Source: a virus
IMG/VR virus record: IMGVR_UViG_3300034418_007766
Coordinates: 1 to 64,000 of that record
Reading direction: 5' to 3' (one strand)
Length of the DNA: 64,000 bases
Shown here: positions 1-64,000 of the stretch, in pieces
Layout: each line of letters opens with the position of its first letter
Numbering within the stretch: the first letter of the stretch is position 1
The notes under the pieces: generated by a model
Told to the model about the DNA's origin: nothing
Database searches by the model: none
The model's input: the letters and a program-made list of their open reading frames with translations, nothing else
Position numbers and translations under genes: made by a program

Positions 1-585
1 TAGTTTGGGAGAACAGCTAAAAGTGAGCTGAATTCTTTCGTGACCGTTGAGATAGTTGTAGAAGTCATCGTGTAGATGCTGTGTAGTGTTGGTTTCGATT
101 GTGACATTTTTAAGATCCTGCATACCTGGGTGTTCAAATAGCTCGACATACAACCGTTGCCAAGCAAGTAGTGGCTCTCCGCCTGTGAGAATAAGATGAA
201 CGTCTTGTCCGTTATCCATAGTCCATTTGCCTTCTGGTAACAAACTAAGCAAGTGTTCTACAACTTCATCTACGCTTTTAAGCATATTGAAGTGTTTAAA
301 TTCTGGATAGATACTTGCATATGTATCGCAGCCAGTATGGACAATAGGCAGGTCATTAAACTCTTTTGTAGTTTCGTGAACACCATCATCCAACAGTTGC
401 TTTACCTCAGCATTGTAACGTTGACCTTTTGCGTGTTGCTCCCAACGACTGCCAACACTTTTATCAACGCCAAAGTTCATACAACGAAAGTTACAACCGA
501 AGGTGCGTAGGAATACACTTGGCACTCCTACAAATTTACCTTCGCCTTGAACACTATAAAAAGCTTCACTATATCTTAATTTCAT
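1..585 (-). CDS. queE: 7-carboxy-7-deazaguanine synthase, radical SAM (3' end outside window)
   Basis: The visible 195 residues belong to QueE, which converts 6-carboxytetrahydropterin to 7-carboxy-7-deazaguanine, the ring-forming step towards preQ0. Seen: the QGEGKFVG substrate loop (about 13-20), radical SAM cysteines C31 and C35 in a CNFRC motif, a GCDTYAS motif with C86, and TGGEPLL (134-140), the SAM-binding GGE motif. The third cluster cysteine is therefore about 50 residues after the second rather than two, an expanded loop. The start is ATG at 585, overlapping the folE stop by 4 nt (ATGA), which suggests translational coupling. FolE lies directly upstream, and QueD-like and DpdA-like genes lie within 12 kb. 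The C-terminus is cut by the window edge. Confidence 0.93.
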
Positions 586-1286
586 CGCGGTGAGTATCCT
601 TGTTGTAATTTAATATTATCCATGAACTCTTTTTTAACAGCATCATCTGACTTGAAACAACCTTTTAGCACAGTTGTTTGTGTAAGACTGCTGTGTGCTT
701 GAATACCACGATTCTCGCAACAACCATGAGTAGCTTGGATATAAACAGCAACATCGTTGCTGCCAGTTGCTGCCATAATTTCCTTGGCAATATCCATAGC
801 AAGTTCTTCTTGTAGTGTTCCACGTCTAGCACACCATTGGGCAATACGTGTGTATTTGCTAAGTCCAATAAGTGTATCAGCAGCAATGATACCAATGTAT
901 GCTACACCTTTAACAGTTTGGTGATGATGTGAACACATGCTTGTAAGTTCACTGCGAACAACCAACATACCATCATATCGATCATCTGTATGATTAGGAA
1001 ATGCTGTAGCGTTGGGCATTGGATCATACCTTCCGCTCATCAATTCATTAATATACATTTTCGCAAGACGCTTTGCGGTGTCCATTGAATTAGGATCTGT
1101 ATCAGTATCAATTACAAGGCTGTTTAGCACGCCGTCAAATTTGATAGTAAGTTCGTTGATAAGCTCATCACGCTCACCTTCTTCGATATACTGGCTGATG
1201 TTATCACCGGCCCAATATCTGCCTCCGTTTTTTTCAATTCTGCTGCGAATTTTCTGTGAGGCATAAGTGTTTAAATCTGTTTCCAT
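582..1286 (-). CDS. folE: GTP cyclohydrolase I
   Basis: FolE hydrolyses GTP to 7,8-dihydroneopterin triphosphate, the first step of both folate and 7-deazaguanine synthesis. The 234-residue length suits the family. Seen: the D-x-N-S-x-D-T-x-K-R region (about 64-72), the zinc/catalytic stretch [12 protein letters not shown] with C118 and H120-H122, and HGCCENRGI with the second zinc cysteine near 189-190. It is the first gene behind a strong sigma70-like promoter and a short leader hairpin, and overlaps queE by 4 nt. The pairing with queE, a QueD-like gene and dpdA argues for deazaguanine supply rather than folate. Confidence 0.95.
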
Positions 1287-1301
1287 TTAATTCTCCGAGT
1301 T

Positions 1302-1319
1302 ATAGACGAGGATGTCTAT
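1302..1319 (-). promoter_or_regulatory. Leader hairpin ahead of folE
   Basis: A perfect 6-bp stem (ATAGAC/GTCTAT) with a 6-nt loop lies at or just after the transcription start expected from the promoter at 1325-1353. A 5'-terminal stem of this kind can stabilise mRNA or tune translation. The stem is seen; the role is inference. Confidence 0.4.
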
Positions 1320-1324
1320 TGTTT

Positions 1325-1353
1325 ATAGTAACATTATTTAGATAAAAAGTCAA
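1325..1353 (-). promoter_or_regulatory. Sigma70-like promoter for folE-queE
   Basis: On the minus strand, -35 TTGACT (1353-1348), a 17-bp spacer and -10 TACTAT (1330-1325). The expected start near 1318 gives a leader of about 30 nt before the folE ATG. The -35 box overlaps the stop codon of the preceding small gene. Confidence 0.75.
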
Positions 1354-1556
1354 GAAAAATACTTATTAAGCATTTCGATACGATCTTCCGCTGCTGCCAT
1401 TTTATCCAATTCTTCTTGAATGGCCTCAACAATGTCGCTATGTTCACCAATACCTACTGATTGGTTCATGTATACCATGATATTTGTTTTAGCTCTTTCA
1501 AGCTCACCTTCGGCGTGCATTCTTGCAGCCTTAGCTAATTGTGCTGACATACTCAT
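1350..1556 (-). CDS. Small hypothetical protein (68 aa), helical
   Basis: No family recognised. It is a 68-residue, Ala/Glu/Met-rich, probably helical protein. Its ATG overlaps the TGA of the upstream 42-aa gene (ATGA), so it is the last gene of a tightly coupled run of small genes. The next promoter begins at its stop codon. Confidence 0.6.
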   Translation of the reverse strand: MSMSAQLAKAARMHAEGELERAKTNIMVYMNQSVGIGEHSDIVEAIQEELDKMAAAEDRIEMLNKYFS

Positions 1557-1681
1557 TTGCTATTCTCCTTCTGTGTCTGTCTTGCTTCATATTGTGCTTT
1601 TTTCTCGAGGTATTGCTCCTCTGTCAAGTTGTGCCAACCTACGCATCTACCGGTTGGCGATCTGCCACAAGTGCAACTCAT
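1553..1681 (-). CDS. Cys-rich 42-aa protein with CGRSPTG motif
   Basis: A 42-residue protein whose first 17 residues carry three cysteines in the pattern C-T-C-G-R-S-P-T-G-R-C-V-G-W-H, then a charged helix. The Cys/His spacing suggests a small metal site. ATGA overlaps at both ends (with 1678-1863 upstream and 1350-1556 downstream) support translation. Function unknown; short proteins with a similar CGRSPTG motif exist in marine phages (recollection, unverified). Confidence 0.65.
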   Translation of the reverse strand: MSCTCGRSPTGRCVGWHNLTEEQYLEKKAQYEARQTQKENSK

Positions 1682-1863
1682 TTTTCTCTCCACCTAACTA
1701 CTTTAGTAAATCTTTTATTCCAAATTTCAGCATGTTTTTCTGCTGCTTGTCTTGAATCAAATAACACAGGATGAATATGAAACATTGGTGCTTCTGTATC
1801 CTCAGTTACGTAAATCCAGTCATCAGCAGACAACATTAACTTTATAGCATACTTAGTCTTCAT
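1678..1863 (-). CDS. Small hypothetical protein (61 aa)
   Basis: No family recognised. It is a 61-residue, mixed alpha/beta-looking protein with a basic C-terminus (KVVRWREK). It overlaps the gene on each side by 4-11 nt, consistent with a coupled run of small early genes. Confidence 0.6.
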   Translation of the reverse strand: MKTKYAIKLMLSADDWIYVTEDTEAPMFHIHPVLFDSRQAAEKHAEIWNKRFTKVVRWREK

Positions 1864-2086
1864 TCAATATTCTCCACGTCATTTCTTTATCGTGTTCTTT
1901 GAGAAAGTCATCTTCGCCTGCGTAGGTTGAACACTTACGCAATTTTTCTTCTACATACCAAAGGATTTCGTAAAGCTCTTGCTTACATCCCCAAGTCACA
2001 AATCCATCCATACGAGGATCAGATTCTGCCCACGATATTTTACTTATCTCAGTTTTAATATCTTTAAGTGACCAGTCTTTAATCAT
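1853..2086 (-). CDS. Small hypothetical protein (77 aa)
   Basis: No family recognised. I place the start at ATG 2086 (MIKDWSL), which overlaps the phosphoribosyltransferase stop by 8 nt. An ATG at 2122 would overlap that gene by 44 nt. The protein is acidic and Trp-rich with a helical C-terminal half. Confidence 0.55.
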   Translation of the reverse strand: MIKDWSLKDIKTEISKISWAESDPRMDGFVTWGCKQELYEILWYVEEKLRKCSTYAGEDDFLKEHDKEMTWRILNED

Positions 2087-2642
2087 ATTCCCATGGAAAC
2101 ACCACCCAAGTGTCTTCTTCACTAGTATCTATTGTTTGGTAAACATAATCAACACCATCAAACTGTGTATGAGTTTTTTCACACATTACAGCAAATCTTA
2201 CATTTTTACCCCAAATGGTATCCCAGTTTGGATTGTCTGGTAAACAACCACTACGCCAATCTTTTTTGATCCATTCAAATGTAGCACCAGTGTCGTTGAT
2301 ATCGTCTACAATTAGTATTTTCTTTTTCTTATCAGGATCGCTGTAAGATTTATTCCAAACATCATCTCTATCAATCTCAGATACATAACCAAATGCATCT
2401 TCAGCCATCCAGCAGTTAGATTCTGGTCCTTCGTTGCCTTTGTTATCACGTAGTCTAACATCTAGTGCATAATGGTTGCAGTCAAGTAAGTGACTTAGCA
2501 CAACACTTACAGGCAATCCACCTCTGTTTAGACCCACAATATAGTCTGGTCTGAATCCAGTTTTATACATTTCTAATGCTAGTTTATGAGCGCACTTATG
2601 TACATCGTCCCAAGTGTAGTATTTTCTTTTTATTTTTTCCAT
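2079..2642 (-). CDS. Type I phosphoribosyltransferase (purine salvage type)
   Basis: The PRPP-binding signature is clear: ILIVDDINDTGATF at about residues 109-122, the acidic pair followed by the TG-[AS]-T loop. An N-terminal GLNRGGLP segment (about 38-45) fits the conserved loop before it. The C-terminal WVVFPWE resembles the end of xanthine/guanine and hypoxanthine phosphoribosyltransferases, so a purine base is the likely substrate, but this cannot be fixed from sequence. Such an enzyme could salvage host purines for phage DNA or handle a deazapurine base; the latter is speculation from its place beside folE and queE. Length 187 aa is normal. Confidence 0.8.
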   Translation of the reverse strand: MEKIKRKYYTWDDVHKCAHKLALEMYKTGFRPDYIVGLNRGGLPVSVVLSHLLDCNHYALDVRLRDNKGNEGPESNCWMAEDAFGYVSEIDRDDVWNKSYSDPDKKKKILIVDDINDTGATFEWIKKDWRSGCLPDNPNWDTIWGKNVRFAVMCEKTHTQFDGVDYVYQTIDTSEEDTWVVFPWEYD

Positions 2643-2851
2643 GAATCCATCTCTGTTTTAATTTCTGTAATCTTTTCGTTTGCTATACTAGCAGCCAATG
2701 ATTGAACTTGTTCTAGCAAGTGTTTACAGTGATCTTTGTCATATGTTTGATCTGCTAATTCACTAAATTCGTTTCTAACTCTATGAGCTTGAATACACAA
2801 ATCTTTCATTGCATTTATACGATCAATCCATTGTTCTATACTATGTTGCAA
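2630..2851 (-). CDS. Small hypothetical protein (73 aa), TTG start
   Basis: No family recognised; a helical, coiled-coil-like 73-residue protein. The start is a TTG at 2851 supported by a strong GGAGG ribosome-binding site 6-7 nt upstream, inside the 3' end of the amidinotransferase gene. The first ATG would be 14 codons later. Confidence 0.55.
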   Translation of the reverse strand: MQHSIEQWIDRINAMKDLCIQAHRVRNEFSELADQTYDKDHCKHLLEQVQSLAASIANEKITEIKTEMDSWKK

Positions 2852-3899
2852 AATAGTCCTCCAAACTGCCTTTACGCTTAGTGTCTAATGTAGCACAATG
2901 GAACCCTCCGCTCATGCTACGTGCTTGACGCATTGGAAGGCCTATTGTATCAATACCATGTTTGCCTAGTATACGTCTAAGTGCTTCTTGCTTTTCATCA
3001 ACAATAACAAGTTCTGGATTAACACTCAAAAAGTTTAATCCAATATAAGGTGAGCACGGAGCAACACCTGTATTTGCTGGCGGAACGTGTAAATCTTCTT
3101 CGCCAACCCAAATCTTATCCCAATCCTTAAAGATAGGTGGATACCAATCTTCACTAAGTCGTCCTGCATTAAACAACACTAGTCCTGGACGCAACGGCAA
3201 TACAGTGCTGTCAAAGTGTGCAAAACTGTAATACTTTTCTGCTACGTGGATACGATAGCCTCTTGGCTCAAGTATAGTTTTCAGCCACTCAAAACCAAGT
3301 TGGTTGCCACTATTGCTAACTTGGCAGAGAAGATCCCTACCAAGACGAACGATATTAGGAGCATCAAAAATAATTTCTTTGTTAACAAGCGTTGCTTCAC
3401 TGCGGTCCTCCAGTTGATAATTATCATCAGTTAGAATAGGTTTAGGAGCATTGATCCATTGTGTGCCTTCTTTCATCCAGCCATATAAATGTTTATAATA
3501 TGCTCTAGTTTCGAAATATCTTGCCCGCATTGGACTAGGACATTCAATAATCATATTGTCCAATGGCAACAGCAAATCACGTGGACAAAATGTATACCAA
3601 CCTGTAGTAGTCCATTCAGGTGTGCTAAACTTTTGGTTATGATCGATAGGATCAGGACGCATTGTTTTTACACCCAATCCTTGCAAACACTTTTCTAGTC
3701 CATCTAAATCTTCGTTTGCTTCGTCAACAATCCATTGCGCTATAGGCTGCCCGTCAAAGTGTTTGATATCTTCATAATCTTCACCGCCATAGATAAAACT
3801 ATGTGTGCTTTTATTCATAGTGGGATGCACACAGTTTTCTGCTGTGCCGATAATAATTTCTTCTAATGGATCCCAATCGTTATTACTTTGAACTGGCAA
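2841..3899 (-). CDS. Amidinotransferase, arginine:glycine / inosamine-phosphate (StrB) family
   Basis: Enzymes of this family move the amidino group of arginine to an amine acceptor through a Cys adduct. The 352-residue length and all landmarks are present: N-terminal EWDPLEE-like segment (DWDPLEEIIIG, 8-18), FDAPN with D179, GRDLL (187-191), AHFDST with H228 and D230, LNFLSVN (288-294), and catalytic C335 in SGGFHCAT. The start is TTG 3899 with AAGGA about 8 nt upstream, overlapping the PLP-enzyme stop by 17 nt. Neighbours are a PLP enzyme, a 2OG oxygenase and a radical SAM enzyme. The acceptor is unknown: glycine, an aminosugar or another amine. Confidence 0.88.
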   Translation of the reverse strand: MPVQSNNDWDPLEEIIIGTAENCVHPTMNKSTHSFIYGGEDYEDIKHFDGQPIAQWIVDEANEDLDGLEKCLQGLGVKTMRPDPIDHNQKFSTPEWTTTGWYTFCPRDLLLPLDNMIIECPSPMRARYFETRAYYKHLYGWMKEGTQWINAPKPILTDDNYQLEDRSEATLVNKEIIFDAPNIVRLGRDLLCQVSNSGNQLGFEWLKTILEPRGYRIHVAEKYYSFAHFDSTVLPLRPGLVLFNAGRLSEDWYPPIFKDWDKIWVGEEDLHVPPANTGVAPCSPYIGLNFLSVNPELVIVDEKQEALRRILGKHGIDTIGLPMRQARSMSGGFHCATLDTKRKGSLEDYFAT

Positions 3900-4785
3900 A
3901 ATCTAATCCTTTTATATATTGCTTGTGAAAACTTAATCTATTTGTATTTCCGCCGCGATTGTATTGGTTATACATGTTTTTATCATCTATGCCAAACAAC
4001 ACTGTTCTACTTGGATTTACTCCTACAGTATTACAGAAATTAAGTTGTTTGTCAATATATTTTTGTGAAATGTAATCTGGGGTAAAGTTGTTGAAATATT
4101 TTAATCCTAAAGCAGCACCAATTTTGTTATTGTAGTTGATTTTATGATACACAAACATTGTATCGTCGTCGTCTACTCTTGTATAACGCATACCGATTCT
4201 AGCATATGCAACAGGAAAACTTTTACTCAAACTAAATGTGACGTCTGTAATGCATCTATATGCTAAATCAAAATTAATATCTCTACATGCTCCAAAGTAT
4301 GCACAATCAACCAATACAGGAATATTCATATCGCAACACTTGCGCATCAATTCGTGATATTCAGTGTGCTTATCTCCTGTGTCTGCAAAAGGTAAACTTA
4401 TTACCACTGCATCTGCTTTGTGTAATGGTTCGTCTTCAATGTAAGCCCAAACAAACTTGTCACGCCATGCTAGTTTGTGATACATGTATTCGCCTTTGAA
4501 ACAACGGAATCTACGCTTTGCATTTTTCATATAAAATTTATCAAATACTTCTGTAGTGCCATTACTAAAACAACGATACTTGAAATCTTCTAATCCAGTA
4601 AAACTATTACTTGTGGTGCTGCGTATCCATGCATCGTATTCATGCAGATATTCGTCAATAACACTATCGCTATTGACGCACTGTAAATCAAACGGCTCTC
4701 TTAGTATTTTTATTGCTGCTGGATCTTGTATGGCAAATGCACTGCCAAAATCCATACCACGTTTATCATTGGGTATATCTGTCAT
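3883..4785 (-). CDS. PLP-dependent fold-type I aminotransferase-like enzyme
   Basis: About 300 residues with aminotransferase landmarks: SNGTTEV (about 74-80, cofactor phosphate loop), VLVDCAYFG with D160 (pyridine-nitrogen Asp), and the Schiff-base lysine K188 in FSLSKSF followed by ARIG (195-198). It is short for a class I/II aminotransferase (about 390), with compact N- and C-terminal parts. Start chosen at ATG 4785 (MTDIPND), preceded by GGATGAAG and overlapping the oxygenase stop by 20 nt; a frame-open extension upstream reads poorly. The product may supply the amine for the adjacent amidinotransferase (inference). Confidence 0.75.
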   Translation of the reverse strand: MTDIPNDKRGMDFGSAFAIQDPAAIKILREPFDLQCVNSDSVIDEYLHEYDAWIRSTTSNSFTGLEDFKYRCFSNGTTEVFDKFYMKNAKRRFRCFKGEYMYHKLAWRDKFVWAYIEDEPLHKADAVVISLPFADTGDKHTEYHELMRKCCDMNIPVLVDCAYFGACRDINFDLAYRCITDVTFSLSKSFPVAYARIGMRYTRVDDDDTMFVYHKINYNNKIGAALGLKYFNNFTPDYISQKYIDKQLNFCNTVGVNPSRTVLFGIDDKNMYNQYNRGGNTNRLSFHKQYIKGLDFASSK

Positions 4786-5380
4786 CTTCATCCAAGAAAG
4801 TAATTTGCGAAACAATACAATCACTTGGACCAAAATTAGCCATACCGTGCCATGTGTCACCTTTCCAAGTGTAAGTATCTCCAGCACTCCAATGAGTGTA
4901 TACTTCTTCACCTACTTGCAAAACTTGACCTCTATCCCAATCTTTCATCATTACAACAGTTCTACAAACATTATGTGCGTCATCTTCGCTGATTTGATTG
5001 TATTTTACAAATGTTGCATATGTATCAAAGTGCCACATTAAACTACAACCTGGTGTAAGTTTTAAAAAGTTGTAGTTAAAATGCATATGTGCATATGGTA
5101 TGATAAGACTGCTTAGTCCTTTTGTAAGTTCTGGTCTAATACACATGTAATGCAATGAACCTTCCTTAGGGACGCCCCATTGTTTATACATTGCTTCTAA
5201 TGCTTTTTTATTTTTTGTAGCAAACGTATCCCATGAACTATCTTCTGGAATCTCGTCTGTCATATAAGTTGCTTCCCAATTTAAGGTAAGCAAATCATTA
5301 TTACTCCAAGTGACATCATCTACTGCACTTTCTTCAGCACTGTGCGTTTGCCACTCCTCATAACTGCGCATGTCCATCAT
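4766..5380 (-). CDS. 2-oxoglutarate/Fe(II) oxygenase-like protein (aspartyl-hydroxylase type)
   Basis: The double-stranded beta-helix metal triad is visible: H117-x-D119 in SLMWHFDTYATF and a distal H178 in KGDTWHGMANFG. The layout resembles aspartyl/asparaginyl beta-hydroxylase-like and related small phage oxygenases. Substrate unknown. A second member lies at 18733-19236. It overlaps genes on both sides (ATGATG at the upstream stop; 20 nt downstream), and an internal promoter at 5480-5508 could express it apart from the radical SAM gene. Confidence 0.7.
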   Translation of the reverse strand: MMDMRSYEEWQTHSAEESAVDDVTWSNNDLLTLNWEATYMTDEIPEDSSWDTFATKNKKALEAMYKQWGVPKEGSLHYMCIRPELTKGLSSLIIPYAHMHFNYNFLKLTPGCSLMWHFDTYATFVKYNQISEDDAHNVCRTVVMMKDWDRGQVLQVGEEVYTHWSAGDTYTWKGDTWHGMANFGPSDCIVSQITFLDEDDRYTQ

Positions 5381-6318
5381 GCTTCTCCTTTCAAGTGCGC
5401 CTCAATATATTGCCTATTTGGTATTTCATATGTGTTTACTATTTCTATTAGTTTATCTTTATCAGACTGCTCTAAGTTTATTATATCTAACTTTTTCGGA
5501 TATGTCAAGAGATTTGTTGTCCAATTTGCATAATTTTTTGTAAATTCTGCAAGTTCTGGCAATCCGTGCCAGTTATTTTTATGTATAGTTGTATGTATTG
5601 TGTAATCAAATGTGCTGTGTATTTCTTGTAGTGTTTTTAACACTCTACTCCACACACTGCCATTTCTAACTTTTTCGTTTAATGCGCCTACACCGTCTAT
5701 ACTCACAGTAAAATGAACACGCTTACATTCATTCAAAAGAATATAATCTTCTTCAACTAGTTTATGCATACCGTTTGTAAAATATTCTACTTCAAGATCT
5801 TCTAAGGTATCGAATGACTCTAAAAACCGTTTGTGTCTATTGGTCATTAGAGGTTCGCCGCCCAAGAATACAACTTTGTTTACAGTTGCAGGAATATTTG
5901 TAAATTCTTCTGTGCTGGTAATGCCTTGTTTTAGAGGTAAGTCTGGATTCTTTTTAGCCCACCACGAACTGCTCCATTCTTCCCAACAGCCATCACAGGT
6001 TAAATCACATATGTTGTCAAAGCCTACTTCTAGATACTTTAGTTCTACTTTCTCTGTGCTGTATTCTTCATTGAATTTTTGTCTTAAACTTTGTTTGCCC
6101 AATATTTCTTCGTGCATACACTTAGCACAATTTGGATCATTTATTGTCCAATTATCTCGTAGGGTTTTGTATTCGTTGCTGTGTAATATATTACCTATAT
6201 CACCATCAAACGTTTGTATAGGTTGCTTATAACGACAGCAGGGGTAGACACGATTGCCTCCCCTAACATTAGTGTGATTGTATAATGCTGCGCAATTAGA
6301 ATGGAAGTGGGTCATCAT
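5377..6318 (-). CDS. Twitch/SPASM-type radical SAM protein
   Basis: A radical SAM enzyme of 313 residues. The SAM-cluster motif is C104-x3-C108-x2-C111 (NICDLTCDGC), followed by FLGGEPL (about 151-157) and an SIDGVG segment. Extra cysteines sit before the barrel (C9, C27, C28, C64, C67), consistent with an auxiliary Fe-S 'twitch' domain placed N-terminally. This architecture is known from phage and bacterial 'twitch domain-containing radical SAM' proteins without assigned reactions. It follows a small acidic protein with 23-nt overlap and precedes the oxygenase. Confidence 0.8.
   Translation of the reverse strand: MMTHFHSNCAALYNHTNVRGGNRVYPCCRYKQPIQTFDGDIGNILHSNEYKTLRDNWTINDPNCAKCMHEEILGKQSLRQKFNEEYSTEKVELKYLEVGFDNICDLTCDGCWEEWSSSWWAKKNPDLPLKQGITSTEEFTNIPATVNKVVFLGGEPLMTNRHKRFLESFDTLEDLEVEYFTNGMHKLVEEDYILLNECKRVHFTVSIDGVGALNEKVRNGSVWSRVLKTLQEIHSTFDYTIHTTIHKNNWHGLPELAEFTKNYANWTTNLLTYPKKLDIINLEQSDKDKLIEIVNTYEIPNRQYIEAHLKGEA
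5480..5508 (-). promoter_or_regulatory. Sigma70-like promoter inside the radical SAM gene
   Basis: On the minus strand, TTGACA (5508-5503), 17-bp spacer and a perfect TATAAT (5485-5480). It lies near the 3' end of the radical SAM gene and points at the oxygenase/PLP/amidinotransferase genes starting at 5380. Confidence 0.65.
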
Positions 6319-6658
6319 CCTCTTGGCGTCCTACCCAGTCTTGGTGCACCATACTGTAAATAGTTTTAAAATTATCGTATGCCATTTTTAGTGCAGGATA
6401 ATCCATGCACATGTCTTCTACTTTTGCAACACTAGGCATTATATCTTCAAACTCTTTTGGATCAAAAGTATTTGTATCAATGGTTAAAGTGATATCTCCA
6501 TCTAATGAAATTAAATCATCAAATGCACTGGTATCTATAGTTGCTGTTGTAATATCTGAAATTGTAGATGAGTCTATCGAATAAACAAATCCACTTTCGT
6601 CTACATTATCAGTTGTAATTGTGTAAGTTTCGTCCGAGTTCCAATTTGAATTGGTCAT
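6296..6658 (-). CDS. Acidic hypothetical phage protein (120 aa)
   Basis: A very acidic 120-residue protein with a Ser/Thr/Asp-rich N-terminal half containing two similar stretches (TIDTSAFDD and TIDTNTFDP) and a helical C-terminal half ending in DDDPLPF. I do not recognise a functional family. A GAGGAT ribosome-binding site precedes the ATG inside the galE 3' end (50-nt overlap), and the stop overlaps the radical SAM start. The tight coupling may mean a partner or substrate of that enzyme, but nothing in the sequence proves it. Confidence 0.6.
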   Translation of the reverse strand: MTNSNWNSDETYTITTDNVDESGFVYSIDSSTISDITTATIDTSAFDDLISLDGDITLTIDTNTFDPKEFEDIMPSVAKVEDMCMDYPALKMAYDNFKTIYSMVHQDWVGRQEDDDPLPF

Positions 6659-7490
6659 AACACATATCCTCTATTGTTTTATTTAACTTTACATGTTTAC
6701 TTAGTTCGTCAACTACACTGCTGACAGCATCCCCTGCTCTACGTTCCGATTCTACAACATTAAGTTTTTTACCAGTAACTTCTTGCATGGTTTTAATAAC
6801 TTCTCTTACACTGTAACCAACGTTAGAACCTAAACATTCGTATGGTGTATTAGTAGGACCAGAATTGATGGCATTTACAATAGCATCTGCAAGATCTACT
6901 ACATGAATATAATCACGTATACAAGTGCCATCTCTTGTGTTGTAGTCTGTGCCATATATTTCAATCTTATCACGTTTACCAACAGCATGTTCTGCTGCAA
7001 CTCTAATAAGATGTGTAGGTTCTCCTAGTTGTCTATTGACACCATCTGTGCCACTTACATTGAAGAATCTAAATATTGTGTAACCTTCTGCTTTTTCTTT
7101 GATTACATCTTCAGCACATACTTTGCTACGTGCATATGGGCTTGCCATTTCAAATGCACTACTAGTTCCAGCAAATAACACATGCGGTGTTCTAATGCTT
7201 TCAATAACATTTTTAGTGCCCATAACATTTTTTTGGTAATATTGTGTAGGATAAAGCATACTAGGACCTACTAAACTAAGTCCTGCCAAATGAACACATG
7301 CATCAGCCCATCCATGTAAAAATTTATCCATAATATCTTGTTTCCAAAACTTATGGCAATATTGTTCTACATCATTGTGCTCGCCATGTATGTTTATATC
7401 TAACCCATGGACTTCGTGTCCGTATTCTGCTAGAGCTCTACATACATGACTACCAATGTAACCTGATGCACCTGTAACAATTACCTTCAA
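6609..7490 (-). CDS. galE: NAD-dependent epimerase/dehydratase (GalE-like)
   Basis: An extended short-chain dehydrogenase of 293 residues. Seen: NAD-binding GASGYIG (7-13), the catalytic pair Y119-x3-K123 in SPYARSK with upstream Ser at 110-111, HLAGLS (68-73) and FRFFNVSGTD, which matches UDP-glucose/galactose epimerases. It is somewhat shorter than cellular GalE (about 330-340). Likely role: interconverting UDP-hexoses for the neighbouring glycosyltransferase. It overlaps that gene by 4 nt. Confidence 0.85.
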   Translation of the reverse strand: MKVIVTGASGYIGSHVCRALAEYGHEVHGLDINIHGEHNDVEQYCHKFWKQDIMDKFLHGWADACVHLAGLSLVGPSMLYPTQYYQKNVMGTKNVIESIRTPHVLFAGTSSAFEMASPYARSKVCAEDVIKEKAEGYTIFRFFNVSGTDGVNRQLGEPTHLIRVAAEHAVGKRDKIEIYGTDYNTRDGTCIRDYIHVVDLADAIVNAINSGPTNTPYECLGSNVGYSVREVIKTMQEVTGKKLNVVESERRAGDAVSSVVDELSKHVKLNKTIEDMCYDQFKLELGRNLHNYN

Positions 7491-8653
7491 TACTTGTTCT
7501 CCGAAACGTAGTCTCTGTAACGGTTTGTATCTCTACGCCATTGTTCACCATTACCTTGCATAATATCAATGTAACGTTCGATAGTTGCACTGGTCCAATC
7601 ACTGATTGCACCCATTTTTTCATGGGGTTTATCTAACAACAGCGTTAGTTTATCTTGTGCATCTTGTAAACTCCAAGGCACATACATTCTTGTATGATCG
7701 TTTGCAAAGATCTCTGGAAAACTTCTGTATGCTGGAAACAGCACGTTACATCCTAGTGCATCTGCTTCACTTACAGTATTACTAGTCCAGTCCTGTAATG
7801 CACAGTTAATCATAACCTTACTGTTATTAAGCATACTGTAATATTCATCTTTTTTAAGATTTTCGTAAATTGTTATCACACCATCTTTTTCTAAGTTTCT
7901 TGCCCTGTCAACGTATTTTTGATTATTACTACGCAAAGGCCCGCCTTGTAAAATAGCAAACTCAATATTATCTTCTGCATAGTTGCTTGCAAGATCCATA
8001 AAGAAATCTGGTTGTTTTTCTTGATCAAAACGTGCTGCAAACACAACTCTGTTTAAACGTTCATTCCAAGGAGTCAGATCTTCTCCACAACGTTCTTGCA
8101 CTTCTTGTTTATCAAATGCAAGTCCGCTGATGTTGTAGATAGGCGCTTTCCAATTTGCAATCTTCATATGTGCAACCATTTCTTCATTACTTGCTAAAAC
8201 ACCAGTAACAAACTCATTGCACATTTCTTCATACAAACTCATCCACTTGCTCATGCCCCAAACATGCACAAAGTCATCTGGGTCAATTGCTTGTGCCAAG
8301 CAGCGAATAAACACTTTAGGACGCTGTTTAGCAGGAATCTGATCCATAATATATGGCAACGATTCCATACCAGGCTGGAACATGTCTTCAAAGAAGATAA
8401 CATCTTCACCTGTAACTTCACCGTTACGCATCATTTGCACCAAGTTCATCATTTGCGACATTGCAAAGTAGGAACGGCCATGTGCATCTAGCACTTGGCC
8501 TATTTGGATTGCTTTTGTGTTATCGATTGTTGTTCCAGGAACATCTACCCAGTCAATGTTTCGTCGAGCAAATGCCCGACGAGACCATTCTGTAAGTTGT
8601 AGAGTATACCTGCCTTCATAGGGCTCCAAGCCCATGTAAAACAGTTTTCTCAT
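7487..8653 (-). CDS. Glycosyltransferase, GT-B/GT4-like
   Basis: A 388-residue protein with a GT-B pattern: a variable N-terminal domain, RVVFAARFDQEKQPDFFMDLA (about residues 203-223; typical start of the C-terminal nucleotide-sugar domain), and a late segment NTVSEADALGCNVLFPAYRSFPEIF that matches the E-x7-E donor-sugar motif region. It probably adds a sugar to phage DNA, a virion protein or a host glycan; the acceptor is unknown. Immediate 4-nt overlaps with galE and a small gene point to one transcription unit. Confidence 0.75.
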   Translation of the reverse strand: MRKLFYMGLEPYEGRYTLQLTEWSRRAFARRNIDWVDVPGTTIDNTKAIQIGQVLDAHGRSYFAMSQMMNLVQMMRNGEVTGEDVIFFEDMFQPGMESLPYIMDQIPAKQRPKVFIRCLAQAIDPDDFVHVWGMSKWMSLYEEMCNEFVTGVLASNEEMVAHMKIANWKAPIYNISGLAFDKQEVQERCGEDLTPWNERLNRVVFAARFDQEKQPDFFMDLASNYAEDNIEFAILQGGPLRSNNQKYVDRARNLEKDGVITIYENLKKDEYYSMLNNSKVMINCALQDWTSNTVSEADALGCNVLFPAYRSFPEIFANDHTRMYVPWSLQDAQDKLTLLLDKPHEKMGAISDWTSATIERYIDIMQGNGEQWRRDTNRYRDYVSENKY

Positions 8654-8847
8654 TTTTTACGACCTTTCGCACGTGACTTAGCACGTAGATAGTTTTGGTA
8701 TTTTAGATAAGACTGCCAATTCTTATCATCACGATTATACAAAGCCTTTTCATTAAAGACCTTGCCTTCAAAGCGGCAGTAATCTCGATATTCGTCGAGA
8801 TCATTAAAAACTTTTTGATATGCTGCACGATCAAATGCAATAGTCAT
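8650..8847 (-). CDS. Small hypothetical protein (65 aa), basic tail
   Basis: No functional family recognised. It is Tyr/Asp/Lys-rich with a strongly basic C-terminus (KSRAKGRKK) that could bind nucleic acid. It overlaps the glycosyltransferase start by 4 nt. Confidence 0.6.
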   Translation of the reverse strand: MTIAFDRAAYQKVFNDLDEYRDYCRFEGKVFNEKALYNRDDKNWQSYLKYQNYLRAKSRAKGRKK

Positions 8848-8865
8848 TTACCTTAATCCTTTTTT

Positions 8866-9327
8866 CTATGGGTAAACAATTTGACAGCCATTTTCGCCAT
8901 CTTCGGCGACATCAATAACAACAAAGCGGCCGGGATACTTTGCGTTAATTTGTGTATACAAGTCGTCTGCAATCATTTCGCAAGACTTGTGATTTAGTTC
9001 AATAGTTTTATCGTCATACAAACTTTCGAGCCAACGTTTAAACTGAATAAATTCAATATCTCTATCGTTATGTGTTACTTGAATTTGCACTTTAAAATGA
9101 AAGATGTGTCTATGAGCCACACCTAAGAAACTTACATCATCCCAACCACCAGTTGCAAGTGCCGGGTCGTCTTTTGCCGCAGGATACAAATGGATACCTT
9201 CTTTACGAAATGTTACCCAAATACTACGTTTTGCATTTTCTAAACTATTTGTCAATTTTTTATCTTCCTGTCGCATTTTCCAAAGTATCCAATCATAATA
9301 GCGTTCTGGTTCTTTGTTGTTACTCAT
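8866..9327 (-). CDS. queD: 6-carboxytetrahydropterin synthase-like (QueD/PTPS family)
   Basis: QueD converts dihydroneopterin triphosphate to 6-carboxytetrahydropterin, the step between FolE and QueE. Seen: a zinc-type AHRHIFHF segment (H72, H74), a DIEFIQFKRWLES stretch (about 90-102) matching the family's 'x-DF-x-x-LK' helix, SCEMIADDL (115-123) in place of PT-x-E-N-L-A, and a final VIDVAEDGENG-x-x-VY strand. The usual third zinc His and catalytic Cys are not obvious, so it may be divergent. The start is uncertain: the promoter -10 box lies 3 nt before ATG 9327 and there is no ribosome-binding site, so the transcript would be leaderless or the true start is ATG 9276. Confidence 0.7.
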   Translation of the reverse strand: MSNNKEPERYYDWILWKMRQEDKKLTNSLENAKRSIWVTFRKEGIHLYPAAKDDPALATGGWDDVSFLGVAHRHIFHFKVQIQVTHNDRDIEFIQFKRWLESLYDDKTIELNHKSCEMIADDLYTQINAKYPGRFVVIDVAEDGENGCQIVYP

Positions 9328-9329
9328 TA

Positions 9330-9358
9330 ACTATACTTTCATTTTGCAATTTTGTCAA
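9330..9358 (-). promoter_or_regulatory. Sigma70-like promoter for the queD-like gene
   Basis: On the minus strand, TTGACA (9358-9353), 17-bp spacer, TATAGT (9335-9330). The -10 box ends 3 nt before ATG 9327, so initiation would fall at or inside the annotated start. Confidence 0.65.
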
Positions 9359-9872
9359 GAGAAATAATTTCATCTGTAGTGTATTTAGACCAATGAGTAA
9401 ATCTTTCTTCCTTTTTTAAATCATGAATCTTATGAACCCAAACTCCTGGATTAGTTGCATCAAAATCTTTGTCATCGATTTTCAAACAAGCATTGTATCC
9501 TAACTGTTCAATATAAGGAATCTTAGCACTCAACATAGGAATAAATCTATTGTGTTCTGTATAACCAGATTCTAAGATCCACTCTGTATGCTCAATATCA
9601 AAATCTAAAGTTACCCAATATCCTTCCTTCAATAATGGAAAGACCATGCTATCATATGCTTCGTCAGGCTGATAGCTCATATTAGCACCAAGATAAATGT
9701 GTTTACAACCTTGTAAGGTTGCAATTTGAATAATTTCTTCAACTTCTTGCACACCTACAACAAATAATGTTTTTTTACCTTGTTGTGGAGTGCATTCTAC
9801 CTCTGTGCCAACAAAATATGCAACCTGTTCATTGTCGATGTCTATTACTTCTTGATCATAAGGTCGTTTCAT
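9339..9872 (-). CDS. Conserved-looking phage protein of unknown function (177 aa)
   Basis: No domain recognised with confidence. The protein has a beta-alpha layout: TLFVVGVQEVEEI (about 35-47), HIYLGANMS, WVTLDFDIEH and a C-terminal NPGVWVHKIHDL. It overlaps a 57-aa gene upstream by 4 nt. Its place between dpdA and the queD-like gene suggests, without proving, a link to base modification. Confidence 0.6.
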   Translation of the reverse strand: MKRPYDQEVIDIDNEQVAYFVGTEVECTPQQGKKTLFVVGVQEVEEIIQIATLQGCKHIYLGANMSYQPDEAYDSMVFPLLKEGYWVTLDFDIEHTEWILESGYTEHNRFIPMLSAKIPYIEQLGYNACLKIDDKDFDATNPGVWVHKIHDLKKEERFTHWSKYTTDEIISLDKIAK

Positions 9873-10042
9873 GCTTTTTTTGTCCTATACTGTTCATTCC
9901 ATAAATCCCAACGTTTTTTATAGTATTCATTTATTTCTGTTTTGGGATAATTTTTTTCTTCCATAGTTGAAATAATATTTTCAATATCTTCAAGTGCCAT
10001 TTCGATAGCCTCTAAACGTAATCTTTTTTCTTCAGAATCCAT
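9869..10042 (-). CDS. Small acidic helical protein (57 aa)
   Basis: A 57-residue charged, probably coiled-coil protein. The start (ATG 10042) overlaps the YdcH-like gene by 11 nt and the TGA overlaps the next ATG (ATGA). The reading frame is open only over this short span, so the case rests on coupling at both ends and protein-like composition. Confidence 0.55.
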   Translation of the reverse strand: MDSEEKRLRLEAIEMALEDIENIISTMEEKNYPKTEINEYYKKRWDLWNEQYRTKKA

Positions 10043-10241
10043 TTAAGCCGTTCTCCAATTGATATAATTGTTTTTCCAATCTATATATTTCATCTTTATA
10101 CCAAAGTTTTGCAGTTTTCAGTTTTCTTATTTGATCCATTACATTAAAATGTTTTTCCAATTCACTTATTTCGTCATCTAAATTCCTATGTTTTCTTTTA
10201 AGTTCTTGGATATGTGATTTAAGTGTTTGTGGATTTACCAT
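10032..10241 (-). CDS. YdcH-like (DUF465) coiled-coil protein
   Basis: The 69-residue protein shows the DUF465/YdcH pattern: L-K-x-K-H-x-x-L-D-x-x-I-x-x-L-E in the first half (about 13-28) and I-x-x-L-K-x-x-K-L-x-x-K-D-E-I-x-x-L-E in the second (about 38-56). DUF465 proteins are small helical-hairpin proteins of unknown role, common in proteobacteria. This could be a gene taken from the host. It sits directly after dpdA with no gap. Confidence 0.7.
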   Translation of the reverse strand: MVNPQTLKSHIQELKRKHRNLDDEISELEKHFNVMDQIRKLKTAKLWYKDEIYRLEKQLYQLENGLNGF

Positions 10242-11711
10242 TTATAACTCCTCAAATAATTTTCCAAACATTGTGCTTGCATTTACAGTTTTTTTACCAA
10301 TGTTTAGCCGAGTTCCAATTACATGCATCCAGTATTTACTATACTTGTCTATTAATTGTAAACTTTTTTCTCTATTTTGTAAAGAAAAAATTTCGTCAAC
10401 TACTTCTCTAAATTTGACTATGCCCCAACCAGGAAAGTCTTTGTCATTGATAAGCATGTATGGAAACAGTCCAGCATCGTATTGTTCGTTAGCACGTTGA
10501 GTGCTTTCAATATGCATCCAAACATTGTGACCCATTTGCAATGCATAGCTAAATGAGTCCCAACTGGTTTTACCTTCTTTGCCAATCTTGTTGAGATCAC
10601 CTGGTTTATAGATACAAATGTCTTTCATACTGCAATGTTTGCTGATAGGCGAATCTTCAAAGTTTTCAAACACACCATCAGCCATTACTCCATCACTAAA
10701 CAACCGTGTATCAGTTGAATATTTTTTGTCATCAGCACTTGGACCCATCATATAACTCCATTTGCCTCTGTCGTCTAACCTAATAGTATGATAAACTTGT
10801 CCATTTGCTGTTGCAAGGAACGGTGATGCACAGTCATATGTTATCATAAAGTTTTTATTGTGATACTTACGGACTGCACGTTGTATGTCTGTAAGTAATA
10901 CAGCCCATTCTAGTTTACTTGTGCCCAAGAAATGCATAACATCGTGTAACCCTTCTTCAAGCAACCCGTCATGTATTTGATGCACAAGGCGCCTTAAGAT
11001 AAGATGCACATCACACATGTTCTGTCCACCCATTGCCCAACCATTAAAGTGTGTGTCTGGATATTTTTTTGGATCACAATAATCCTTAAATTCGTCATAC
11101 CAACTGTCTGCGTCAGCATGATTGCTACCTTGTAGAACATTTAGCACTTTAAAGTTGCCGCGGCGATTAGTCATATAGTATTTTGCATTGATGTGTGTTG
11201 CATCTACTGCATCTTGATAACTGTGAATGTTTGCTGCTTTTGCTGCTTTAGGATCTTGGAATGTCCAAGTTGGAATATCCAACATCATTCCATAGTCCAT
11301 GTATTCTTCCATCCAGTTTACAACTAGTTCACGCTTTTTAGCAGCCTTTGGACAGTTTGGATCAGTCCAGTCGCCTTCCCACAAGCCTTTTGCAATCTGG
11401 AAACCACCTGAGTCACCAAGTAGCCATGAATTATCTCTGTCGCGGTTACGCAACATGTCTTCTTTTTCACTGAACTTGTTTGTATCAAGTTCTGCGTGTC
11501 CTGCAGAATAGAGTGCCCACTTGTAGTGGAACGCTCCTTTATCTAGATTTAAAAAATTTAAACCTTCTACTCCACCGATACCTGTAGGAACTCTAGCAGG
11601 ATCAACGTATTCTCCAAAACGTTGTTTTCCTACAAATGTAGCATAAAAACCACTTATACTTGGAAGGAACACAGCATAGTCATTCTGTGTTTCGGTAAGG
11701 TTAATCTTCAT
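10242..11711 (-). CDS. dpdA: DpdA-like 7-deazaguanine DNA transglycosylase (TGT superfamily)
   Basis: A 489-residue homologue of tRNA-guanine transglycosylase. Seen: GDSGGFQ (D100-Q105, the substrate-binding aspartate loop), MLDIPTW with D145, VLQGSNHADADSWY (192-205), GWAMGGQ (224-230), HFLGTS (260-265) and ITYDCASPF with D293 as candidate nucleophile. Known phage DpdA proteins exchange guanine in DNA for a preQ0-derived base, protecting DNA from restriction. FolE, QueD-like and QueE genes in the same window support DNA rather than tRNA as target. A QueC, if needed, is not in view. The start overlaps the clamp gene stop by 1 nt. Confidence 0.85.
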   Translation of the reverse strand: MKINLTETQNDYAVFLPSISGFYATFVGKQRFGEYVDPARVPTGIGGVEGLNFLNLDKGAFHYKWALYSAGHAELDTNKFSEKEDMLRNRDRDNSWLLGDSGGFQIAKGLWEGDWTDPNCPKAAKKRELVVNWMEEYMDYGMMLDIPTWTFQDPKAAKAANIHSYQDAVDATHINAKYYMTNRRGNFKVLNVLQGSNHADADSWYDEFKDYCDPKKYPDTHFNGWAMGGQNMCDVHLILRRLVHQIHDGLLEEGLHDVMHFLGTSKLEWAVLLTDIQRAVRKYHNKNFMITYDCASPFLATANGQVYHTIRLDDRGKWSYMMGPSADDKKYSTDTRLFSDGVMADGVFENFEDSPISKHCSMKDICIYKPGDLNKIGKEGKTSWDSFSYALQMGHNVWMHIESTQRANEQYDAGLFPYMLINDKDFPGWGIVKFREVVDEIFSLQNREKSLQLIDKYSKYWMHVIGTRLNIGKKTVNASTMFGKLFEEL

Positions 11712-12439
11712 TATTTCTGTTGTGCTGGTAGAATGTAATCGTATTTTGCCATGCCGCTGTCTACTGAAATCTTCATAGCGCCTTGGTCTGTGATGCTCAT
11801 AGTTTTATCACCATCCAAGTTCAAGATAGCAATGGTTTGTGCAACTGGCCATGCCCATGTATGTGTTAATGTGCCTTCGACTCCGTGTGCAAATGTAAAT
11901 GAACCTGCGTGTGTTGCTTCGTCACCAAAGTAAAAGTTTAGATTACCATCTTCTGTTTTAACTTGGAATACAGTTTCCTCACTGTGCGCTCCTGCCATAA
12001 GTTTCATACGTGCAATTGCAGCCATGCTTGGTTGAATTTCCACATCCCAGCTGTTGCCTTTGAACTTTACACTTTTTAGTTTTTCTTCGATAATAGCTTT
12101 GTTCATAAAGCGATAATCATTTTTAAAATCGCCTGCTGCATTTTCAAAATGAATGTGTGTCGGTATAGTTTCGCCATTACGTTCTGCCTCAACTACATCA
12201 ATGTTTGCATTTTCTTTGTATTCTGGATTGTTCAAATGATATGCAAGTTTGCCTAAGTCAGGCATGCCAAATGTGCTGTAGAATTCAGCTACTGGCGAAT
12301 GTGTTGTTGCTGTCATAATGACACTTCTGTCATCTGCCATGCTTTCGATGGTTGTGTATTCGTCAGCATTGACTTTGAGTGTTGTAATAAAGCCAAGTTT
12401 ATGTGTATGGCTCACAATGTCTTGTAAAATATCCTGCAT
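11711..12439 (-). CDS. 45: DNA polymerase sliding clamp (T4 gp45-like)
   Basis: A 242-residue processivity clamp homologue. Overall length, two-domain pattern and the C-terminal DQGAMKISVDSGMAKYDYILPA fit T4-like gp45. In T4 the trimeric clamp tethers polymerase gp43 and also activates late transcription through gp33/gp55; the ATAAATA promoters in this window fit that use. It is preceded by a near-consensus early promoter and a GGAG ribosome-binding site. Confidence 0.85.
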   Translation of the reverse strand: MQDILQDIVSHTHKLGFITTLKVNADEYTTIESMADDRSVIMTATTHSPVAEFYSTFGMPDLGKLAYHLNNPEYKENANIDVVEAERNGETIPTHIHFENAAGDFKNDYRFMNKAIIEEKLKSVKFKGNSWDVEIQPSMAAIARMKLMAGAHSEETVFQVKTEDGNLNFYFGDEATHAGSFTFAHGVEGTLTHTWAWPVAQTIAILNLDGDKTMSITDQGAMKISVDSGMAKYDYILPAQQK

Positions 12440-12459
12440 GAGTTTACTCCTATTGTTTC

Positions 12460-12488
12460 ATTATACTTGATATGTAATTGAAAGTCAA
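12460..12488 (-). promoter_or_regulatory. Sigma70-like promoter for the sliding clamp
   Basis: On the minus strand, TTGACT (12488-12483), 17-bp spacer, perfect TATAAT (12465-12460), with about 20 nt from -10 to the ATG and a GGAG Shine-Dalgarno. The -35 overlaps the stop of the preceding small gene. Confidence 0.85.
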
Positions 12489-12628
12489 GTATTTTCTTCT
12501 TCCTCTTTGATCATAAAGTGAACTTTTATAATAGACCCTTTTTGCTTTTTAATATAAAACTCTAAACCGTGTTGGTTGAATATTTTTATAAGTTCGTTCA
12601 AGGTCGGGTCTGGTTTTATTTCTATCAC
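12485..12628 (-). CDS. Small protein (47 aa), GTG start
   Basis: A 47-residue protein starting with GTG 12628, which overlaps the TGA of the dehydrogenase gene (GTGA) and has AGGA about 8 nt upstream. It fills a gap that otherwise has no gene, and its TGA is part of the clamp promoter's TTGACT box. Charged with a run of glutamates near the end. Function unknown. Confidence 0.5.
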   Translation of the reverse strand: MIEIKPDPTLNELIKIFNQHGLEFYIKKQKGSIIKVHFMIKEEEENT

Positions 12629-13371
12629 TTTCTGATCCTTTTATTATAGTTGTTAGCAGCTTCAAGTATATTTAGATTTTTATCAAAATTAGCTGCCGTT
12701 TTTAATATAGCACTTACGTCTTTTGGAAAACAATGTCCTCCAAATCCACGCTCACTGGTTACTGTTGTATGACTTGATCCAATACGAGGATCTAAGCCAA
12801 TGTATTCTGCTACTTTTTTGTAGTCAGTATTTGTGTTTTCACACAAGTCATAAATTTCATTAAAAAAAGCAACTTTGGTTGCTAGAAAACTGTTGCGGAA
12901 ATATTTTACAAGAATAAGTTCTTCCGGTGTCGCAGTAAAGATATTGATATTGCCCATTGCGTTTAGAAACAAATCTTGCCAAAAGCCAACATCATCGCCC
13001 CCAATAAGAATAGTGCTATTATTTTTAAAATCTTCTAGTGCTGACTCTGCTCTTAGAAATTCTGGTGAAAAACAAATTTTATCATGAGTAAAATTAGTCC
13101 GTAAATTTTGCCAGCCTTCTATGCTGATTGTGCTTTTTATCAAAATAGGAACATTTTTAGCATCATCGATCACTGCTTCTACGTTAGACATATCACAACT
13201 ACCATCTTCATTCATTGGTGTAGAAACACATACAATAATAGCATCACAATGTCGTAAATCGTCATAGTGTCCTTTGTCAGGATCACTGATTAGTATTTCA
13301 TAATATTCTTTAAGTGCTTGATGGTGGGCTTGTCCTACATACCCATATCCAGCAATACCTATTTTAAGCAT
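12625..13371 (-). CDS. UDP-glucose/GDP-mannose dehydrogenase-like, short form
   Basis: Seen: N-terminal NAD fold with GIAGYGYVG (5-13), VCVSTPM (47-53), SPEFLRAESA (102-111), and the catalytic C214 in GFGGHCFPKD. These match UDP-glucose 6-dehydrogenase, which makes UDP-glucuronate. At 248 residues it stops just after the catalytic cysteine and central helix and lacks the C-terminal sugar-nucleotide domain found in cellular enzymes (about 390-450). It may work as a reduced dimer or be altered in function. It overlaps the phosphomannomutase-like gene by 8 nt. Confidence 0.8.
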   Translation of the reverse strand: MLKIGIAGYGYVGQAHHQALKEYYEILISDPDKGHYDDLRHCDAIIVCVSTPMNEDGSCDMSNVEAVIDDAKNVPILIKSTISIEGWQNLRTNFTHDKICFSPEFLRAESALEDFKNNSTILIGGDDVGFWQDLFLNAMGNINIFTATPEELILVKYFRNSFLATKVAFFNEIYDLCENTNTDYKKVAEYIGLDPRIGSSHTTVTSERGFGGHCFPKDVSAILKTAANFDKNLNILEAANNYNKRIRK

Positions 13372-14059
13372 ATTCTTTTAACTTTTCCCAAGTGTCTTTC
13401 CATCCATTCACAGCAATTGCTTTGCTAGGATGTTTTAACTTCTTTGCTAGTGGATAATCGTTGCCATCTTGTTCCATTTTGTCACCAAAGAAAATAATGC
13501 GATCAAAGTCATTGAAGTCGTCGAGTATTTGTCCTTTGTCCCAACCTGTAGGATAGATATCAATACCTGTTTCTCCTCCTACTTTGGCTGTGATTTCTGG
13601 AAACTCTAAGTTTATCTGGAATGCAATACTTTCACGTTCTTTATTTTCAATGTCGTGTTTAATATATAACTTACGTTCGCCTAGTGTGGCGTTTCTACCA
13701 ACTATACTAAAGTTGACACAGCCTGGACGTTCTTCAATGTGATTACCTGTGCGTAAAGGAAAACTGCTTGCTTGTAGCCAACCATGCATTAGATCCATAA
13801 GTTCTTTTGGTGCTGTCCAATCTTTGCTTCTAACATTTACACCAGCACTGTATACATCATTGCCGCTACAATTGTATACAACTTTGGCTAGGTTGTATGT
13901 TTCACCAATCTGTTCAATAGTTTTTTCTTTATCACTACCTGTTACAAGATAAACATCATTGACCAAGCAAAATGTATTAAAGAATGCCTTAAACTCATAG
14001 TCCATTTTACCACGACTTGGTGTAAGTGTTCCGTCTACATCAAAAACAAACTTATTCAT
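13364..14059 (-). CDS. HAD-family phosphomannomutase-like phosphohydrolase
   Basis: The HAD signature FDVDGTLTPSR (6-16) with D7/D9 is followed by a PMM-type cap and core: RPGCVNFSIVGR, GGETGIDIYPTGWDKGQ and FFGDKMEQDGNDYPLAK. These match eukaryotic-type alpha-phosphomannomutase (Man-6-P to Man-1-P) rather than the bacterial ManB fold. Together with the dehydrogenase and epimerase this points to nucleotide-sugar supply. I use ATG 14059 (MNKFVFD); a GTG two codons earlier is possible. Confidence 0.75.
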   Translation of the reverse strand: MNKFVFDVDGTLTPSRGKMDYEFKAFFNTFCLVNDVYLVTGSDKEKTIEQIGETYNLAKVVYNCSGNDVYSAGVNVRSKDWTAPKELMDLMHGWLQASSFPLRTGNHIEERPGCVNFSIVGRNATLGERKLYIKHDIENKERESIAFQINLEFPEITAKVGGETGIDIYPTGWDKGQILDDFNDFDRIIFFGDKMEQDGNDYPLAKKLKHPSKAIAVNGWKDTWEKLKEYA

Positions 14060-14210
14060 ATACACAGACCGCCTTTTCGCCTTCTGTGAATGTTGTTTCT
14101 AATACTACTCTGTTTATTTCACATTGTTGATTAGTGTTATAGGTGTTAAACTTTGTAGCTTTATATTCATCATAATCTGCGATGTAGCTAACAACTAATA
14201 AAATCCACAT
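14052..14210 (-). CDS. Small hypothetical protein (52 aa)
   Basis: No family recognised. Start placed at ATG 14210, which overlaps the upstream stop (TAATG). The first residues are hydrophobic (MWILLVVSYI), possibly a short membrane anchor or buried strand. Confidence 0.5.
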   Translation of the reverse strand: MWILLVVSYIADYDEYKATKFNTYNTNQQCEINRVVLETTFTEGEKAVCVYE

Positions 14211-14401
14211 TACGGATTCTCCTTGATCCAAACACATTCACTAATATCTTCCGGTGTATCATACATGCGCTTACACACTTCATAAGGATGACTATAACTG
14301 CCTAGTGCTAGTCCTAGCACAAATACAAGTGCAATAGGAATACCATATTTGCTGGTTGTAGTAAACCCAGTTCTAAAACCTTCCCAAAATGCTTTACTCA
14401 T
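14210..14401 (-). CDS. Small single-pass membrane protein (63 aa)
   Basis: One clear transmembrane segment at about 20-36 (IPIALVFVLGLALG) and two cysteines in the C-terminal part (C43, C56). Function unknown. It overlaps its neighbours by 1-4 nt. Confidence 0.6.
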   Translation of the reverse strand: MSKAFWEGFRTGFTTTSKYGIPIALVFVLGLALGSYSHPYEVCKRMYDTPEDISECVWIKENP

Positions 14402-14583
14402 CCTTGCTGTGCCTTGTGCTGTGCAACACCTGCTGCCTTTGCTAGTTCTGAAAAGCGATCAGCAACCTGTCGCATTTCAGCTTCCATAAGTTTGTCTCGT
14501 TCTCCAAAACTTCTTGCCATGTTATGCAGCAAGATAACCATATCACCATCTGTTAATGGTTTACGTCCTTCAGGTAGTGGCAT
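14398..14583 (-). CDS. Small hypothetical protein (61 aa)
   Basis: No family recognised. Helical and charged, with an N-terminal PLPEGRKPLTDGDM stretch. It overlaps the cytidylyltransferase 3' end by 14 nt. Confidence 0.55.
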   Translation of the reverse strand: MPLPEGRKPLTDGDMVILLHNMARSFGERDKLMEAEMRQVADRFSELAKAAGVAQHKAQQG

Positions 14584-14995
14584 TTTTCTCCCTTTCTGCT
14601 ACTCGCTTTCTTAAGTCGCTTGATGAGAAGCGGTGATCTCTTTTGTTGAAATGTAGCTGGATACCCCGCTTCTTGCAAATATCCTTGCCAGTAAAATCCT
14701 TTTCACGATACTCTTCTCCTAGTATTCTAACATCTATGTGATACATTGTCAAGATATCTTCTAGGTCTTGTTCAGTGCCATATGGGATTATCTCATCTAC
14801 ATAACTAACACCTTTTAGTTGTGTGTATCGTTCAACAATGGTTTGCACAGGTGCGTTTTTTTCTGGTCTATCTGCACTTGGATCCATTTGTAATCCACAG
14901 ATAAGATAATCACATTGTTCTTTTGCTTCGCGGAGCATTTGTATATGTCCTGCGTGTAATAAATCAAATGTTGAACAAGTAAATCCTACTTTCAT
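14570..14995 (-). CDS. Cytidylyltransferase (glycerol-3-phosphate type, TagD-like)
   Basis: A 141-residue nucleotidyltransferase of the HxGH family: FDLLHAGH (10-17), and SSSDLR (124-129) in the position of the ISTS-x-x-[IL]-[KR] motif. Closest by eye to glycerol-3-phosphate and related cytidylyltransferases that form CDP-alcohols or CDP-linked precursors. Start set at ATG 14995, just after the polymerase stop; a longer in-frame start would overlap polymerase. It fits the nucleotide-sugar/glycan theme of nearby genes. Confidence 0.8.
   Translation of the reverse strand: MKVGFTCSTFDLLHAGHIQMLREAKEQCDYLICGLQMDPSADRPEKNAPVQTIVERYTQLKGVSYVDEIIPYGTEQDLEDILTMYHIDVRILGEEYREKDFTGKDICKKRGIQLHFNKRDHRFSSSDLRKRVAEREKNATT
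14724..14752 (-). promoter_or_regulatory. Possible sigma70-like promoter inside the cytidylyltransferase gene
   Basis: On the minus strand, TTGACA (14752-14747), 17-bp spacer, TAGAAT (14729-14724). It could drive the run of small genes starting at 14583. The same box/spacing pattern as stronger sites supports it, but it lies inside coding sequence. Confidence 0.45.
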
Positions 14996-14999
14996 TTTT

Positions 15000-17663
15000 T
15001 CAATCCCATTCAAATAAACTGTTGAAAGTTGTTTTTTGTTTGGTGCTTTCGATATCATATTTCAGCACGCCAATCAAGTTATCAAGTTTATTGTCAATAA
15101 TAACTTCTTCCATAGCCGCATCATCAAATGGCAATTCTTTGAACCAATCTGGTAGACGTAGTTCGTCTGTTGGATATGCTACACTAGTGTAACCCAACGG
15201 ATTTTGCTTGAGTTTACAAACAATAACCTTCATACCATCCACAATCTCTTGCGAGTAATTGTCACCATTCATTCGCTTTAGTGTATTCCAGTTAAGACTT
15301 GCTCGAACGTGTCCTGGCATGTTAGCTTTGCCTTGCTTTTCTTCTAAGCGTCTGTAGTGTCCAACTTTGTTTGCACGTTTAGGCGAACCTTTTTCAAAGC
15401 CCGGACGATTTTTAAATTCTTTTCTAAACTCGCTGATTGCATCAAGTATTTCTTTTTCTTCTTTCTTCTGTAGCACCATGTCAAGTAAGTCTTTCAAAAA
15501 GTCTTGCATGAACACTGGAGTATCACTACGTTTCAAGTCCAAGCCCATGGCTTTAACTTTGCCTAGCTTGCCATCTACATCGGCTCTAAATCCTTCAATG
15601 TCATACACTAATGCAGCATAGCGTTTTTTAGTAATAAACAAGCCTGTTTCAGCAACGACTTCTCTTGCTGCTGCAATTACGTCCGAACGGGACTTTGGAC
15701 AATGAAATGCTTTCATCATAAAGTCTGGAAATGTAGTGTTTGCCTGTTGACATATTTGATCATACAGTGTAATTACGTTATCTTTATCCCAAGGAATAAT
15801 GCCTTTGTTAATATCCTCCTTTAAGATAGGATATGCACTGAAATAGCAAGAATCAGTATCACCATATATAATTGCTTTACCAACATGATCATATTGGCCA
15901 GTAATAACTTTGTTAACTTCTGCTGCCATGTGTTTTACAATAGTTCTGCCAGACAGTGTAGTTGATTGACCAATGCGTTTATCAAAGAATCTACAGCCTG
16001 GATTCAAAATAGCACCATACAAACTGTTCAAGTTAATCTTTTTAACCAACTGACGTTTGTCCCAATACTCAATTTCAGCATCGTTTTTTGCATCTTTTGC
16101 TTTTTTAAGCATTGCTTGTAGTTCTTTACGTTCGCTATACCAACGCTTTAGCAATCCAGGAATAACACCTTCTACTTCTGTAGTAAAAATAGTGCCATTT
16201 GAACTTAGCATCCATGGTTGATTGCTGTCAAAAATAAGTTTGTAGATTTCAGCACCACTTAATACATGTGTTGTGCCATCTTCCAAATCCAGTGTTAGCG
16301 CAACATCTTTACGTTGCTCCATGATTGCATCATATTCTTCTGTGGCAAAACGACCTTCCCAACTGCCTGCAAATTTTTTCTTTTTAAGTGTGGTATCTTC
16401 CAACACTCTTGCATCAGTTAGTTCTAATCTAATCTGTCCAACAATGGTTTCTGGGCCCATATTCATTGCACGAATAATACTTGGATACAGACTGTTCAAG
16501 TCCATTGATCCAATCCACTCATGCACGCCTTTTTTTGGAAACGCAACATACGCACCAGCCGCTGCTGTATTGCCTTCGTGTTCACGTCTATTAGGAACCT
16601 GCATACCACGTCTATGTGCTTCGTTAACAATAGCCTGTTCGGTCACTGCAACTGCACCCATAGTTGTTTGAAGCAGCACAGTGTTGTCATGCGCAATTTG
16701 GTTTGCTAGATCAATAAATCTCAGTTTCTTATCCAGTTTGTCTAACAGTGCAACGTCTTGTCTGTTGTATTCGATAAACTTTTTAAAGTCATTGTTATAA
16801 AGTTGGTCAAGTGTGCCTTCATACACAGTCTTGTTTTCACCAACTTCCATTTCACCAATAGCGTCTAGTCTGTATGTATGACGTTCTTCATATGTATACT
16901 TGCGATATAATTCAAGATAGTCCATATGGACTCTTCCGATAGTGTCAAACGTTTCAGCAGTTTTTCCATATTTTTCAAATTCTCTGCGTTTAGGCAACTG
17001 TTGCCACAAACAAAAACGTCTTGTATCGTCTTTGCTTAATACACGACTTACACGATTAACAGTGTATGGAATATCATATCCTTCGCTGTTCCAACCACTG
17101 ATAATGTCAGCATCTTCGATACTGTCAAGGAACGCTTCAAGCATGTCGCCTTCTTTATCAAACAAGAAAGTGTTTTCAAAATCTGCACATTCTTCTTTTG
17201 CTTGTTGCATTGTAAGTGTTTTGGGCGGCAATGCAAATGTCACAAGTGCATCCAACCACTGTAAATGCACAGTAATAGCAGTAATGGGCATAAATGGATC
17301 ACTTGGATCAGCAAAGCCGCGCTCTGGATCAAAGTCAGTCTCAATATCGAAAAATGCAATATTCAGTTTGGGTGCATCTTGATTGAGATAGTTTTCACTT
17401 AAACATTGAAAGATTGGATTCACATCTGACTCAAACATTTTCTTGCCTTTATTGATAGCAAGTTCTTTGCGGAAGTCTTTTGTGTTCTTGCACACTACTC
17501 TGGTTAGTGGATCGCCATAGATACTTTTGTATTTGCCACGCTGATCTTCGTAATAGAATGTATATTTTGCTTGATATTCTTGAAAGCGTCTTACACCATC
17601 TTTGCGCTCAACAGCACGAATAATGTCAGCATCGCGGTCAAAAAATGCATCTACATATGGCAT
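15000..17663 (-). CDS. 43: DNA polymerase, family B (T4 gp43-like)
   Basis: The replicative polymerase with proofreading. Seen: exonuclease motif I FFDIETDF (D106, E108), polymerase motif A DLNSLYPS near residue 385, motif B region KINLNSLYGA near 540, and motif C YGDTDS near 600. The 887-residue length matches T4 gp43 (898). No intein or split is evident. A weak promoter-like pair (TAGACA, 17 bp, TATGTT) lies in the 35-nt gap upstream. It ends 4 nt before the cytidylyltransferase start. Confidence 0.97.
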   Translation of the reverse strand: MPYVDAFFDRDADIIRAVERKDGVRRFQEYQAKYTFYYEDQRGKYKSIYGDPLTRVVCKNTKDFRKELAINKGKKMFESDVNPIFQCLSENYLNQDAPKLNIAFFDIETDFDPERGFADPSDPFMPITAITVHLQWLDALVTFALPPKTLTMQQAKEECADFENTFLFDKEGDMLEAFLDSIEDADIISGWNSEGYDIPYTVNRVSRVLSKDDTRRFCLWQQLPKRREFEKYGKTAETFDTIGRVHMDYLELYRKYTYEERHTYRLDAIGEMEVGENKTVYEGTLDQLYNNDFKKFIEYNRQDVALLDKLDKKLRFIDLANQIAHDNTVLLQTTMGAVAVTEQAIVNEAHRRGMQVPNRREHEGNTAAAGAYVAFPKKGVHEWIGSMDLNSLYPSIIRAMNMGPETIVGQIRLELTDARVLEDTTLKKKKFAGSWEGRFATEEYDAIMEQRKDVALTLDLEDGTTHVLSGAEIYKLIFDSNQPWMLSSNGTIFTTEVEGVIPGLLKRWYSERKELQAMLKKAKDAKNDAEIEYWDKRQLVKKINLNSLYGAILNPGCRFFDKRIGQSTTLSGRTIVKHMAAEVNKVITGQYDHVGKAIIYGDTDSCYFSAYPILKEDINKGIIPWDKDNVITLYDQICQQANTTFPDFMMKAFHCPKSRSDVIAAAREVVAETGLFITKKRYAALVYDIEGFRADVDGKLGKVKAMGLDLKRSDTPVFMQDFLKDLLDMVLQKKEEKEILDAISEFRKEFKNRPGFEKGSPKRANKVGHYRRLEEKQGKANMPGHVRASLNWNTLKRMNGDNYSQEIVDGMKVIVCKLKQNPLGYTSVAYPTDELRLPDWFKELPFDDAAMEEVIIDNKLDNLIGVLKYDIESTKQKTTFNSLFEWD

Positions 17664-17698
17664 TCGAAACTCCTATTTTTACTAACATAACACATATT

Positions 17699-18736
17699 TT
17701 ACAACTTGTCTACATATGATTTTAATTTTAATATTTTTTCTTTATGTTTTATTGCGGAAGGATACCATACAGCTTCTTCGTCAAAGAATATGTCAGGCAA
17801 TCTAACATTTTTGACATTACGTAAAAATACTTTTTGGTTATGTAAGGCAATTTCTTGTGCTTGTTTATAAACATTTTTATCTAATTTTTTTATTTGCATT
17901 ATTAAATTATCTATACGTTCTTCTATTGTATCTAATTCATCAAAACTGTAATCAAAAATATTGTCATACAATTTATAACCGTCTTTTGTTAACAATTTGT
18001 TTGCATTTTTATAACCAATTATTACAAAAGGTTGTCTGTGTAATAGACAACTATAGGTTTTTTCTGTTAGTAGGGTGTTATTATTTATTTCTACATCAAA
18101 CCAACTTTCTGTGACAATATTAAAACAGCATTTTTGCCAAAGTTTCAATGGAGGGGGTGGATTGTCCTCATAGCTGTATACTAAGTCTGATCTATATTCT
18201 TCAGGTGGAAAAAACTTTTTTATTTTTTTACGCCATAGTTTATCAAACTGTGCTTTTTTGCTATCCTGTAAATATTTTTTGGTAAGTATATCCCATTCAG
18301 ACGTTTGTTCTTCTTTGTAACTTACTAATCCTTGTCTTAGTAATTTATTGTTGTAAAGTGATTCAGCTAGATAATCTCTGTGATAGCCTACACTACGCAT
18401 TTGACACAAAAACAAATGTTCTGGATCTTGCTGTCTATCGATAGTTGGTTGCATACACAACAACATATCGATATCAGGCCATGTTATATGATAGTCTTTA
18501 CTTCCAATATAGGGATCGGAATGATTGCAGTGCCAGAAAAACTTTTTTCCTTTGATTAAATTACAAAATCTTTTGTGTTCAACTTCAGACCAATACAGCT
18601 TGCCTGGCACTCCGGTTAAATCTAACCCTTCTTCAGTGTAAAATACAAAATGTATTTCTGTTGTTGCATCATGATCATGCCATTTTAGTTCAGGCTCAAC
18701 AATGCCATCTTCGTCAACAGAATATATTACTTTCAT
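17699..18736 (-). CDS. Glycosyltransferase-like protein, phage family
   Basis: A 345-residue protein whose C-terminal half contains FNIVTESWFD, LTEKTYSCLLHRQPFVIIG and a following ERIDNLIMQIKKL helix. This 'VTE...TEKT...PF[IV]' arrangement is found in phage and bacterial proteins related to exostosin/GT-type transferases. The same arrangement recurs at 37895-38974, so the two are probable paralogues. Donor and acceptor unknown. It overlaps the oxygenase stop by 4 nt. Confidence 0.55.
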   Translation of the reverse strand: MKVIYSVDEDGIVEPELKWHDHDATTEIHFVFYTEEGLDLTGVPGKLYWSEVEHKRFCNLIKGKKFFWHCNHSDPYIGSKDYHITWPDIDMLLCMQPTIDRQQDPEHLFLCQMRSVGYHRDYLAESLYNNKLLRQGLVSYKEEQTSEWDILTKKYLQDSKKAQFDKLWRKKIKKFFPPEEYRSDLVYSYEDNPPPPLKLWQKCCFNIVTESWFDVEINNNTLLTEKTYSCLLHRQPFVIIGYKNANKLLTKDGYKLYDNIFDYSFDELDTIEERIDNLIMQIKKLDKNVYKQAQEIALHNQKVFLRNVKNVRLPDIFFDEEAVWYPSAIKHKEKILKLKSYVDKL

Positions 18737-19236
18737 CTATCAAAGCAAGTGACCTGTAGTGTAAATCTATGCTCAATTCCCATGTTATATGCAGCATGTG
18801 GTGCACTACCAGTCCAACTAATCCAATCACCTTTTTTCCAATTGCATAAACAGGTATCTTCTACATGGAAATAGTGACCTAGTTTGCAATCTTCTAAAAA
18901 TACAATATAACGTGTAATAGTGTTTACATCAGTGATATTGTGTATTTTCATAAAGTTTGCATACATGTCTTTATGCAATGGTAATATATTAGCAGGAGGT
19001 GTTCTATAAAATGCTACTTCGTGATGGTCGTGTTTTGGAAGTTGTGCAACAACATCTTTGTAGAATTCTGGCATGATGTCTTTAGGACCTACATAGACAT
19101 CGTTATTAATAATCACTTTGTATGGATCGTGTCCATACATAATATACTCATCACCGCCATAGCCTCCTGCACTTTCATAAGGTAAACTATAAAATTGTTG
19201 GTCTTGCCAGCATGGCTTAATGTGTCCTTGTTGCAT
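18733..19236 (-). CDS. 2-oxoglutarate/Fe(II) oxygenase-like protein
   Basis: A 167-residue protein with LPLHKDMYA (an H-x-D motif near 106-108) and a distal TGSAPHAAYNMG His near 147, followed by RFTLQVT. The order and spacing match the small oxygenase at 4766-5380, so this is a second member of the same fold. Substrate unknown. It is followed directly by the glycosyltransferase-like gene. Confidence 0.6.
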   Translation of the reverse strand: MQQGHIKPCWQDQQFYSLPYESAGGYGGDEYIMYGHDPYKVIINNDVYVGPKDIMPEFYKDVVAQLPKHDHHEVAFYRTPPANILPLHKDMYANFMKIHNITDVNTITRYIVFLEDCKLGHYFHVEDTCLCNWKKGDWISWTGSAPHAAYNMGIEHRFTLQVTCFDR

Positions 19237-19258
19237 ATTCTAACTCCTACTGTATTAC

Positions 19259-19522
19259 TTATTCTTTGTCATAGCCAGTAGTGGCAACAATGGTTTCTAA
19301 ATCTTCAAATTCGTCTTGATGGCGTGACCAATCATTCTTTTGTGCAACTTTTATTGCTTTGTTGATTAGACTTGGTTTTACATTCAGTTCTTCGGCGACT
19401 GCTTTAACAGTTTCTTTTAATCCGCCTTGTAGATCTTCAATTTCTTGTAATACAGTAACGCCTTCTTTAATTAGTCGTTCTAGTTTGGCTTTTTCTTCAG
19501 CGCCATATACTCTATCGCTCAT
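19259..19522 (-). CDS. dsbA: dsDNA-binding protein, DsbA-like (T4 late-transcription helper)
   Basis: An 87-residue helical protein with a central LKETVKAVAEELNVKPSLINKAIKVA segment that looks like a helix-turn-helix. Length and this segment match proteins annotated as T4 DsbA homologues in marine T4-like phages; T4 DsbA is an 89-aa DNA-binding protein that assists late promoters. Assignment rests on recalled similarity, not a search. It has its own very strong early promoter. Confidence 0.6.
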   Translation of the reverse strand: MSDRVYGAEEKAKLERLIKEGVTVLQEIEDLQGGLKETVKAVAEELNVKPSLINKAIKVAQKNDWSRHQDEFEDLETIVATTGYDKE

Positions 19523-19545
19523 ATATTACTCCTTATTTTTATACG

Positions 19546-19574
19546 ATTATATACGATTATATGCGATAAGTCAA
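19546..19574 (-). promoter_or_regulatory. Sigma70-like promoter for the dsbA-like gene
   Basis: On the minus strand, TTGACT (19574-19569), 17-bp spacer, perfect TATAAT (19551-19546). A second TATAAT (19561-19556) sits inside the spacer because a 10-bp unit (ATACGATTAT) is repeated in tandem. An AGGAG ribosome-binding site precedes ATG 19522. Confidence 0.85.
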
Positions 19575-19577
19575 TGA

Positions 19578-19760
19578 TTACTTTTTGATAGGAACACAGT
19601 TATCCACACGCTTGCCACCTTTCATTTTGGTGCCCATGCGCTTGTAGCCTTTCCAGCATACTTTTCCATCTACGCCTTTTTGCTTTTCTTCAGGCAGTAT
19701 AGTATAGCTAGGTTTGCCACATTCTGGACAAGTATTGTTTGTTACTTCCATAATTTTCAT
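19578..19760 (-). CDS. Small zinc-finger-like protein with basic Cys tail (60 aa)
   Basis: N-terminal CPEC (about 11-14) and two later cysteines (C34, C55) around a Lys/Gly-rich stretch (WKGYKRMGTKMKGGKR). The tail resembles basic, Cys-bracketed tails seen on other proteins in this late region. Possibly a virion or DNA-packaging accessory. Overlaps its neighbour by 1 nt. Confidence 0.6.
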   Translation of the reverse strand: MKIMEVTNNTCPECGKPSYTILPEEKQKGVDGKVCWKGYKRMGTKMKGGKRVDNCVPIKK

Positions 19761-20029
19761 TATTTTGATCCTTTTTTCTTTGCCATTTTTGTTGCTGTTG
19801 CATACATTACAGCCTTAGCATCTTTGCCATATCGTTTTTCAAAATCGCCTTTGGATTTTTTCATACCTTTGACGTATTTTTCTTTTTTCTTTTCTTCGCC
19901 TTTAGTTAGTGTTCTTTCTGGAGTAGGTTCATCTTTATTCAAAGCACTAGGAGCAAACGCTGCACTTTTAGCTGCGCTTCTTGCTGCCATTTTTTTGATT
20001 GCTTTTTTTGCTAGATGTGTAGCAGCCAT
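19760..20029 (-). CDS. Lys-rich protein; probable C-terminal part of a -1 frameshift product
   Basis: From ATG 20029 the product is 89 residues, very Lys/Ala-rich, with a KKKEKYVKGMKKSKGDFEKRYG-like module. The same frame stays open and protein-like upstream of this ATG (VDEILPALAWTAGR), but without any ATG, GTG or TTG, back to the A9 run at 20082-20090 where it joins the preceding gene by a -1 shift. It is therefore best read as the 3' part of a fused protein of about 300 residues. DNA- or scaffold-associated function is possible. Confidence 0.6.
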   Translation of the reverse strand: MAATHLAKKAIKKMAARSAAKSAAFAPSALNKDEPTPERTLTKGEEKKKEKYVKGMKKSKGDFEKRYGKDAKAVMYATATKMAKKKGSK

Positions 20030-20067
20030 TCTACCAGCAGTCCATGCAAGTGCTGGTAAAATCTCGT

Positions 20068-20670
20068 CTACTTTTTCACTCTTTTTTTTTGAAAATCTTC
20101 GCTGAGTTTTGACTTATATGATTTTACATCTTCGTCGCTCATTGTAAACTTGTGACTTTCAGTAGCAATAGGTGAATTATCATAGTCAAGTGTGTGATAA
20201 ACCGAACCAATGTAATCTGCTGCTTTGGTAATTTTGCTCTGCATCCAGCCTTCAATGCCTTCTGCTTCACTTACACCTTTGAGCATTTCGTGTAGTTTGA
20301 TAGAATACTTTGCAATTTTATATAGTTCTGCTCTAGCCATTTGCACTTCGTGATCACGTTCTGCAATATCAGCCATATCTGCAAGTCCTTCACTAACAGC
20401 TTCAGCAGCCGGCTCTGCTTTTACTTTATTGATTAACGACTGTATAATTTCTTTGCTCATACCTGTAATTTTCATCACATCGTTGAGATTCTTTGGACCA
20501 AAATTTGCACCGTAATTGGTAAGTGTATCACCTAAACGTGATAGTGCATTTGCCATCATAAGTGTGTTGTCATCAGTTCCTGTCATGTTGGAACTCATAT
20601 CAATCATTTTACGACCCATTGCAGCAATGCTTCTGTGCTTTGGATCCATTTCGTGGTTTTCGTTAGTCAT
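20068..20670 (-). CDS. Late hypothetical protein (200 aa), 5' part of a frameshift pair
   Basis: A helical protein with a conserved-looking block EVQMARAELYKIAKYSIKLH (about 107-126), then GIEGWMQSKITKAADYIG-x-VYH-x-LDYD. No function known to me; similar blocks occur in marine T4-like virion-associated proteins (recollection). In frame 0 it ends KKRVKK just after an A9 run; a -1 slip continues into 19760-20029. A GATAAATA late promoter lies 20 nt upstream of the ATG. Confidence 0.65.
   Translation of the reverse strand: MTNENHEMDPKHRSIAAMGRKMIDMSSNMTGTDDNTLMMANALSRLGDTLTNYGANFGPKNLNDVMKITGMSKEIIQSLINKVKAEPAAEAVSEGLADMADIAERDHEVQMARAELYKIAKYSIKLHEMLKGVSEAEGIEGWMQSKITKAADYIGSVYHTLDYDNSPIATESHKFTMSDEDVKSYKSKLSEDFQKKRVKK
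20079..20092 (-). other. Candidate -1 frameshift site (A9 run)
   Basis: In the zero frame the codons are CAA AAA AAA AGA, giving the heptamer A-AAA-AAA. A one-base slip back gives AAG AGT GAA AAA GTA GAC and reads into the next gene. The zero-frame stop is about 10 nt downstream of the run. An assembly error in the homopolymer would look the same. Confidence 0.5.
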
Positions 20671-20689
20671 AGTATTCTCCGGTTACTAC

Positions 20690-20697
20690 TATTTATC
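20690..20697 (-). promoter_or_regulatory. T4-type late promoter (GATAAATA)
   Basis: The octamer GATAAATA on the minus strand, 20 nt upstream of ATG 20670, matches the T4 late -10 element TATAAATA in seven of eight positions. Confidence 0.65.
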
Positions 20698-21259
20698 TGT
20701 TTTTCTTTTTTGCTTTGCGTTTTGGTGCAACACCTCTACGCCTCATATCACCTATAGGCATAGCAACAGAAGCAACTGCTCCAGAAACATTCTCGTTTAT
20801 GTTTTCTTGATACTTAGCAACTAAATCGTCGCCTTTTTTCATAAAAAACTTTTGAAGTGCTACTGCACCAAGGATAAGAGCAACTGCCATGCCTATTTCA
20901 AATTTATTATCAATCAGCATTTGAGCATATTTTTCACCAATAACGCTTACTACCCAATCCCAACCTTGGTCAATATAATAGGCTGCTGTTGCTCCTATTG
21001 CTATTTTACCCATATGTCTTTTTATTACCCATCTTAATACTGGCCATGCTGCTCTTCTCGCTGAGTAATTTAATATCCACATAACTGCTGCATATATTGC
21101 AGGTGCTATTTCGTCTAATTGTTGATCTTCGCCAACCAATCTTCCACGCATAGGATGAGGTGTTTCATTACCACCGGGTTTTCTAAGTTTAGGAGCAGGT
21201 TCTTTTCCTCTAACTTTATCAGCGTTTACTCCCCCACCTGTAATTTCACGCAATTTCAT
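20693..21259 (-). CDS. Membrane-associated hypothetical protein (188 aa)
   Basis: N-terminal MKLREI and a Pro/Gly-rich lead, then LDEIAPAIYAAVMWIL (about 48-63), further hydrophobic stretches near 87-99 and 121-135, and a strongly basic C-terminus (KRKAKKKNR). It may be a virion-internal or membrane-inserted protein. No family recognised. The DEIAPA segment resembles the DEILPALA stretch of the frameshifted gene downstream. Confidence 0.55.
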   Translation of the reverse strand: MKLREITGGGVNADKVRGKEPAPKLRKPGGNETPHPMRGRLVGEDQQLDEIAPAIYAAVMWILNYSARRAAWPVLRWVIKRHMGKIAIGATAAYYIDQGWDWVVSVIGEKYAQMLIDNKFEIGMAVALILGAVALQKFFMKKGDDLVAKYQENINENVSGAVASVAMPIGDMRRRGVAPKRKAKKKNR

Positions 21260-21447
21260 TTGCTTCTCCTAATAGATAAGATTTTAGTATCAGGACCATA
21301 CTGTGCCATTATTTGCTTTTTAGCCTCAATAGCATTACGTGCATTAGTCTGCACTTTTATAGCCTGCGAATAGAACTTCTGTCTAATACGTAGGTCAGCA
21401 ACAAATAAAAAGAACGGCGGTGCCTTAAATGTCTCTCTTAGTCTCAT
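21256..21447 (-). CDS. Small hypothetical protein (63 aa)
   Basis: Start set at ATG 21447, two bases after the upstream stop; an ATG at 21468 would overlap. A compact alpha/beta protein with a beta strand (VADLRIRQKFYSQAIKV) and a helix (NARNAIEAKKQIMAQYG). Function unknown; similar small proteins are frequent in T4-like phage late regions. Confidence 0.55.
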   Translation of the reverse strand: MRLRETFKAPPFFLFVADLRIRQKFYSQAIKVQTNARNAIEAKKQIMAQYGPDTKILSIRRSK

Positions 21448-21448
21448 G

Positions 21449-21754
21449 TTAGTATTTAGCCCAATCAAATAACTTTACTTTTTCTTCAGGTTCTTCGAGT
21501 GTGTGTCCGCCTTCCATCAAACTCCATTCAAGTGCAGTATAACGAGGTTGTGTGTCTTCTGTCATTCCTAGATTAAACAAAACATTTGTTTTTTTACCTT
21601 TGACATTGTTTTTATGTGTTGGTGGTTTACCGTCTTTGTCTACTTTGAAGCCAAATTTAGCTGCTTCAATACTTGTTTGATTGACCCCAACATCAGCTGT
21701 AGTGTTTACACCTTTTACAATTCTGCCATCTTCAAACAAGTCAGACATTTTCAT
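21449..21754 (-). CDS. Hypothetical protein (101 aa)
   Basis: No family recognised. Starts MKMSDLFEDGRIVKG; a second in-frame ATG lies two codons later. Lys/Gly-rich middle and acidic C-terminus. ATGA overlap with the upstream stop. Confidence 0.55.
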   Translation of the reverse strand: MKMSDLFEDGRIVKGVNTTADVGVNQTSIEAAKFGFKVDKDGKPPTHKNNVKGKKTNVLFNLGMTEDTQPRYTALEWSLMEGGHTLEEPEEKVKLFDWAKY

Positions 21755-21963
21755 TTTTTACGTCCTCTAAATTGCACTGGTCCTGTCATATGAGGTAAAC
21801 TAAACCATAGTTTAAACCAATCTGGGTCGCCAGGCTTAATGCCTTTTTTCTTTTCAATCTTTCTTTTTTCAGCAGCGGCAGCACTAATGTTCTCAGGAGT
21901 ATATTCAGTATATCCTTTGAATTCATTTATCCCCGCCAGCTTCTTTAGATCTTCTATATTCAT
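21751..21963 (-). CDS. Small hypothetical protein (70 aa) with LKKLAGI N-terminus
   Basis: Start placed at ATG 21963 (MNIEDLKKLAGINE), a form common at the N-termini of marine phage late proteins; ATG 22026 is possible but overlaps the previous gene by 104 nt. The C-terminus is basic (FRGRKK). Confidence 0.5.
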   Translation of the reverse strand: MNIEDLKKLAGINEFKGYTEYTPENISAAAAEKRKIEKKKGIKPGDPDWFKLWFSLPHMTGPVQFRGRKK

Positions 21964-22144
21964 TCCAGTATTTGTTTCTTTCGTTTGTGCTTGTTCTATT
22001 TGCTTCGTGTTCTTTATACTTTGCAATGTAATGTGACCATTCTATGTCGTCAACACTCATATCTTCGTGTTCTCTCCACGTTATACTATACCCATCTGGA
22101 TATAGATCTACTACTTTTTCTTCCCGCCCTTCATGTTTGCGCAC
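21923..22144 (-). CDS. Small hypothetical protein (73 aa or 45 aa)
   Basis: Highly charged and helical (HYIAKYKEHEANRTSTNERN). ATG 22144 overlaps the end of the large mosaic gene by 34 nt; a shorter start at 22060 (MSVDDIEW) has GGAGAG upstream and no such overlap. It fills an otherwise empty interval. Confidence 0.45.
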   Translation of the reverse strand: MRKHEGREEKVVDLYPDGYSITWREHEDMSVDDIEWSHYIAKYKEHEANRTSTNERNKYWNEYRRSKEAGGDK

Positions 22145-24141
22145 CAGTGATACATCCTCGCTTTTTCACCTGAGCTGTTTTTTGCTCTTTTACGTAATGC
22201 TGTAACACTACCGTTACAACTAGCACCAGCACGTTTTACACGCCCTGGTCTGCTTTTACCTTTTTTTTTACCGTCTGCAAAGTTTTCTTTTACACTTTCC
22301 GGAACATCATCACGCCAAGTTAAATCTTTTGGGTCTGCGATTACTGCACGTATCTTATCTACACCTGCTTTTTTATGAGCAAAGTATCTATGATGTCCGT
22401 CGACAATTAGTAACTTACCTTCGTGTGGCACAATTACAATAGGCTTAACTTTTTCACCTGCTTTAATCTTATCAACAAACCTCATCATGTTGTCGTGATT
22501 GTCTTTGGGATCCATTTTATCAGCAGGTTCAAACGGTGTTAGTTTAGATATGTCTACTATTTTTACTGGTTGCTTTTTATAATATTTGTCATCAACGTCT
22601 GCGCCTTGATACTCGGGATTAGTCCACATAGTTATTTCTGCGCCTTCGTTTTTCTTACCATCAGCAAAGTTTTCATTCAATCCAAGTTCGTCAACCATTA
22701 TTTCTAACGCTGAATCTACATCATTTAAGCCATTTTCTTCTTTTGTGCGCTCATACCAACTTCTTACAAAGTTTGATGCTGCGTGTCCATAAGTATCCGG
22801 AGCCATCATCATTTGATAAAGAACTTGATCAGGTGCTTCTCGTTGAGACTTTACAAATTTTCTAAGACTATCTAGTTGTGAACTTTCACTGTGTATTTCT
22901 GGATGATCAACAGAACCGCCAATGTCTTTAACTTTTAATCCTAGTCTTGCTGCTAATTTAAGAAATACTTCTTTTTCTTTATCACTAGCAAAAGTAATAA
23001 CCATATCGCTGTCACCTTGACCAAACTCTCTTGGATCAGCTTTGTTTAATGTTGGAAAGTGTTGACCAATTTTATACCAGTCCAAATCACCTGGAGTATC
23101 TATAACAAGTGTATTCTTAGGCATACTTAACAAATCATCATGTCCTACATGATTGTTATATGATTTTTCATTATATGCTTTGTCTGTTGCTGCTTTTGCT
23201 TTGGCAGCATCTGGATGTTTAGGGTTGATAGTAACTACTTCGCCATTTATTAGTTCAGAAAAGTTTGCTGCTTTTCCTAATTTATTTAACAACTGATGTA
23301 ATTTGTCAGTAAGGTCTGTTTTAATTTCATAGTTTGGTTTGCCACGAACCTCTGTGCGATTTCCGGTTTTAGTGTCTACAATGTGTAGAACATCCATTTC
23401 TTTCCCACGCTCTAGTTGTAGCTTGTATGCTTCGTTTGTTGTTTTACTTTTCCAAGCATCTTTATCACCTTTAGCTGCTGCTTTTCTTCTAGCAGAAATT
23501 TTATCTTGTATACTTGGTTCAAACTTTTCTGGTTTCTTTTTAGTAGTTGCACGTTTAGGGTGCTTTGTTACAAAGCCTAATATTTCAGTAATGCCCATTC
23601 CTTTTCTAACATCGGTAAACATTTGCTGTGCTATTTTTGGATTAGCAACGCCTTGTTTGAAACTATCAAAGTCACCTGCTGCTGCCGCTGCTCTCATTTT
23701 ACTTGCACTCATGCCTTCTGCACCTTCAGCATCTGGATCGCGTTCGCCTGCACTCACAACATCTATTTTATTGAAGTTATATTCTTTACCATTGTATTGG
23801 TTTATAAGTTTTGTAAAATCTTCTATTCTATCACTTCCAGCAACATAGATAATACTATCATAACCCATGCTTTCTATTTTTTGTAATGCTTGTATAATTG
23901 TTTTTACATCACTACTACCAACTGTTACATTTGGAAAACTTGCTTTTGCATATTTTAGTTTATCTGCAAAACTAAGTGGATCTGTTTTTGGCTTTTGACT
24001 TTGACTTACAAAAATAAATGAATCACCTGGTAGGCTTGCAACTTTGTCTGCAAGTTTTTTGTGTCCTATTGTAGGAGGATTCATACGTCCAAATGCTAGA
24101 ACTGCTGTTTTTGGTGCTTCTTTAATATCTTTAAATTTCAT
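22111..24141 (-). CDS. Mosaic protein: HIGH-type nucleotidyltransferase plus ParB/sulfiredoxin-like domain
   Basis: About 676 residues. N-terminal domain: VLAFGRMNPPTIGHKKL with the T-x-GH motif of cytidylyl/NMN-adenylyl transferases, and later EGMSASKMR, which fits the ISxTxxR-type motif. Centre: Lys-rich and low in recognised folds. C-terminal domain: VDISKLTPFEP, KPIVIVPHEGKLLIVDGHHRYFAH, a ParB/Srx-like nucleotide-binding fold with the G-x-HR motif. The end is a basic tail with two cysteines (SCNGSVTALRKRAKN...YHWC). Start ATG 24141 overlaps the upstream stop. Reaction unknown; the location among late genes suggests it may be packaged. Confidence 0.7.
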   Translation of the reverse strand: MKFKDIKEAPKTAVLAFGRMNPPTIGHKKLADKVASLPGDSFIFVSQSQKPKTDPLSFADKLKYAKASFPNVTVGSSDVKTIIQALQKIESMGYDSIIYVAGSDRIEDFTKLINQYNGKEYNFNKIDVVSAGERDPDAEGAEGMSASKMRAAAAAGDFDSFKQGVANPKIAQQMFTDVRKGMGITEILGFVTKHPKRATTKKKPEKFEPSIQDKISARRKAAAKGDKDAWKSKTTNEAYKLQLERGKEMDVLHIVDTKTGNRTEVRGKPNYEIKTDLTDKLHQLLNKLGKAANFSELINGEVVTINPKHPDAAKAKAATDKAYNEKSYNNHVGHDDLLSMPKNTLVIDTPGDLDWYKIGQHFPTLNKADPREFGQGDSDMVITFASDKEKEVFLKLAARLGLKVKDIGGSVDHPEIHSESSQLDSLRKFVKSQREAPDQVLYQMMMAPDTYGHAASNFVRSWYERTKEENGLNDVDSALEIMVDELGLNENFADGKKNEGAEITMWTNPEYQGADVDDKYYKKQPVKIVDISKLTPFEPADKMDPKDNHDNMMRFVDKIKAGEKVKPIVIVPHEGKLLIVDGHHRYFAHKKAGVDKIRAVIADPKDLTWRDDVPESVKENFADGKKKGKSRPGRVKRAGASCNGSVTALRKRAKNSSGEKARMYHWCANMKGGKKK

Positions 24142-25223
24142 GACGGTGTCCACCTTGCTCTTGGCACAAGTTTTGTCTTGCTTCCTAATGCAACATAGCC
24201 TTCGCCGCCTTTTTCGCCCTTGGTGCTTTGTTTTACATCTGCTGGAGCATCATCTAATTGTTGTATAATATCGTCTTTAGTTGCCATTATTTGTTTTACT
24301 AGACTGAATATTGCAGGTAGTGCTTTTGGATTTTGATCATTCATTGCTGCAATTTTTTGTTGTTTGTTTGCACTTACTTTGCTTGTTTCTAGCCAATTAA
24401 AAAAGTTTTTATCCAACTGTTGTAGATTACCTGCTCTACTGGTTTGGTTAACATATGTATAAATTATATTTTTCATATCACCTAACCCTGCAACAGGTGC
24501 TAAGAAACTGTCAATAGCTTTAGCATGGGTGTTTGCATACTTTCTAATCTTATCTACATTACCAGTATCTACATTTGGTTGATGTGTTACATATGTCTGT
24601 CCTAATACTACTGCATCATTATTGTTAAATGCTTTTACATCACTAATAGGTGTTCCACTATTATCACCAAAGTTGTCATATTTGGTATGCACAACAACTC
24701 CCACTTGACTGTTGCCAATACGTTTGCCTAAATTGCTGCTAGGATCTACTGTATAGGTAACAAGGTTAGGTGTAAATTGATATCCACTATCAGTTTTTAT
24801 TACCGGCTTTCCTGGATGGTATAAAATATCTCCATATATATAACCACGGAAGTTAGGATCAGTAGCATTTTTCATTACATTAAAAATTGCACTCATTTCG
24901 TTTGCAAATCTATCACGCCACTCTTCGCCTTTGCCTGTATTTCTAATAAAATTACTTAGATTGTCTGCACTATAACTTTTGTTACGACCCCAACCGTTTT
25001 TGCCAACCAAGACAAAACGCCCATCTGGTTCACGCCCCCAATACATTGTAGGATATCCGTCCCATTTAATAGCAACATCTCCTGAGTCACTACCGAGTTT
25101 GTCTAGTATGTCTGCTGCTTTTTGTGCACCGGCACTGCCATCTACGAAAACAAGATCTTCAAGATGCTGGTATTCTCTGCCTACTTTAGCTTCTGTAAGT
25201 ATCTTGAATTCTCTGTAACGCAT
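24138..25223 (-). CDS. Ligase-like covalent nucleotidyltransferase candidate (DUF6267-like)
   Basis: A 361-residue protein starting MRYREFKILTEA. VAIKWDGYP (about 49-57) carries the K-x-D-G motif of DNA/RNA ligases and capping enzymes. YGDILY (about 130) and GEGYVALGSKTKLVPR near the C-terminus resemble motifs IIIa and IV-V (EG-x-V, K-x-[KR]). The family is, as I recall, annotated only as a domain of unknown function in marine phages. It overlaps the mosaic nucleotidyltransferase by 4 nt, so the two may act together. Confidence 0.6.
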   Translation of the reverse strand: MRYREFKILTEAKVGREYQHLEDLVFVDGSAGAQKAADILDKLGSDSGDVAIKWDGYPTMYWGREPDGRFVLVGKNGWGRNKSYSADNLSNFIRNTGKGEEWRDRFANEMSAIFNVMKNATDPNFRGYIYGDILYHPGKPVIKTDSGYQFTPNLVTYTVDPSSNLGKRIGNSQVGVVVHTKYDNFGDNSGTPISDVKAFNNNDAVVLGQTYVTHQPNVDTGNVDKIRKYANTHAKAIDSFLAPVAGLGDMKNIIYTYVNQTSRAGNLQQLDKNFFNWLETSKVSANKQQKIAAMNDQNPKALPAIFSLVKQIMATKDDIIQQLDDAPADVKQSTKGEKGGEGYVALGSKTKLVPRARWTPS

Positions 25224-25570
25224 TAATACTCCTTGTTACGGAAGGCTTCTTTTTCTGCGTTTAGTAATCTACTTGCACATTCCATTTTATCGGCATCAGA
25301 CATAAGTTCTTCGTGACGTTTAGGAATATTATATTCTGCACAATAAGATTCACATGCCTTTTCTATCATTGGAAACAATGACTTTTTACTGAATTTACCA
25401 CCGTTTTGAACTTTTTCTTGCACATCACACATTGCAGGATATGTATTTTTTCTATAGAAGTTGCTGTCATTGCGCATGTATGATAAAACATCTTCAATAA
25501 CATCAAAAGGAAGTTCGTCTCCAATTTTTAATTGGTTAACGGACTTCTTATCAAATATTTCATTGATCAT
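25223..25570 (-). CDS. Hypothetical late protein (115 aa)
   Basis: No family recognised. Start ATG 25570 overlaps the upstream TAA (TAATG); ATG 25576 is equally open. Helical, with three cysteines and a central DV-x-EKV-x-NGGKF segment. Confidence 0.55.
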   Translation of the reverse strand: MINEIFDKKSVNQLKIGDELPFDVIEDVLSYMRNDSNFYRKNTYPAMCDVQEKVQNGGKFSKKSLFPMIEKACESYCAEYNIPKRHEELMSDADKMECASRLLNAEKEAFRNKEY

Positions 25571-26127
25571 TACCATTTTCTGCAACTCCAATAACGAGCT
25601 TTTGTTCTTGGTCCTGGATTATCACAATTATGTCTAGCACGGAATGAACGTCTACGTGCTGGATTGGACTTTTTAATTTTCATGTTAGGATCGCCAAAGT
25701 TTACTTTTTTAATGTTTTTTGTTTTAGGATCTCTTACATACACTTTAAACTTTTTAACATCGCCACGCATTGGTTTGCCTAGTGAAACTTTGCGTCCTTG
25801 ATATTCTGCTTCGTCTAAATCGTCATCTTCGTTGAACCACATAACACCATATGCTTCAAAAAACTCATCTCCATCATATGTTTCTTCATCAATAGCTTGT
25901 TCGTTGTGAATCATTTCAATATCAAAGTCTTCATGACCTTGTTCAAACATATAGTTTGCTAAACGATTTGCATATTCGTCAGATTCTTCTTCACTTAACT
26001 CTTTAGGTAGAGGTAGTTCAATATATGAAATATTGTTGTTTTCGTAGATGTTTTGTTCTGTCCAAATGCTTTCGTCGATCTGGATGTTGTCAGTTTTTTC
26101 CATGACAATTCTTACAAAGTGTTCCAT
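25570..26127 (-). CDS. Late protein with basic Cys C-terminal tail (185 aa)
   Basis: The first 110 residues are acidic; the last 75 are basic and carry GKPMRGDVKKFKVYVRDP and then RSFRARHNCDNPGPRTKARYW-SC, with cysteines bracketing basic residues. This tail is, as I recall, shared by several virion-associated proteins of marine T4-like phages. Such a tail may be a targeting or packaging signal. A GATAAATA late promoter lies 25 nt upstream. Confidence 0.65.
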   Translation of the reverse strand: MEHFVRIVMEKTDNIQIDESIWTEQNIYENNNISYIELPLPKELSEEESDEYANRLANYMFEQGHEDFDIEMIHNEQAIDEETYDGDEFFEAYGVMWFNEDDDLDEAEYQGRKVSLGKPMRGDVKKFKVYVRDPKTKNIKKVNFGDPNMKIKKSNPARRRSFRARHNCDNPGPRTKARYWSCRKW

Positions 26128-26150
26128 GATAAGTCCTTAACTAGTATATA

Positions 26151-26849
26151 CTATTTATCTATATCATCTTTGTAGACTAATTTATCGACTCTGCTAATAT
26201 TATCGCCACATATAAGTTGTATCATGAACAATACTTTTTCATCTCTAACAAATATATACTGTCCTTTGATCCAACGTGCTTGTTCTAATAGATTATCAAG
26301 CAATACAGGACCGCAACGAGCCTTATCAGCGTTTGCAATCAACCATTTACCTAATTCTTTAGTAGCCGGTTTGCGGCCAAATGTAACTTTCAGTTTATAG
26401 TATACAGGTTTGTCACTAATAATAACGTTGGTGTTGTTCATTAAAAAATTTATACTTTCAGGATCAGGCTCCCAGAATTGTTCACAATTTTCTAATGCTG
26501 TAAACTTTTTAATAAATGATAAATTGTTACTGTAAATGTTTAGTGTGCTATATTCGCATCTAACAAGATAATCTTTGCAATTTATCAAATATCTATAAAT
26601 TTTTTGACAGTTTAAGAAATCAGTTAAGGTAATAGTTTCTTCAGTTCTCCAAGATTTTTTAAGTAAAGGTTTACCTTGTTTGTGCAATTCACTATACTTA
26701 AAAAGCTCACTACTTGCATAAGTCAAATTGCCTTTACGTTGCAATTCTGTTCTGAATATATGTGCCAATTGCGAACGCATTGAAACCTTATATAGATATT
26801 TGCCATAGTGTAATTTTTTTGTTTCAAATTTCTTCACAGATGTGTGCAT
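26151..26849 (-). CDS. Hypothetical protein (232 aa) downstream of clpA
   Basis: Start set at ATG 26849 (MHTSVKKF), overlapping the clpA 3' end by 26 nt. Basic, mixed alpha/beta; features include KYLYKVSMRSQLAHIFR near 18-34, a block NTNVIISDKPVYYKLKVTFG and a C-terminal YIFVRDEKVLFMIQL. I recall similar proteins in other marine phages but no function. Confidence 0.6.
   Translation of the reverse strand: MHTSVKKFETKKLHYGKYLYKVSMRSQLAHIFRTELQRKGNLTYASSELFKYSELHKQGKPLLKKSWRTEETITLTDFLNCQKIYRYLINCKDYLVRCEYSTLNIYSNNLSFIKKFTALENCEQFWEPDPESINFLMNNTNVIISDKPVYYKLKVTFGRKPATKELGKWLIANADKARCGPVLLDNLLEQARWIKGQYIFVRDEKVLFMIQLICGDNISRVDKLVYKDDIDK
26152..26159 (-). promoter_or_regulatory. T4-type late promoter (GATAAATA)
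   Basis: GATAAATA on the minus strand, 25 nt before ATG 26127. It overlaps the last codons of the upstream gene. Confidence 0.65.
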
Positions 26850-29076
26850 TGGTTTCCAGTTCAATTTTATCTGTATATTTAATTGTAATACTACCACCGT
26901 TTTTCAAATCGCCAAACAGTAATGATCTACTTAATGGGCGTTTTATTTCTTCGTCAATTACACGTTGTAAAGGTCTTGCACCCATTTTAGGATCAAATCC
27001 TTTATCTACCAAGTAATCTAATGCTTCGTCAGTAACACAAATTTTCACATTTTTATTCTTAACTTGATCACGTAATTCGGCAAGGAACTTACCAACAATT
27101 TTCATCATTACTTCTTTGCCAAGTTTAGCAAATGTAATTACACCGTCAAGTCTATTTCTAAATTCAGGCTTGAAGTATTCTTTCATGCTAGTATCTTCGT
27201 ATTCTTTTGCAAGTGATTGTGTAAATCCAATATTATTTTTTTCTGCTTCTTGCGCACCCAAGTTTGTAGTTAGGATAAGCACACAATTACGTGCATCTGC
27301 TTCTTTACCATTGCTGCCTGTCACCATACCATTATCCATAAGTTGTAGCAACACTGCTGCAACGTCTGGGTGAGCTTTTTCAATTTCATCTAACAGCAAT
27401 ACACAGTTAGGATTTTCTTGTAATTTTACAATCAACTGTCCTGCATCATCTTCAAAGCCAACATAGCCTGGAGGTGCACCAATAAACTTAGCAACTGAAT
27501 GTTTCTCTTGATATTCTGTCATATCAAATCGCACTAGTTGCACTCCAAGATGATGTGCTAATTGTTTAGCTGTTTCTGTTTTACCTGTGCCTGTTGGACC
27601 CATAAACACAAAACTGCCAATTGGTTTATTGTCTGGTTTTAATCCAGCTTGTGCTACAAGTATTTTATCCACTAGACTTTCGATTGCTTTGTCTTGTCCA
27701 AAGATGCTACCCTTCATATTCTTTTCAAGATGTGCAAGATTTTCTGTTTCTCTTTCAGCAACTTGTTCTTCAGGTATTTTAACCATTTTAGCAAGTTCAT
27801 ATTGAATGTTTTCTTCTTTAATAATCAGATTTTCAGTTTGATTTTTGACCTTAAATCTACTTGCAGCAACATCAATCAAATCAATTGCTTTGTCTGGTAA
27901 TTTTTTATCTGGTTGATACTTTACACTTAATTTAACACTTGAGTTGATTGCTTCATCTGTAATTTGCACATTGTGAAATTCTTCGTAATATCCCTTAATA
28001 CCATGTAAAATTTCAATTGTAGTTTCTTCACTTGGTTCATCAATGCTTACACGTTGAAATCTACGCATCAATGCACGATCTTTTTCAAAGTATTTTCTAT
28101 ACTCTTCCCAAGTTGTGCTTGCAACTACTTTTAGGTTACCTTTGCTCAATGCTGGTTTTAACAAGTTAGCAAGATCGTTTGAACTATTACTGCCACCGGC
28201 GCCAGCACCTGAAATCATATGTGCTTCGTCAATGAACATAATGGTCTTGCCTTTCTTTTGTAAACCAGCAAGCACTAATTTAAAACGTTCTTCAAAGTCC
28301 CCGCGATATTTTGAACCTGCAAGCATGGCTCCAATGTCTAGTGCATAAACATTATACTCTTTTAGAAAGTCTGGTGTTTGTCCATTTACAATTTTCCATG
28401 CGAGGCCTTCTGCAATAGCAGTTTTACCAACACCTGGATCGCCTACCATAAGCACATTACTTTTAGTTCTGCGACCTAGTGCAAGTGCAACCATATCTAA
28501 TTCGTCATGTCTACCAATCACAGGATCAATTTTACCTGCTTTCACATCTGCATTTAAATCATAAGTAAATTGTCTAATAGCTTGATTTGCAGCACCAGCA
28601 TTTTCCTGACTTTCGTAATCTTCTTCAGCATTTTCCGAAATGTTTACATATGCTTGGTAGTCTGATTTTTGTATGTTGGCTTGCTGCGCTAAGAAATATG
28701 CATAACTGCGCTTTTCACCGAGTATGCTTAAAAATACGTCAGAAATTTCAATCCTGTTTCTACCTTGGAATAAAACTTGTGCAAATGCTCTATTCAAAAC
28801 ACGCTCAACTGTTTGTGTTTTCTTTGGTTTCCATTTTTTAGAAACATCATTCAAATCAATTTTGATAGTATCCAATTTTGTTTTAAGATAGTTTTCAAGA
28901 TTATGTTTTAACAGTTTACTATCAGCACCAAAGTCTTCCATGTGTTGCTGAAAGTTTTCTTCGCAAAGCATTGCATATGTCAAATGCTCAAGTGTCACGT
29001 ATTCGTGATTTAACTTTTTTGCATCATTCACTGCTTTGTCAAAAACTGCTTGTAATTCTGTGCTAGGTTCTACCAT
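26824..29076 (-). CDS. clpA: ClpA-like AAA+ unfoldase
   Basis: A full-length 750-residue two-ring AAA+ protein. Seen: N-terminal Clp repeat domain (1-140), Walker A GDPGVGKT near 213, Walker B IMFIDEAH, second Walker A GPTGTGKT near 493, LLLDEIEKAH, and arginine-finger region PEFRNRLDGV. The loop NNIGFT near 613 corresponds to the IGL/IGF tripeptide that docks on ClpP, so it could use host ClpP; no clpP is in the window. ClpA in cells unfolds tagged proteins for degradation. It follows peptide deformylase (14-nt overlap) and dnaJ. A possible internal promoter is at 29229-29257. Confidence 0.93.
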   Translation of the reverse strand: MVEPSTELQAVFDKAVNDAKKLNHEYVTLEHLTYAMLCEENFQQHMEDFGADSKLLKHNLENYLKTKLDTIKIDLNDVSKKWKPKKTQTVERVLNRAFAQVLFQGRNRIEISDVFLSILGEKRSYAYFLAQQANIQKSDYQAYVNISENAEEDYESQENAGAANQAIRQFTYDLNADVKAGKIDPVIGRHDELDMVALALGRRTKSNVLMVGDPGVGKTAIAEGLAWKIVNGQTPDFLKEYNVYALDIGAMLAGSKYRGDFEERFKLVLAGLQKKGKTIMFIDEAHMISGAGAGGSNSSNDLANLLKPALSKGNLKVVASTTWEEYRKYFEKDRALMRRFQRVSIDEPSEETTIEILHGIKGYYEEFHNVQITDEAINSSVKLSVKYQPDKKLPDKAIDLIDVAASRFKVKNQTENLIIKEENIQYELAKMVKIPEEQVAERETENLAHLEKNMKGSIFGQDKAIESLVDKILVAQAGLKPDNKPIGSFVFMGPTGTGKTETAKQLAHHLGVQLVRFDMTEYQEKHSVAKFIGAPPGYVGFEDDAGQLIVKLQENPNCVLLLDEIEKAHPDVAAVLLQLMDNGMVTGSNGKEADARNCVLILTTNLGAQEAEKNNIGFTQSLAKEYEDTSMKEYFKPEFRNRLDGVITFAKLGKEVMMKIVGKFLAELRDQVKNKNVKICVTDEALDYLVDKGFDPKMGARPLQRVIDEEIKRPLSRSLLFGDLKNGGSITIKYTDKIELETNAHICEEI

Positions 29077-29599
29077 TTCTGATTGCCTTTTTTATATCTT
29101 TAAGTCTTTTTTCTTCAGCTCTTTTTACTTTAAATTTACTAACTCTGTCAATAAATTGTATGCCATGCAAATGATCATATTCATGTAAAAAGATTCTTGC
29201 ATCGATGTCATCAAGTTTCATCTCTACATTTATAACATCTTTATAGTCATTTGTCAAGGTATCAAATTCAACAATGCAACTAATTGGACGTCTTACTTTG
29301 ATTATTAAACCCGGATGGCTTAAACACCCTTCTGGACCTTGTTCAATTTCTTTACTTAGTCCTTTTATAATTGGATTCATAACAACCAAAGGGGAACCAT
29401 ATTTTTTATTTAGATATGTTTTCATAACAAAAATTTGTGCAGGAAATCCAACTTGGTTTGCACTTAAACCTACCCCGCCATATTTGTTCATAACATCAAT
29501 CATGTCTAAAGCGGTAGGAGCAGGGTGCCCAAAATAACTAGCTTCGAATTTATCCACTCCTTTTTCCAACATAGGATCAGGAGCCATTATTAAGTTCAT
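29063..29599 (-). CDS. def: Peptide deformylase
   Basis: Removes the formyl group from nascent N-terminal Met. All three motifs are present: GVGLSANQVG (Ser in place of the usual Ala), EGCLS with the metal Cys, and FLHEYDHLHG with the HExxH metal site. Length 178 aa is normal. ATG 29599 or 29602 both possible; both overlap the dnaJ 3' end. The C-terminal charged extension (KRAEEKRLKDIKK) is typical of longer forms, unlike the shortest cyanophage enzymes. Confidence 0.95.
   Translation of the reverse strand: MNLIMAPDPMLEKGVDKFEASYFGHPAPTALDMIDVMNKYGGVGLSANQVGFPAQIFVMKTYLNKKYGSPLVVMNPIIKGLSKEIEQGPEGCLSHPGLIIKVRRPISCIVEFDTLTNDYKDVINVEMKLDDIDARIFLHEYDHLHGIQFIDRVSKFKVKRAEEKRLKDIKKAIRNGRT
29229..29257 (-). 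promoter_or_regulatory. Possible sigma70-like promoter inside def, ahead of clpA
   Basis: On the minus strand, TTGACA (29257-29252), 17-bp spacer, TATAAA (29234-29229). It could express clpA apart from the late dnaJ/def transcript. Confidence 0.5.
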
Positions 29600-30386
29600 C
29601 ATATAAACGTTTTACCTTTTCTTCTTGTATAGTATTTAATTTAGGAAGTATTCCTTTTAAGTGTATATATAGGTTGCCAGTTCTACCAGCTCTTGGGTCT
29701 GGCATACCGTGTCCAGCTACACTTAATACTGTTCCTGGATTGGTTCCTTTAGGTATTGTAACACGTAAAGGACCTCCTGTCAACTTATCTATAATCATTG
29801 TTGTGCCTAGCATTAGATCAAACACATCTACATCTAAATTTGTTCTTAAATTTCTTCCGTCTCTTTCAAATCTATTATGTGATAACACTCGAATTTGGAC
29901 TAGTAAATCTCCTCTTGGAAGTTGTGGATGAGTAGCATCTCCTAATCCTTGAAATCTTATAACTTCCATGTCATTTACACCTGGGTGTATTCTAATACTT
30001 GCACTGCTTTCTCTACCATTACGCAATTTGTAAGTTGCTAATATATCTTTTCCTGTTGCAGCATCAGCAAGTGAAATTCTAATACCAATTTTTACATCTT
30101 GATTTCTTTGTTGTTGAGGGCGTGGACCTCTTCCAAACATAGCTTCAAATATGGTGTTCATATCTCCAGCATCAAATGTTTTAGTATTCATCCTTACTTG
30201 CGGATTGTCATACGCTTGACGTTTGTTAGGATCTTTCAGTGTTTCGTATGCTTCGTTTATTTGCGCAAACTTGCCACTGTCACCGCCGCGGTCAGGATGG
30301 TTAGCCATCGCTTGTTTGCGATATGCTTTTTTAATTTCATCCTGACTTGCTTGTTTGTTGATACCCAGTATGCTGTAATAGTCCAT
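29577..30386 (-). CDS. dnaJ: DnaJ/CbpA-type co-chaperone
   Basis: A 269-residue J-protein. The N-terminal J-domain (1-65) has the HPD tripeptide (HPDRGGD) needed to stimulate DnaK ATPase. The central Cys-rich zinc domain is absent; two beta-sandwich substrate domains follow (NQDVKIGIRISLADAATG, DLLVQIRV, GHGMPDPRAGRTGNLYIH). This is the class B (CbpA-like) layout. It probably redirects host DnaK. A GTAAATA element precedes it; def overlaps its 3' end. Confidence 0.93.
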   Translation of the reverse strand: MDYYSILGINKQASQDEIKKAYRKQAMANHPDRGGDSGKFAQINEAYETLKDPNKRQAYDNPQVRMNTKTFDAGDMNTIFEAMFGRGPRPQQQRNQDVKIGIRISLADAATGKDILATYKLRNGRESSASIRIHPGVNDMEVIRFQGLGDATHPQLPRGDLLVQIRVLSHNRFERDGRNLRTNLDVDVFDLMLGTTMIIDKLTGGPLRVTIPKGTNPGTVLSVAGHGMPDPRAGRTGNLYIHLKGILPKLNTIQEEKVKRLYDELNNGS

Positions 30387-30394
30387 ACTATTAC

Positions 30395-30402
30395 TTATTT
30401 AC
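30395..30402 (-). promoter_or_regulatory. Possible late promoter (GTAAATAA)
   Basis: GTAAATA on the minus strand about 10-17 nt upstream of the dnaJ ATG. It keeps the AAATA core of the late element but is weaker than the other sites. Confidence 0.4.
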
Positions 30403-30409
30403 TCAGGTA

Positions 30410-30781
30410 TTACTTCTTGCTAGTTCCGGCGTAAAGTCCAAACCATGCTGCTCCAGCACCTACAACCACACTGATTAGCCCTGATTGTTCCAGTGTTGGA
30501 TCTGGCAGTTCCATATACCAAACTACACATCTGTATAACAAGTAAATGTATGTTGAGATAAAGATACGTGGAAAGATTCTCCAAGCATCTACAGCCCTTG
30601 CTAGGTGTATTACTTTAGCATAAGGATTAGGTCCTAGGTCTTTTACACTTGTATCTACTTCTAGGTCTAGTTTTACTTTTTTGGTAGCTGTTGTGCTACT
30701 TGCTGGAACTACAACTTCAGCGTCTGCTTCTGTTTCTTCTACTGGTGCTGCGTCCAAGTCTTCAAGTTTTCTTCTTGGCAT
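30410..30781 (-). CDS. Holin-like membrane protein (123 aa)
   Basis: An acidic/Ala-rich N-terminal half is followed by two hydrophobic segments (about 72-92, IFPRIFISTYIYLLYRCVVWY, and 101-118, LISVVVGAGAAWFGLYAG). Size, topology and the position in a lysis cassette suggest a holin or antiholin. Overlaps the upstream gene by 20 nt. Confidence 0.55.
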   Translation of the reverse strand: MPRRKLEDLDAAPVEETEADAEVVVPASSTTATKKVKLDLEVDTSVKDLGPNPYAKVIHLARAVDAWRIFPRIFISTYIYLLYRCVVWYMELPDPTLEQSGLISVVVGAGAAWFGLYAGTSKK

Positions 30782-31058
30782 TCTTACCCTCCAATTTGTC
30801 TAGTCTTGCCTCAATTGAATCTATCTTTGCTGTGATCTTTGGATACTTTTTACGCCATGCGTCTTCGGGCTGTTCTAGCCATGTTAGTCCCCAACGTTCT
30901 ACAAGATAATCTATCGCTTTGTCTACTTGGGCATAACCCCATAGACCTATTCGTGTTGTGCTGATATATGCGACAAATATAGCACCAAATACGGAGCCTG
31001 CTAGTGCCGTGTAAATCCACAGCCTATCACTGGCCATCCTTTCTAACATTTCCCACAT
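30762..31058 (-). CDS. Small membrane protein with C-terminal coiled coil (98 aa)
   Basis: One transmembrane segment (about 14-33, IYTALAGSVFGAIFVAYIS) and a C-terminal charged helix (KIDSIEARLDKLEGK). Possibly a holin partner or spanin-related protein. Preceded by GAGGGCG as ribosome-binding site and by a perfect TATAAATA late promoter inside the upstream gene. Confidence 0.55.
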   Translation of the reverse strand: MWEMLERMASDRLWIYTALAGSVFGAIFVAYISTTRIGLWGYAQVDKAIDYLVERWGLTWLEQPEDAWRKKYPKITAKIDSIEARLDKLEGKNAKKKT

Positions 31059-31593
31059 TTATTTCGCCCTCTATTAACTGTGTGTATTTATACCTACGTA
31101 TGCCTAAAGCATCACTTGGATTGTAGAAGTCATATCTTACTTCGTTGCTTTGATTGCCGCCAAGTATTATCCAACGCCCGTCTTCTTCTGCTATAAAAAA
31201 TCCAACGTGTCCTTTCCAACCTTCGTTGCCTCTTGGAAATATCACAACATCTCCACGTTGTATATCTTCTGGATTCACAGGTTCTCCCCACTCGAGAAAA
31301 CTACGTGCCATAAGTGGAACATCACTTACACTTTCACTACCTGGTATACCGTCTAGTTCGAGCACAGCATTAACAAATGCCGCACACCATTCCGTGTTTA
31401 CAGGATCGACTCCTACAAACTCTCTTATTTGTTTTCTATTCTGATATTCATTAAGCCCAATATAATCATGAGCTGTGCTTACTGGATCTGGAAGTTGTGA
31501 TGCGTTACATCCGACTAGGGTTGCAAAAAAACTAATTGTCCACAATGACTGCTTTATCAAGTGCTTGTTCTGCCTCCTTGTAGTAGCCTTCAT
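31027..31593 (-). CDS. NlpC/CHAP-like lipoprotein peptidase (TIGR02594-like)
   Basis: N-terminal basic region and hydrophobic core end in a lipobox (TLVGC, C29), so it is a likely outer-membrane lipoprotein. The mature part matches TIGR02594/CHAP-type amidase-peptidases: WCAAFVNAVLE with the catalytic Cys near 70, ARSFLEWGEP, GDVVIFPRG, WKGHVGFF with the catalytic His near 133, and LGGNQSNEV. It may cut peptidoglycan crosslinks from the outer side at lysis or entry. It overlaps the o-spanin candidate by 62 nt. Confidence 0.75.
   Translation of the reverse strand: MKATTRRQNKHLIKQSLWTISFFATLVGCNASQLPDPVSTAHDYIGLNEYQNRKQIREFVGVDPVNTEWCAAFVNAVLELDGIPGSESVSDVPLMARSFLEWGEPVNPEDIQRGDVVIFPRGNEGWKGHVGFFIAEEDGRWIILGGNQSNEVRYDFYNPSDALGIRRYKYTQLIEGEINVGNVRKDGQ
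31085..31092 (-). promoter_or_regulatory. T4-type late promoter (TATAAATA)
   Basis: A perfect match to the T4 late consensus TATAAATA on the minus strand, inside the 3' end of the peptidase gene and 27 nt before ATG 31058. Confidence 0.7.
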
Positions 31594-31924
31594 ATGCTGC
31601 TATGATTGCTTGCTGCTGCTGAACCAATGCTCTAATGTCAGAGAAGTTCAAACTCAAATTACCATAACCATCACCTGTGAGTGCGTATAATGCAAATGCT
31701 TTACCTTCACTTTGTAGTTTAGCAATAACTTGATCTACGTTTGCTTCGTTAATAACAATCCATTCAACTGTTTTCATGTTAAGTTCGTCAACTGGAGGTA
31801 AAACCAGTGTTGGTTTTTCAACAGGTTTTGTGCTAATTTCAATCTGCTGGGGTTGGGTCGAGCAGGCCGCGAGACTTATAAGTATCGTAAAGCCAAGGAC
31901 ACTCTTTGTTAAAAGCGATGCCAT
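31532..31924 (-). CDS. Outer-membrane spanin subunit candidate (lipoprotein)
   Basis: A 130-residue lipoprotein: hydrophobic signal with lipobox (LISLAAC, C21) and a Pro-rich stretch (KPVEKPTLVLPPVD), then a helical C-terminus. It begins 86 nt inside the preceding membrane/coiled-coil gene in another frame, the classic Rz/Rz1-type overlap. It would join the inner- and outer-membrane at lysis. It is longer than typical Rz1 proteins. Confidence 0.65.
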   Translation of the reverse strand: MASLLTKSVLGFTILISLAACSTQPQQIEISTKPVEKPTLVLPPVDELNMKTVEWIVINEANVDQVIAKLQSEGKAFALYALTGDGYGNLSLNFSDIRALVQQQQAIIAAYEGYYKEAEQALDKAVIVDN

Positions 31925-32327
31925 TTTGTGCTGTCCTTTCTTTTTCAGTTAATTCTGCCCCCGATAGAAGTTCAAAACATCTACCAGCATTTAAAGTGCC
32001 TCTGTTTACTGCACGTTCAATGCCTTCAGCATTTGCGATTGCCGCTGCTGTCAAATCAATTTGTTGCAGTTTGTCTGCTAGTTGTTGATTTTGTCTGCGT
32101 ATAGCAGTGTATGCTTCGTTTAAACTTGCAAGTTCGCTAGATGCGTTTGCGTAATCCTTCTCTAGCGAACTTATAGTTTGTTCGTTTAATTCAACTGCGG
32201 TGTTTAGTTTTGCATTGTTTTCTTGTAGGATAGCCATACGTGCTTGTGTATCGTTATAATACCAATAACCTATACCTCCTGCTCCTAAGAGCAGCATAAA
32301 CATAACAATAGCTAACTTGGCACCCAT
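31839..32327 (-). CDS. Inner-membrane spanin subunit candidate (Rz-like)
   Basis: A single N-terminal transmembrane segment (about 4-23) followed by a long coiled coil (about 28-110, e.g. LNEQTISSLEKDYANASSEL) and a C-terminal part with two cysteines. This is the i-spanin layout, and the overlapping lipoprotein gene supplies the o-spanin. It lies 2 nt after the endolysin stop. Confidence 0.65.
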   Translation of the reverse strand: MGAKLAIVMFMLLLGAGGIGYWYYNDTQARMAILQENNAKLNTAVELNEQTISSLEKDYANASSELASLNEAYTAIRRQNQQLADKLQQIDLTAAAIANAEGIERAVNRGTLNAGRCFELLSGAELTEKERTAQNGIAFNKECPWLYDTYKSRGLLDPTPAD

Positions 32328-32329
32328 GC

Positions 32330-33187
32330 CTACCCCAATAACTTTCCCAATGTTTTTGGACCAACAATACCGTCAGCTGTTAAACCATTTCTTTCTTGCC
32401 ATCTCATTACCTGACGTTCTGTGCCTGGTCCGAAGATACCGTCTGCTGGTGCTATGCCAAGTTTCTCTTGAACTTCGGCAACCAATGGTCCTTTACTGCC
32501 TTTGCGTATAGTTTGATTTAGATTAAGCTCTTTTTCTTCTGGTGCTTCAAAGTCACCACCTAATACATCCATAGCATGTAGGTAATGCTTCTTACGATCA
32601 TCTAGTCCAATAGTTCCACCGTTAATGCGTTTTGTAGCACCAACAATATCCATATCGTCACACCATTTGTTTAGATTGTTTGTATCCCAAAACCAACAAG
32701 CACTGTCTAACGCACCTTTTTTGGTGCGCACATAATCTACTGCTTCTTCAGCTGTCATTTCTACTGCTTCTGCAAATTTTGTGTAGTTGTATCTACCAGT
32801 AAGCTGAAGTATGCCGCCTCCGCGGAAACGCCAGCCATCACCGCTTTCTGGACCTCCGTTGTCCATACGGTTTGCATAAATGACATTAGCAATTTTTTCA
32901 GGTTGTCTGTGATATTCATTTGCGTCTCTTCCTGCTCTTTTAAAATACTTAGGGAAAATTGAATTAAGTGCTTGTGCGCTGTAATTTAAGTTTTCGCTTA
33001 AAACTCTAAATCCGCCACTTTCATGTCCACACTGTGCAATAAACATTGCTACTCTTTCTACAGTATCAATTTCCCATAGTGGAAGTATTTCACACATTGC
33101 TTCATACCATTCTTTCCAATCGTTCCTATTGACAAGTTCTCTAGCCATGTCTGGCTCAAAGTTAAATTTGAAATGCTCTTTACCCAT
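32330..33187 (-). CDS. Endolysin: GH19 lysozyme/chitinase-like with C-terminal peptidoglycan-binding domain
   Basis: Residues about 1-210 form a GH19-type catalytic domain: FIAQCGHESGGF with the acid Glu near 55, ENLNYSA, and RFRGGGILQLTGRYNY. Residues about 220-285 form a PG_binding_1 domain with two repeats (KGSKGPLVAEVQEKLG, ADGIFGPGT, ADGIVGPKT). It cleaves the glycan backbone of peptidoglycan at lysis. No signal peptide, so it needs a holin. Confidence 0.92.
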   Translation of the reverse strand: MGKEHFKFNFEPDMARELVNRNDWKEWYEAMCEILPLWEIDTVERVAMFIAQCGHESGGFRVLSENLNYSAQALNSIFPKYFKRAGRDANEYHRQPEKIANVIYANRMDNGGPESGDGWRFRGGGILQLTGRYNYTKFAEAVEMTAEEAVDYVRTKKGALDSACWFWDTNNLNKWCDDMDIVGATKRINGGTIGLDDRKKHYLHAMDVLGGDFEAPEEKELNLNQTIRKGSKGPLVAEVQEKLGIAPADGIFGPGTERQVMRWQERNGLTADGIVGPKTLGKLLG

Positions 33188-33356
33188 GTTGATGTTCCTT
33201 CTGTTGTGGGGTGCAGTTGTCGCATCTGCAGGTGTTACATATTTTTGTTATAGTTGGCGACTCTTCTGATCCAGGTGTGCGTTCTAATGACATATATTGT
33301 GATTCACCACAATGTGACGTCCGACCGCAATTTTGACAGTATATATATGGTATCAT
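33180..33356 (-). CDS. Small zinc-ribbon protein (58 aa)
   Basis: Cysteine pairs in YCQNCG (C7, C10), C16, and CNTCRCDNC (C40, C43, C45, C48) indicate a zinc-binding fold. The ATG overlaps the upstream TGA (ATGA) and the stop overlaps the endolysin start by 8 nt. Function unknown. Confidence 0.6.
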   Translation of the reverse strand: MIPYIYCQNCGRTSHCGESQYMSLERTPGSEESPTITKICNTCRCDNCTPQQKEHQHG

Positions 33357-34066
33357 ATTCTCTCGACTACTAGTGTATATCCTCTATTTTCTAAAGTTAT
33401 CGTTTTTGTGCCAAATTTTGTTATATTATAATTACCTAAATATTTTGTAAGATACATTGTTTCTGCAAAATCGTTAATATTAATTTTGTCTTCAATACTT
33501 TCTACAATATCTGTTGTTTTCCCAAAGTCTTTAACTTCAAATCCTAATGGATCTGCATAAATCTTTTTAATTACTAAGTCATTTTCATCCATAAAAATTT
33601 CTTCAACAAAACTATTGCTAAAAAAGTTTTTGAAATTATTCATATTAGATTCATTTACAAGTTCATCATAGGATTCTTTATCTACTGGGACGGTTGCTGT
33701 TAATGACTCTAGTGTAGCTGCTTGAGGCTTAAATGCTTTGTAGTATCTATAAGTAAACGGCTTACCAGTTAGCCTACTTACACCGTCTACCAATTCCATT
33801 ATTTGTTCTGGAACTTTTTGATCACGTTCAATTTCTACAAATACTCTATAGTAGCCATCACTCTGTTCACCAGAAGTTGCATCTGCATCTAAAACAAAGC
33901 TGTATCCGCCTTCAATAAATTTTACCAAATCGTCTGCTGCTGCTTTTTCAGTTACATTAAAACTAACAACACAAATATCTTGATCGCTACCCATTTTGCT
34001 TTTGTAGCTATCTACTTCAAACATAGGAACCACTAGGTCAATTAAATCTTTTTCTCTTAACCCCAT
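33353..34066 (-). CDS. Hypothetical late protein (237 aa)
   Basis: No functional family recognised. Acidic, alpha/beta. N-terminal half includes DICVVSFNVTEKAAADDLVKF and a YYRVFVEIERD strand; C-terminal half ends NRGYTLVVERI. It overlaps the upstream gene by 1 nt; both are behind a late promoter. Probably virion or virion assembly (inference from context). Confidence 0.6.
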   Translation of the reverse strand: MGLREKDLIDLVVPMFEVDSYKSKMGSDQDICVVSFNVTEKAAADDLVKFIEGGYSFVLDADATSGEQSDGYYRVFVEIERDQKVPEQIMELVDGVSRLTGKPFTYRYYKAFKPQAATLESLTATVPVDKESYDELVNESNMNNFKNFFSNSFVEEIFMDENDLVIKKIYADPLGFEVKDFGKTTDIVESIEDKININDFAETMYLTKYLGNYNITKFGTKTITLENRGYTLVVERI

Positions 34067-34575
34067 TATTCTAATTCCCCTGCTTCTGGTGCTTCTGCAG
34101 GCTGTGCTGCTGCATCAACTTGCTGAGTAGTATCTTTTACATCTAAATCCTCAAAACTAGCACCATAAAGATCAGCCAACAGTTTTTTGGGCATCTTTAC
34201 TTCTACGACCCAAATAGGATGTCTATCTAATTTGCCAAGTTTTGTTCCTGGACGAATATCTTCAGGCTTCATAATTTTTCTTGGTTTGAGCAAGCTGCTA
34301 CGTTGGTAACCGATTTTACAATCATAATCTAATAATCTTTTTGCTCCGTCTGGGTCTGGCATTTTTTCTTTTGGCCAAAAGAATTTAGCAGTTACCCAAT
34401 GACGATCAATAGTCGGACCTTCACCTAGTTCGCCATCTTCCCAATTTTTGTAAACATAGATGTCAAGCTCGTCTAAAACACGCTCAAAATCTTTAAGCAC
34501 ATTAAATGCATTATCACTTTCATAAATGCTTTCTATATTTTTAATTACATCTAGTTCGTCTAAAATATTGGCCAT
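34066..34575 (-). CDS. Hypothetical late protein (169 aa)
   Basis: No functional family recognised. Acidic at both ends, with a central WVTAKFFWPKEKMPDPDG stretch and an Ala/Pro/Glu-rich C-terminal tail. First gene behind a GATAAATA late promoter, transcribed away from phoH. Confidence 0.6.
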   Translation of the reverse strand: MANILDELDVIKNIESIYESDNAFNVLKDFERVLDELDIYVYKNWEDGELGEGPTIDRHWVTAKFFWPKEKMPDPDGAKRLLDYDCKIGYQRSSLLKPRKIMKPEDIRPGTKLGKLDRHPIWVVEVKMPKKLLADLYGASFEDLDVKDTTQQVDAAAQPAEAPEAGELE

Positions 34576-34603
34576 GGTTTCCCCGTCTATAATTTGTTAC
34601 AGT

Positions 34604-34611
34604 TATTTATC
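34604..34611 (-). promoter_or_regulatory. T4-type late promoter (GATAAATA)
   Basis: GATAAATA on the minus strand, 29 nt upstream of ATG 34575, in the divergent region with phoH. Confidence 0.7.
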
Positions 34612-34630
34612 GCTTTTTACTACTAATAAC

Positions 34631-34750
34631 ATGAGTTTGAGACTAAATACATTTGCAGGGAGTCCTGCAAAGGTTATCCCTGTTGCATATCTCAATACAG
34701 GAGGACTTAATGGGAAAAGCGAAAGCAAAGCGCCAAGCACATATCACTAA
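34631..34750 (+). CDS. Possible 39-aa protein overlapping the phoH start
   Basis: An open frame from ATG 34631 (MSLRLNTFAGSPAK... ending APSTYH) covers the phoH leader and overlaps phoH by 41 nt in another frame. Its composition looks protein-like, but it has no clear ribosome-binding site. It could be a leader ORF. Confidence 0.3.
   Translation: MSLRLNTFAGSPAKVIPVAYLNTGGLNGKSESKAPSTYH
34652..34671 (+). promoter_or_regulatory. Hairpin in the phoH leader
   Basis: A perfect 8-bp stem (TTTGCAGG/CCTGCAAA) with a 4-nt loop, 39 nt before the phoH ATG. No T-run follows, so it is not a terminator; a control or stability element is possible. Confidence 0.4.
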
Positions 34751-35429
34751 CAACGTAGTTAAACTGAATAATTTCCTGCCTCAAAAGTCACGATACGTAA
34801 AAATACTTCCAAGAAATCGAAGCCAAGAACAATACATCCTTGAGTTAATGGACCGGAACAAAGACATAGTCTTCGGTATAGGTCCTGCCGGCACAGGTAA
34901 AACTCTATTGGCATGTCAGGCGGCTGTTAAAGAATTTCTTGATGGTAATGTAGAACGTATTGTTGTTACTAGACCAGCAGTTAGTGCTGATGAGGACCTT
35001 GGATTTTTACCAGGAACACTAGAAGAAAAAATGGCACCTTGGACAAGGCCTATATTTGATGTGTTTCGAGAATATTTTTATGCTAACGAAATTGAGGGCA
35101 TGATACGTGAAGGTGTAATCGAAATATCACCACTTGCATATATGCGTGGAAGAACTTTCAAAAATAGTTTCATAATTGCAGACGAAATGCAAAATGCTAC
35201 ACCAAACCAAATGAAGATGTTGCTAACTAGAATTGGCACAGGAAGTCAAATGGTAGTGACTGGTGATTTAGCACAAGCAGATAGACTGAAAGATAACGGA
35301 CTAATTGACTTTATTAATCATTTAGAGTCACGTGAAAGTAAACATATTTCAGCTGTTAATTTTCATAAAGGAGATATAGAGAGACACGAAGCTGTAAAAG
35401 AGGTTTTAGAAGTTTACGGAGACGATTAA
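34710..35429 (+). CDS. phoH: PhoH-like P-loop ATPase
   Basis: Start at ATG 34710 with an excellent AGGAGG ribosome-binding site; an earlier in-frame TTG is less likely. The 239 residues show Walker A GPAGTGKT near 61-68, RPAVSADEDLGFLPG, a Walker B-like SFIIADEMQNA and the VVTGDLAQAD sensor region, all typical of PhoH. PhoH is common in marine phages and often linked to phosphate stress, but its biochemical role there is unsettled. It is the only large gene on the plus strand, with its own terminator. Confidence 0.93.
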   Translation: MGKAKAKRQAHITNNVVKLNNFLPQKSRYVKILPRNRSQEQYILELMDRNKDIVFGIGPAGTGKTLLACQAAVKEFLDGNVERIVVTRPAVSADEDLGFLPGTLEEKMAPWTRPIFDVFREYFYANEIEGMIREGVIEISPLAYMRGRTFKNSFIIADEMQNATPNQMKMLLTRIGTGSQMVVTGDLAQADRLKDNGLIDFINHLESRESKHISAVNFHKGDIERHEAVKEVLEVYGDD

Positions 35430-35686
35430 ACTCTAACACTCTTAAAAGCGATAGGGTGAGAATTATATTTCTCACCCTGTTTTAACAACATCAAAAGATA
35501 CTCATTTTTTGTATAAGTGAGTTTCCAACTACTTTCTTTAATAGGCGGGCGTCCCATTGCGTCATAAAATATTTCGCCTCGCCAATATGTCGTTAACCAA
35601 ATACGCTTTTTACTCCAACTACTACGTGTTGGCCACCATGCGTAATATTGATTCCATTCAATTTCTATTTCAACTGTTGGCGGCAT
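35426..35686 (-). CDS. Hypothetical Trp/Tyr-rich protein (86 aa)
   Basis: No family recognised. Start ATG 35686 (MPPTVEIEIEW) has GGGAGGACGT directly upstream. Rich in aromatic residues. Convergent with phoH: the stops overlap and the phoH terminator hairpin lies inside this coding region. Confidence 0.55.
   Translation of the reverse strand: MPPTVEIEIEWNQYYAWWPTRSSWSKKRIWLTTYWRGEIFYDAMGRPPIKESSWKLTYTKNEYLLMLLKQGEKYNSHPIAFKSVRV
35453..35482 (+). terminator. Rho-independent terminator of phoH
   Basis: A perfect 10-bp stem (AGGGTGAGAA / TTCTCACCCT), 6-nt loop, followed by GTTTT, 23 nt after the phoH stop. The stem lies within the coding region of the convergent gene. Confidence 0.8.
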
Positions 35687-35886
35687 ACGTCCTCCCACCA
35701 TCGAATAGTCCATACCATTGCTTCTTTTTCACAAGTAAAACTAAAGTATCCTTTGCCATCTTCGTGTCCCCAAGCCCACGGATGCTTACAATGTAATTCT
35801 GTCCATTTAAGAACATAATCCATAATAGCATCACGTGGGAGAACTACATCGTGATCAAAGTGCTTATTATAATTTGGATAAGCCAT
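35665..35886 (-). CDS. Hypothetical protein (73 aa)
   Basis: No family recognised. Start ATG 35886 (MAYPNYNK) overlaps the thyX 3' end by 20 nt. Trp- and His-rich (PWAWGHEDGKGYFSF). Confidence 0.55.
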   Translation of the reverse strand: MAYPNYNKHFDHDVVLPRDAIMDYVLKWTELHCKHPWAWGHEDGKGYFSFTCEKEAMVWTIRWWEDVCRQQLK

Positions 35887-36541
35887 TTGCCATTGGAAAA
35901 ATTTCTGCGATGACTTTAGCACACTGGACAGCGATTTCCATGTGTTCTTTTTGTGTTCCATTTGCACCTCTTAATTCAATATAATGTATCCAGCTACGCA
36001 AACTACCATTCATATACAATCTTGTTTTTGTAAGTCCTTCCGGTAACACAGCTCTAGCTTGCTCTTTCGCAATGCCATTCTCAATAGCCCAGTTATAGGC
36101 ATCTTGTGCTGCTCTAATGACTTCACCTTGTTTGCTATCCCACATCATTTGTAGACGTTCGTCATCTGTTTCAATTGAATTTTGTCTATTTTTATTGTCT
36201 TGTAAACGTGCTTCACGCTTAACAAACATGTCGCCCATTTCTTGTGGATTTGCATAACGCTGACTAAACTCTTGGAACGCAAAACTACGATGACGCACAA
36301 TTTGGTGTGCAATATCTCTTGTAGTATCAATCTCCATACATACGTTAACCATTTCCAGTGGGCTCCAGTGGGCATGTTTGATCAAATACTTAACAAGTTT
36401 TTCACTTGTTTCTGAATTCATTTGATTTGCAGGATTTGAAACCCTAGCACAATATGCTACAAGATCTAGCAGATTATTATCTTTAATGCCTTCTTTTACA
36501 AATTCTTCTGTTGCTTTTGTGTAACTTACTAATCTAATCAT
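35867..36541 (-). CDS. thyX: Flavin-dependent thymidylate synthase
   Basis: ThyX methylates dUMP to dTMP using FAD, methylene-THF and NADPH. The ThyX signature is present as RHRSFAFQEFSQRY near 83-96. Length 224 is normal. Start ATG 36541 (MIRLVSY) overlaps the upstream stop by 8 nt. It supplies dTTP for replication. Confidence 0.95.
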   Translation of the reverse strand: MIRLVSYTKATEEFVKEGIKDNNLLDLVAYCARVSNPANQMNSETSEKLVKYLIKHAHWSPLEMVNVCMEIDTTRDIAHQIVRHRSFAFQEFSQRYANPQEMGDMFVKREARLQDNKNRQNSIETDDERLQMMWDSKQGEVIRAAQDAYNWAIENGIAKEQARAVLPEGLTKTRLYMNGSLRSWIHYIELRGANGTQKEHMEIAVQCAKVIAEIFPMANGLSKL

Positions 36542-37211
36542 TATTTTCCTCATATAGTTTGTTTGCGTTAAGTATATACCTACCTGCTTTAATTTTTATA
36601 AACAATTGATCATTTATGTAAATGCCTTTCTTTTTTACGTTTATTTGTAATTTTTGTTGTCTGCATTTATTTAAATAATCTTGGTTTACAGCATGTCTAT
36701 AGATACCAAAACATTGTTCGTTTTCGTTTGTATGTAGTTTTTTTGCATAGTAACCTAAATTTAAAATACTATCAAAATCAATTTTGTATTCACTGGGCAA
36801 ATAATCTTCAATATTAAACACCGCAATTTTCACTTTTTGATTGGGCAGATAAGGCAATAATGTATGCCTTAGTTTACCTGGTTCTAAATAGGTTTGTGGA
36901 TCATTAATTGGACGTTTACTGTAGGAAATACTAAAAGGATCTATAATAATTTTTTCTTGTAGCAAAAAATAAGTTGATAAAATCGTTTTATACCCATTTG
37001 AATTGGGGATATCTGATAGTGTCCATTTGCTTGTATCTACATTTGGTAAAGGGCCAGTGTCGTATAAATCTCTAAAAAGAATATTAAAACGATTCTCTAT
37101 GTGATTAAGTTCTTTTGGATAAATTGATAGCCATTTATAACTATCAATTTCATATAAAGCCCTATTTGTAGGCAATGAGTCTAATTTTCTATGGGTATCT
37201 AAATCAAACAT
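36534..37211 (-). CDS. Hypothetical protein (225 aa) upstream of thyX
   Basis: No family recognised. Start ATG 37211 (MFDLDTH) overlaps the upstream stop by 8 nt; ATG 37229 is also open. Contains KVKIAVFNIEDYLPSEY near 125 and a C-terminal KKGIYINDQLFIKIKAG. Basic, alpha/beta; may be a transferase-type protein with the neighbours at 37895, but no motif proves it. Confidence 0.5.
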   Translation of the reverse strand: MFDLDTHRKLDSLPTNRALYEIDSYKWLSIYPKELNHIENRFNILFRDLYDTGPLPNVDTSKWTLSDIPNSNGYKTILSTYFLLQEKIIIDPFSISYSKRPINDPQTYLEPGKLRHTLLPYLPNQKVKIAVFNIEDYLPSEYKIDFDSILNLGYYAKKLHTNENEQCFGIYRHAVNQDYLNKCRQQKLQINVKKKGIYINDQLFIKIKAGRYILNANKLYEENND

Positions 37212-37392
37212 TTTCAAAAGGCCACTCATTATATTTGCCTTTTAAATTATTAATTCTATTTTGTAAGAAATTAATTGTAGTGTTAATATGACCTGTATCA
37301 TGTGGTTGTAGTAACGTCTTGTAATACGCTATTTCTTCTTCTAATACGCTAATGCGCACAATATCATTTATCAGTTTCTTGTGTTCTTTCAT
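37204..37392 (-). CDS. Small coiled-coil protein (62 aa)
   Basis: Two charged helices (SVLEEEIAYYKTLLQ and INTTINFLQNRINNLKGKY). Overlaps neighbours by 8 and 29 nt. Function unknown. Confidence 0.5.
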   Translation of the reverse strand: MKEHKKLINDIVRISVLEEEIAYYKTLLQPHDTGHINTTINFLQNRINNLKGKYNEWPFENV

Positions 37393-37573
37393 TTAGCATT
37401 TTCCTCATTGCGTTGGTTGCTGTTTTTGTAAAAAATCTTGGCGCAACACTATGAATAATTACTGCTGGCACAAGTAATTGTAATTTTAGTGCAATTAAAA
37501 GTGCTTTACCCATGTGTTGTAAACCTGTTTCGTTTACCTCTGCTAAATGTGCTTTGCATTGTTTGCTAAACAT
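37364..37573 (-). CDS. DUF6356-like small membrane protein (69 aa)
   Basis: C6-x-x-HL-x-x-V-NETG-x-QHMGKAL followed by a hydrophobic segment (about 24-44, LLIALKLQLLVPAVIIHSVAP). This H-L...NET-x-x-x-H...A pattern resembles DUF6356 proteins of proteobacteria. Assignment is from memory. Abuts the ferredoxin gene. Confidence 0.5.
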   Translation of the reverse strand: MFSKQCKAHLAEVNETGLQHMGKALLIALKLQLLVPAVIIHSVAPRFFTKTATNAMRKMLNERTQETDK

Positions 37574-37914
37574 CAGTCTCCCTTTCCTGGGGCTTCGCTA
37601 AAATATTGCATTTTGCCTTCAACACCTTGCCATTGTTCCGCATCCTCAGGAACATCTTCTGGACGAGCAGTTGTAATATTAGGCCATACATCTGCCCACT
37701 TATTATTGAACTCTACCCATTGGTGCGCTCCATCTACTGTGTCAGGTAAAATAGCATCTGCAGGACATTCAGGTTCACATACTCCACAGTCGATGCATTC
37801 ATCTGGTTTGATTACCAACATGTTTTCACCTTCATAAAAACAGTCCACAGGACAAACCTCAACGCAGTCCATATGTTTACATTTAATACACTGATCATTT
37901 ACGATATATGTCAT
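37573..37914 (-). CDS. fdxA: Seven-iron ferredoxin (FdxA type)
   Basis: A small electron carrier with [3Fe-4S] and [4Fe-4S] clusters. The first site has C9, C17 and C21-P (with an additional C12), and the second C40-x2-C43-x2-C46-x3-C50-P. The 113-residue length and the C-terminal extension with WPNIT match FdxA of alphaproteobacteria. A phage copy may supply electrons to its three radical SAM enzymes or a flavoenzyme (inference). It lies between a DUF6356-like gene and a glycosyltransferase-like gene, with thyX close by. Confidence 0.92.
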
Positions 37915-38974
37915 TAAATACCTCTTCTAAATTTTTTATATGATTTGTATTATGCTGTAACACTTCTTTCATTTCATTAAGCATAATTTTACATTCATTA
38001 TAAGATAGATTTGCAATTTTGTCTATCTGATTTTTTATCTTTATTATTCTTTTGCGATGATCGTGCTCTGTGTCGTAGCTTTCGTCCCACCATTTTTCAA
38101 ATGTTTTAAATCCTAATTTTCGCAATAAATCTAAAGTTAATGGAGGTGCTGCAAGTATAAACGGTCTATGACAAAGCATTGGATCCAAAGTTTTTTCACT
38201 AAAATTTGCAAATTGGCTATCATAAAAAGTTTCGGTTACAATGCTACAAAAAGCATTTTGATAATTACTATGCATATCCTCTGTTTGAATTTCTTGATTA
38301 TTTGGATACAAAGGAATTTTAAGTTCAAGCAATTTATTTTGATAAAAATCTAATTCGTTTGCAGTATAGTTTCTACTATAATCTTGGTCTTTATTGTAAT
38401 AAGATATAATGCTAATGTCTTTATGATTTGCATATAAATGAGAAGCTAGTATTCTTCTGTGTATTTTATCTTTAAAATTTGGACAGAAAAATTTGAAATC
38501 AAATTCTTTTTTGAAATCTACTGTTATTTGTGATAAATTAGAAGATTCATACCAAAGATATGCATCTAAATAAGTCATATTGTCAAAGTATCTTTCTAAC
38601 CCTTGATTTGGCATATACTGATGAAATAAAATACCAAGACTATTGATAAATTCATATTCATTACAATACTTCTCAGGCATTCTTCCTAGATAAACTCTTT
38701 CAAAGTCTATAGCATCTTTAGGAAGAATATTTACAGGTTCAAAATTAAACCAACTTACTTTATATGGTCCTAAGTGTTGTAAAATTTCACTAAAATCGTG
38801 TTCTTCATCATCAGGTGGATCTTGAATAGTATCAAATTGAACTGCTATAGGAAGTTTAGCATTTTTTGCTAGAAATTTAACACCTTCGTGCCTATAGTCA
38901 TCAAATGGATCCATAGGCTGTAAATTTTGATCGACTACTAGATATTGGTTGTGTAAATTAACAAAGTAAATCAA
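37895..38974 (-). CDS. Glycosyltransferase-like protein, phage family (paralogue of 17699-18736)
   Basis: A 359-residue protein with [30 protein letters not shown] and [15 protein letters not shown] in the C-terminal third. The VTE, EKT and PF[IV] elements have the same order and spacing as in 17699-18736. Probable transferase, substrate unknown. Overlaps the clamp-loader stop by 4 nt and the ferredoxin start by 20 nt. Confidence 0.55.
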
Positions 38975-39897
38975 AGTTGTCCCAGTCTAATTAATGTTGC
39001 TGCAAGATTGATTTCAGGATCAACAACTAATGTGTGATCAACTAAACCTTGCTTAATAATTAGCACTGCTTTGTCTTGTTGTTCGTCTGTTCCGAACAGT
39101 TCAATGTTGTCATACAACCAACGATAAATTTCTTCCATTTCTTCTGCTCGCACAGTGCCACACAACAGTTTTCTAGCATCGTGGATCTTGCCTGCTTTGA
39201 ACAGTTCTACCATATCCAGTTTCCAGTCGCTTTCACCTGTGTCGCCTTCTTGCGGACTAACAAGTTTGCCTTCAACTGAATTCATTTGCACCATATTGAT
39301 ACATTTTCTTAAATCAGGATACGTTGCTTTGACATAAGTGTCGAGAGTATCCAAATCCGGAGTAATACCTTCAGTGATGAGAATTTCAGCGACCCTAGCA
39401 GTAAATTCAGTTTGATCGATCTTGGCAATATGGAAACCTTGGCACCTGCTGTGAATAGCCGGAATAATACGGTTAGGATAGTTACAAGTAAGTATGAACC
39501 TAGCAGTAGTATGATATTCTTCCATAACACCACGCAGTGCGGCTTGTGCATTAGGTGACAGATAGTCTGCCTCATCAAGTAATACAACTTTAAAATCTCC
39601 AAATGGAATCATTTGCACAAATGACACAATCTTGTCTCGAACATCATCTACTGAGTTTGTGCGACTTGCGTTGATTTCTAATATGTCTAATGGATTTACA
39701 TCCAGCTCATTAAAAAGTAGTTTAGCAAGAGTAGTTTTACCAATCCCAGCATTGCCACTAAAAAGCAAATGCGGAATAGTTTTGTCTTTGATCCATGTTT
39801 TGACTTGATTTCGTTGTGCGTCATCTCTAAATACATATCCATCAACGGTTTTTGGACGATACTTTTCTACCCATAATTCTTTCAAGTTCTTCTCCAT
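38971..39897 (-). CDS. 44: Clamp loader large subunit (T4 gp44-like)
   Basis: A 308-residue AAA+ ATPase that loads the gp45 clamp. Seen: WVEKYRPKTVDGYVF (the N-terminal RFC box), Walker A SGNAGIGKTTLA near 48-59, Walker B VVLLDEADYLS, sensor 1 ILTCNYPNRI, and the SRC motif (HSRCQ). The start is unusual: ATG 39897 lacks a Shine-Dalgarno sequence, whereas TTG four codons later has GGAGAAG correctly spaced. This TTG aligns with the ATG of the duplicated 5' end at 40024. No gp62 small subunit was recognised in the window. Confidence 0.92.
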   Translation of the reverse strand: MEKNLKELWVEKYRPKTVDGYVFRDDAQRNQVKTWIKDKTIPHLLFSGNAGIGKTTLAKLLFNELDVNPLDILEINASRTNSVDDVRDKIVSFVQMIPFGDFKVVLLDEADYLSPNAQAALRGVMEEYHTTARFILTCNYPNRIIPAIHSRCQGFHIAKIDQTEFTARVAEILITEGITPDLDTLDTYVKATYPDLRKCINMVQMNSVEGKLVSPQEGDTGESDWKLDMVELFKAGKIHDARKLLCGTVRAEEMEEIYRWLYDNIELFGTDEQQDKAVLIIKQGLVDHTLVVDPEINLAATLIRLGQL

Positions 39898-40024
39898 ATT
39901 GCTGTTCGAATTTTTTAATTAGTTGTGCCATCATGGGGCTGTAGTCGTCTTCCATGATTTCTCTGAGACTTACTTTACGCTTCTTCGTCATTGGACGATA
40001 CTTTTCTACCCATAATTCTTTCAT
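39842..40024 (-). CDS. Small ORF built on a duplicated gp44 start (60 aa)
   Basis: Begins MKELWVEKYRP, the same as the clamp-loader N-terminus, then diverges (MTKKRKVSLREIMEDD...). AGGAAG precedes the ATG. The last codons run through the second copy of the repeat in another frame and overlap gp44 by 56 nt. The inserted middle is charged and helical. Either a small gene inserted at the gp44 start or a rearrangement remnant. Confidence 0.55.
   Translation of the reverse strand: MKELWVEKYRPMTKKRKVSLREIMEDDYSPMMAQLIKKFEQQYGEELERIMGRKVSSKNR
39852..39884. repeat. 33-bp direct repeat, copy 1 (inside gp44 5' end)
   Basis: Exact 33-bp match to 39991-40023, 139 bp apart. Encodes the start of gp44 (KELWVEKYRP). 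Confidence 0.9.
39991..40023. repeat. 33-bp direct repeat, copy 2 (start of the small ORF)
   Basis: Exact match to copy 1; here it is the first 11 codons of the small ORF at 39842-40024. Confidence 0.9.
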
Positions 40025-40209
40025 TCTTCTTCCTGTTCCCAATAACGAACGTAAAAGTGTTTGCCACATGCATCAATTTCTGACTGTGGATAACCTTCGC
40101 TCAACAGCCAAGGAAAGATACTTTCATCTTCGCCCAAGTCTGCAGGTAAAGGTTTAGGAAAGCCATATTTCCATCCGCTGGGCGGATCACACATTGTTAC
40201 TTTAGCCAA
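40021..40209 (-). CDS. Hypothetical protein (62 aa)
   Basis: No family recognised. Contains CDPPSGWKYGFPKPLP near the N-terminus and a C-terminal acidic tail. Has its own promoter at 40244-40272. Overlaps its neighbours by 4-8 nt. Confidence 0.55.
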   Translation of the reverse strand: MAKVTMCDPPSGWKYGFPKPLPADLGEDESIFPWLLSEGYPQSEIDACGKHFYVRYWEQEEE

Positions 40210-40447
40210 AACGAGCCTCCGATAGCTTTTCTCTTACTCTACGAGTATACCATGTTTGCGGGTTCTTGTCAATCATTTCAATTAAAAACTGCCAATCTTC
40301 TCGTTCGAACACTTTAACAACATCTGCATCTTTTGTCACAGTGTATCCACGGCTGTTGAGTTCGTCAATAAGTTCTTGATCATCCATTTCGTTGATAACA
40401 TCATCAACATAAACGTCTACATCTACAGTTACAGTCTTATAGCCCAT
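40202..40447 (-). CDS. Hypothetical protein (81 aa)
   Basis: No family recognised. Repeating Val/Asp strand at the start (TVTVDVDVYVDDV), then DDQELIDELNSRGYTV. AGGAGG ribosome-binding site before the ATG. Confidence 0.6.
   Translation of the reverse strand: MGYKTVTVDVDVYVDDVINEMDDQELIDELNSRGYTVTKDADVVKVFEREDWQFLIEMIDKNPQTWYTRRVREKLSEARFG
40244..40272 (-). promoter_or_regulatory. Sigma70-like promoter inside the 81-aa gene
   Basis: On the minus strand, TTGACA (40272-40267), 17-bp spacer, TATACT (40249-40244), about 35 nt before ATG 40209. It could drive the small ORF and the clamp loader. Confidence 0.7.
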
Positions 40448-40558
40448 CTGTGTCCTCCTTGACTTTTTTAGCGATGGTTTTGTGAATACCAGGGTTAACT
40501 TTCATTAGTTTTCCATTTCGGTCTTCACTCCGTGATAGTTTTCTCTGCTAAACTTCAT
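40437..40558 (-). other. Two possible minigenes (17 and 22 codons)
   Basis: In the 120-nt gap: ATG 40558 to TAA 40505 (17 aa, AAGGA upstream), then ATG 40505 (TAATG overlap) to TAA 40437 (22 aa). Coupling and ribosome-binding sites are suggestive, but the products are too short to judge by composition. Confidence 0.3.
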
Positions 40559-40569
40559 ACGACTATCCT

Positions 40570-40752
40570 TTATCTCGGCAAGATTTTCATCCAAAGAAAA
40601 TCAATAAACCACATTTCATCTTTTTTACCAATACTAAACAAACTTCGACCAACATCATACTCAAAATCATTTTCAAGGTAACAAATACTAAAGTGCCATT
40701 CACTATCATAATAGTGACGATAGAAGCTGACCAATTCAAACTTTAGCATCAT
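40570..40752 (-). CDS. Hypothetical protein (60 aa)
   Basis: No family recognised. Aromatic-rich (FYRHYYDSEWHF, MWFIDFLW). Two adjacent ATGs at the start. Confidence 0.5.
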   Translation of the reverse strand: MMLKFELVSFYRHYYDSEWHFSICYLENDFEYDVGRSLFSIGKKDEMWFIDFLWMKILPR

Positions 40753-40811
40753 GTAAACTTCTCCACATCTCTTGCTAACAATAGCAGCCTTTTCTTACGA
40801 AGTCTAGTCAT
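40749..40811 (-). CDS. Possible 20-aa basic peptide
   Basis: ATG 40811 to TGA overlapping the next ATG (ATGATG). Arg/Leu/Lys-rich. It exactly fills the gap between neighbours, but evidence is limited to position. Confidence 0.3.
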   Translation of the reverse strand: MTRLRKKRLLLLARDVEKFT

Positions 40812-40814
40812 TTT

Positions 40815-41285
40815 TTAATCCCACAAATTTTCATAATATTTGCCAAACAGTCTAAAACCATTTGACATACGGTCTTGGTGTGCCTTTGCGCCTTCTTGAT
40901 CCCACTTGTTGTAGTGATAATCTTCCATCCAATCATCACGACACTTTTGTTCAAATGCCCAGATCATTTCGTCCATAACCCAATCCCACCGCTTAAAAAA
41001 TTTGTCAGGAGCAGAACCGTCCTTGTCGAACGCTGACTGTTCTTTTTTAGTCATATGCAATTCTTTAGGCACATGGCTATCGTCTACTATAGGAGCACCG
41101 TGTTTGGTTTCCTTCAACTGTTTTAGCATGGGCAAGATAATAGGAGCAAGTGTATGATCCATACTCCATGTATCATAGTTGTGTATTTTTATCCGCGTCT
41201 TTTGTTTTGGTGAATAACCAAACCATTTGTAAAGCCAATTGTGATAAAACCTATGATTAGGATATGGTCCTATATACACTTTCAT
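40815..41285 (-). CDS. Conserved-looking phage protein of unknown function (156 aa)
   Basis: Trp/Tyr-rich protein with NYDTWSMDHTLAPIILPMLKQL near 37-58 and WDWVMDEMIWAFEQ near 99-112. I recall similar proteins in many T4-like phages, but no function. Overlaps the MazG-like gene by 4 nt. Confidence 0.65.
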   Translation of the reverse strand: MKVYIGPYPNHRFYHNWLYKWFGYSPKQKTRIKIHNYDTWSMDHTLAPIILPMLKQLKETKHGAPIVDDSHVPKELHMTKKEQSAFDKDGSAPDKFFKRWDWVMDEMIWAFEQKCRDDWMEDYHYNKWDQEGAKAHQDRMSNGFRLFGKYYENLWD

Positions 41286-41560
41286 TTAATCAGCGAGCTC
41301 CATACTTTTAGTTTTTCTAATTTTACGTCTGCTCGATTCTGTAATTCGATCCAGTCTGTGATTCCATGTTCAACCATCAGTTCCATCATACAAAATACAT
41401 CACCTAGTTCTTCTACTAGTTTAACACGCTGTTCCTCTTCAATCAAGTCTAAAGTTTCATACTTGCGCATTATTTTACTACAACGTTGTGTAAGTTCACC
41501 ACATTCTTCCATTGTGATTGTCATCAACTGCTGTAGTGTGTTTATAGGATTATTTTGCAA
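41282..41560 (-). CDS. mazG: MazG-like nucleotide pyrophosphohydrolase
   Basis: Short all-alpha NTP pyrophosphatase: EECGELTQ near 18-25 and EELGDVF near 50-56 give the paired E-x-x-E / E-x-x-D metal sites. Phage MazG proteins act on nucleotides, possibly (p)ppGpp or dNTPs; the substrate is unsettled. Length 92 aa. Confidence 0.8.
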   Translation of the reverse strand: MQNNPINTLQQLMTITMEECGELTQRCSKIMRKYETLDLIEEEQRVKLVEELGDVFCMMELMVEHGITDWIELQNRADVKLEKLKVWSSLIK

Positions 41561-42077
41561 TACCTAACTCCTTGTAAACCATTTGCACACCTTTAGCTTG
41601 GAAGTATGCATCTGCTAGTGCATTGTGTAAATCACTTTGCATTGCTTTACGTGGATCAACTTTTGCCATAGCAAACAATGTTCTACTATCTCGCACCTGC
41701 CAAAACTGCCAAGGGATATTTTTGTTACGTTGTCTTAGCATGTCTTCTATAATTGTAATATCAAAGCCATAGCCATGTCCCCAAAGCACATCAACATTGC
41801 TCATCCATTTAGGCAAACTATCAAGAAAAGTATCGATATGATCTCGTCCTTCTGTGCCAAATGCTTCTTCTTGCACTTTTGCATCTTGTGTTGCCCACCA
41901 AGCAATAGTATCATCATTTACACTGCGATCTTGGCTATCTAAGTCTAGTTTATAGTAAAACTCACTGTGAGGTTCGCTATCATTGTTTGGGTCAAACTTT
42001 ACACCGCCTACAGTTAATACAGATGCTCTAGGAGTTACATCAAGTGTTTCTAAGTCAATCATTGCGTGAGTAGCCAT
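41550..42077 (-). CDS. DEDD-family 3'-5' exonuclease
   Basis: MIDLETLDV (exo I, D8/E10), HGYGFDITII (exo II) and HNALADAYFQA (exo III with D near 157) match small DnaQ-like / Rv2179c-like exoribonucleases and, more distantly, T4 DexA. At 175 residues it is shorter than DexA (227). Substrate could be RNA or DNA. Confidence 0.8.
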   Translation of the reverse strand: MATHAMIDLETLDVTPRASVLTVGGVKFDPNNDSEPHSEFYYKLDLDSQDRSVNDDTIAWWATQDAKVQEEAFGTEGRDHIDTFLDSLPKWMSNVDVLWGHGYGFDITIIEDMLRQRNKNIPWQFWQVRDSRTLFAMAKVDPRKAMQSDLHNALADAYFQAKGVQMVYKELGIAK

Positions 42078-42274
42078 TAAAAGTTTTCCTCTATTTGTTT
42101 AATGTGTTTACACTTTTTAAAAGCAGGACAATCACAACTAAAGCCTGCGTTTTGCATTTCGATTTTATATTCAGTGCCTTTGCTGCCGACAGCAGACCAC
42201 ACTGTGCCTACTGCCCAGTGATTTTTAGTGTTTATAATTTCGCTTGGATAAACTTTTAGTCCGTATTTAGACAT
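42077..42274 (-). CDS. SWIM zinc-finger protein (65 aa)
   Basis: C-terminal FSCDCPAFKKCKHIKQIE gives the C-x-C-x(n)-C-x-H SWIM motif, which binds zinc and usually DNA or proteins. First gene behind a strong promoter framed by a 14-bp inverted repeat; may regulate its own promoter (speculation). Confidence 0.7.
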   Translation of the reverse strand: MSKYGLKVYPSEIINTKNHWAVGTVWSAVGSKGTEYKIEMQNAGFSCDCPAFKKCKHIKQIEENF

Positions 42275-42278
42275 AGCC

Positions 42279-42325
42279 CACTCTGTGTTGTTACAATACT
42301 TTTATAGCACAAACAACACAGAGTG
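42279..42325. promoter_or_regulatory. 14-bp perfect inverted repeat flanking a promoter -10 box (operator candidate)
   Basis: Arms 42279-42292 and 42312-42325 (CACTCTGTGTTGTT and its complement) are separated by 19 bp that include the -10 box. One arm overlaps the end of the -35 and the spacer; the other lies in the leader next to the ATG. Either an operator bound by a dimeric regulator or a leader/read-through hairpin. Confidence 0.65.
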
Positions 42326-42329
42326 TCAA
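42301..42329 (-). promoter_or_regulatory. Sigma70-like promoter for the SWIM/exonuclease/MazG genes
   Basis: On the minus strand, consensus TTGACA (42329-42324), 17-bp spacer, TATAAA (42306-42301). About 27 nt to ATG 42274. Confidence 0.8.
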
Positions 42330-42332
42330 CCA

Positions 42333-43019
42333 TTATTCCCTATTTCCAAGTAGTGATAATAACAATTGGAAAAGGTTTACAAAATCTAAGTATAAACTTA
42401 ATGCCATTTGCACACCATACTTTTCTGCTACTTCCATGCTGGGTGCAGAAAGGTATAAGTTCTTTGCAGTTTGTGTATCCCATGCTGTCATACCTACAAA
42501 AATAAGCACACCAATGATACTGATAGCAAAAGCAAATGCACTACTTGCTAGAAAGATATTTACAATACTAGCAATAATAATGCCAATCAAGCCTACAATG
42601 AGAAAACTACCTATTGTGGTGAGGTCACGTTTTGTAGTGTATCCGTAGAGACTGGCGGCTGCGAATGTTGCTGCTGTGATAAAAAATACTTGAGCTATAC
42701 TCATCGCTGTATACACCACAAAGATAGTGCTCATACTTACACCCATTACTGCTGTAAATGCATAGTAAAAACGTGTAATGCCCTGTAGGCTCCAGTTTTG
42801 TCCTGCAAAGCCATAATATAAAATCATACCTAGCGGGGCAAACATAAACAGCCACATAAGGCTGCCCATACTATATACCATACCTGTTGTATAAACAAGG
42901 TAGGCAATAAAACCACTCACTGCTAATCCTGTAGCGGTGTGGTTATACATATTGATCATAAATTTACGCAAGCCTTCGTCGTATGCTTGACTTGCAATAT
43001 TTGCGGTTCTTGCTACCAT
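42333..43019 (-). CDS. Bax inhibitor-1/YccA-like membrane protein
   Basis: A 228-residue protein with about seven transmembrane segments from residue 31 on, and C-terminal FVGMTAWDTQTAKNLY, the hallmark of the Bax inhibitor-1 (TMBIM) family, followed by ALSLYLDFVNLFQLLL. The E. coli relatives YccA and YbhL sit in the inner membrane, and YccA binds and restrains FtsH protease. A phage copy might protect membrane or regulatory proteins from FtsH (inference). Confidence 0.9.
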   Translation of the reverse strand: MVARTANIASQAYDEGLRKFMINMYNHTATGLAVSGFIAYLVYTTGMVYSMGSLMWLFMFAPLGMILYYGFAGQNWSLQGITRFYYAFTAVMGVSMSTIFVVYTAMSIAQVFFITAATFAAASLYGYTTKRDLTTIGSFLIVGLIGIIIASIVNIFLASSAFAFAISIIGVLIFVGMTAWDTQTAKNLYLSAPSMEVAEKYGVQMALSLYLDFVNLFQLLLSLLGNRE

Positions 43020-43020
43020 A

Positions 43021-43380
43021 TTAGTCTCCTATAAACTGTGCAAGTTCTGGAGCCTTCCATCCTTCTGGCTTCAATACCTTGCCATCTTCACGCTTACGAA
43101 CTTTGCCTGTTTCTGGATCAATCTTAGCAAAGTTTGTATCCATTACTTCTTTCCAAGCACCTTCGCCATCGTAGCCACCAGCACGTATAGCACCCATAGT
43201 AACAACAAGAATATCGATTAGTGCATCTAGTTGTTCTACACGATCATCTGCTGCAATAGCATCTGCAAGTTCGTTGTATTCTTCTGCAATAAGACTGAGA
43301 TACATATCATAGTTTGCTTCTGATGGCTCTTGATCACACGCTGAGCCAAAGCGTTCAATATCTGCAAATGGATTTGTCAT
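43021..43380 (-). CDS. PRA-PH/MazG-superfamily pyrophosphohydrolase-like protein
   Basis: EEYNELADAI near 33-42 and LIDILVVTMGAI near 53-64 give the acidic helices of all-alpha NTP pyrophosphatases of the phosphoribosyl-ATP pyrophosphohydrolase type; the C-terminal half (TNFAKIDPETGKVRKREDGK) is also typical of phage members. Second such enzyme in the window. Confidence 0.75.
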   Translation of the reverse strand: MTNPFADIERFGSACDQEPSEANYDMYLSLIAEEYNELADAIAADDRVEQLDALIDILVVTMGAIRAGGYDGEGAWKEVMDTNFAKIDPETGKVRKREDGKVLKPEGWKAPELAQFIGD

Positions 43381-43737
43381 TTACACCTCATCGGCCATAT
43401 ATACATCTTCAGGCTTATCTACACTAAACGCAAGAATACAATCTGCATCAATCATACGCAATTCAGTCTCGCCTTCGCCTTCGTTAATGTTTACACCTCT
43501 TGTCCAACGACCGTGTTCGACTAAAATCCAATCGCCAACATTATATTCATCCTTGTTATTAGGACCTTTACTATGCACTTGTCCCCAACGTGGATAAATG
43601 CCTCGTGATTGACCGTTGTCGTCTACAATGATCAAGCCACTTTTTGTTTTTTGTTCACCAAAATACATATTTTTTACAATTACCCTATCTCCAATAGGAG
43701 TTAGCTTACCGCTAATAGTATTTAGATTGATAGCCAT
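43381..43737 (-). CDS. groES: GroES-like co-chaperonin (T4 gp31-like role)
   Basis: LTPIGDRVIVKNMY (about 12-25) and KSGLIIVDDNGQ (the mobile-loop region), then NVGDWILVEHGRWT, match GroES/gp31 proteins. At 118 residues it is longer than cellular GroES (about 97), as is usual for phage co-chaperonins fitted to folding of the capsid protein by host GroEL. Confidence 0.85.
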   Translation of the reverse strand: MAINLNTISGKLTPIGDRVIVKNMYFGEQKTKSGLIIVDDNGQSRGIYPRWGQVHSKGPNNKDEYNVGDWILVEHGRWTRGVNINEGEGETELRMIDADCILAFSVDKPEDVYMADEV

Positions 43738-44141
43738 TATTCACCTTTTCTAATAAAATTTCCATCTTCGTCTTCGATCCATTCTGGTTCTTCAGATTTG
43801 GTTTCAGTTTTAGTTTTTGTTGTTGTAGTAGCTTTAGGTTTTGGTGCAGGATCTTCTACAACTGGTTCTGCATCAAATTCTTCAAATTCTTCAACTTCAC
43901 TTTTAGATAGTGCAGTTTCCTTAACAACTACTTCGTTTCTCATACCAGTAGTAGACTTGTAGTAGTCTTTAAGCACGTCTTCCCTTTTTCTAATGATTTT
44001 GCCACCTGGACCTAACATATCACCACGTGCATTGACTTTTGCATTTCCTACAGCAGGTGTTAGTTCGTTTCGACTAATCAGTAGATCAAGGTCAACTTGT
44101 TTACCTCTAGCTGTCCTGTATATCTTGCGACCTTGAGCCAT
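43737..44141 (-). CDS. Conserved-looking phage protein (134 aa), acidic tail
   Basis: N-terminal GRKIYRTARGKQVDLDLLI and VNARGDMLGPGGKIIRKRED, then a Thr/Lys/Glu-rich disordered tail. Similar proteins occur beside GroES in marine T4-like phages (recollection). Function unknown. Overlaps groES by 1 nt. Confidence 0.6.
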   Translation of the reverse strand: MAQGRKIYRTARGKQVDLDLLISRNELTPAVGNAKVNARGDMLGPGGKIIRKREDVLKDYYKSTTGMRNEVVVKETALSKSEVEEFEEFDAEPVVEDPAPKPKATTTTKTKTETKSEEPEWIEDEDGNFIRKGE

Positions 44142-44155
44142 TTTATCTCCTTTTG

Positions 44156-46030
44156 TTAATTACTTATCACTGGTTTTGCTTTGCAACGCCAGTATCGACT
44201 TTTTCTATCCCAATGATAAGCCTTTTGATACCATAGGACTGGATCCATTTTTTCAGTGTCATGATGATCAATTTCTATAACATCATTATTTATACCCAAC
44301 ATATTTTGTGCCACTGCTTTTTTAACATTTACCTGTATTGGATATTGTGTATCTCTATCACGGGTCATTAACACATTAAGCTCTACAATGTCTTCTACAT
44401 GGTCTAAATCATAACAATCATTTAAAAATTGTATTAGATCTTTCTTATATTGCTCTTTGTTATCATGTAGCACACAACTACTTGCACCTTTATATTCCCA
44501 GTAAATATCGTCGTCTCCTAAAACTTTTCTGCCCCAAAGTTTTTGATTGTTATATGTATCAATATGATGTTGTTCTGTTAATCTATATTCTTTGTGCAAT
44601 AGTGTGTTTGGATTTTGCACAATCCAACTGCGCAAGTCTTCAAAGAAGTCTGTTTCACGAATGCCTTTAGTTGCAAGATATTTTGCTAGGTAATGTCCCC
44701 ATCCATAGTAATACATTAATATTGCAACCCAACTAAACATAAAGCCTTGTAACACAGTTTCCCAGTCTGCCGTTCTTGTGCTAACCACTGCACCTGTGTA
44801 TTCAAAGATATAATTTTCAATATCATCTTCACGCAAATAAAAAGTATCTAATGGTATTTCTTTTACACCCATGTCATAACGTTTTTGATATTCTGCATTA
44901 CCCATTGTAGCATTGTAAGTAATTACAAGTGGATGTATCATCAAGTAACTGTCTTGGCCTAAGTCTATTAGCTTTTGCACATTTTCTTTTAAACTGTCAT
45001 AGGTTTCTTCTGGCATTGGCCAAATAAGTTCACTATATGTAGGAATATCTTCTGCTTTATATTTTTCTAAATATTGTGCGACTTGATCGTCATTGATGTT
45101 AAAACGTTCACTTGCTGCCAGTGTTGGATCATTGAAACTTTGCATAGCAAATGTAACACCTTTGAAAATATTTACTGGCGCACGTTTGTTCATCATTGCT
45201 ATTTCAAAGTTTCTATCTACATTGTTTTTTGCCCATGTTGCATCAAACCATTTAGGATAACCATACTTTGCTTTGGTGTCTAAAACTATTTGAGTAAGTT
45301 CTACATCACGTTTAAGCAATCCCCAGTTGCTATCACATACACTTACATACTCTATTTTATTTTTGCCCATCCATTCTATTTCTTGACGACAGCGTTCCAT
45401 ATCAAACAGGGTTAATTTGTTCCAATAACTGTCTCCAATATCACAAAATGCACAGTGATACGGACAACCACGTAAACTTTCCCAAGTAACTTGCCAAAGT
45501 GTATCTTCTGGATACTTTGCCATAATAGGCTCGTAAAACCCTTCTAGTATAGGACTAGGAATATCTGCTACACTTTTTCTACGTATTGCAGGATTTGGCA
45601 TGTGTGTTCTTGTTTGGGTATGCACAATACAGTCATACTCGCCAAGTGGTCTAGCAAGTATTTCTTTCATGGCATCTTCACCTTCACCATGCACTGCTAC
45701 ATCAAAGTCAGGATATTTTTCAAAAAAGTTTTTATCTCTTTTATCAATCTGTGGTCCACCAGTAACAATAATACAATCTGGATGCAAGCTCTTTACTGCT
45801 TTTGCAAGTTGTAGATTATATTCCCAATTCCAAATATAACTACTCATGACAACCATTTTAGGATTTATCATTCTTAGTGCATATTCATTAGGCTTTGGTT
45901 TTTCAATCAAAACATCCATTAAGTTCCAATTGTCATTTTTTCCATAACACCATTGATATCCAACAGCAAGAGGTAAGAATTTATTAGGACCGTAGGCATC
46001 ACTTGCTTGAACTAAGTAAATGTTATTCAT
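44156..46030 (-). CDS. B12-binding-domain radical SAM protein
   Basis: A 624-residue enzyme. N-terminal cobalamin-binding-like domain (about 50-140) with VVMSSYIWNWEYN and VTGGPQID and AVHGEGEDA; the radical SAM core starts at CPYHCAFC (C-x3-C-x2-C near 187-194), followed by EYVSVCDSNWG. The C-terminal about 230 residues carry no motif I know. B12-radical SAM enzymes often do methylations or ring changes; the substrate is unknown. It follows the Pol III alpha fragment with a 4-nt overlap. Confidence 0.85.
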   Translation of the reverse strand: MNNIYLVQASDAYGPNKFLPLAVGYQWCYGKNDNWNLMDVLIEKPKPNEYALRMINPKMVVMSSYIWNWEYNLQLAKAVKSLHPDCIIVTGGPQIDKRDKNFFEKYPDFDVAVHGEGEDAMKEILARPLGEYDCIVHTQTRTHMPNPAIRRKSVADIPSPILEGFYEPIMAKYPEDTLWQVTWESLRGCPYHCAFCDIGDSYWNKLTLFDMERCRQEIEWMGKNKIEYVSVCDSNWGLLKRDVELTQIVLDTKAKYGYPKWFDATWAKNNVDRNFEIAMMNKRAPVNIFKGVTFAMQSFNDPTLAASERFNINDDQVAQYLEKYKAEDIPTYSELIWPMPEETYDSLKENVQKLIDLGQDSYLMIHPLVITYNATMGNAEYQKRYDMGVKEIPLDTFYLREDDIENYIFEYTGAVVSTRTADWETVLQGFMFSWVAILMYYYGWGHYLAKYLATKGIRETDFFEDLRSWIVQNPNTLLHKEYRLTEQHHIDTYNNQKLWGRKVLGDDDIYWEYKGASSCVLHDNKEQYKKDLIQFLNDCYDLDHVEDIVELNVLMTRDRDTQYPIQVNVKKAVAQNMLGINNDVIEIDHHDTEKMDPVLWYQKAYHWDRKSRYWRCKAKPVISN

Positions 46031-46584
46031 CTTAAAAACTCTCTCCAGTCGAGATTATATTTAATTGAATCTATACGATGCACGCCTATCAAATACAGCA
46101 CATAACTTGCTACACTTGATCCACGTCCTACACCCCATACAATGTTATTCTCACGCATAAAGTCTACAAGATAAACCATATAGCGTAGCAAGTCTGTCAT
46201 ACCACGATCTAAAAACGCTTTCCATTCTTCAGTAACTCGTTTCCATTCTTCAGTATGTCTAAGTTCGTCATTTGGTTCTACTTGTAAGTTCTCTGCAAGT
46301 TTTGCAAATAGATAAACTGTAATATCTAAGTTCTTGTATTCATCAGGCATAAACCATTCACTTTGACATACACCGTCAAAAGTCTTTTGATCTACATCCA
46401 GTGGAATATATTTTTGCAATGGACTCAAACCTTGCGCTTCCATTGCACTATTAAATTTTTCTATCTCGTCATTAGGATTACACAATACCACATGAATCTT
46501 GTCTGATTGACCTGAATAAATCATATCAATCAAGTCTCGATTTGTAAATCGTGGGATACCTAGTTCGTCTGTCTTCATTAGCAT
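46027..46584 (-). CDS. DNA polymerase III alpha-like fragment (185 aa)
   Basis: The last 40 residues (VWGVGRGSSVASYVLYLIG and then DSIKYNLDWREFL) match the bacterial Pol III alpha palm segment 'GPGRGSAAGSLVAY...DP..Y.LLFERFL'. The remainder resembles the segment before the palm. No PHP domain and no later palm acids, so it cannot be a polymerase alone. The same truncated form is, as I recall, annotated in other marine T4-like phages, so it may have a retained role. Promoter -10 abuts the ATG; no ribosome-binding site. Confidence 0.75.
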   Translation of the reverse strand: MLMKTDELGIPRFTNRDLIDMIYSGQSDKIHVVLCNPNDEIEKFNSAMEAQGLSPLQKYIPLDVDQKTFDGVCQSEWFMPDEYKNLDITVYLFAKLAENLQVEPNDELRHTEEWKRVTEEWKAFLDRGMTDLLRYMVYLVDFMRENNIVWGVGRGSSVASYVLYLIGVHRIDSIKYNLDWREFLR

Positions 46585-46590
46585 TAAGTA

Positions 46591-46619
46591 ATATTACGAT
46601 ACATTGATTAATTTGTCAA
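46591..46619 (-). promoter_or_regulatory. Sigma70-like promoter for the Pol III-like and B12-radical SAM genes
   Basis: On the minus strand, TTGACA (46619-46614), 17-bp spacer, TAATAT (46596-46591), ending 6 nt before ATG 46584. A leaderless or near-leaderless transcript is implied. Confidence 0.65.
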
Positions 46620-46821
46620 GATCGGATTTAGGTTCTTCTATGCTTTTCTTTTGCTGTAATCTACGTTCTTCGAGCTCAAGTTTGTATGTGTCTAATAATA
46701 ATATCATTTGTTGACGCACATGGGCATCGTTCGTCATAAAATACATGCCATTTAATTTAAGAATTTTCTTTTCTAACTCTTGGTTAGATAGTTCGCTTAA
46801 AGATTTAGCATTTGGGTGCAT
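46594..46821 (-). CDS. Small helical protein (75 aa)
   Basis: Helical, charged (LSNQELEKKILKLNG...YKLELEERRLQQKK). No family recognised. Its last codons contain the promoter of the next gene. Confidence 0.6.
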   Translation of the reverse strand: MHPNAKSLSELSNQELEKKILKLNGMYFMTNDAHVRQQMILLLDTYKLELEERRLQQKKSIEEPKSDLDKLINVS

Positions 46822-46830
46822 ATGATATCC

Positions 46831-47442
46831 TTATGGAATAGATGTAAAACGATCAACGTAGTCAAAGAATAGGGTATTACCAGAATCGTATGTGAACACA
46901 TCAACAATAGTTTTTTCACCTATATTTCCGCTAAGTGTTAATATGCTTGTACCATTCCAAGTATCTACATTAGTCCTATCATTAAGTTTCGCATCGCCTG
47001 CTCCTGCACTAAGAGTAATTTGGGTATCATTATTGCCTGGATTATCGACACTCATAATCAACCTGAGGCTTGCATATCTGTCAGTAGGCCAGCCTGTAAA
47101 AGTCACTGTAGCTATATTACCTGGACTACCAAAATCCCAATTTATAACGTGAACATGTGCATCTCTATAGTCAACTTCGTGGTCGCCAGTTAATGTATTG
47201 AATGCTTTGTTGAATTTTGGAGTCACTTGAAGTAGTTCAGCATTTTGTATTTCGTTACCAGAATGATCGTTGTCTGCATCAATACGTGCTCTGTTTGCTT
47301 GCAATGTTGTAATTTCTGTGCCTGCTGTTGTCAAGTTCGTTTTGATACTAGCAAAGTTATCGCGGAATCCCTGGCTATCATTATCAATACCAGCTACCGG
47401 ATAATTTTCATCTATTGTTGTTGTATTAATGTTACTTGCCAT
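46831..47442 (-). CDS. Tail-fibre-locus structural protein (203 aa)
   Basis: Starts with a degenerate version of the module shared in this locus (NYPVAGIDNDSQGFRDNFASIKTNL), then a helical linker and a beta-rich C-terminal domain (VINWDFGSPGNIATVTF, RLIMSVDNPGNNDTQITLSAG). Probably a virion fibre or decoration protein. AATAAATA late promoter upstream. Confidence 0.65.
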   Translation of the reverse strand: MASNINTTTIDENYPVAGIDNDSQGFRDNFASIKTNLTTAGTEITTLQANRARIDADNDHSGNEIQNAELLQVTPKFNKAFNTLTGDHEVDYRDAHVHVINWDFGSPGNIATVTFTGWPTDRYASLRLIMSVDNPGNNDTQITLSAGAGDAKLNDRTNVDTWNGTSILTLSGNIGEKTIVDVFTYDSGNTLFFDYVDRFTSIP

Positions 47443-47461
47443 TTGTTTTCCTTTGTTATAC

Positions 47462-47469
47462 TATTTATT
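47462..47469 (-). promoter_or_regulatory. T4-type late promoter (AATAAATA)
   Basis: AATAAATA on the minus strand, 20 nt upstream of ATG 47442. Confidence 0.6.
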
Positions 47470-47473
47470 CCAT

Positions 47474-50400
47474 TCAACTGTTAAATTGATAATTACCGAA
47501 CACAATATATTGATCATTATTGCTTTCATTTGTTGCGTTAATTATATACCTATCTATGTCGTAATTAATTTGATTAAAATCAAAATTTTGTTCGTTGCTT
47601 TTCAAATAATTTTTTACATTTGCTAATATTTGGTCGCCTTGGCCTGGTTTAGTATAGGCAAGTGGTATTGCAAAAGTATAGCCTAATTCTTTCAAGCTAC
47701 CTTTTTGTGCAGTTTGCATCCAAAGCGGCAAGAAATCCTTACTGCTTTCTCCTATATTGGAAATATTAGTCCTCATTTTTTCAATATTGCTTATGTAAGT
47801 TTTTCTGTCTTCAGCTTCGCTCACACTTATAGCATTACTATCGATAGTGATTGTAGTCCAATCTGGTCTTAGACGCCAAGTCTCTTCCAATCCGTCAATT
47901 GTAGTTGTGCTTGCGATTGTTATACCTACATTGCTTCCTGAACGAGAACCTACTTGCAAAATGCCAACAGCTGGAATATTTACAGTGCCGCCACCTCTTT
48001 TTACAACTTTTAGCTGCCCCGATCTCAAATCAATTTTAAAAACTGTGTTGTCTTTTTTTGTAATTGCTAAATCAACACCGCCTGCACCTCCACCATACTC
48101 GTCATCAATTGGCTCAAACCTTACACTATCTACAGTGATTTTTTTGCCCCCGTTAGGAGATAAGAAACTATCTCTTGTTTCTCCTTTAGATGGTAGTGCA
48201 GGATCTACTAATTCTATATAAATTACTTCGTAAATTTCTTCTTGGGTTCCTACTGTTTTTGCAGTGGCTTTTTTTACATCGCCAAAATTAAATTTCTTTC
48301 TTTTAACCCCTTTAACACTTGCACTAACATAATTAGACAAGTTTTTTTGTTCTATTCCTGCAAACACCAAACTACGTAGCTCTTTTTGCACACCAAATTC
48401 AGGATCACTTGGTCTATATAAACTTACTGGATCAAACACTGTAGTATTGTTTAGGAAATTATTGATTTTACTGCGTTGAGATGTAGGTAAAAATGGTTTC
48501 ATGTATATATTACTATACAGATTTGTATCAGTAGTATCTATCTTAATTGTGAATTCTTGTGTTATATTTGTATTTGCAAATCTATCTCTTGCTAAAACTG
48601 TAAATTTGAATGTTCTATCAAAACTTTGTGTATTACCATCAAAGGTTGTATTAGCATTATCGATTTGTGTTAAACCAAGAGCAGATAAACTACCTACACT
48701 TGGAAATCTTCCAGTTATTTCTCCGGTTGATTTTAATGTCATGCCAAACGGTAAAGCACCTGATAATACACTGTATGTTAACACTGCATTTGCATATGTA
48801 GATTTTGCTTTAACAGCAAATACACTATCTCTATTAGGTTTAATAGTGCCTAATTGTGCAGGAGATTCCCAACTCAAGACACTGTCAATTTCACCTAATG
48901 TTTGTATTTTAAACGTTTTTATTTTTTCTAGTAAATTACTTTCGTCTCTTGCAAAATCTTTTTGGAAAGAAAGTCCTCTAATTACTCCAAGGCTTATGTT
49001 TCTTCCTATATTAAAAGTTCTGATAAGAGTTGTGCTCAATCCTATTCTTTGATATTGATTATTTTTTACAATATTAACAGTAGCACTATCAGCTGTATGG
49101 AAAAGGTCTTTAACATAAGCTGAACTACTTGTATTTGCTGTAAGAGGAATAGTAAGTGTTACTGTATGTATACCTGCACTACCGCTAATTGTGGTGATAT
49201 AAGCTGGAAGGTCCCCTACATCTAAAAATTGTTCTAATATACCAACTATGCCTGGACCGCCTGCAGTGCCTGTGGTGTTGGTATTTAATTCAAGACTATT
49301 AGTGATATCAACACTAACTGTGTATTTTACATAATCTGCAATACTGGTAATGTTATATTTTTCTGTATCGCTAAAGATCAAGTCTTGTCCATTGTAAAAC
49401 AACTGATCAGCTGTGCTCAAAGTTTCTACAAAGAAATAATCTGCAGAAGGTAGTGTTGATTCTTTGACAACTAACGGTTCATGTTTGTAATATCTATCAA
49501 GTCCTCTATCTAACGTTATTGTATCGTAATCTGGGGAAAGACTACTAACACTAGTTATTGTATAATTTCTACCTTCAATTTCAACATCTTGGTCAACAAG
49601 TGCAGCCAAGTCGTCAATACCATCAATAAGTGTGTCATCTAATTTTGCAATTTTTATAGTTTGTGTGCCACTTAGTGTATCCTCATAATATGTTCCAAAT
49701 ACAGTAACAATACCAGTATCTTCGTTGTATCTAATAGCACCGATTGTAAATTTATAATCTTTTGTGACAGCAGGTTGATATGGAATAATACCAGCAAGCT
49801 CGCCTGTTGCAGGATCTAAGTCTAATCCTGGAGGTAGCTCACTGACACTTTCTGCTTCTACAACTTCAAATTCAGCTGTAGTGATAGGATCAGGTGCAAA
49901 AAATTCGTCTAAACTGTTTGGTCCTCTTTTTGCAATAGGAAAATAAGGAAGTGCACCACTTAATTCATAATACCCAGTTGTGATTTCTCCTGTTGATTTT
50001 AATTTATACACACCAGGATTTCTTTGTTTTTTACTATAATAAAGAGCGCCACTTACATCAGGTTGCGCCACTGTTTCTAGAAATATAGTTTGATAGTTGT
50101 TTGCTCTACGCTTACCAAGATCTTCAGGAGTGATCCAAATTGGTAATCTTTCAAAAGTAATGTCCGCTGTAAACACACCATTACTAACCTGCATAATGGT
50201 GTTGTCAGCTCTTGTAAAATCATCACCAACAACATAAATTGTAAATTGTCTTTGTTTTGTAGCGTAACCATCAGAAACAGTTACTACAAACGTATAACGT
50301 CTATTTAACTTTCTTGGAGGACGCACAAGGTCCAAGTTACTTACATCTACATCACCATAATAATAACTGTTTATTCTATCATCAGATGCTGCGCCCCAGT

Positions 50401-50983
50401 CAAACACATTGGTTCCGTATCTGCCTGCGTCATATCCTAAAACTATTTCATTGATATCTAATGCACGTAATGGATCAACAATACCAGTTATTTTTCCTGT
50501 AGAAGACATACTCAGCCCAGGTGGTAATGTGCTTTCACCTTGACTGCTGCCATCTCCTAAAATAAACTCCAATGGCTCCTCGCCTGCTGTGGTATCAAGA
50601 TCGTATGCCTCAAGTTGAAAATCAATAGGAGTGCTATCCAAAACAAAATACACACCATTTGGGCCTACAGGAAGATCTCCTGCTGGAGTGACCCAAACAG
50701 GTTCATCGTAACCATCAACAGTCAAAGTTAACGTTCTGTCTGCAATACCGTCGCTGTTTGTTGCTCTAATGCAAAATACATTTCTTACAATTTGCTTGAC
50801 ATTATAAGGCGTTCCTACAATCTGTGTTCCAGAAATTCTAAGACCGTCTGGCAAAGCACCACTAATTACTTTGGCTGTTACACCATTAGTGTCTACTAAA
50901 GGTAAATCGATTGCAATAGTTTCACGTTCTTGTAGGATACCTAGACTGGTATTATTAATTACGCTCCATTGTGGTGCAGCCAT
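47474..50983 (-). CDS. Large virion protein with putative Ig (He_PIG-like) repeats (1169 aa)
   Basis: The sequence repeats the putative-Ig pattern 'SGALP-x-G[LM]-x-[IL]-x-x-[ST]G-x-I-x-G': SGALPDGLRISGTQIVG near 42-58, LPPGLSMSSTGKITG, LPPGLDLDPATGELAG and SGALPFGMTLKSTGEITG. Such domains often form adhesive rods or bind surface carbohydrate. The remaining part is beta-rich with no catalytic motif. Likely a tail or fibre protein. It is encoded between fibre-like genes in the late region. Confidence 0.75.
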   Translation of the reverse strand: MAAPQWSVINNTSLGILQERETIAIDLPLVDTNGVTAKVISGALPDGLRISGTQIVGTPYNVKQIVRNVFCIRATNSDGIADRTLTLTVDGYDEPVWVTPAGDLPVGPNGVYFVLDSTPIDFQLEAYDLDTTAGEEPLEFILGDGSSQGESTLPPGLSMSSTGKITGIVDPLRALDINEIVLGYDAGRYGTNVFDWGAASDDRINSYYYGDVDVSNLDLVRPPRKLNRRYTFVVTVSDGYATKQRQFTIYVVGDDFTRADNTIMQVSNGVFTADITFERLPIWITPEDLGKRRANNYQTIFLETVAQPDVSGALYYSKKQRNPGVYKLKSTGEITTGYYELSGALPYFPIAKRGPNSLDEFFAPDPITTAEFEVVEAESVSELPPGLDLDPATGELAGIIPYQPAVTKDYKFTIGAIRYNEDTGIVTVFGTYYEDTLSGTQTIKIAKLDDTLIDGIDDLAALVDQDVEIEGRNYTITSVSSLSPDYDTITLDRGLDRYYKHEPLVVKESTLPSADYFFVETLSTADQLFYNGQDLIFSDTEKYNITSIADYVKYTVSVDITNSLELNTNTTGTAGGPGIVGILEQFLDVGDLPAYITTISGSAGIHTVTLTIPLTANTSSSAYVKDLFHTADSATVNIVKNNQYQRIGLSTTLIRTFNIGRNISLGVIRGLSFQKDFARDESNLLEKIKTFKIQTLGEIDSVLSWESPAQLGTIKPNRDSVFAVKAKSTYANAVLTYSVLSGALPFGMTLKSTGEITGRFPSVGSLSALGLTQIDNANTTFDGNTQSFDRTFKFTVLARDRFANTNITQEFTIKIDTTDTNLYSNIYMKPFLPTSQRSKINNFLNNTTVFDPVSLYRPSDPEFGVQKELRSLVFAGIEQKNLSNYVSASVKGVKRKKFNFGDVKKATAKTVGTQEEIYEVIYIELVDPALPSKGETRDSFLSPNGGKKITVDSVRFEPIDDEYGGGAGGVDLAITKKDNTVFKIDLRSGQLKVVKRGGGTVNIPAVGILQVGSRSGSNVGITIASTTTIDGLEETWRLRPDWTTITIDSNAISVSEAEDRKTYISNIEKMRTNISNIGESSKDFLPLWMQTAQKGSLKELGYTFAIPLAYTKPGQGDQILANVKNYLKSNEQNFDFNQINYDIDRYIINATNESNNDQYIVFGNYQFNS

Positions 50984-50992
50984 CTGCCCTCC

Positions 50993-51742
50993 TTAAATTG
51001 CTCCTAGATCTATGCTACCAATAGATGGCGAATTAAAAGTTCCTAAATCAACAGTAGATGTTCCTAAAATAAATTGAAGTATACCGGTGTAGGTATTATC
51101 AACACCCCCAAAATCAAATGTTAAAAATTTGCCCAAGTTATTTTCGTAGTCAACTGTGTCAGTGCCTTTGCTTTTGATATTTGTTGGAACAAGTGTGCCT
51201 ATAGTCCCTGTAGTAGATACAGTAAGAGTTCCAGTCAAAGAACTAGTTGCACTAAAGTTATTTACACCGGTAATATTTTGGCTATTGGCATCTAGTCCTG
51301 CTACAAGTCTAGGGCTTTGGTCTCTTTCTAATCCTGCATCAATAATAATTTGTGGATTTGGACTAGCATTATTATCAGATCTAGTCTCTACGCCGTCTCC
51401 GCCATATAGTGCCCATGCTGCTCCATTGCCTACTGTAATACTACCTGTGTCACTAATAATTGGATTAGACTGATCTGGCACTGTTCCGTCTAGCACAATG
51501 GTGCTATCAAGTTCTGTAACATTTATATTTGTTCCACCAACTATTGTTCTAAATCTCAAAGTATTGCTAGTTACATCTGCTAAAACTTTTCCTCCAGAAC
51601 TTCCAAGGTTAACCCCTGCAGGACCTTGTGCTAAATTCAATGCGTTAAAGTTTGCGTTAACTTTTACAAATGCTTCACGTAAATCATCGCCTGTTCCGTC
51701 ATTTGCTGCTGATCCTATGTTAATTGTTTGTATATCTGCCAT
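50993..51742 (-). CDS. Tail-fibre-locus protein with NDGTGD-KVN-x-NF module (249 aa)
   Basis: N-terminal module GSAANDGTGDDLREAFVKVNANFNAL (about 10-35), shared with 53423-53722 and 53722-60645. The rest is Ser/Thr/Asn-rich and beta-prone (GSITVGNGAAWALYGGDGVETR), as in fibre shafts. The C-terminus ends with short SIGSIDLGAI repeats. Confidence 0.65.
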   Translation of the reverse strand: MADIQTINIGSAANDGTGDDLREAFVKVNANFNALNLAQGPAGVNLGSSGGKVLADVTSNTLRFRTIVGGTNINVTELDSTIVLDGTVPDQSNPIISDTGSITVGNGAAWALYGGDGVETRSDNNASPNPQIIIDAGLERDQSPRLVAGLDANSQNITGVNNFSATSSLTGTLTVSTTGTIGTLVPTNIKSKGTDTVDYENNLGKFLTFDFGGVDNTYTGILQFILGTSTVDLGTFNSPSIGSIDLGAI

Positions 51743-51753
51743 TTATATCTCCA

Positions 51754-53382
51754 TTATGCTTCAGCCATTGCCGACCATGCGCCGTTTATGAATACCATTA
51801 GTGCTTGAGATCCATCCCCAAGAGGATCCCAAGATGTTCCATCAGCAATCGCCAGCATACCTGGATATGTATCATCATTATTAGGCTGTCCGCCAATTGG
51901 TGGAACTATTGTTAACCAACCGCCTGTAACAGTTCCTGTTCCACCTGCATTAACAAAGTCTCTACCACCGTCATAAAGTTGATGGTAACCATGTGTGCTG
52001 TTATACATGAAAGTGCCTGTGACCGGGGATGATGGTCTGTCACCGTCTGCTGCGCCTCCAGAGGGTGCTAATTGCACATAATCGGATGTCATTATCACAC
52101 CAGTAGAATTTAAAGTAATAGTGCTTCCTGTGGCGTTAATAGTTACCGTTGATGTTGATGAGAGTGTTGTAGAATTAATTGTGGTTGCATATACGTTCGC
52201 ATAAGGATTACCACTATTGCCAATATTTATAGTTCCACTGCTTGGCACCAAACTAGATTGAACTGATATAGTTCCTGCACTGTTAAGTATTAGATTACTA
52301 ACACCACCTACTGTCAAATCAAGTCCAGCCTGTCCGTCAATAGTTGTAGCAGTTGTATGGTTAAAATTAATACCACCAGTTGACAATTGTATATCAGTGG
52401 CAGTTACTCTACCACTACTTGTAAAAGCACCAGCTTGAAAACTCAGTGTAGTTGTTGAACCGATTGTTAAAACATCATCCAATGAACCAACACTTGTGAT
52501 GTATCCATCTGGGTTTGCTGCATCATATGGCGTAAATCCTAATGCGTCTGTAACATTTCCAGAGTTAATAGCTGTTAAAAATCCTAAGCTGTTGGCTGCG
52601 CCATCATAAGGTGTGTATCCTAATGCACCTGTAACATCGCCACTGGTAATACTGGTAAGAAAACCCAACGGATTAGAAGCATCATAAGGTGTATAACCTA
52701 ACGCATCTGTGATACCTACTGAGTTATTGATATATCCATCTGGGTTGGTTGAGTTGTATGGTGTAAATCCTAAAGCACCAGTGACCTGTGCAGATGTCAA
52801 ACCATTTAAAATACTGGCTGTTGAAATTGTAGCAAGATTTGTTTCTGTTGCATTTACGACTACAATTTGTTCCGCTTTACCATCAAAAGTAAATGCATCT
52901 GATAAACTTTCAAATGTTCCACCTACAAGCAAATTTGTGTTATCAGTTAGATCACTAATATCAGTTGGAATTATACCATCATTATCGCCAAGTTGATTAA
53001 TATCAGATGGAATAACCGGTGTGTTAAACAAATCATTGTAGTCACCACTAAATCCACCGCCTAACAATCCATCAGTATCATTCAATTGGTTAACATCAAT
53101 AGGAATAAATGGTTGGTTTAACAAGTCGTTAAAATCAATAGACTCCAACAAGTTTGTTCCGCCAACTGTATATGTAAGTGCTTCTACGTTTCCACTTACA
53201 GTAGCATTTGTGGCAAGTAATAATGGTGTTGTAACACTGCCACCTGCGGTAATAGTGCTTGTTGTTGTAATACTAGTCAATCCAGTGATGTTATTGCCTG
53301 TTAAATCTAAGTCATCACCAACGGGCAACTCTCTAAGTTGACTGTTATCTTCATCTAATACTAGTGGAATTCTACTTGCCAT
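51754..53382 (-). CDS. Tail fibre protein with ALGYTPY repeats (542 aa)
   Basis: N-terminal segment (PVGDDLDLTGNNITGLTSI), a section of 'IPIDVNQLNDTDGLLGG'-like repeats, then four ALG[FY]TPY repeats (about 203-286), a motif widespread in phage tail fibres, and a beta-rich C-terminal knob region (SSPVTGTFMYNSTHGYHQLYDGG). Probably trimeric and receptor-binding. GATAAATA late promoter upstream. Confidence 0.75.
   Translation of the reverse strand: MASRIPLVLDEDNSQLRELPVGDDLDLTGNNITGLTSITTTSTITAGGSVTTPLLLATNATVSGNVEALTYTVGGTNLLESIDFNDLLNQPFIPIDVNQLNDTDGLLGGGFSGDYNDLFNTPVIPSDINQLGDNDGIIPTDISDLTDNTNLLVGGTFESLSDAFTFDGKAEQIVVVNATETNLATISTASILNGLTSAQVTGALGFTPYNSTNPDGYINNSVGITDALGYTPYDASNPLGFLTSITSGDVTGALGYTPYDGAANSLGFLTAINSGNVTDALGFTPYDAANPDGYITSVGSLDDVLTIGSTTTLSFQAGAFTSSGRVTATDIQLSTGGINFNHTTATTIDGQAGLDLTVGGVSNLILNSAGTISVQSSLVPSSGTINIGNSGNPYANVYATTINSTTLSSTSTVTINATGSTITLNSTGVIMTSDYVQLAPSGGAADGDRPSSPVTGTFMYNSTHGYHQLYDGGRDFVNAGGTGTVTGGWLTIVPPIGGQPNNDDTYPGMLAIADGTSWDPLGDGSQALMVFINGAWSAMAEA
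52492..52791 (-). repeat. Four tandem ALG[FY]TPY-coding repeats
   Basis: Residues about 198-297 of the fibre protein: ALGFTPY at 203, ALGYTPY at 227, ALGYTPY at 253 and ALGFTPY at 280, with spacing of 24-27 residues and a common [NS]P-x-G[YF][IL]-type end. Confidence 0.8.
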
Positions 53383-53407
53383 TCTCGTGTCCTTGTATTG
53401 TTATACA

Positions 53408-53415
53408 TATTTATC
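53408..53415 (-). promoter_or_regulatory. T4-type late promoter (GATAAATA)
   Basis: GATAAATA on the minus strand, 26 nt upstream of ATG 53382. Confidence 0.7.
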
Positions 53416-53422
53416 GCATTAA

Positions 53423-53722
53423 TTATAATGCTGCTATTCGTGCTTGGAAGTCTGCAAAATCTGTTGCTGCTGCTACTTCTGTTTTGAGTGTTGCTAAACT
53501 TACATAACCCGGAATAACACCATTTACAGCATCTACTAATAATGTACTATCATCAGCAAACACACTGCCTTTGATATCTGTTACAACATTACCATCAGCT
53601 AATGCTGCAATATCAGTATATACTTCTGTAAAGTTTTCATTGACTTTGGTAAAGGCTACACGTAGTGGATCTCCGTCGCCGCTGTTATCATTTGTGCCTG
53701 TGTTTATAATTAACTGTGTCAT
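53423..53722 (-). CDS. Small tail-fibre-locus protein, stand-alone module (99 aa)
   Basis: Consists mainly of the shared module (TGTNDNSGDGDPLRVAFTKVNENFTEVY near 8-35) plus a short beta-alpha tail. Its small size suggests that the module folds alone, perhaps as an attachment or trimerisation unit. Overlaps the giant fibre gene stop by 1 nt. Confidence 0.65.
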   Translation of the reverse strand: MTQLIINTGTNDNSGDGDPLRVAFTKVNENFTEVYTDIAALADGNVVTDIKGSVFADDSTLLVDAVNGVIPGYVSLATLKTEVAAATDFADFQARIAAL

Positions 53723-56700
53723 TATACTCTCCCTACCACTACTTCAATTGTTCCGTAGCCATCATCCTGTTTGGATTGTAGTGCTTTACCAATGACTGTG
53801 CCCATTTTAGGATTGTTATCAACTATTGCATAACCAGCTTTAGCTGCTGTAACAAGCAGGTCGCCTTTTTCCACCCGACCAAGCACTTTTGTAGGAACTC
53901 TACCTTGAAGTGCTACACCAACCACATGTTCACCTTTAAGCTCACTGTTCATGATATGCGCTGGATTTGTAGTTACAACACCAGCTACTCTTCTGTCACC
54001 TTTGGTGTTTGTTGTAGTTACTTCTTCGTCACCGCCAAACACTAGAACTGTGCCTGGTTCATAGTCTGTATCGCCTTTGTAGTTTTCAGCTAAGTCAGCG
54101 TAAAGAGCTTTTGTAGCAACACCAGCAAATGTAGTTGCATACACTGTGTTGAATATATCACCTGAAGTGCCGATAGTCTGACCATTGTCAGCACCACTAC
54201 CATTTCCTGGTCCTCTAAATCCGCCAGGCGCAGTGATAGTTGAGGCAGAGCCAGCTGTAATAGTGCCGCCTCCGCTGATTGCACCGCCTACTGTTAGTAA
54301 ATTTGTGTTTGGATTGTATGTAATACCAGTATCGGTTCTAAGAGTTTCTGCTGTTGCAGAAGCATTGTTATCAGCAACAAAAGTCAAATATTGTGTGGAG
54401 TTGGCGCTGTTTGATATTGTTTTTATTGTATCAGCACTATCTGCATTGCCTGTTAATTCGCCTGTGCTTACATCAAGTATTACATCTGTGCCATTGTATA
54501 TATCACCGTCAACATTTGCTGATATTTTGCTTGGTAAGCCAATAACAAATGTAACATTTCCTGTGCTTGGTTCTGTAGTTGTGATACTTACTTCATTGGC
54601 TGTGCCTTGTATTCTAACAGCATTTCCTAGTGGAACATCAACATTGGCAGTCCCATCTCCGACACTAATAGAGCTATTGGATAATTTTGCGTTGGTAATG
54701 CTACCTGCTAGTTCATCGTTTGAAATGCCAAGTGCTTTAATTCTAACACGACCAGTTAGTGTAGCACTATCTAGTTCTACTTCAAAGTTTTCGTCACTGT
54801 AGATACTCATTCCAAGGGTGCTTTGGACAAAAGTTCCATTTCCCCAACCAGTTGATCCATCATCTTCATCAAATGTCGTTGCGGCTTGTAAAGAAAGTTT
54901 GCTTTGAGCTATTCCTGCTGTATTACTTACATCGGCATTTTCAATAGCACCTGCATTTATCTGTCCTTCCATCAAGCCTGAAGTAGCATCAAATGTCATT
55001 GAAAAGTCACTGTTTGCAACATTTGTATCAAATCCTGTGTTTATCCATCCATCTGTAGCGTCTTTGTAAATTAAGAATTCGCCAGCAGCTGGTGATGAAA
55101 TAGTGGTATCTTCTAACTCACTGAGTTCATCTTGATTTGCTAATCCAGTATCAACATAATCTTTTGTGACAGCATCACTCGGTGATGTAGGTGTCGCTAA
55201 GTCGATAATTTGATTATTACCCATACGCAAATTGCCTGCTAAAGGCAAAATACCACTCAGTGGCAAGAAACCACCTGTGGTTTGTGGAATTAATTCTGCA
55301 CCAGCAAGTGCAGTGCCGTTTCGATCCATACCCAAACGTCTGTCGATATAACCTTCAACTGCTGTTTCAACTGGCACTGCATCAGCAGTAGCATTTGTAA
55401 ATGTATCATCAGCACTAAATTCGTTGACACGCACACCTCGTTTAAAGCCAATACCGTCAATGTTTGTAAGAACAAGTGCAGCGTTAAATGTAATACGTCC
55501 TGTGCCTTGGTCAACTGTAAAGAATCTACCAACACGGAAGAAACCATCTTGGTCTGTTGAAGCAAAGAACACTCTACCTCTATTACGTTCTTGAACTTGC
55601 GCTTTGCTTGCAAAACCTTCACTGTCTAAACTTTCTTCATCGGTAACGGCTGCAATTTTTGGACCACCAAAAATTCTATCTGGATAGTTACTGGTATTGT
55701 AACCACCTGTTCCTATGTCTAGGAAGTCATGTGAAGTAGCACGACAAGTTGAAATGTTTACAGTAACACTACCTGATTCTGCTTCTTGTAAGCCTACTTG
55801 CAAAGTAATATTGTTACCAGCTGCATTACTTGCTCTTGCAGCAAGTCCTGAGCCCACATAAGTATCACTGATATTATATTTGTCGCTAAAACTAATGATA
55901 CCAAAATCTGTGCCTGTTCCGCTATCTGTTACCACTTGATATCCTGTTATAACATGCACTTTGCCTTGCCATGCAAAAATCATATCAGCTGTAGCATCGT
56001 CACCAAGATTTATACGATTCTGATCTGCTGCGCTCAATATTGTTGACACAGCAATGTGTTGGTCACCTTGTGTATCGCCTAGTGTAGTGCCGCCAGTTAG
56101 ACTGTATGTTGCTGGTGATTGTCCAGCAAAATCATTACTTACAACCAAATCTATGTAATCAAAGTTATCATCAATGGTCACTCTTGTTTGAGCGCCAATT
56201 GCTGGAACACCAGCTGTTAGTGTGTTTTCAAATGCAAGTGTTCTATACGTTACAGTTTCCTGCTCATCAAAAATCAAAGCAGTTGATGGTCTTGTAAGTG
56301 TTGCACTTGTAATACCGTTTAATATTATGTTTTGTTGACTTGTCAACACAGCATTTGTAGCGTGAGCTACGTTGAATTGCAAACCTGTTGTTTCTGTAGA
56401 AACTTCACCGCCTGTGCCTGATGTAAATTCTAATCTCCAAATCTTTTTACCAATTAATCCTGGAAAGGATCCAATATCGTCATCAATTGTTCCGTCTACA
56501 TAATCTGATGGTATTTCTCTTCCAGTATCGCTTACGTTAATTACTTCATATGGCTGGAATGTTGTTTCACTATCATTATGGTGAATTTCAAGTTGAGAAG
56601 CGTTTAATGGATAATTAGTGGCATCGTAAATAAATGCACGTTGCGCACCTTTTGTTCCACCAAAATCTCTATTAACCAAACTCACTGGAACACCATAACT

Positions 56701-59700
56701 TTGGTAAACTGTTCCGCTACCTCCGGCGTTTGTTCCTGTTGCGGTAAATGCTAAACCAATCGTATTACTTGCTGCACCGACAGTAGTCCAATCAGATCCG
56801 TTAATACTACCAATAACATATCTTGTAGTAGCAAGAAGACTACCATCATTTGTTACGCTATTAAGTGTAATTTCGTCTGTGTCATTGAATGCATAATCAT
56901 ATCTTGTGGTTGCAGATACGTGTCTATTCACACTGATAATACTATTTGTTGCATTATCATCGTTAAAAATTACATTTGCATTTGCAATATTACCTGTTAC
57001 AGTATCATATTGACGTAAAATATCACCTCTTGCAATACCCGAACTATTACCAGTGATTTCAACTTCTTGATCAACATTAAATATTTTTACAGGCTGTGTT
57101 AAGTCTTGACCAATTGTAACTAATTTTGCAACTTCGTCTGGGTCGCTACCCTCAGCAACCATGCCGTAATTACCATAGCTGTTGTTACCTGTCAAACTAC
57201 GTATTTGAGAACCATTGCTTGATAAGTAACCAGTATGACAATAATATGTAAACACCGACACAAGTTCTGAAAGTGCGTTGTTACGTGCTATAACACCATA
57301 ACCTAAATCGTTAATTTGTGTATAGTCGTTTGCAAGCATGGATTTATTACCAGCACCTTGTAAAATAATTGGTATTGGGCCGCCGGCACTATCAGTTTCA
57401 TCGTCTAGTCCATTGCCGCCATTTGCTCCTGCATCAAGCACTAGTGTAGCTGTTGCCTTGCCTGCACCGTTATCGGGCACATAATCAACAATAGCATTAA
57501 CTTGATAGCGTCTACCAAATTCAAAGAAACTACACGGCACTGTTGGCTTTCTAAATCCAAGGATGCTTGTAGTAGGAGCTTCTACTTGAATTCTGAATGG
57601 ATCGCTGTTGCCGCCCTGTATAACAGTCATAGGAACATTATAGCAATAGCCATCTATAAACATGCCGCCTGCAAATATTTTTTGAGTAACACCGCTTTTT
57701 GCAAAGCTAGAGCAGGTTTGTGCGTAAGGAGATCGTGTAAAGATAGCACCTTCAGGGTCAAGCACCATCATAAAACCGCCTTGTCTTTGTGCTGTGACAT
57801 TTCTAATAATGGTGTTATCGCTACAAAGGAACATGTCCATTTGGTTATTATCTAATGGTGGATTATAACTTGCATCAAATGCATATGCAACAAAACTAAC
57901 AAGTGCGCTTGCGTTTGTATTTGCATTGGTTTCTGCTACTAAATTATTATTAGATACTCTGCCTGTGTCGCCGCCCGCACCGCCGTAAGCTGTTTGTGCC
58001 AACACACTGGTAATAATAGTAGCAATATTGTTGATTGCTGCTTCTGTTTCAGTCTCCTGTCCGGGAACAACATTTGCAGCATAGGCTTTTTGGTTTATAC
58101 CACTTTGTATTCTTCCGCCAGTTCTTAAATCAGATTCAATACCGTCAACAATATATCCAGTGTCTCTACGACATTTTGTTTCATTATAAACCAAAGCAGG
58201 ATATGCATCATTGATAAAACTAATGGTTCTATCAATAATAAATTGTCTGTTTAAACTAATCAAGTCAGCAGCTTCGCTAAACTTACCTGGATTTGTAGCA
58301 CCAAAGCTACTGATATCCATTTCGCTAGTAGGATCGGTTAGATAATGCCTACCAAAATAGCCATCGGTGTCGCCAGTTAAATCATTTACATATGCTTCAC
58401 CTGCTGTTGCAGTTGTGTTTCCGTCAATGGTAGCATCTCTATAGAAATATGTATTTGCTGCTGGTGACAAACTCATGCCTGCTGCTGGTCGAATAATTAC
58501 ACGTCTAAATTCATCACCTTTGATACTTACGTTAGGTGGTAATCTAATTGGAAGTTGTTCTTCGTATACTCCAGTTTCGATTCTAATACTAATTTGCTGT
58601 TTCTTAACAAACGCACCATATTCAATTTCTTCTTCGTCATCGAACTCAATAGGCAATAACAACTTTAATGAAATTGTGTCGTGTGTTGGAAAGCCATTTG
58701 CACTGTCGTCGATACCACGAGTATAATCTTCTATAAATCCTACTGCACCAGAACGTTTACCTCTAACAATTTTGCCAGGAAAAATATCTGTATTTGGTTC
58801 ATCTTCAGCTGGATCTCCTGCTTGTGTTAGGAATTTATTATTTCCGCTATACACATATAATTTGTAGTTGTTGCTTGCTTCAACAAATGCAGGGTCTGCT
58901 GTTGCAGTGTTAATTGTGTCTAAAACATCATCAAATCTAGCTGCTGCGGTTAGATACCAAACGTTTCCTGTAGCACTGCCACCTAGAGCTGTGTTTACTG
59001 CTGCAAGCATGGTTACTTTTGCAAATTGAAGTGCGCTGACAGTTTCTGTGTATTGTCCGCCGCCACCGGTATCAATTGCAATTTCGCCACTTGCGTTAGA
59101 GAAATATCTAAGTCCAGCGTAAACACTTAGGTAATTATGTTTGATACTACTAGTGCTTGCAAGAATATCAAGTCTGATACTTTGGTGTATCAGGGCTAAA
59201 TCTCGTCTACAAATAGATTCATCGTAAACAAAATTAGGAAATGTTGATTCTATATGAGCAACAGTTTGATCGATTACACTTTGTAAATTAGCAGTGAATG
59301 CGGCTGCTACTGTAGCAGCATCTGCGGTAGAAGCTGTATATCCAGTGTTTAAATAATTTGTTACATATCCTGGATTTGTTCCTGTGCCGTCTGTAAATTG
59401 TAGAGTCTGAACATAAGGTCCAACATCAGGCATTGCAGCTTCTTGTAGTCTTGCTGCTCTTGCACATGCTGCTGCAATAGTTCTATAGGCATATTTTTCA
59501 CTACGTCCTGCTCTACCAGGAGGTGTTTGTGATTGTGTATCATCGCCTGAAATGTTTACATATATGTTTTCGCTTAAACTATATTGTTGGGCATCAACAT
59601 AATATTTTGTTGCTGCTTGTAGATCGTCTTCTGAAGTTGGAGTTCCTGCACCTTGGAACGGCGAGGGATGATCGTGCAATGTAAGTGCACCAGTCATGGT

Positions 59701-60645
59701 ATCGCCTTCTCTACGGACTATACTTTTTCTTGGAAGTATTGCATTGCCTTTCCAAAATCCTGACAAAGCACCATCACTATCGTCCCAGTTTGCATCCTTG
59801 AATGTTTGCGAGCCTGTTCCGCCGGTAGCAATAATCTGGTTTGTGTTGTTTAATGCATCGTTAGCAGTTGGGTGAATAGTAACTTGATTAGAAGTAGATC
59901 TACGCAAATAATAAGTATCACCACTTGTAAGATTGGTTGCATCAGTTCCATCTGAATTATATAACCATGGACTACCTGTTACTGCTTCAGTCCATCCATG
60001 GGACACAATATTAGCTGCTCCATTAGTATAGCTTGCAATAGTTTTGGTATAATCTGCTGCATCAACTGGCTCATCTGCTACTGTAGGGCCAACTCCAAAA
60101 TGATTGCGTGGAACATATTTTCTGTCAGCCAACCCAACACTTGGAACAACATGATCAATGTCAACATCTGGATCATGCACGGTATTCCAGCTGTCAACAA
60201 GTTGCTGGCGAGTAGCATCTCCTAGTATTAGTGGGTGTGTAGTATCACTGTAAGCAATAGCTGCACCCATTTTCAATGGAGATGAAATAGTAGGACTATT
60301 GTCAGTTTCGATGTTTACGTTTATAACACGTAATTTGAGTTGATTGCCTTCAACAGTGAATGCAATTGTATTATCAGGATCATTAGGATCAGCATTGTTA
60401 GCATCAGAAACTAGGTCGTAAAAATCAATACCAGTTCCAGCTTGATTGACTAATAAAACTTTACCTTCGTTTCCAACTGTGCTATTTGGTGTATCGTTAA
60501 GTGTGGTGAAACTAATTTGTCCACCTAATCCAAAAACAGCATAGAGTTCATTAAAATTTTCGTTTACCTTTTTGAAGGATTCACGGATACTATCGCCTGT
60601 GCCGTCATTACCCTCTACACCAATATCTACTTCTTGTTTAGCCAT
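53722..60645 (-). CDS. Giant tail fibre / adhesin with C-terminal auto-processing-like domain (2307 aa)
   Basis: Begins with the shared module (GVEGNDGTGDSIRESFKKVNENFNELY). The central about 1500 residues are beta-rich, with a beta-helix-like section around ETGVYEEQLPIRLPPNVSIKGDEF near 700 and many NG/GT turns. Near 1800, GNLRMGNNQIIDLATPTSPSDAVTKDYVD is a typical fibre hinge. The C-terminal about 120 residues (ALYADLAENY, YEPGTVLVFGG, VVTTNPAHIMN, GRVPTKVLGRVEKGDLL) resemble the peptidase G2/intramolecular-chaperone type domain that trimerises fibres and may be cut off. Largest gene in the window. Confidence 0.8.
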   Translation of the reverse strand: MAKQEVDIGVEGNDGTGDSIRESFKKVNENFNELYAVFGLGGQISFTTLNDTPNSTVGNEGKVLLVNQAGTGIDFYDLVSDANNADPNDPDNTIAFTVEGNQLKLRVINVNIETDNSPTISSPLKMGAAIAYSDTTHPLILGDATRQQLVDSWNTVHDPDVDIDHVVPSVGLADRKYVPRNHFGVGPTVADEPVDAADYTKTIASYTNGAANIVSHGWTEAVTGSPWLYNSDGTDATNLTSGDTYYLRRSTSNQVTIHPTANDALNNTNQIIATGGTGSQTFKDANWDDSDGALSGFWKGNAILPRKSIVRREGDTMTGALTLHDHPSPFQGAGTPTSEDDLQAATKYYVDAQQYSLSENIYVNISGDDTQSQTPPGRAGRSEKYAYRTIAAACARAARLQEAAMPDVGPYVQTLQFTDGTGTNPGYVTNYLNTGYTASTADAATVAAAFTANLQSVIDQTVAHIESTFPNFVYDESICRRDLALIHQSIRLDILASTSSIKHNYLSVYAGLRYFSNASGEIAIDTGGGGQYTETVSALQFAKVTMLAAVNTALGGSATGNVWYLTAAARFDDVLDTINTATADPAFVEASNNYKLYVYSGNNKFLTQAGDPAEDEPNTDIFPGKIVRGKRSGAVGFIEDYTRGIDDSANGFPTHDTISLKLLLPIEFDDEEEIEYGAFVKKQQISIRIETGVYEEQLPIRLPPNVSIKGDEFRRVIIRPAAGMSLSPAANTYFYRDATIDGNTTATAGEAYVNDLTGDTDGYFGRHYLTDPTSEMDISSFGATNPGKFSEAADLISLNRQFIIDRTISFINDAYPALVYNETKCRRDTGYIVDGIESDLRTGGRIQSGINQKAYAANVVPGQETETEAAINNIATIITSVLAQTAYGGAGGDTGRVSNNNLVAETNANTNASALVSFVAYAFDASYNPPLDNNQMDMFLCSDNTIIRNVTAQRQGGFMMVLDPEGAIFTRSPYAQTCSSFAKSGVTQKIFAGGMFIDGYCYNVPMTVIQGGNSDPFRIQVEAPTTSILGFRKPTVPCSFFEFGRRYQVNAIVDYVPDNGAGKATATLVLDAGANGGNGLDDETDSAGGPIPIILQGAGNKSMLANDYTQINDLGYGVIARNNALSELVSVFTYYCHTGYLSSNGSQIRSLTGNNSYGNYGMVAEGSDPDEVAKLVTIGQDLTQPVKIFNVDQEVEITGNSSGIARGDILRQYDTVTGNIANANVIFNDDNATNSIISVNRHVSATTRYDYAFNDTDEITLNSVTNDGSLLATTRYVIGSINGSDWTTVGAASNTIGLAFTATGTNAGGSGTVYQSYGVPVSLVNRDFGGTKGAQRAFIYDATNYPLNASQLEIHHNDSETTFQPYEVINVSDTGREIPSDYVDGTIDDDIGSFPGLIGKKIWRLEFTSGTGGEVSTETTGLQFNVAHATNAVLTSQQNIILNGITSATLTRPSTALIFDEQETVTYRTLAFENTLTAGVPAIGAQTRVTIDDNFDYIDLVVSNDFAGQSPATYSLTGGTTLGDTQGDQHIAVSTILSAADQNRINLGDDATADMIFAWQGKVHVITGYQVVTDSGTGTDFGIISFSDKYNISDTYVGSGLAARASNAAGNNITLQVGLQEAESGSVTVNISTCRATSHDFLDIGTGGYNTSNYPDRIFGGPKIAAVTDEESLDSEGFASKAQVQERNRGRVFFASTDQDGFFRVGRFFTVDQGTGRITFNAALVLTNIDGIGFKRGVRVNEFSADDTFTNATADAVPVETAVEGYIDRRLGMDRNGTALAGAELIPQTTGGFLPLSGILPLAGNLRMGNNQIIDLATPTSPSDAVTKDYVDTGLANQDELSELEDTTISSPAAGEFLIYKDATDGWINTGFDTNVANSDFSMTFDATSGLMEGQINAGAIENADVSNTAGIAQSKLSLQAATTFDEDDGSTGWGNGTFVQSTLGMSIYSDENFEVELDSATLTGRVRIKALGISNDELAGSITNAKLSNSSISVGDGTANVDVPLGNAVRIQGTANEVSITTTEPSTGNVTFVIGLPSKISANVDGDIYNGTDVILDVSTGELTGNADSADTIKTISNSANSTQYLTFVADNNASATAETLRTDTGITYNPNTNLLTVGGAISGGGTITAGSASTITAPGGFRGPGNGSGADNGQTIGTSGDIFNTVYATTFAGVATKALYADLAENYKGDTDYEPGTVLVFGGDEEVTTTNTKGDRRVAGVVTTNPAHIMNSELKGEHVVGVALQGRVPTKVLGRVEKGDLLVTAAKAGYAIVDNNPKMGTVIGKALQSKQDDGYGTIEVVVGRV

Positions 60646-60656
60646 TTTTTATTCCT

Positions 60657-61022
60657 TTACCATTGTGGTATATCTAATCTATCCATATCAAAATTTACAC
60701 TCACTCCACAACCACACGAACTTTGTGCATTTGGATTGCGTATTTCAAAGTTTGCTCCAACCAAACTTCTAACATAATCTACTTCGGTCCCAATTAAGAA
60801 CATCAAACTATGTGAACCTACTACAAAAGCACTGCCGTTGGCTGTTTTTACTACTTCATCACCTTCTTCTAAATCTACTGGGCTTGCAATAGTGCCCCAA
60901 TCATACTCAAAACCTGCACAACCACCGCCTTTGATGTTAAGAGTAATGCCGTAGCAATTGTTCTCCTTGCTCAAAAGGTCTATCTGTTTCTCTGCTGCTG
61001 GTGTTAAAGTTAGTATGCTCAT
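60657..61022 (-). CDS. iscA: A-type Fe-S cluster carrier (IscA/ErpA-like)
   Basis: The three conserved cysteines are present: GGGCAGFEY (C35) and SSCGCGVS (C102, C104). Length 121 is a little above IscA/ErpA (about 107-115). A-type proteins carry Fe-S clusters to target enzymes. A phage copy beside fibre genes has been seen in cyanophages (recollection); here it may serve the phage ferredoxin and radical SAM enzymes, or be a virion component (inference). Late promoter upstream. Confidence 0.88.
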   Translation of the reverse strand: MSILTLTPAAEKQIDLLSKENNCYGITLNIKGGGCAGFEYDWGTIASPVDLEEGDEVVKTANGSAFVVGSHSLMFLIGTEVDYVRSLVGANFEIRNPNAQSSCGCGVSVNFDMDRLDIPQW

Positions 61023-61037
61023 AGTGATCCTTTCTAA

Positions 61038-61045
61038 TATTTATG
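61038..61045 (-). promoter_or_regulatory. T4-type late promoter (CATAAATA)
   Basis: CATAAATA on the minus strand, 16 nt upstream of ATG 61022; it overlaps the possible start of the divergent zinc-ribbon gene. Confidence 0.55.
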
Positions 61046-61366
61046 GCTAGTTTTTATAATCTTAATGTAAATATAGTTATGTATATAAAAGAATATTTGA
61101 TAGATACTTGGCATATGCGCCGTAGTAAACTTGGTAATCAACATACCTATAATCGCAAAAAAACAATGGTAGTTTTACGTTGTGATTCATGTGATAAGGA
61201 ATTTTCACGTGAAAGAGGTAGTATGGACCCAAAACGTTTGAGTAATAACTATTTTCACGTTTGTGAAAACTGTGATGCAAAACGATTTGCACAACAAAAG
61301 GGAGTAGATAAACGTATGGTTTGGCAACTAAAAGCCAGCAGTGATTTACCCATTAACAAATTTTAG
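61043..61366 (+). CDS. Zinc-ribbon protein (107 or 94 aa)
   Basis: CDSCDKEF (C47, C50) and CENCDAKRF (C74, C77) form a two-knuckle zinc site; the middle RERGSMDPKRLSNNYFH is notable. I recall conserved proteins of this type in marine T4-like phages. Start uncertain: ATG 61043 or ATG 61082 (MYIKEYL), neither with a strong ribosome-binding site. Convergent with the sulfotransferase-like gene (21-nt overlap at the ends). Confidence 0.65.
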   Translation: MASFYNLNVNIVMYIKEYLIDTWHMRRSKLGNQHTYNRKKTMVVLRCDSCDKEFSRERGSMDPKRLSNNYFHVCENCDAKRFAQQKGVDKRMVWQLKASSDLPINKF

Positions 61367-61906
61367 CGTTCGGAAAAAATCAAAATCAAGTTGATATAAC
61401 TCGGTTAGATGAGCCATAACTTTGTATTTGTCTTTTTCAATAAAATCAAGTATCATTTTTTTGTATTTTTTCCTAAATGGTTCTTGATGAGTTTGCAAAA
61501 TTCTATCAAAGCAGTTATAATCTTGATTGATTTCTTCTAACACATTTTTGTGATACCAATATGGTTTGATATTCAACCCATGGTAATTGTAAAATGATGA
61601 TTGTAATGAAGTATGAAAGTCCCAAGGTTGCGGTTTATTTGTTAACCATTTTTGTAAATTTAATTTAATACCTTTATCACTCATAGGCTTCCATGGCGGA
61701 CCTTCAGGATAAGCAAAATATTCAACTGTGCCGCTAATCCATCTGTTCACAGGATCTCTAAATATAACAATTGCGTCTGTATTCTGAGGTAGTCCTATTT
61801 TATCGTTAAGCACAAACTGTTTGTTTAGTCCAAGCATTATGCTTTCGCTGCAATTTTTTGCAATAGTCAAAAAGGCTAGATTTCTAGCCTCATTATAAAA
61901 AATCAT
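61346..61906 (-). CDS. Sulfotransferase-like protein 1 (186 aa)
   Basis: N-terminal LAFLTIAKNCSES (about 10-22) fits the 5'-phosphosulfate loop; VIFRDPVNRWISG (about 47-59) fits the 3'-phosphate motif with R-x-P-x-x-R. Shorter than cellular sulfotransferases (about 250-300). May transfer sulfate from PAPS to a sugar or lipid. One of three such genes in this region. Confidence 0.65.
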   Translation of the reverse strand: MIFYNEARNLAFLTIAKNCSESIMLGLNKQFVLNDKIGLPQNTDAIVIFRDPVNRWISGTVEYFAYPEGPPWKPMSDKGIKLNLQKWLTNKPQPWDFHTSLQSSFYNYHGLNIKPYWYHKNVLEEINQDYNCFDRILQTHQEPFRKKYKKMILDFIEKDKYKVMAHLTELYQLDFDFFRTLKFVNG

Positions 61907-62064
61907 TCAGCTTTCCAAATTGTCCATGCGCCATAAGCAATAGCTGCATATGCAGCAAGTTTTGCAAACGGGCCAGCAATCAAAACAACTAGTCCAACTG
62001 CTATCAATGCTGCTCCATCCCAGGATGTGCGTTCATCTAGTCTTTTTGTGATCCATTTTTTCAT
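61903..62064 (-). CDS. Small membrane protein (53 aa)
   Basis: A charged N-terminus (MKKWITKRLDERTSWDG) and a hydrophobic region (about 18-48, AALIAVGLVVLIAGPFAKLAA...AIAYGAW). ATGA overlaps on both sides. Holin-like in size, but no lysis context; similar proteins occur next to fibre genes in marine phages (recollection). Confidence 0.65.
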   Translation of the reverse strand: MKKWITKRLDERTSWDGAALIAVGLVVLIAGPFAKLAAYAAIAYGAWTIWKAE

Positions 62065-62303
62065 GATAGTTTCCTTACCTTCTTCTCAAGCATTTCAATA
62101 CGCAGATCTTGAGCACGTAATTTTTCTTCTAATCCTTGCACGTAGGCTCTAGTAGGAACTTCACGTTCCATTCCATCCTCTCCCAACATGCTGTAATGAT
62201 CAGATCCTTGTCCTCTCAGACCTCCTAAAACTCTGTTAGGGTTTTTATCTTTTATAACACCTTGTGGTGTTTTAGATCCATACATTTTTTCCAAGTAGTT
62301 CAT
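62061..62303 (-). CDS. Small structural-looking protein (80 aa), C-terminal coiled coil
   Basis: Gly-rich N-terminal half (NRVLGGLRGQGSDHYSMLGE) and a C-terminal coiled coil (VQGLEEKLRAQDLRIEMLEKK). Probably virion-associated. 4-nt overlaps at each end. Confidence 0.6.
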   Translation of the reverse strand: MNYLEKMYGSKTPQGVIKDKNPNRVLGGLRGQGSDHYSMLGEDGMEREVPTRAYVQGLEEKLRAQDLRIEMLEKKVRKLS

Positions 62304-62974
62304 AAGGTATTTACCTCCCTTTCCACCTTGACATATGAAATAATATCATCAATAGCAGAAATTACTTCAGGCGTAATTTCTGATTTTATGTCGTCTTGTG
62401 TAATATCATTATTTTTATTTAAATTAAATAGTTCTAAACTTTCATCAACTGTTTTAATTGCCTTTACATGCTGTTGTTGATTTTCTATATCTACTATATA
62501 ACATTTGGCTCTTAAACTAAGAGGAATGATATAGTTGTAGGTAAAATATGGACTAAAAACACAGTGTGATTTCCACTGTGAATCACTATAGCCTGTTCTG
62601 TTTTGGGCATACATCATAGAAACATCAAAATTAAATGTTTGAACGTATTTGTTACGAAAATGCCATGTCCATGCTTTAACATAATTTACATGTTCTAACA
62701 CGCTGACCGATTTAGGATAATCAAAACCTCCTGGTAATTTTCCAGCCTTCATCCATCTATATCCACTGATATACCAATCATATGGATTTCTACTTAATAG
62801 TATGCATTTATCAAAGCGAGATATGCGATCATTGATAAATTTCAAATCCTCTCTGCCATACAATCCCAGAGCACCGTTAGTTCCTTTACGATAGCTGTGT
62901 TCTAAACTTGTGCTTGCTGTTTTACAAGGTGCACAAATTATCACTTTATTATCTGAATTATATATCCATAACAT
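62300..62974 (-). CDS. Sulfotransferase-like protein 2 (224 aa)
   Basis: VIICAPCKTASTSLEHSY (about 11-28) matches the PAPS 5'-phosphosulfate loop (PKTG[ST]T[ST]-like), and ILLSRNPYDWYISGYRW (about 58-74) the 3'-phosphate motif. Overlaps the following sulfotransferase-like gene by 17 nt. Confidence 0.7.
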   Translation of the reverse strand: MLWIYNSDNKVIICAPCKTASTSLEHSYRKGTNGALGLYGREDLKFINDRISRFDKCILLSRNPYDWYISGYRWMKAGKLPGGFDYPKSVSVLEHVNYVKAWTWHFRNKYVQTFNFDVSMMYAQNRTGYSDSQWKSHCVFSPYFTYNYIIPLSLRAKCYIVDIENQQQHVKAIKTVDESLELFNLNKNNDITQDDIKSEITPEVISAIDDIISYVKVEREVNTL

Positions 62975-63554
62975 AATGAAACCTTTTACAATAATCAGCA
63001 GATATTTTATATAATAAATCTTTTGATAGAGTATTTAAACGAGGATATGGTATCCGAGAACTAGTTTTGTTTAATAATGGAATGTTGTATATATCAAAAG
63101 TTTTAAAAAATTCATCAATATTTTCTAACTTTATAGGTATAGCATTTTCGTCACAATATTGATCTGGCATAACACTGCAATGATCGCTCCAGAAACCATC
63201 AAATGCTTGATAATTTTGTGTTCTTTCTAAATATACATCATGTAGATGCTTTTCAAAATTAGTATGATACTTAAAATGTTTTGGATTCTTTTGTAGACTT
63301 TGTAAGAACCTAAATCCACTTACAAGCCATTTTACAGGATGTCTTACAATTACATAATGCGTATAATCGTTTAGATTTCTATTTGTAAGTTCACATACTT
63401 TTAGAGTTTTTTCTAATGCTGATAAAGGTATCTCATCAAATTTTGGGTTTGCGTAAATATCTATCCAGTCTTTTGGTAAAGCTGTTGCAAAAGTTTCAGT
63501 GCCACATTTCATTGGCACTGATATGATTATACCTTTTTCGTCATTTACAAACAT
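62958..63554 (-). CDS. Sulfotransferase-like protein 3 (198 aa)
   Basis: IIISVPMKCGTETFATAL (about 9-26) and YVIVRHPVKWLVSGFRF (about 67-83) are the two PAPS-binding motifs. Paralogue of the gene at 62300-62974. Its ATG overlaps the UvsE stop. Confidence 0.7.
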   Translation of the reverse strand: MFVNDEKGIIISVPMKCGTETFATALPKDWIDIYANPKFDEIPLSALEKTLKVCELTNRNLNDYTHYVIVRHPVKWLVSGFRFLQSLQKNPKHFKYHTNFEKHLHDVYLERTQNYQAFDGFWSDHCSVMPDQYCDENAIPIKLENIDEFFKTFDIYNIPLLNKTSSRIPYPRLNTLSKDLLYKISADYCKRFHYVMDI

Positions 63555-64000
63555 TATGCTGCGTTAGGTATACCTATAAACGGATCTTTACTTATGTAAT
63601 ACCTTTGTAATAATTGATCACTTGCCAAGTTCTTCATCTTAGCTTCTACCATGATGTCAGCCCATTCCCAATGGGACAATGCCCAGTCGTTACACGCATC
63701 ATTCCAGCAGTAGTCTGAATGTGCTCTAAGTTTTTGTTTTTTGTAGCCTGCTTCTAAAAGTCTTTCCATATCTGGTCTAACATTTGATCTATGTCCTTCG
63801 AGATACTCCGGACGGCAAAGGCTGTAATGCATAGCAGGACGAACACCACGCCAGCTATCAATAATACGCTTGATCCTATCGTCATTTGCTTCTATATACT
63901 CTCCTGTGTTTACCCAGTGATGGTGTATGTCTAATACCAATGCACAATGATCTGCTAGTTCTAGGCTTGCTTCGAGACCCCACTTGTTTTCGTCATTTTC
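63554..64000 (-). CDS. uvsE: UV damage endonuclease UvsE (5' end outside window)
   Basis: The visible 148 residues contain ENDENKWGL, LVLDIHHHWVNTG and RPAMHYSLCRPE, matching UvsE/UVDE, which nicks DNA 5' to UV lesions using a TIM-barrel with metal-binding His/Glu residues. The N-terminal half lies beyond the right edge. Useful in sunlit water and, by inference, a sign of a surface-ocean phage. Confidence 0.88.
   Translation of the reverse strand, partial: ENDENKWGLEASLELADHCALVLDIHHHWVNTGEYIEANDDRIKRIIDSWRGVRPAMHYSLCRPEYLEGHRSNVRPDMERLLEAGYKKQKLRAHSDYCWNDACNDWALSHWEWADIMVEAKMKNLASDQLLQRYYISKDPFIGIPNAA

Follow-up and report, generated by a model that had tools for sequence, protein, structure and literature searches.

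A mobile four-gene module with a StrB/AGAT-family amidinotransferase in marine jumbo-type viruses, with a proposed role in making a guanidine-bearing surface-sugar unit

On the basis of the present analysis, four overlapping enzyme genes on the minus strand of a viral genome fragment (positions 2841-6318 of the window, that is, the 64,000-nucleotide stretch of IMGVR_UViG_3300034418_007766 that was analysed) form a real and mobile module, carried by many related viruses of a marine jumbo-type myovirus clade. Its proposed product is a unit with a guanidine group that would be built into a surface sugar, which would be unusual chemistry for a phage. The enzyme classes of the four genes are well supported and are those given in an earlier note on this DNA: a radical SAM enzyme, an oxygenase, a pyridoxal phosphate (PLP) enzyme and an amidinotransferase, all present in one run on that strand. 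The earlier note had extended the set to position 6658, which holds as far as 6318; the remaining small ORF (g6296, 6296-6658, minus strand, 120 aa) matched no enzyme family, persists where the set is absent (it was retained in most empty-site loci) and belongs to the genomic backbone outside the module, forming one flank of the insertion.

The amidinotransferase (2841-3899, minus strand, 352 aa) is, judging from its sequence, a member of the StrB/AGAT family. Its residues 4-349 aligned to StrB1 (1bwd) at 1.5e-86, a full-length similarity, and StrB1, whose acceptor is an aminocyclitol phosphate, was the closest solved relative (294 bits, followed by HsvA with 217, SxtG with 199 and AGAT with 191). 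The catalytic Cys and His and the arginine-binding Asp residues (C335, H228, D230 and D108) were invariant among 20 phage amidinotransferases, and the catalytic Asp (D254 in AGAT) corresponds to D179 in the window protein and is replaced by Glu in 5 of the 20 relatives. Ser and Ala occupy the positions of Asn300 and Met302 of human AGAT, two residues tied to substrate binding (PMC4887976).

The PLP gene (3883-4791, minus strand, ∼302 aa) was listed as an ORF extending to 4911 from a GTG, and its conserved start is an ATG at 4791 or 4785. No Pfam match was found for the window protein, only weak Aminotran_1_2 matches in 12 of 21 relatives, and a sequence-profile search of PDB gave no relevant match, so that the class was settled by fold. 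The AlphaFold model (pLDDT 87) was matched by HisC and threonine-phosphate decarboxylase folds in Foldseek (E ∼1e-10; 7.9e-11 for HisC), and by C-S lyases as well. Four residues (K191, D163, R199 and R286) were invariant and Y166 was present in 20 of 21 proteins, corresponding to the PLP lysine, the pyridine Asp, the Tyr and the Arg residues for phosphate and carboxylate. Assignment as a fold-type-I, HisC/CobD-like enzyme is well supported. Since R286 suits an alpha-carboxylate, an amino acid should be among the substrates, possibly just as the amino donor.

The third protein (4766-5380, minus strand, 204 aa) is probably a 2OG-Fe(II) oxygenase. None of its 17 family members matched a Pfam oxygenase family, a PDB sequence-profile search of the window protein returned no relevant match, and fold was used instead: the model is a cupin-type double-stranded beta-helix whose matches include 2OG oxygenases but also cupins and sugar isomerases, and an HxD...H motif (H117xD119...H178) is invariant in the family. 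The radical SAM protein (5377-6318, minus strand, 313 aa), with a predicted N-terminal twitch/SPASM-like domain, matched PF04055 with 41.1 bits (cut-off 29.5) and NF033640 with 170.1 bits, barely above the cut-off of 170. It has a CxxxCxxC motif at 104/108/111, and C9, C27, C28, C64 and C67 were also invariant. A tblastn search of phage records with this protein gave no match, and its nearest PDB relatives are peptide modifiers such as SkfB and YydG.

The four-gene set was found to co-occur on other contigs far above chance-neighbour expectation, which answers the neighbourhood check proposed in the earlier note. Among 78 distinct amidinotransferase proteins in the loci, 72 had the PLP gene and 54 had all three partners within 8 kb. 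Of 56 radical SAM loci whose 4-kb flanks were complete, 53 had both the PLP and the amidinotransferase genes. The tight PLP-amidinotransferase linkage, together with the conserved catalytic residues, makes plausible the previous suggestion that an amine made by the PLP enzyme could be guanidinylated. This pairing persists even as the PLP proteins diverge to 27% identity. Congruence between PLP and amidinotransferase distances was weak (rho 0.21), with none of 999 permutations as high, because genes are exchanged one at a time. Copies of the module lie in no fewer than five genomic settings. At the site between the GalE/g6296 genes and the phosphoribosyltransferase-like (PRT; 2079-2642, minus strand)/folE genes, the PRT gene being the other flank of the insertion, the module was present in 17 loci (10 contigs) and absent in 28.

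Because this site occurs both filled and empty, the epimerase, glycosyltransferase, folE, queE and TGT-like genes around it are backbone. The GalE-like NAD-dependent epimerase (6609-7490, minus strand; PF01370, 2.5e-35) and the group 1 glycosyltransferase (7487-8653, minus strand; PF00534, 34.4 bits) were each close to TGT in every one of 49 loci. A functional link of the set to these two neighbours was therefore rejected: both remain in the 28 empty-site loci, and their adjacency, from which an aminosugar acceptor had been proposed, loses its weight, whereas the aminosugar idea itself gains independent support from module copies elsewhere and from cellular loci.

The other acceptor proposed before, more speculatively, was an aminomethyl-deazaguanine that would give a guanidino base in DNA. 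In the form considered here, the set would act on a 7-aminomethyl-deazaguanine derived from the folE/queE/TGT genes. In favor of this proposal, the window and relatives have the set between TGT and folE/queE, and most module-bearing contigs above 110 kb have both TGT and folE; the TGT-like call is based on a DSGGFQ motif and on the TGT annotation of a phage relative, with no match among PDB profiles. The FolE, QueE, QueD-like and TGT-like genes of this virus also resemble the known phage 7-deazaguanine DNA modification (FolE/QueD/QueE/QueC/DpdA; PMC6884629), but they are independent backbone genes of the clade among which the four-gene set was inserted. Empty sites and TGT genomes without amidinotransferase showed that the set is not tied to them: only 6 of 23 TGT loci whose 8-kb flanks were complete had an amidinotransferase (17 lacked it), and 4 of 7 TGT contigs above 110 kb had none at all. 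In addition, most module copies fall outside the deazaguanine block, QueC was not found in the 90.7-kb fragment, and two of three cellular PLP/oxygenase pairs lie in glycan-type clusters. A guanidino-deazaguanine base is thus highly improbable.

At other sites, the module accompanies glycosyltransferases, many oxygenases and radical SAM genes, and often adjoins fibre-like structural genes. In a large island, it was found with AspH-type hydroxylases, a fibre-like gene (20 of 50 loci) and, as the commonest partner (cluster 4; 37 of 50 loci), a gene whose TEK...PFI motif suggests a GT10 fucosyltransferase. This assignment is unproven, and Pfam, PHROGs, PDB and phage records gave nothing that identified cluster 4 as a glycosyltransferase. 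The window copy of the module lies outside this fibre island. Close to another type of copy (L301-type) were a GT8, a nucleotide-diphospho-sugar transferase and a cytidylyltransferase/mannose-6-P isomerase fusion. One locus (L054) has an oxygenase-PLP-amidinotransferase trio whose sole glycosyltransferase-type neighbour is a weak GT28-like one, and a radical SAM gene is absent from the stretch within reach. With regard to cellular relatives of the PLP gene, the oxygenase gene adjoins it in all three; one of these loci (L320) also contains DegT, an RmlC-type epimerase and GT2, and another (L319) adjoins an acyltransferase.

We tentatively favor, at a little under an even chance, an exchangeable route to a guanidinylated unit, either an amino sugar or an amino acid, that would form part of a glycan on the host surface or the virion. 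In this scheme, the radical SAM and oxygenase proteins would remodel the carbon skeleton of a small starting molecule (a sugar, polyol or amino acid), and the PLP enzyme would generate or expose a primary amine, either by transamination or by decarboxylation. Transfer of the amidino group of arginine to that amine by the amidinotransferase would yield ornithine and a guanidino compound, which glycosyltransferases may then join to a surface glycan, either the LPS/O-antigen of the host during infection or virion fibres. The analysis shows which families the proteins belong to, that their catalytic residues are conserved, that the genes co-occur and are mobile, and that copies elsewhere lie among glycan and fibre genes; the order of steps, the acceptor and the destination of the product are inferred. 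The conserved amidinotransferase residues, the closeness to StrB1, the tight linkage of the module, the glycosyltransferase and fibre settings, the cellular sugar clusters and the gene contexts in phages S-SCSM2R and Mosig (below) speak for this reading. Counted against it were the unconfirmed cluster 4, the lack of any nucleotide-sugar activation gene for the product that is constant across module loci, the L054 locus, the position of the window copy, R286 of the PLP enzyme and the amidinotransferases with Glu for Asp. The broader claim that many marine jumbo-type viruses use a guanidino-sugar pathway to add positive charge to a host-surface or virion glycan is possible but doubtful.

Several of these observations could also suit guanidinylation of an amino acid or of a peptide side chain, in which a free amino acid or a fibre residue would become a guanidino amino acid, arginine-like or hydroxylated, in or on virion proteins. 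The frequent AspH-type hydroxylases, the Arg for carboxylate in a HisC/CobD-like enzyme, the peptide-modifying relatives of the radical SAM protein and the nearby fibre-like gene all point in this direction. However, the constant precursor gene beside the radical SAM gene that a RiPP cluster would have was not found across module sites. The sole small ORF beside it, g6296, was ruled out as substrate peptide, being backbone, found without the set and missing at other module sites. Given also the sugar clusters of the cellular relatives, this explanation is unlikely. A guanidino natural product that diffuses freely and inhibits, for instance, competitors or host functions would employ the same enzyme classes as streptomycin, saxitoxin and phaseolotoxin-type pathways, but no exporter, resistance or assembly-line gene was constant in the neighborhood, and we consider it distinctly unlikely. 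Finally, the set might be a metabolic helper, using arginine or making a compound akin to guanidinoacetate or creatine that would serve energy needs or osmotic balance. Virus-encoded guanidinoacetate methyltransferase in creatine synthesis is reported in a global ocean survey (PMC11360552), yet this explanation would leave the tight linkage of the PLP, oxygenase and radical SAM genes unexplained and fits poorly with the Ser/Ala replacements of AGAT Asn300/Met302; it appears very unlikely.

If the glycan pathway is correct, phages make guanidinylated glycans, and in marine bacteria these would change the charge of the surface, the recognition of receptors and superinfection exclusion. The cassette would also be a small group of enzymes leading to a new guanidino compound, and offers a testable model for single-enzyme-gene exchange among viral glycan islands. 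Guanidino-sugar glycan chemistry was described for no phage in the literature searched. StrB1 (inosamine-phosphate amidinotransferase of streptomycin synthesis) shares the Cys-His-Asp residues and guanidinylates an amine that a PLP enzyme has supplied, as proposed here, whereas the window PLP protein is HisC/CobD-like, not DegT/StsC-type, and radical SAM and oxygenase genes are additional.

The earlier statement that no described phage pathway has this set needs qualification, since two phage systems resemble it. Campylobacter phages CP220/CPt10, reported in 2010, carry clusters of five radical SAM genes with an amidinotransferase, likewise as an exchangeable phage module (PMC2853527), but the amidinotransferases are only 25-28% identical, the other partner genes differ and no relative of the window PLP enzyme was detected there. 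In Synechococcus phage S-SCSM2R, an amidinotransferase (36% identity), a 2OG oxygenase, radical SAM and PLP genes occur in one run, with the difference that the PLP gene is of the DegT family and several glycosyltransferases are interspersed; the amidinotransferase lies amid five annotated ones. The pelagimyophage host recognition cluster (PMC7029224; Mosig EXVC030M) is similarly a variable island in which glycosyltransferases and radical SAM cassettes adjoin tail fibers. Mosig belongs to another virus group and has a carbamoyltransferase, with no amidinotransferase detected, and a distant PLP relative adjoins its tail-fiber genes.

The four overlapping genes noticed in the window were confirmed, and the enzyme names given to them in the earlier note held up well; they and all other genes of this finding lie on the minus strand. 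The amidinotransferase (2841-3899) could be aligned over its full length with StrB1, the best match, ahead of HsvA, SxtG and AGAT. Among 20 phage proteins, the nucleophile C335 as well as H228, D230 and D108 were invariant, and D179, which corresponds to the catalytic Asp of AGAT (D254), was Asp in 15 and Glu in five (those of loci L037, L040, L044, L051 and L055). In the 300-flap of human AGAT, Asn300 and Met302 occupy positions that published work links to substrate use (PMC4887976, PMC3684758); the window protein has Ser and Ala there. The PLP gene (3883-4791) gave next to no Pfam signal and was recognized by its PLP residues, a complete set (K191, D163, Y166, R199 and R286), and by a predicted structure resembling the histidinol-phosphate aminotransferase and threonine-phosphate decarboxylase folds. 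No Pfam family was found for the third gene (4766-5380); an invariant HxD...H motif and a predicted structure with a cupin-type double-stranded beta-helix suggest that it likely encodes a 2OG-Fe(II) oxygenase. The radical SAM protein (5377-6318) belongs to the twitch-domain subfamily NF033640 and has a CxxxCxxC motif as well as five N-terminal cysteines that were invariant.

Four locus sets were obtained by scanning viral contigs with two proteins, the amidinotransferase and the TGT-like one, and with alignments of the PLP and radical SAM proteins. The four genes form a module. Considering loci with full 4-kb flanks, both PLP and amidinotransferase genes were present at 53 of 56 radical SAM loci and all four genes at 50, and the amidinotransferase accompanied 52 of 60 PLP loci. 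Since loci from separate scans may share one contig, distinct amidinotransferase proteins were also counted (n=78): 72 had the PLP gene within 8 kb and 54 had all partners within that distance, the 72 PLP-linked amidinotransferases showing identities of 34-99.7%. Gene order differed between loci, and genes have been exchanged singly inside the module; for example, at L014-L019 the amidinotransferase is ~90% identical to that of the window and the adjoining PLP and radical SAM proteins only ~31% and ~42%.

In the window, the set is an insertion. The order TGT, g9339, g8866, glycosyltransferase, GalE (an NAD-dependent epimerase), sometimes g6296, PRT/folE and queE was found without the set at 28 loci, where only 52-1468 bases separate GalE from the next flanking gene; in 17 loci (10 contigs) this gap is filled by the four genes. 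Thus, the deazaguanine genes belong to the backbone, as do those for the epimerase and the glycosyltransferase, and the earlier argument from adjoining genes was wrong. All 49 TGT loci with 4-kb flanks have two uncharacterized ORFs, g8866 and g9339 (8866-9872), next to the TGT-like gene, of which they are possible partners.

On the basis of established knowledge of these enzyme families, the radical SAM enzyme and the oxygenase would oxidize or rearrange a skeleton, the PLP enzyme would form an amine, and the amidinotransferase would pass an amidino group to it from arginine. Two destinations had been suggested, an aminosugar and, more speculatively, a guanidino base in DNA. For the latter, the TGT/DpdA-like gene (10242-11711, DSGGFQ motif), FolE (582-1286), QueE (1-585) and a QueD-like ORF recognized by eye (record positions 65647-66123) constitute a partial deazaguanine pathway belonging to the clade backbone; no QueC was found in the 90,724-base record. 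TGT and folE are present elsewhere in most module-bearing contigs longer than 110 kb, as expected for backbone genes of a clade. When TGT loci with full 8-kb flanks were considered (n=23), only 6 had the amidinotransferase, and it was missing from four of seven TGT contigs longer than 110 kb. Co-residence in the same viruses is therefore the sole point in favor of a DNA base, which we consider weakly supported. Relatives of the TGT-like gene occur in Pseudomonas PA5oct-type phages, where they are annotated merely as hypothetical.

The aminosugar suggestion lost its window neighbors as an argument and gained moderate support from other viral sites and from cells. In most other contigs the module lies within a large island, which also holds AspH-type hydroxylases (PF05118), further radical SAM genes and, among 50 sampled loci, a gene with a GT10-like motif (putative family; 37 loci) and a structural gene judged fibre-like by eye (20 loci). 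Such islands in marine T4-like phages have been described as host recognition clusters (PMC7029224). At L301 the module is near GT8, nucleotide-diphospho-sugar transferase and cytidylyltransferase/mannose-6-phosphate isomerase fusion genes; at L276 it lies between replication genes, and at L054 it adjoins a PhoH-like gene. Among 84,980 bacterial and archaeal genomes, PLP relatives were found in only three places (L318-L320; marine alphaproteobacterial single cells and a MAG), always adjoining the oxygenase. Two of these pairs have glycan-type surroundings: at L320 it is a classic sugar cluster, comprising DegT, RmlC-type epimerase and GT2 genes, and at L319 an acyltransferase adjoins the pair. 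By this context of glycosyltransferases, fibre genes and cellular sugar clusters, together with the published view of host recognition clusters, a glycan may be the destination.

No paper describing this four-gene module was found among open-licence papers. We place it, as a variant, with the glycan/host-recognition biosynthetic cassettes of phages. Campylobacter phages CP220 and CPt10 are reported to have interchangeable clusters, with five radical SAM genes and an amidinotransferase (PMC2853527, 2010); in Synechococcus phage S-SCSM2R a gene annotated as an amidinotransferase lies amid glycosyltransferases, and the fibre island of Pelagibacter phage Mosig holds a distant PLP relative. The record, of which the window covers bases 1-64000, is most likely a piece of a jumbo-type myovirus genome, since the nearest relatives of its DNA polymerase among cultured phages, at 48-51% identity, are those of Sinorhizobium phage Phosso and Agrobacterium phage Atu_ph07, and related contigs reach 340 kb.

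Two relatives of the GT10-like-motif gene that accompanies the module elsewhere are present in the window (17699-18736 and 37895-38974), neither matching a database family. Three ORFs, by eye of the B12-binding radical SAM type (window 44156-46030; record 70008-71495 and 74869-76371), are related to a frequent module neighbor. Several sulfotransferase-like ORFs, also recognized by eye (window 61346-63554; record 78516-79145), suggest that sulfated glycans or lipids may be made.
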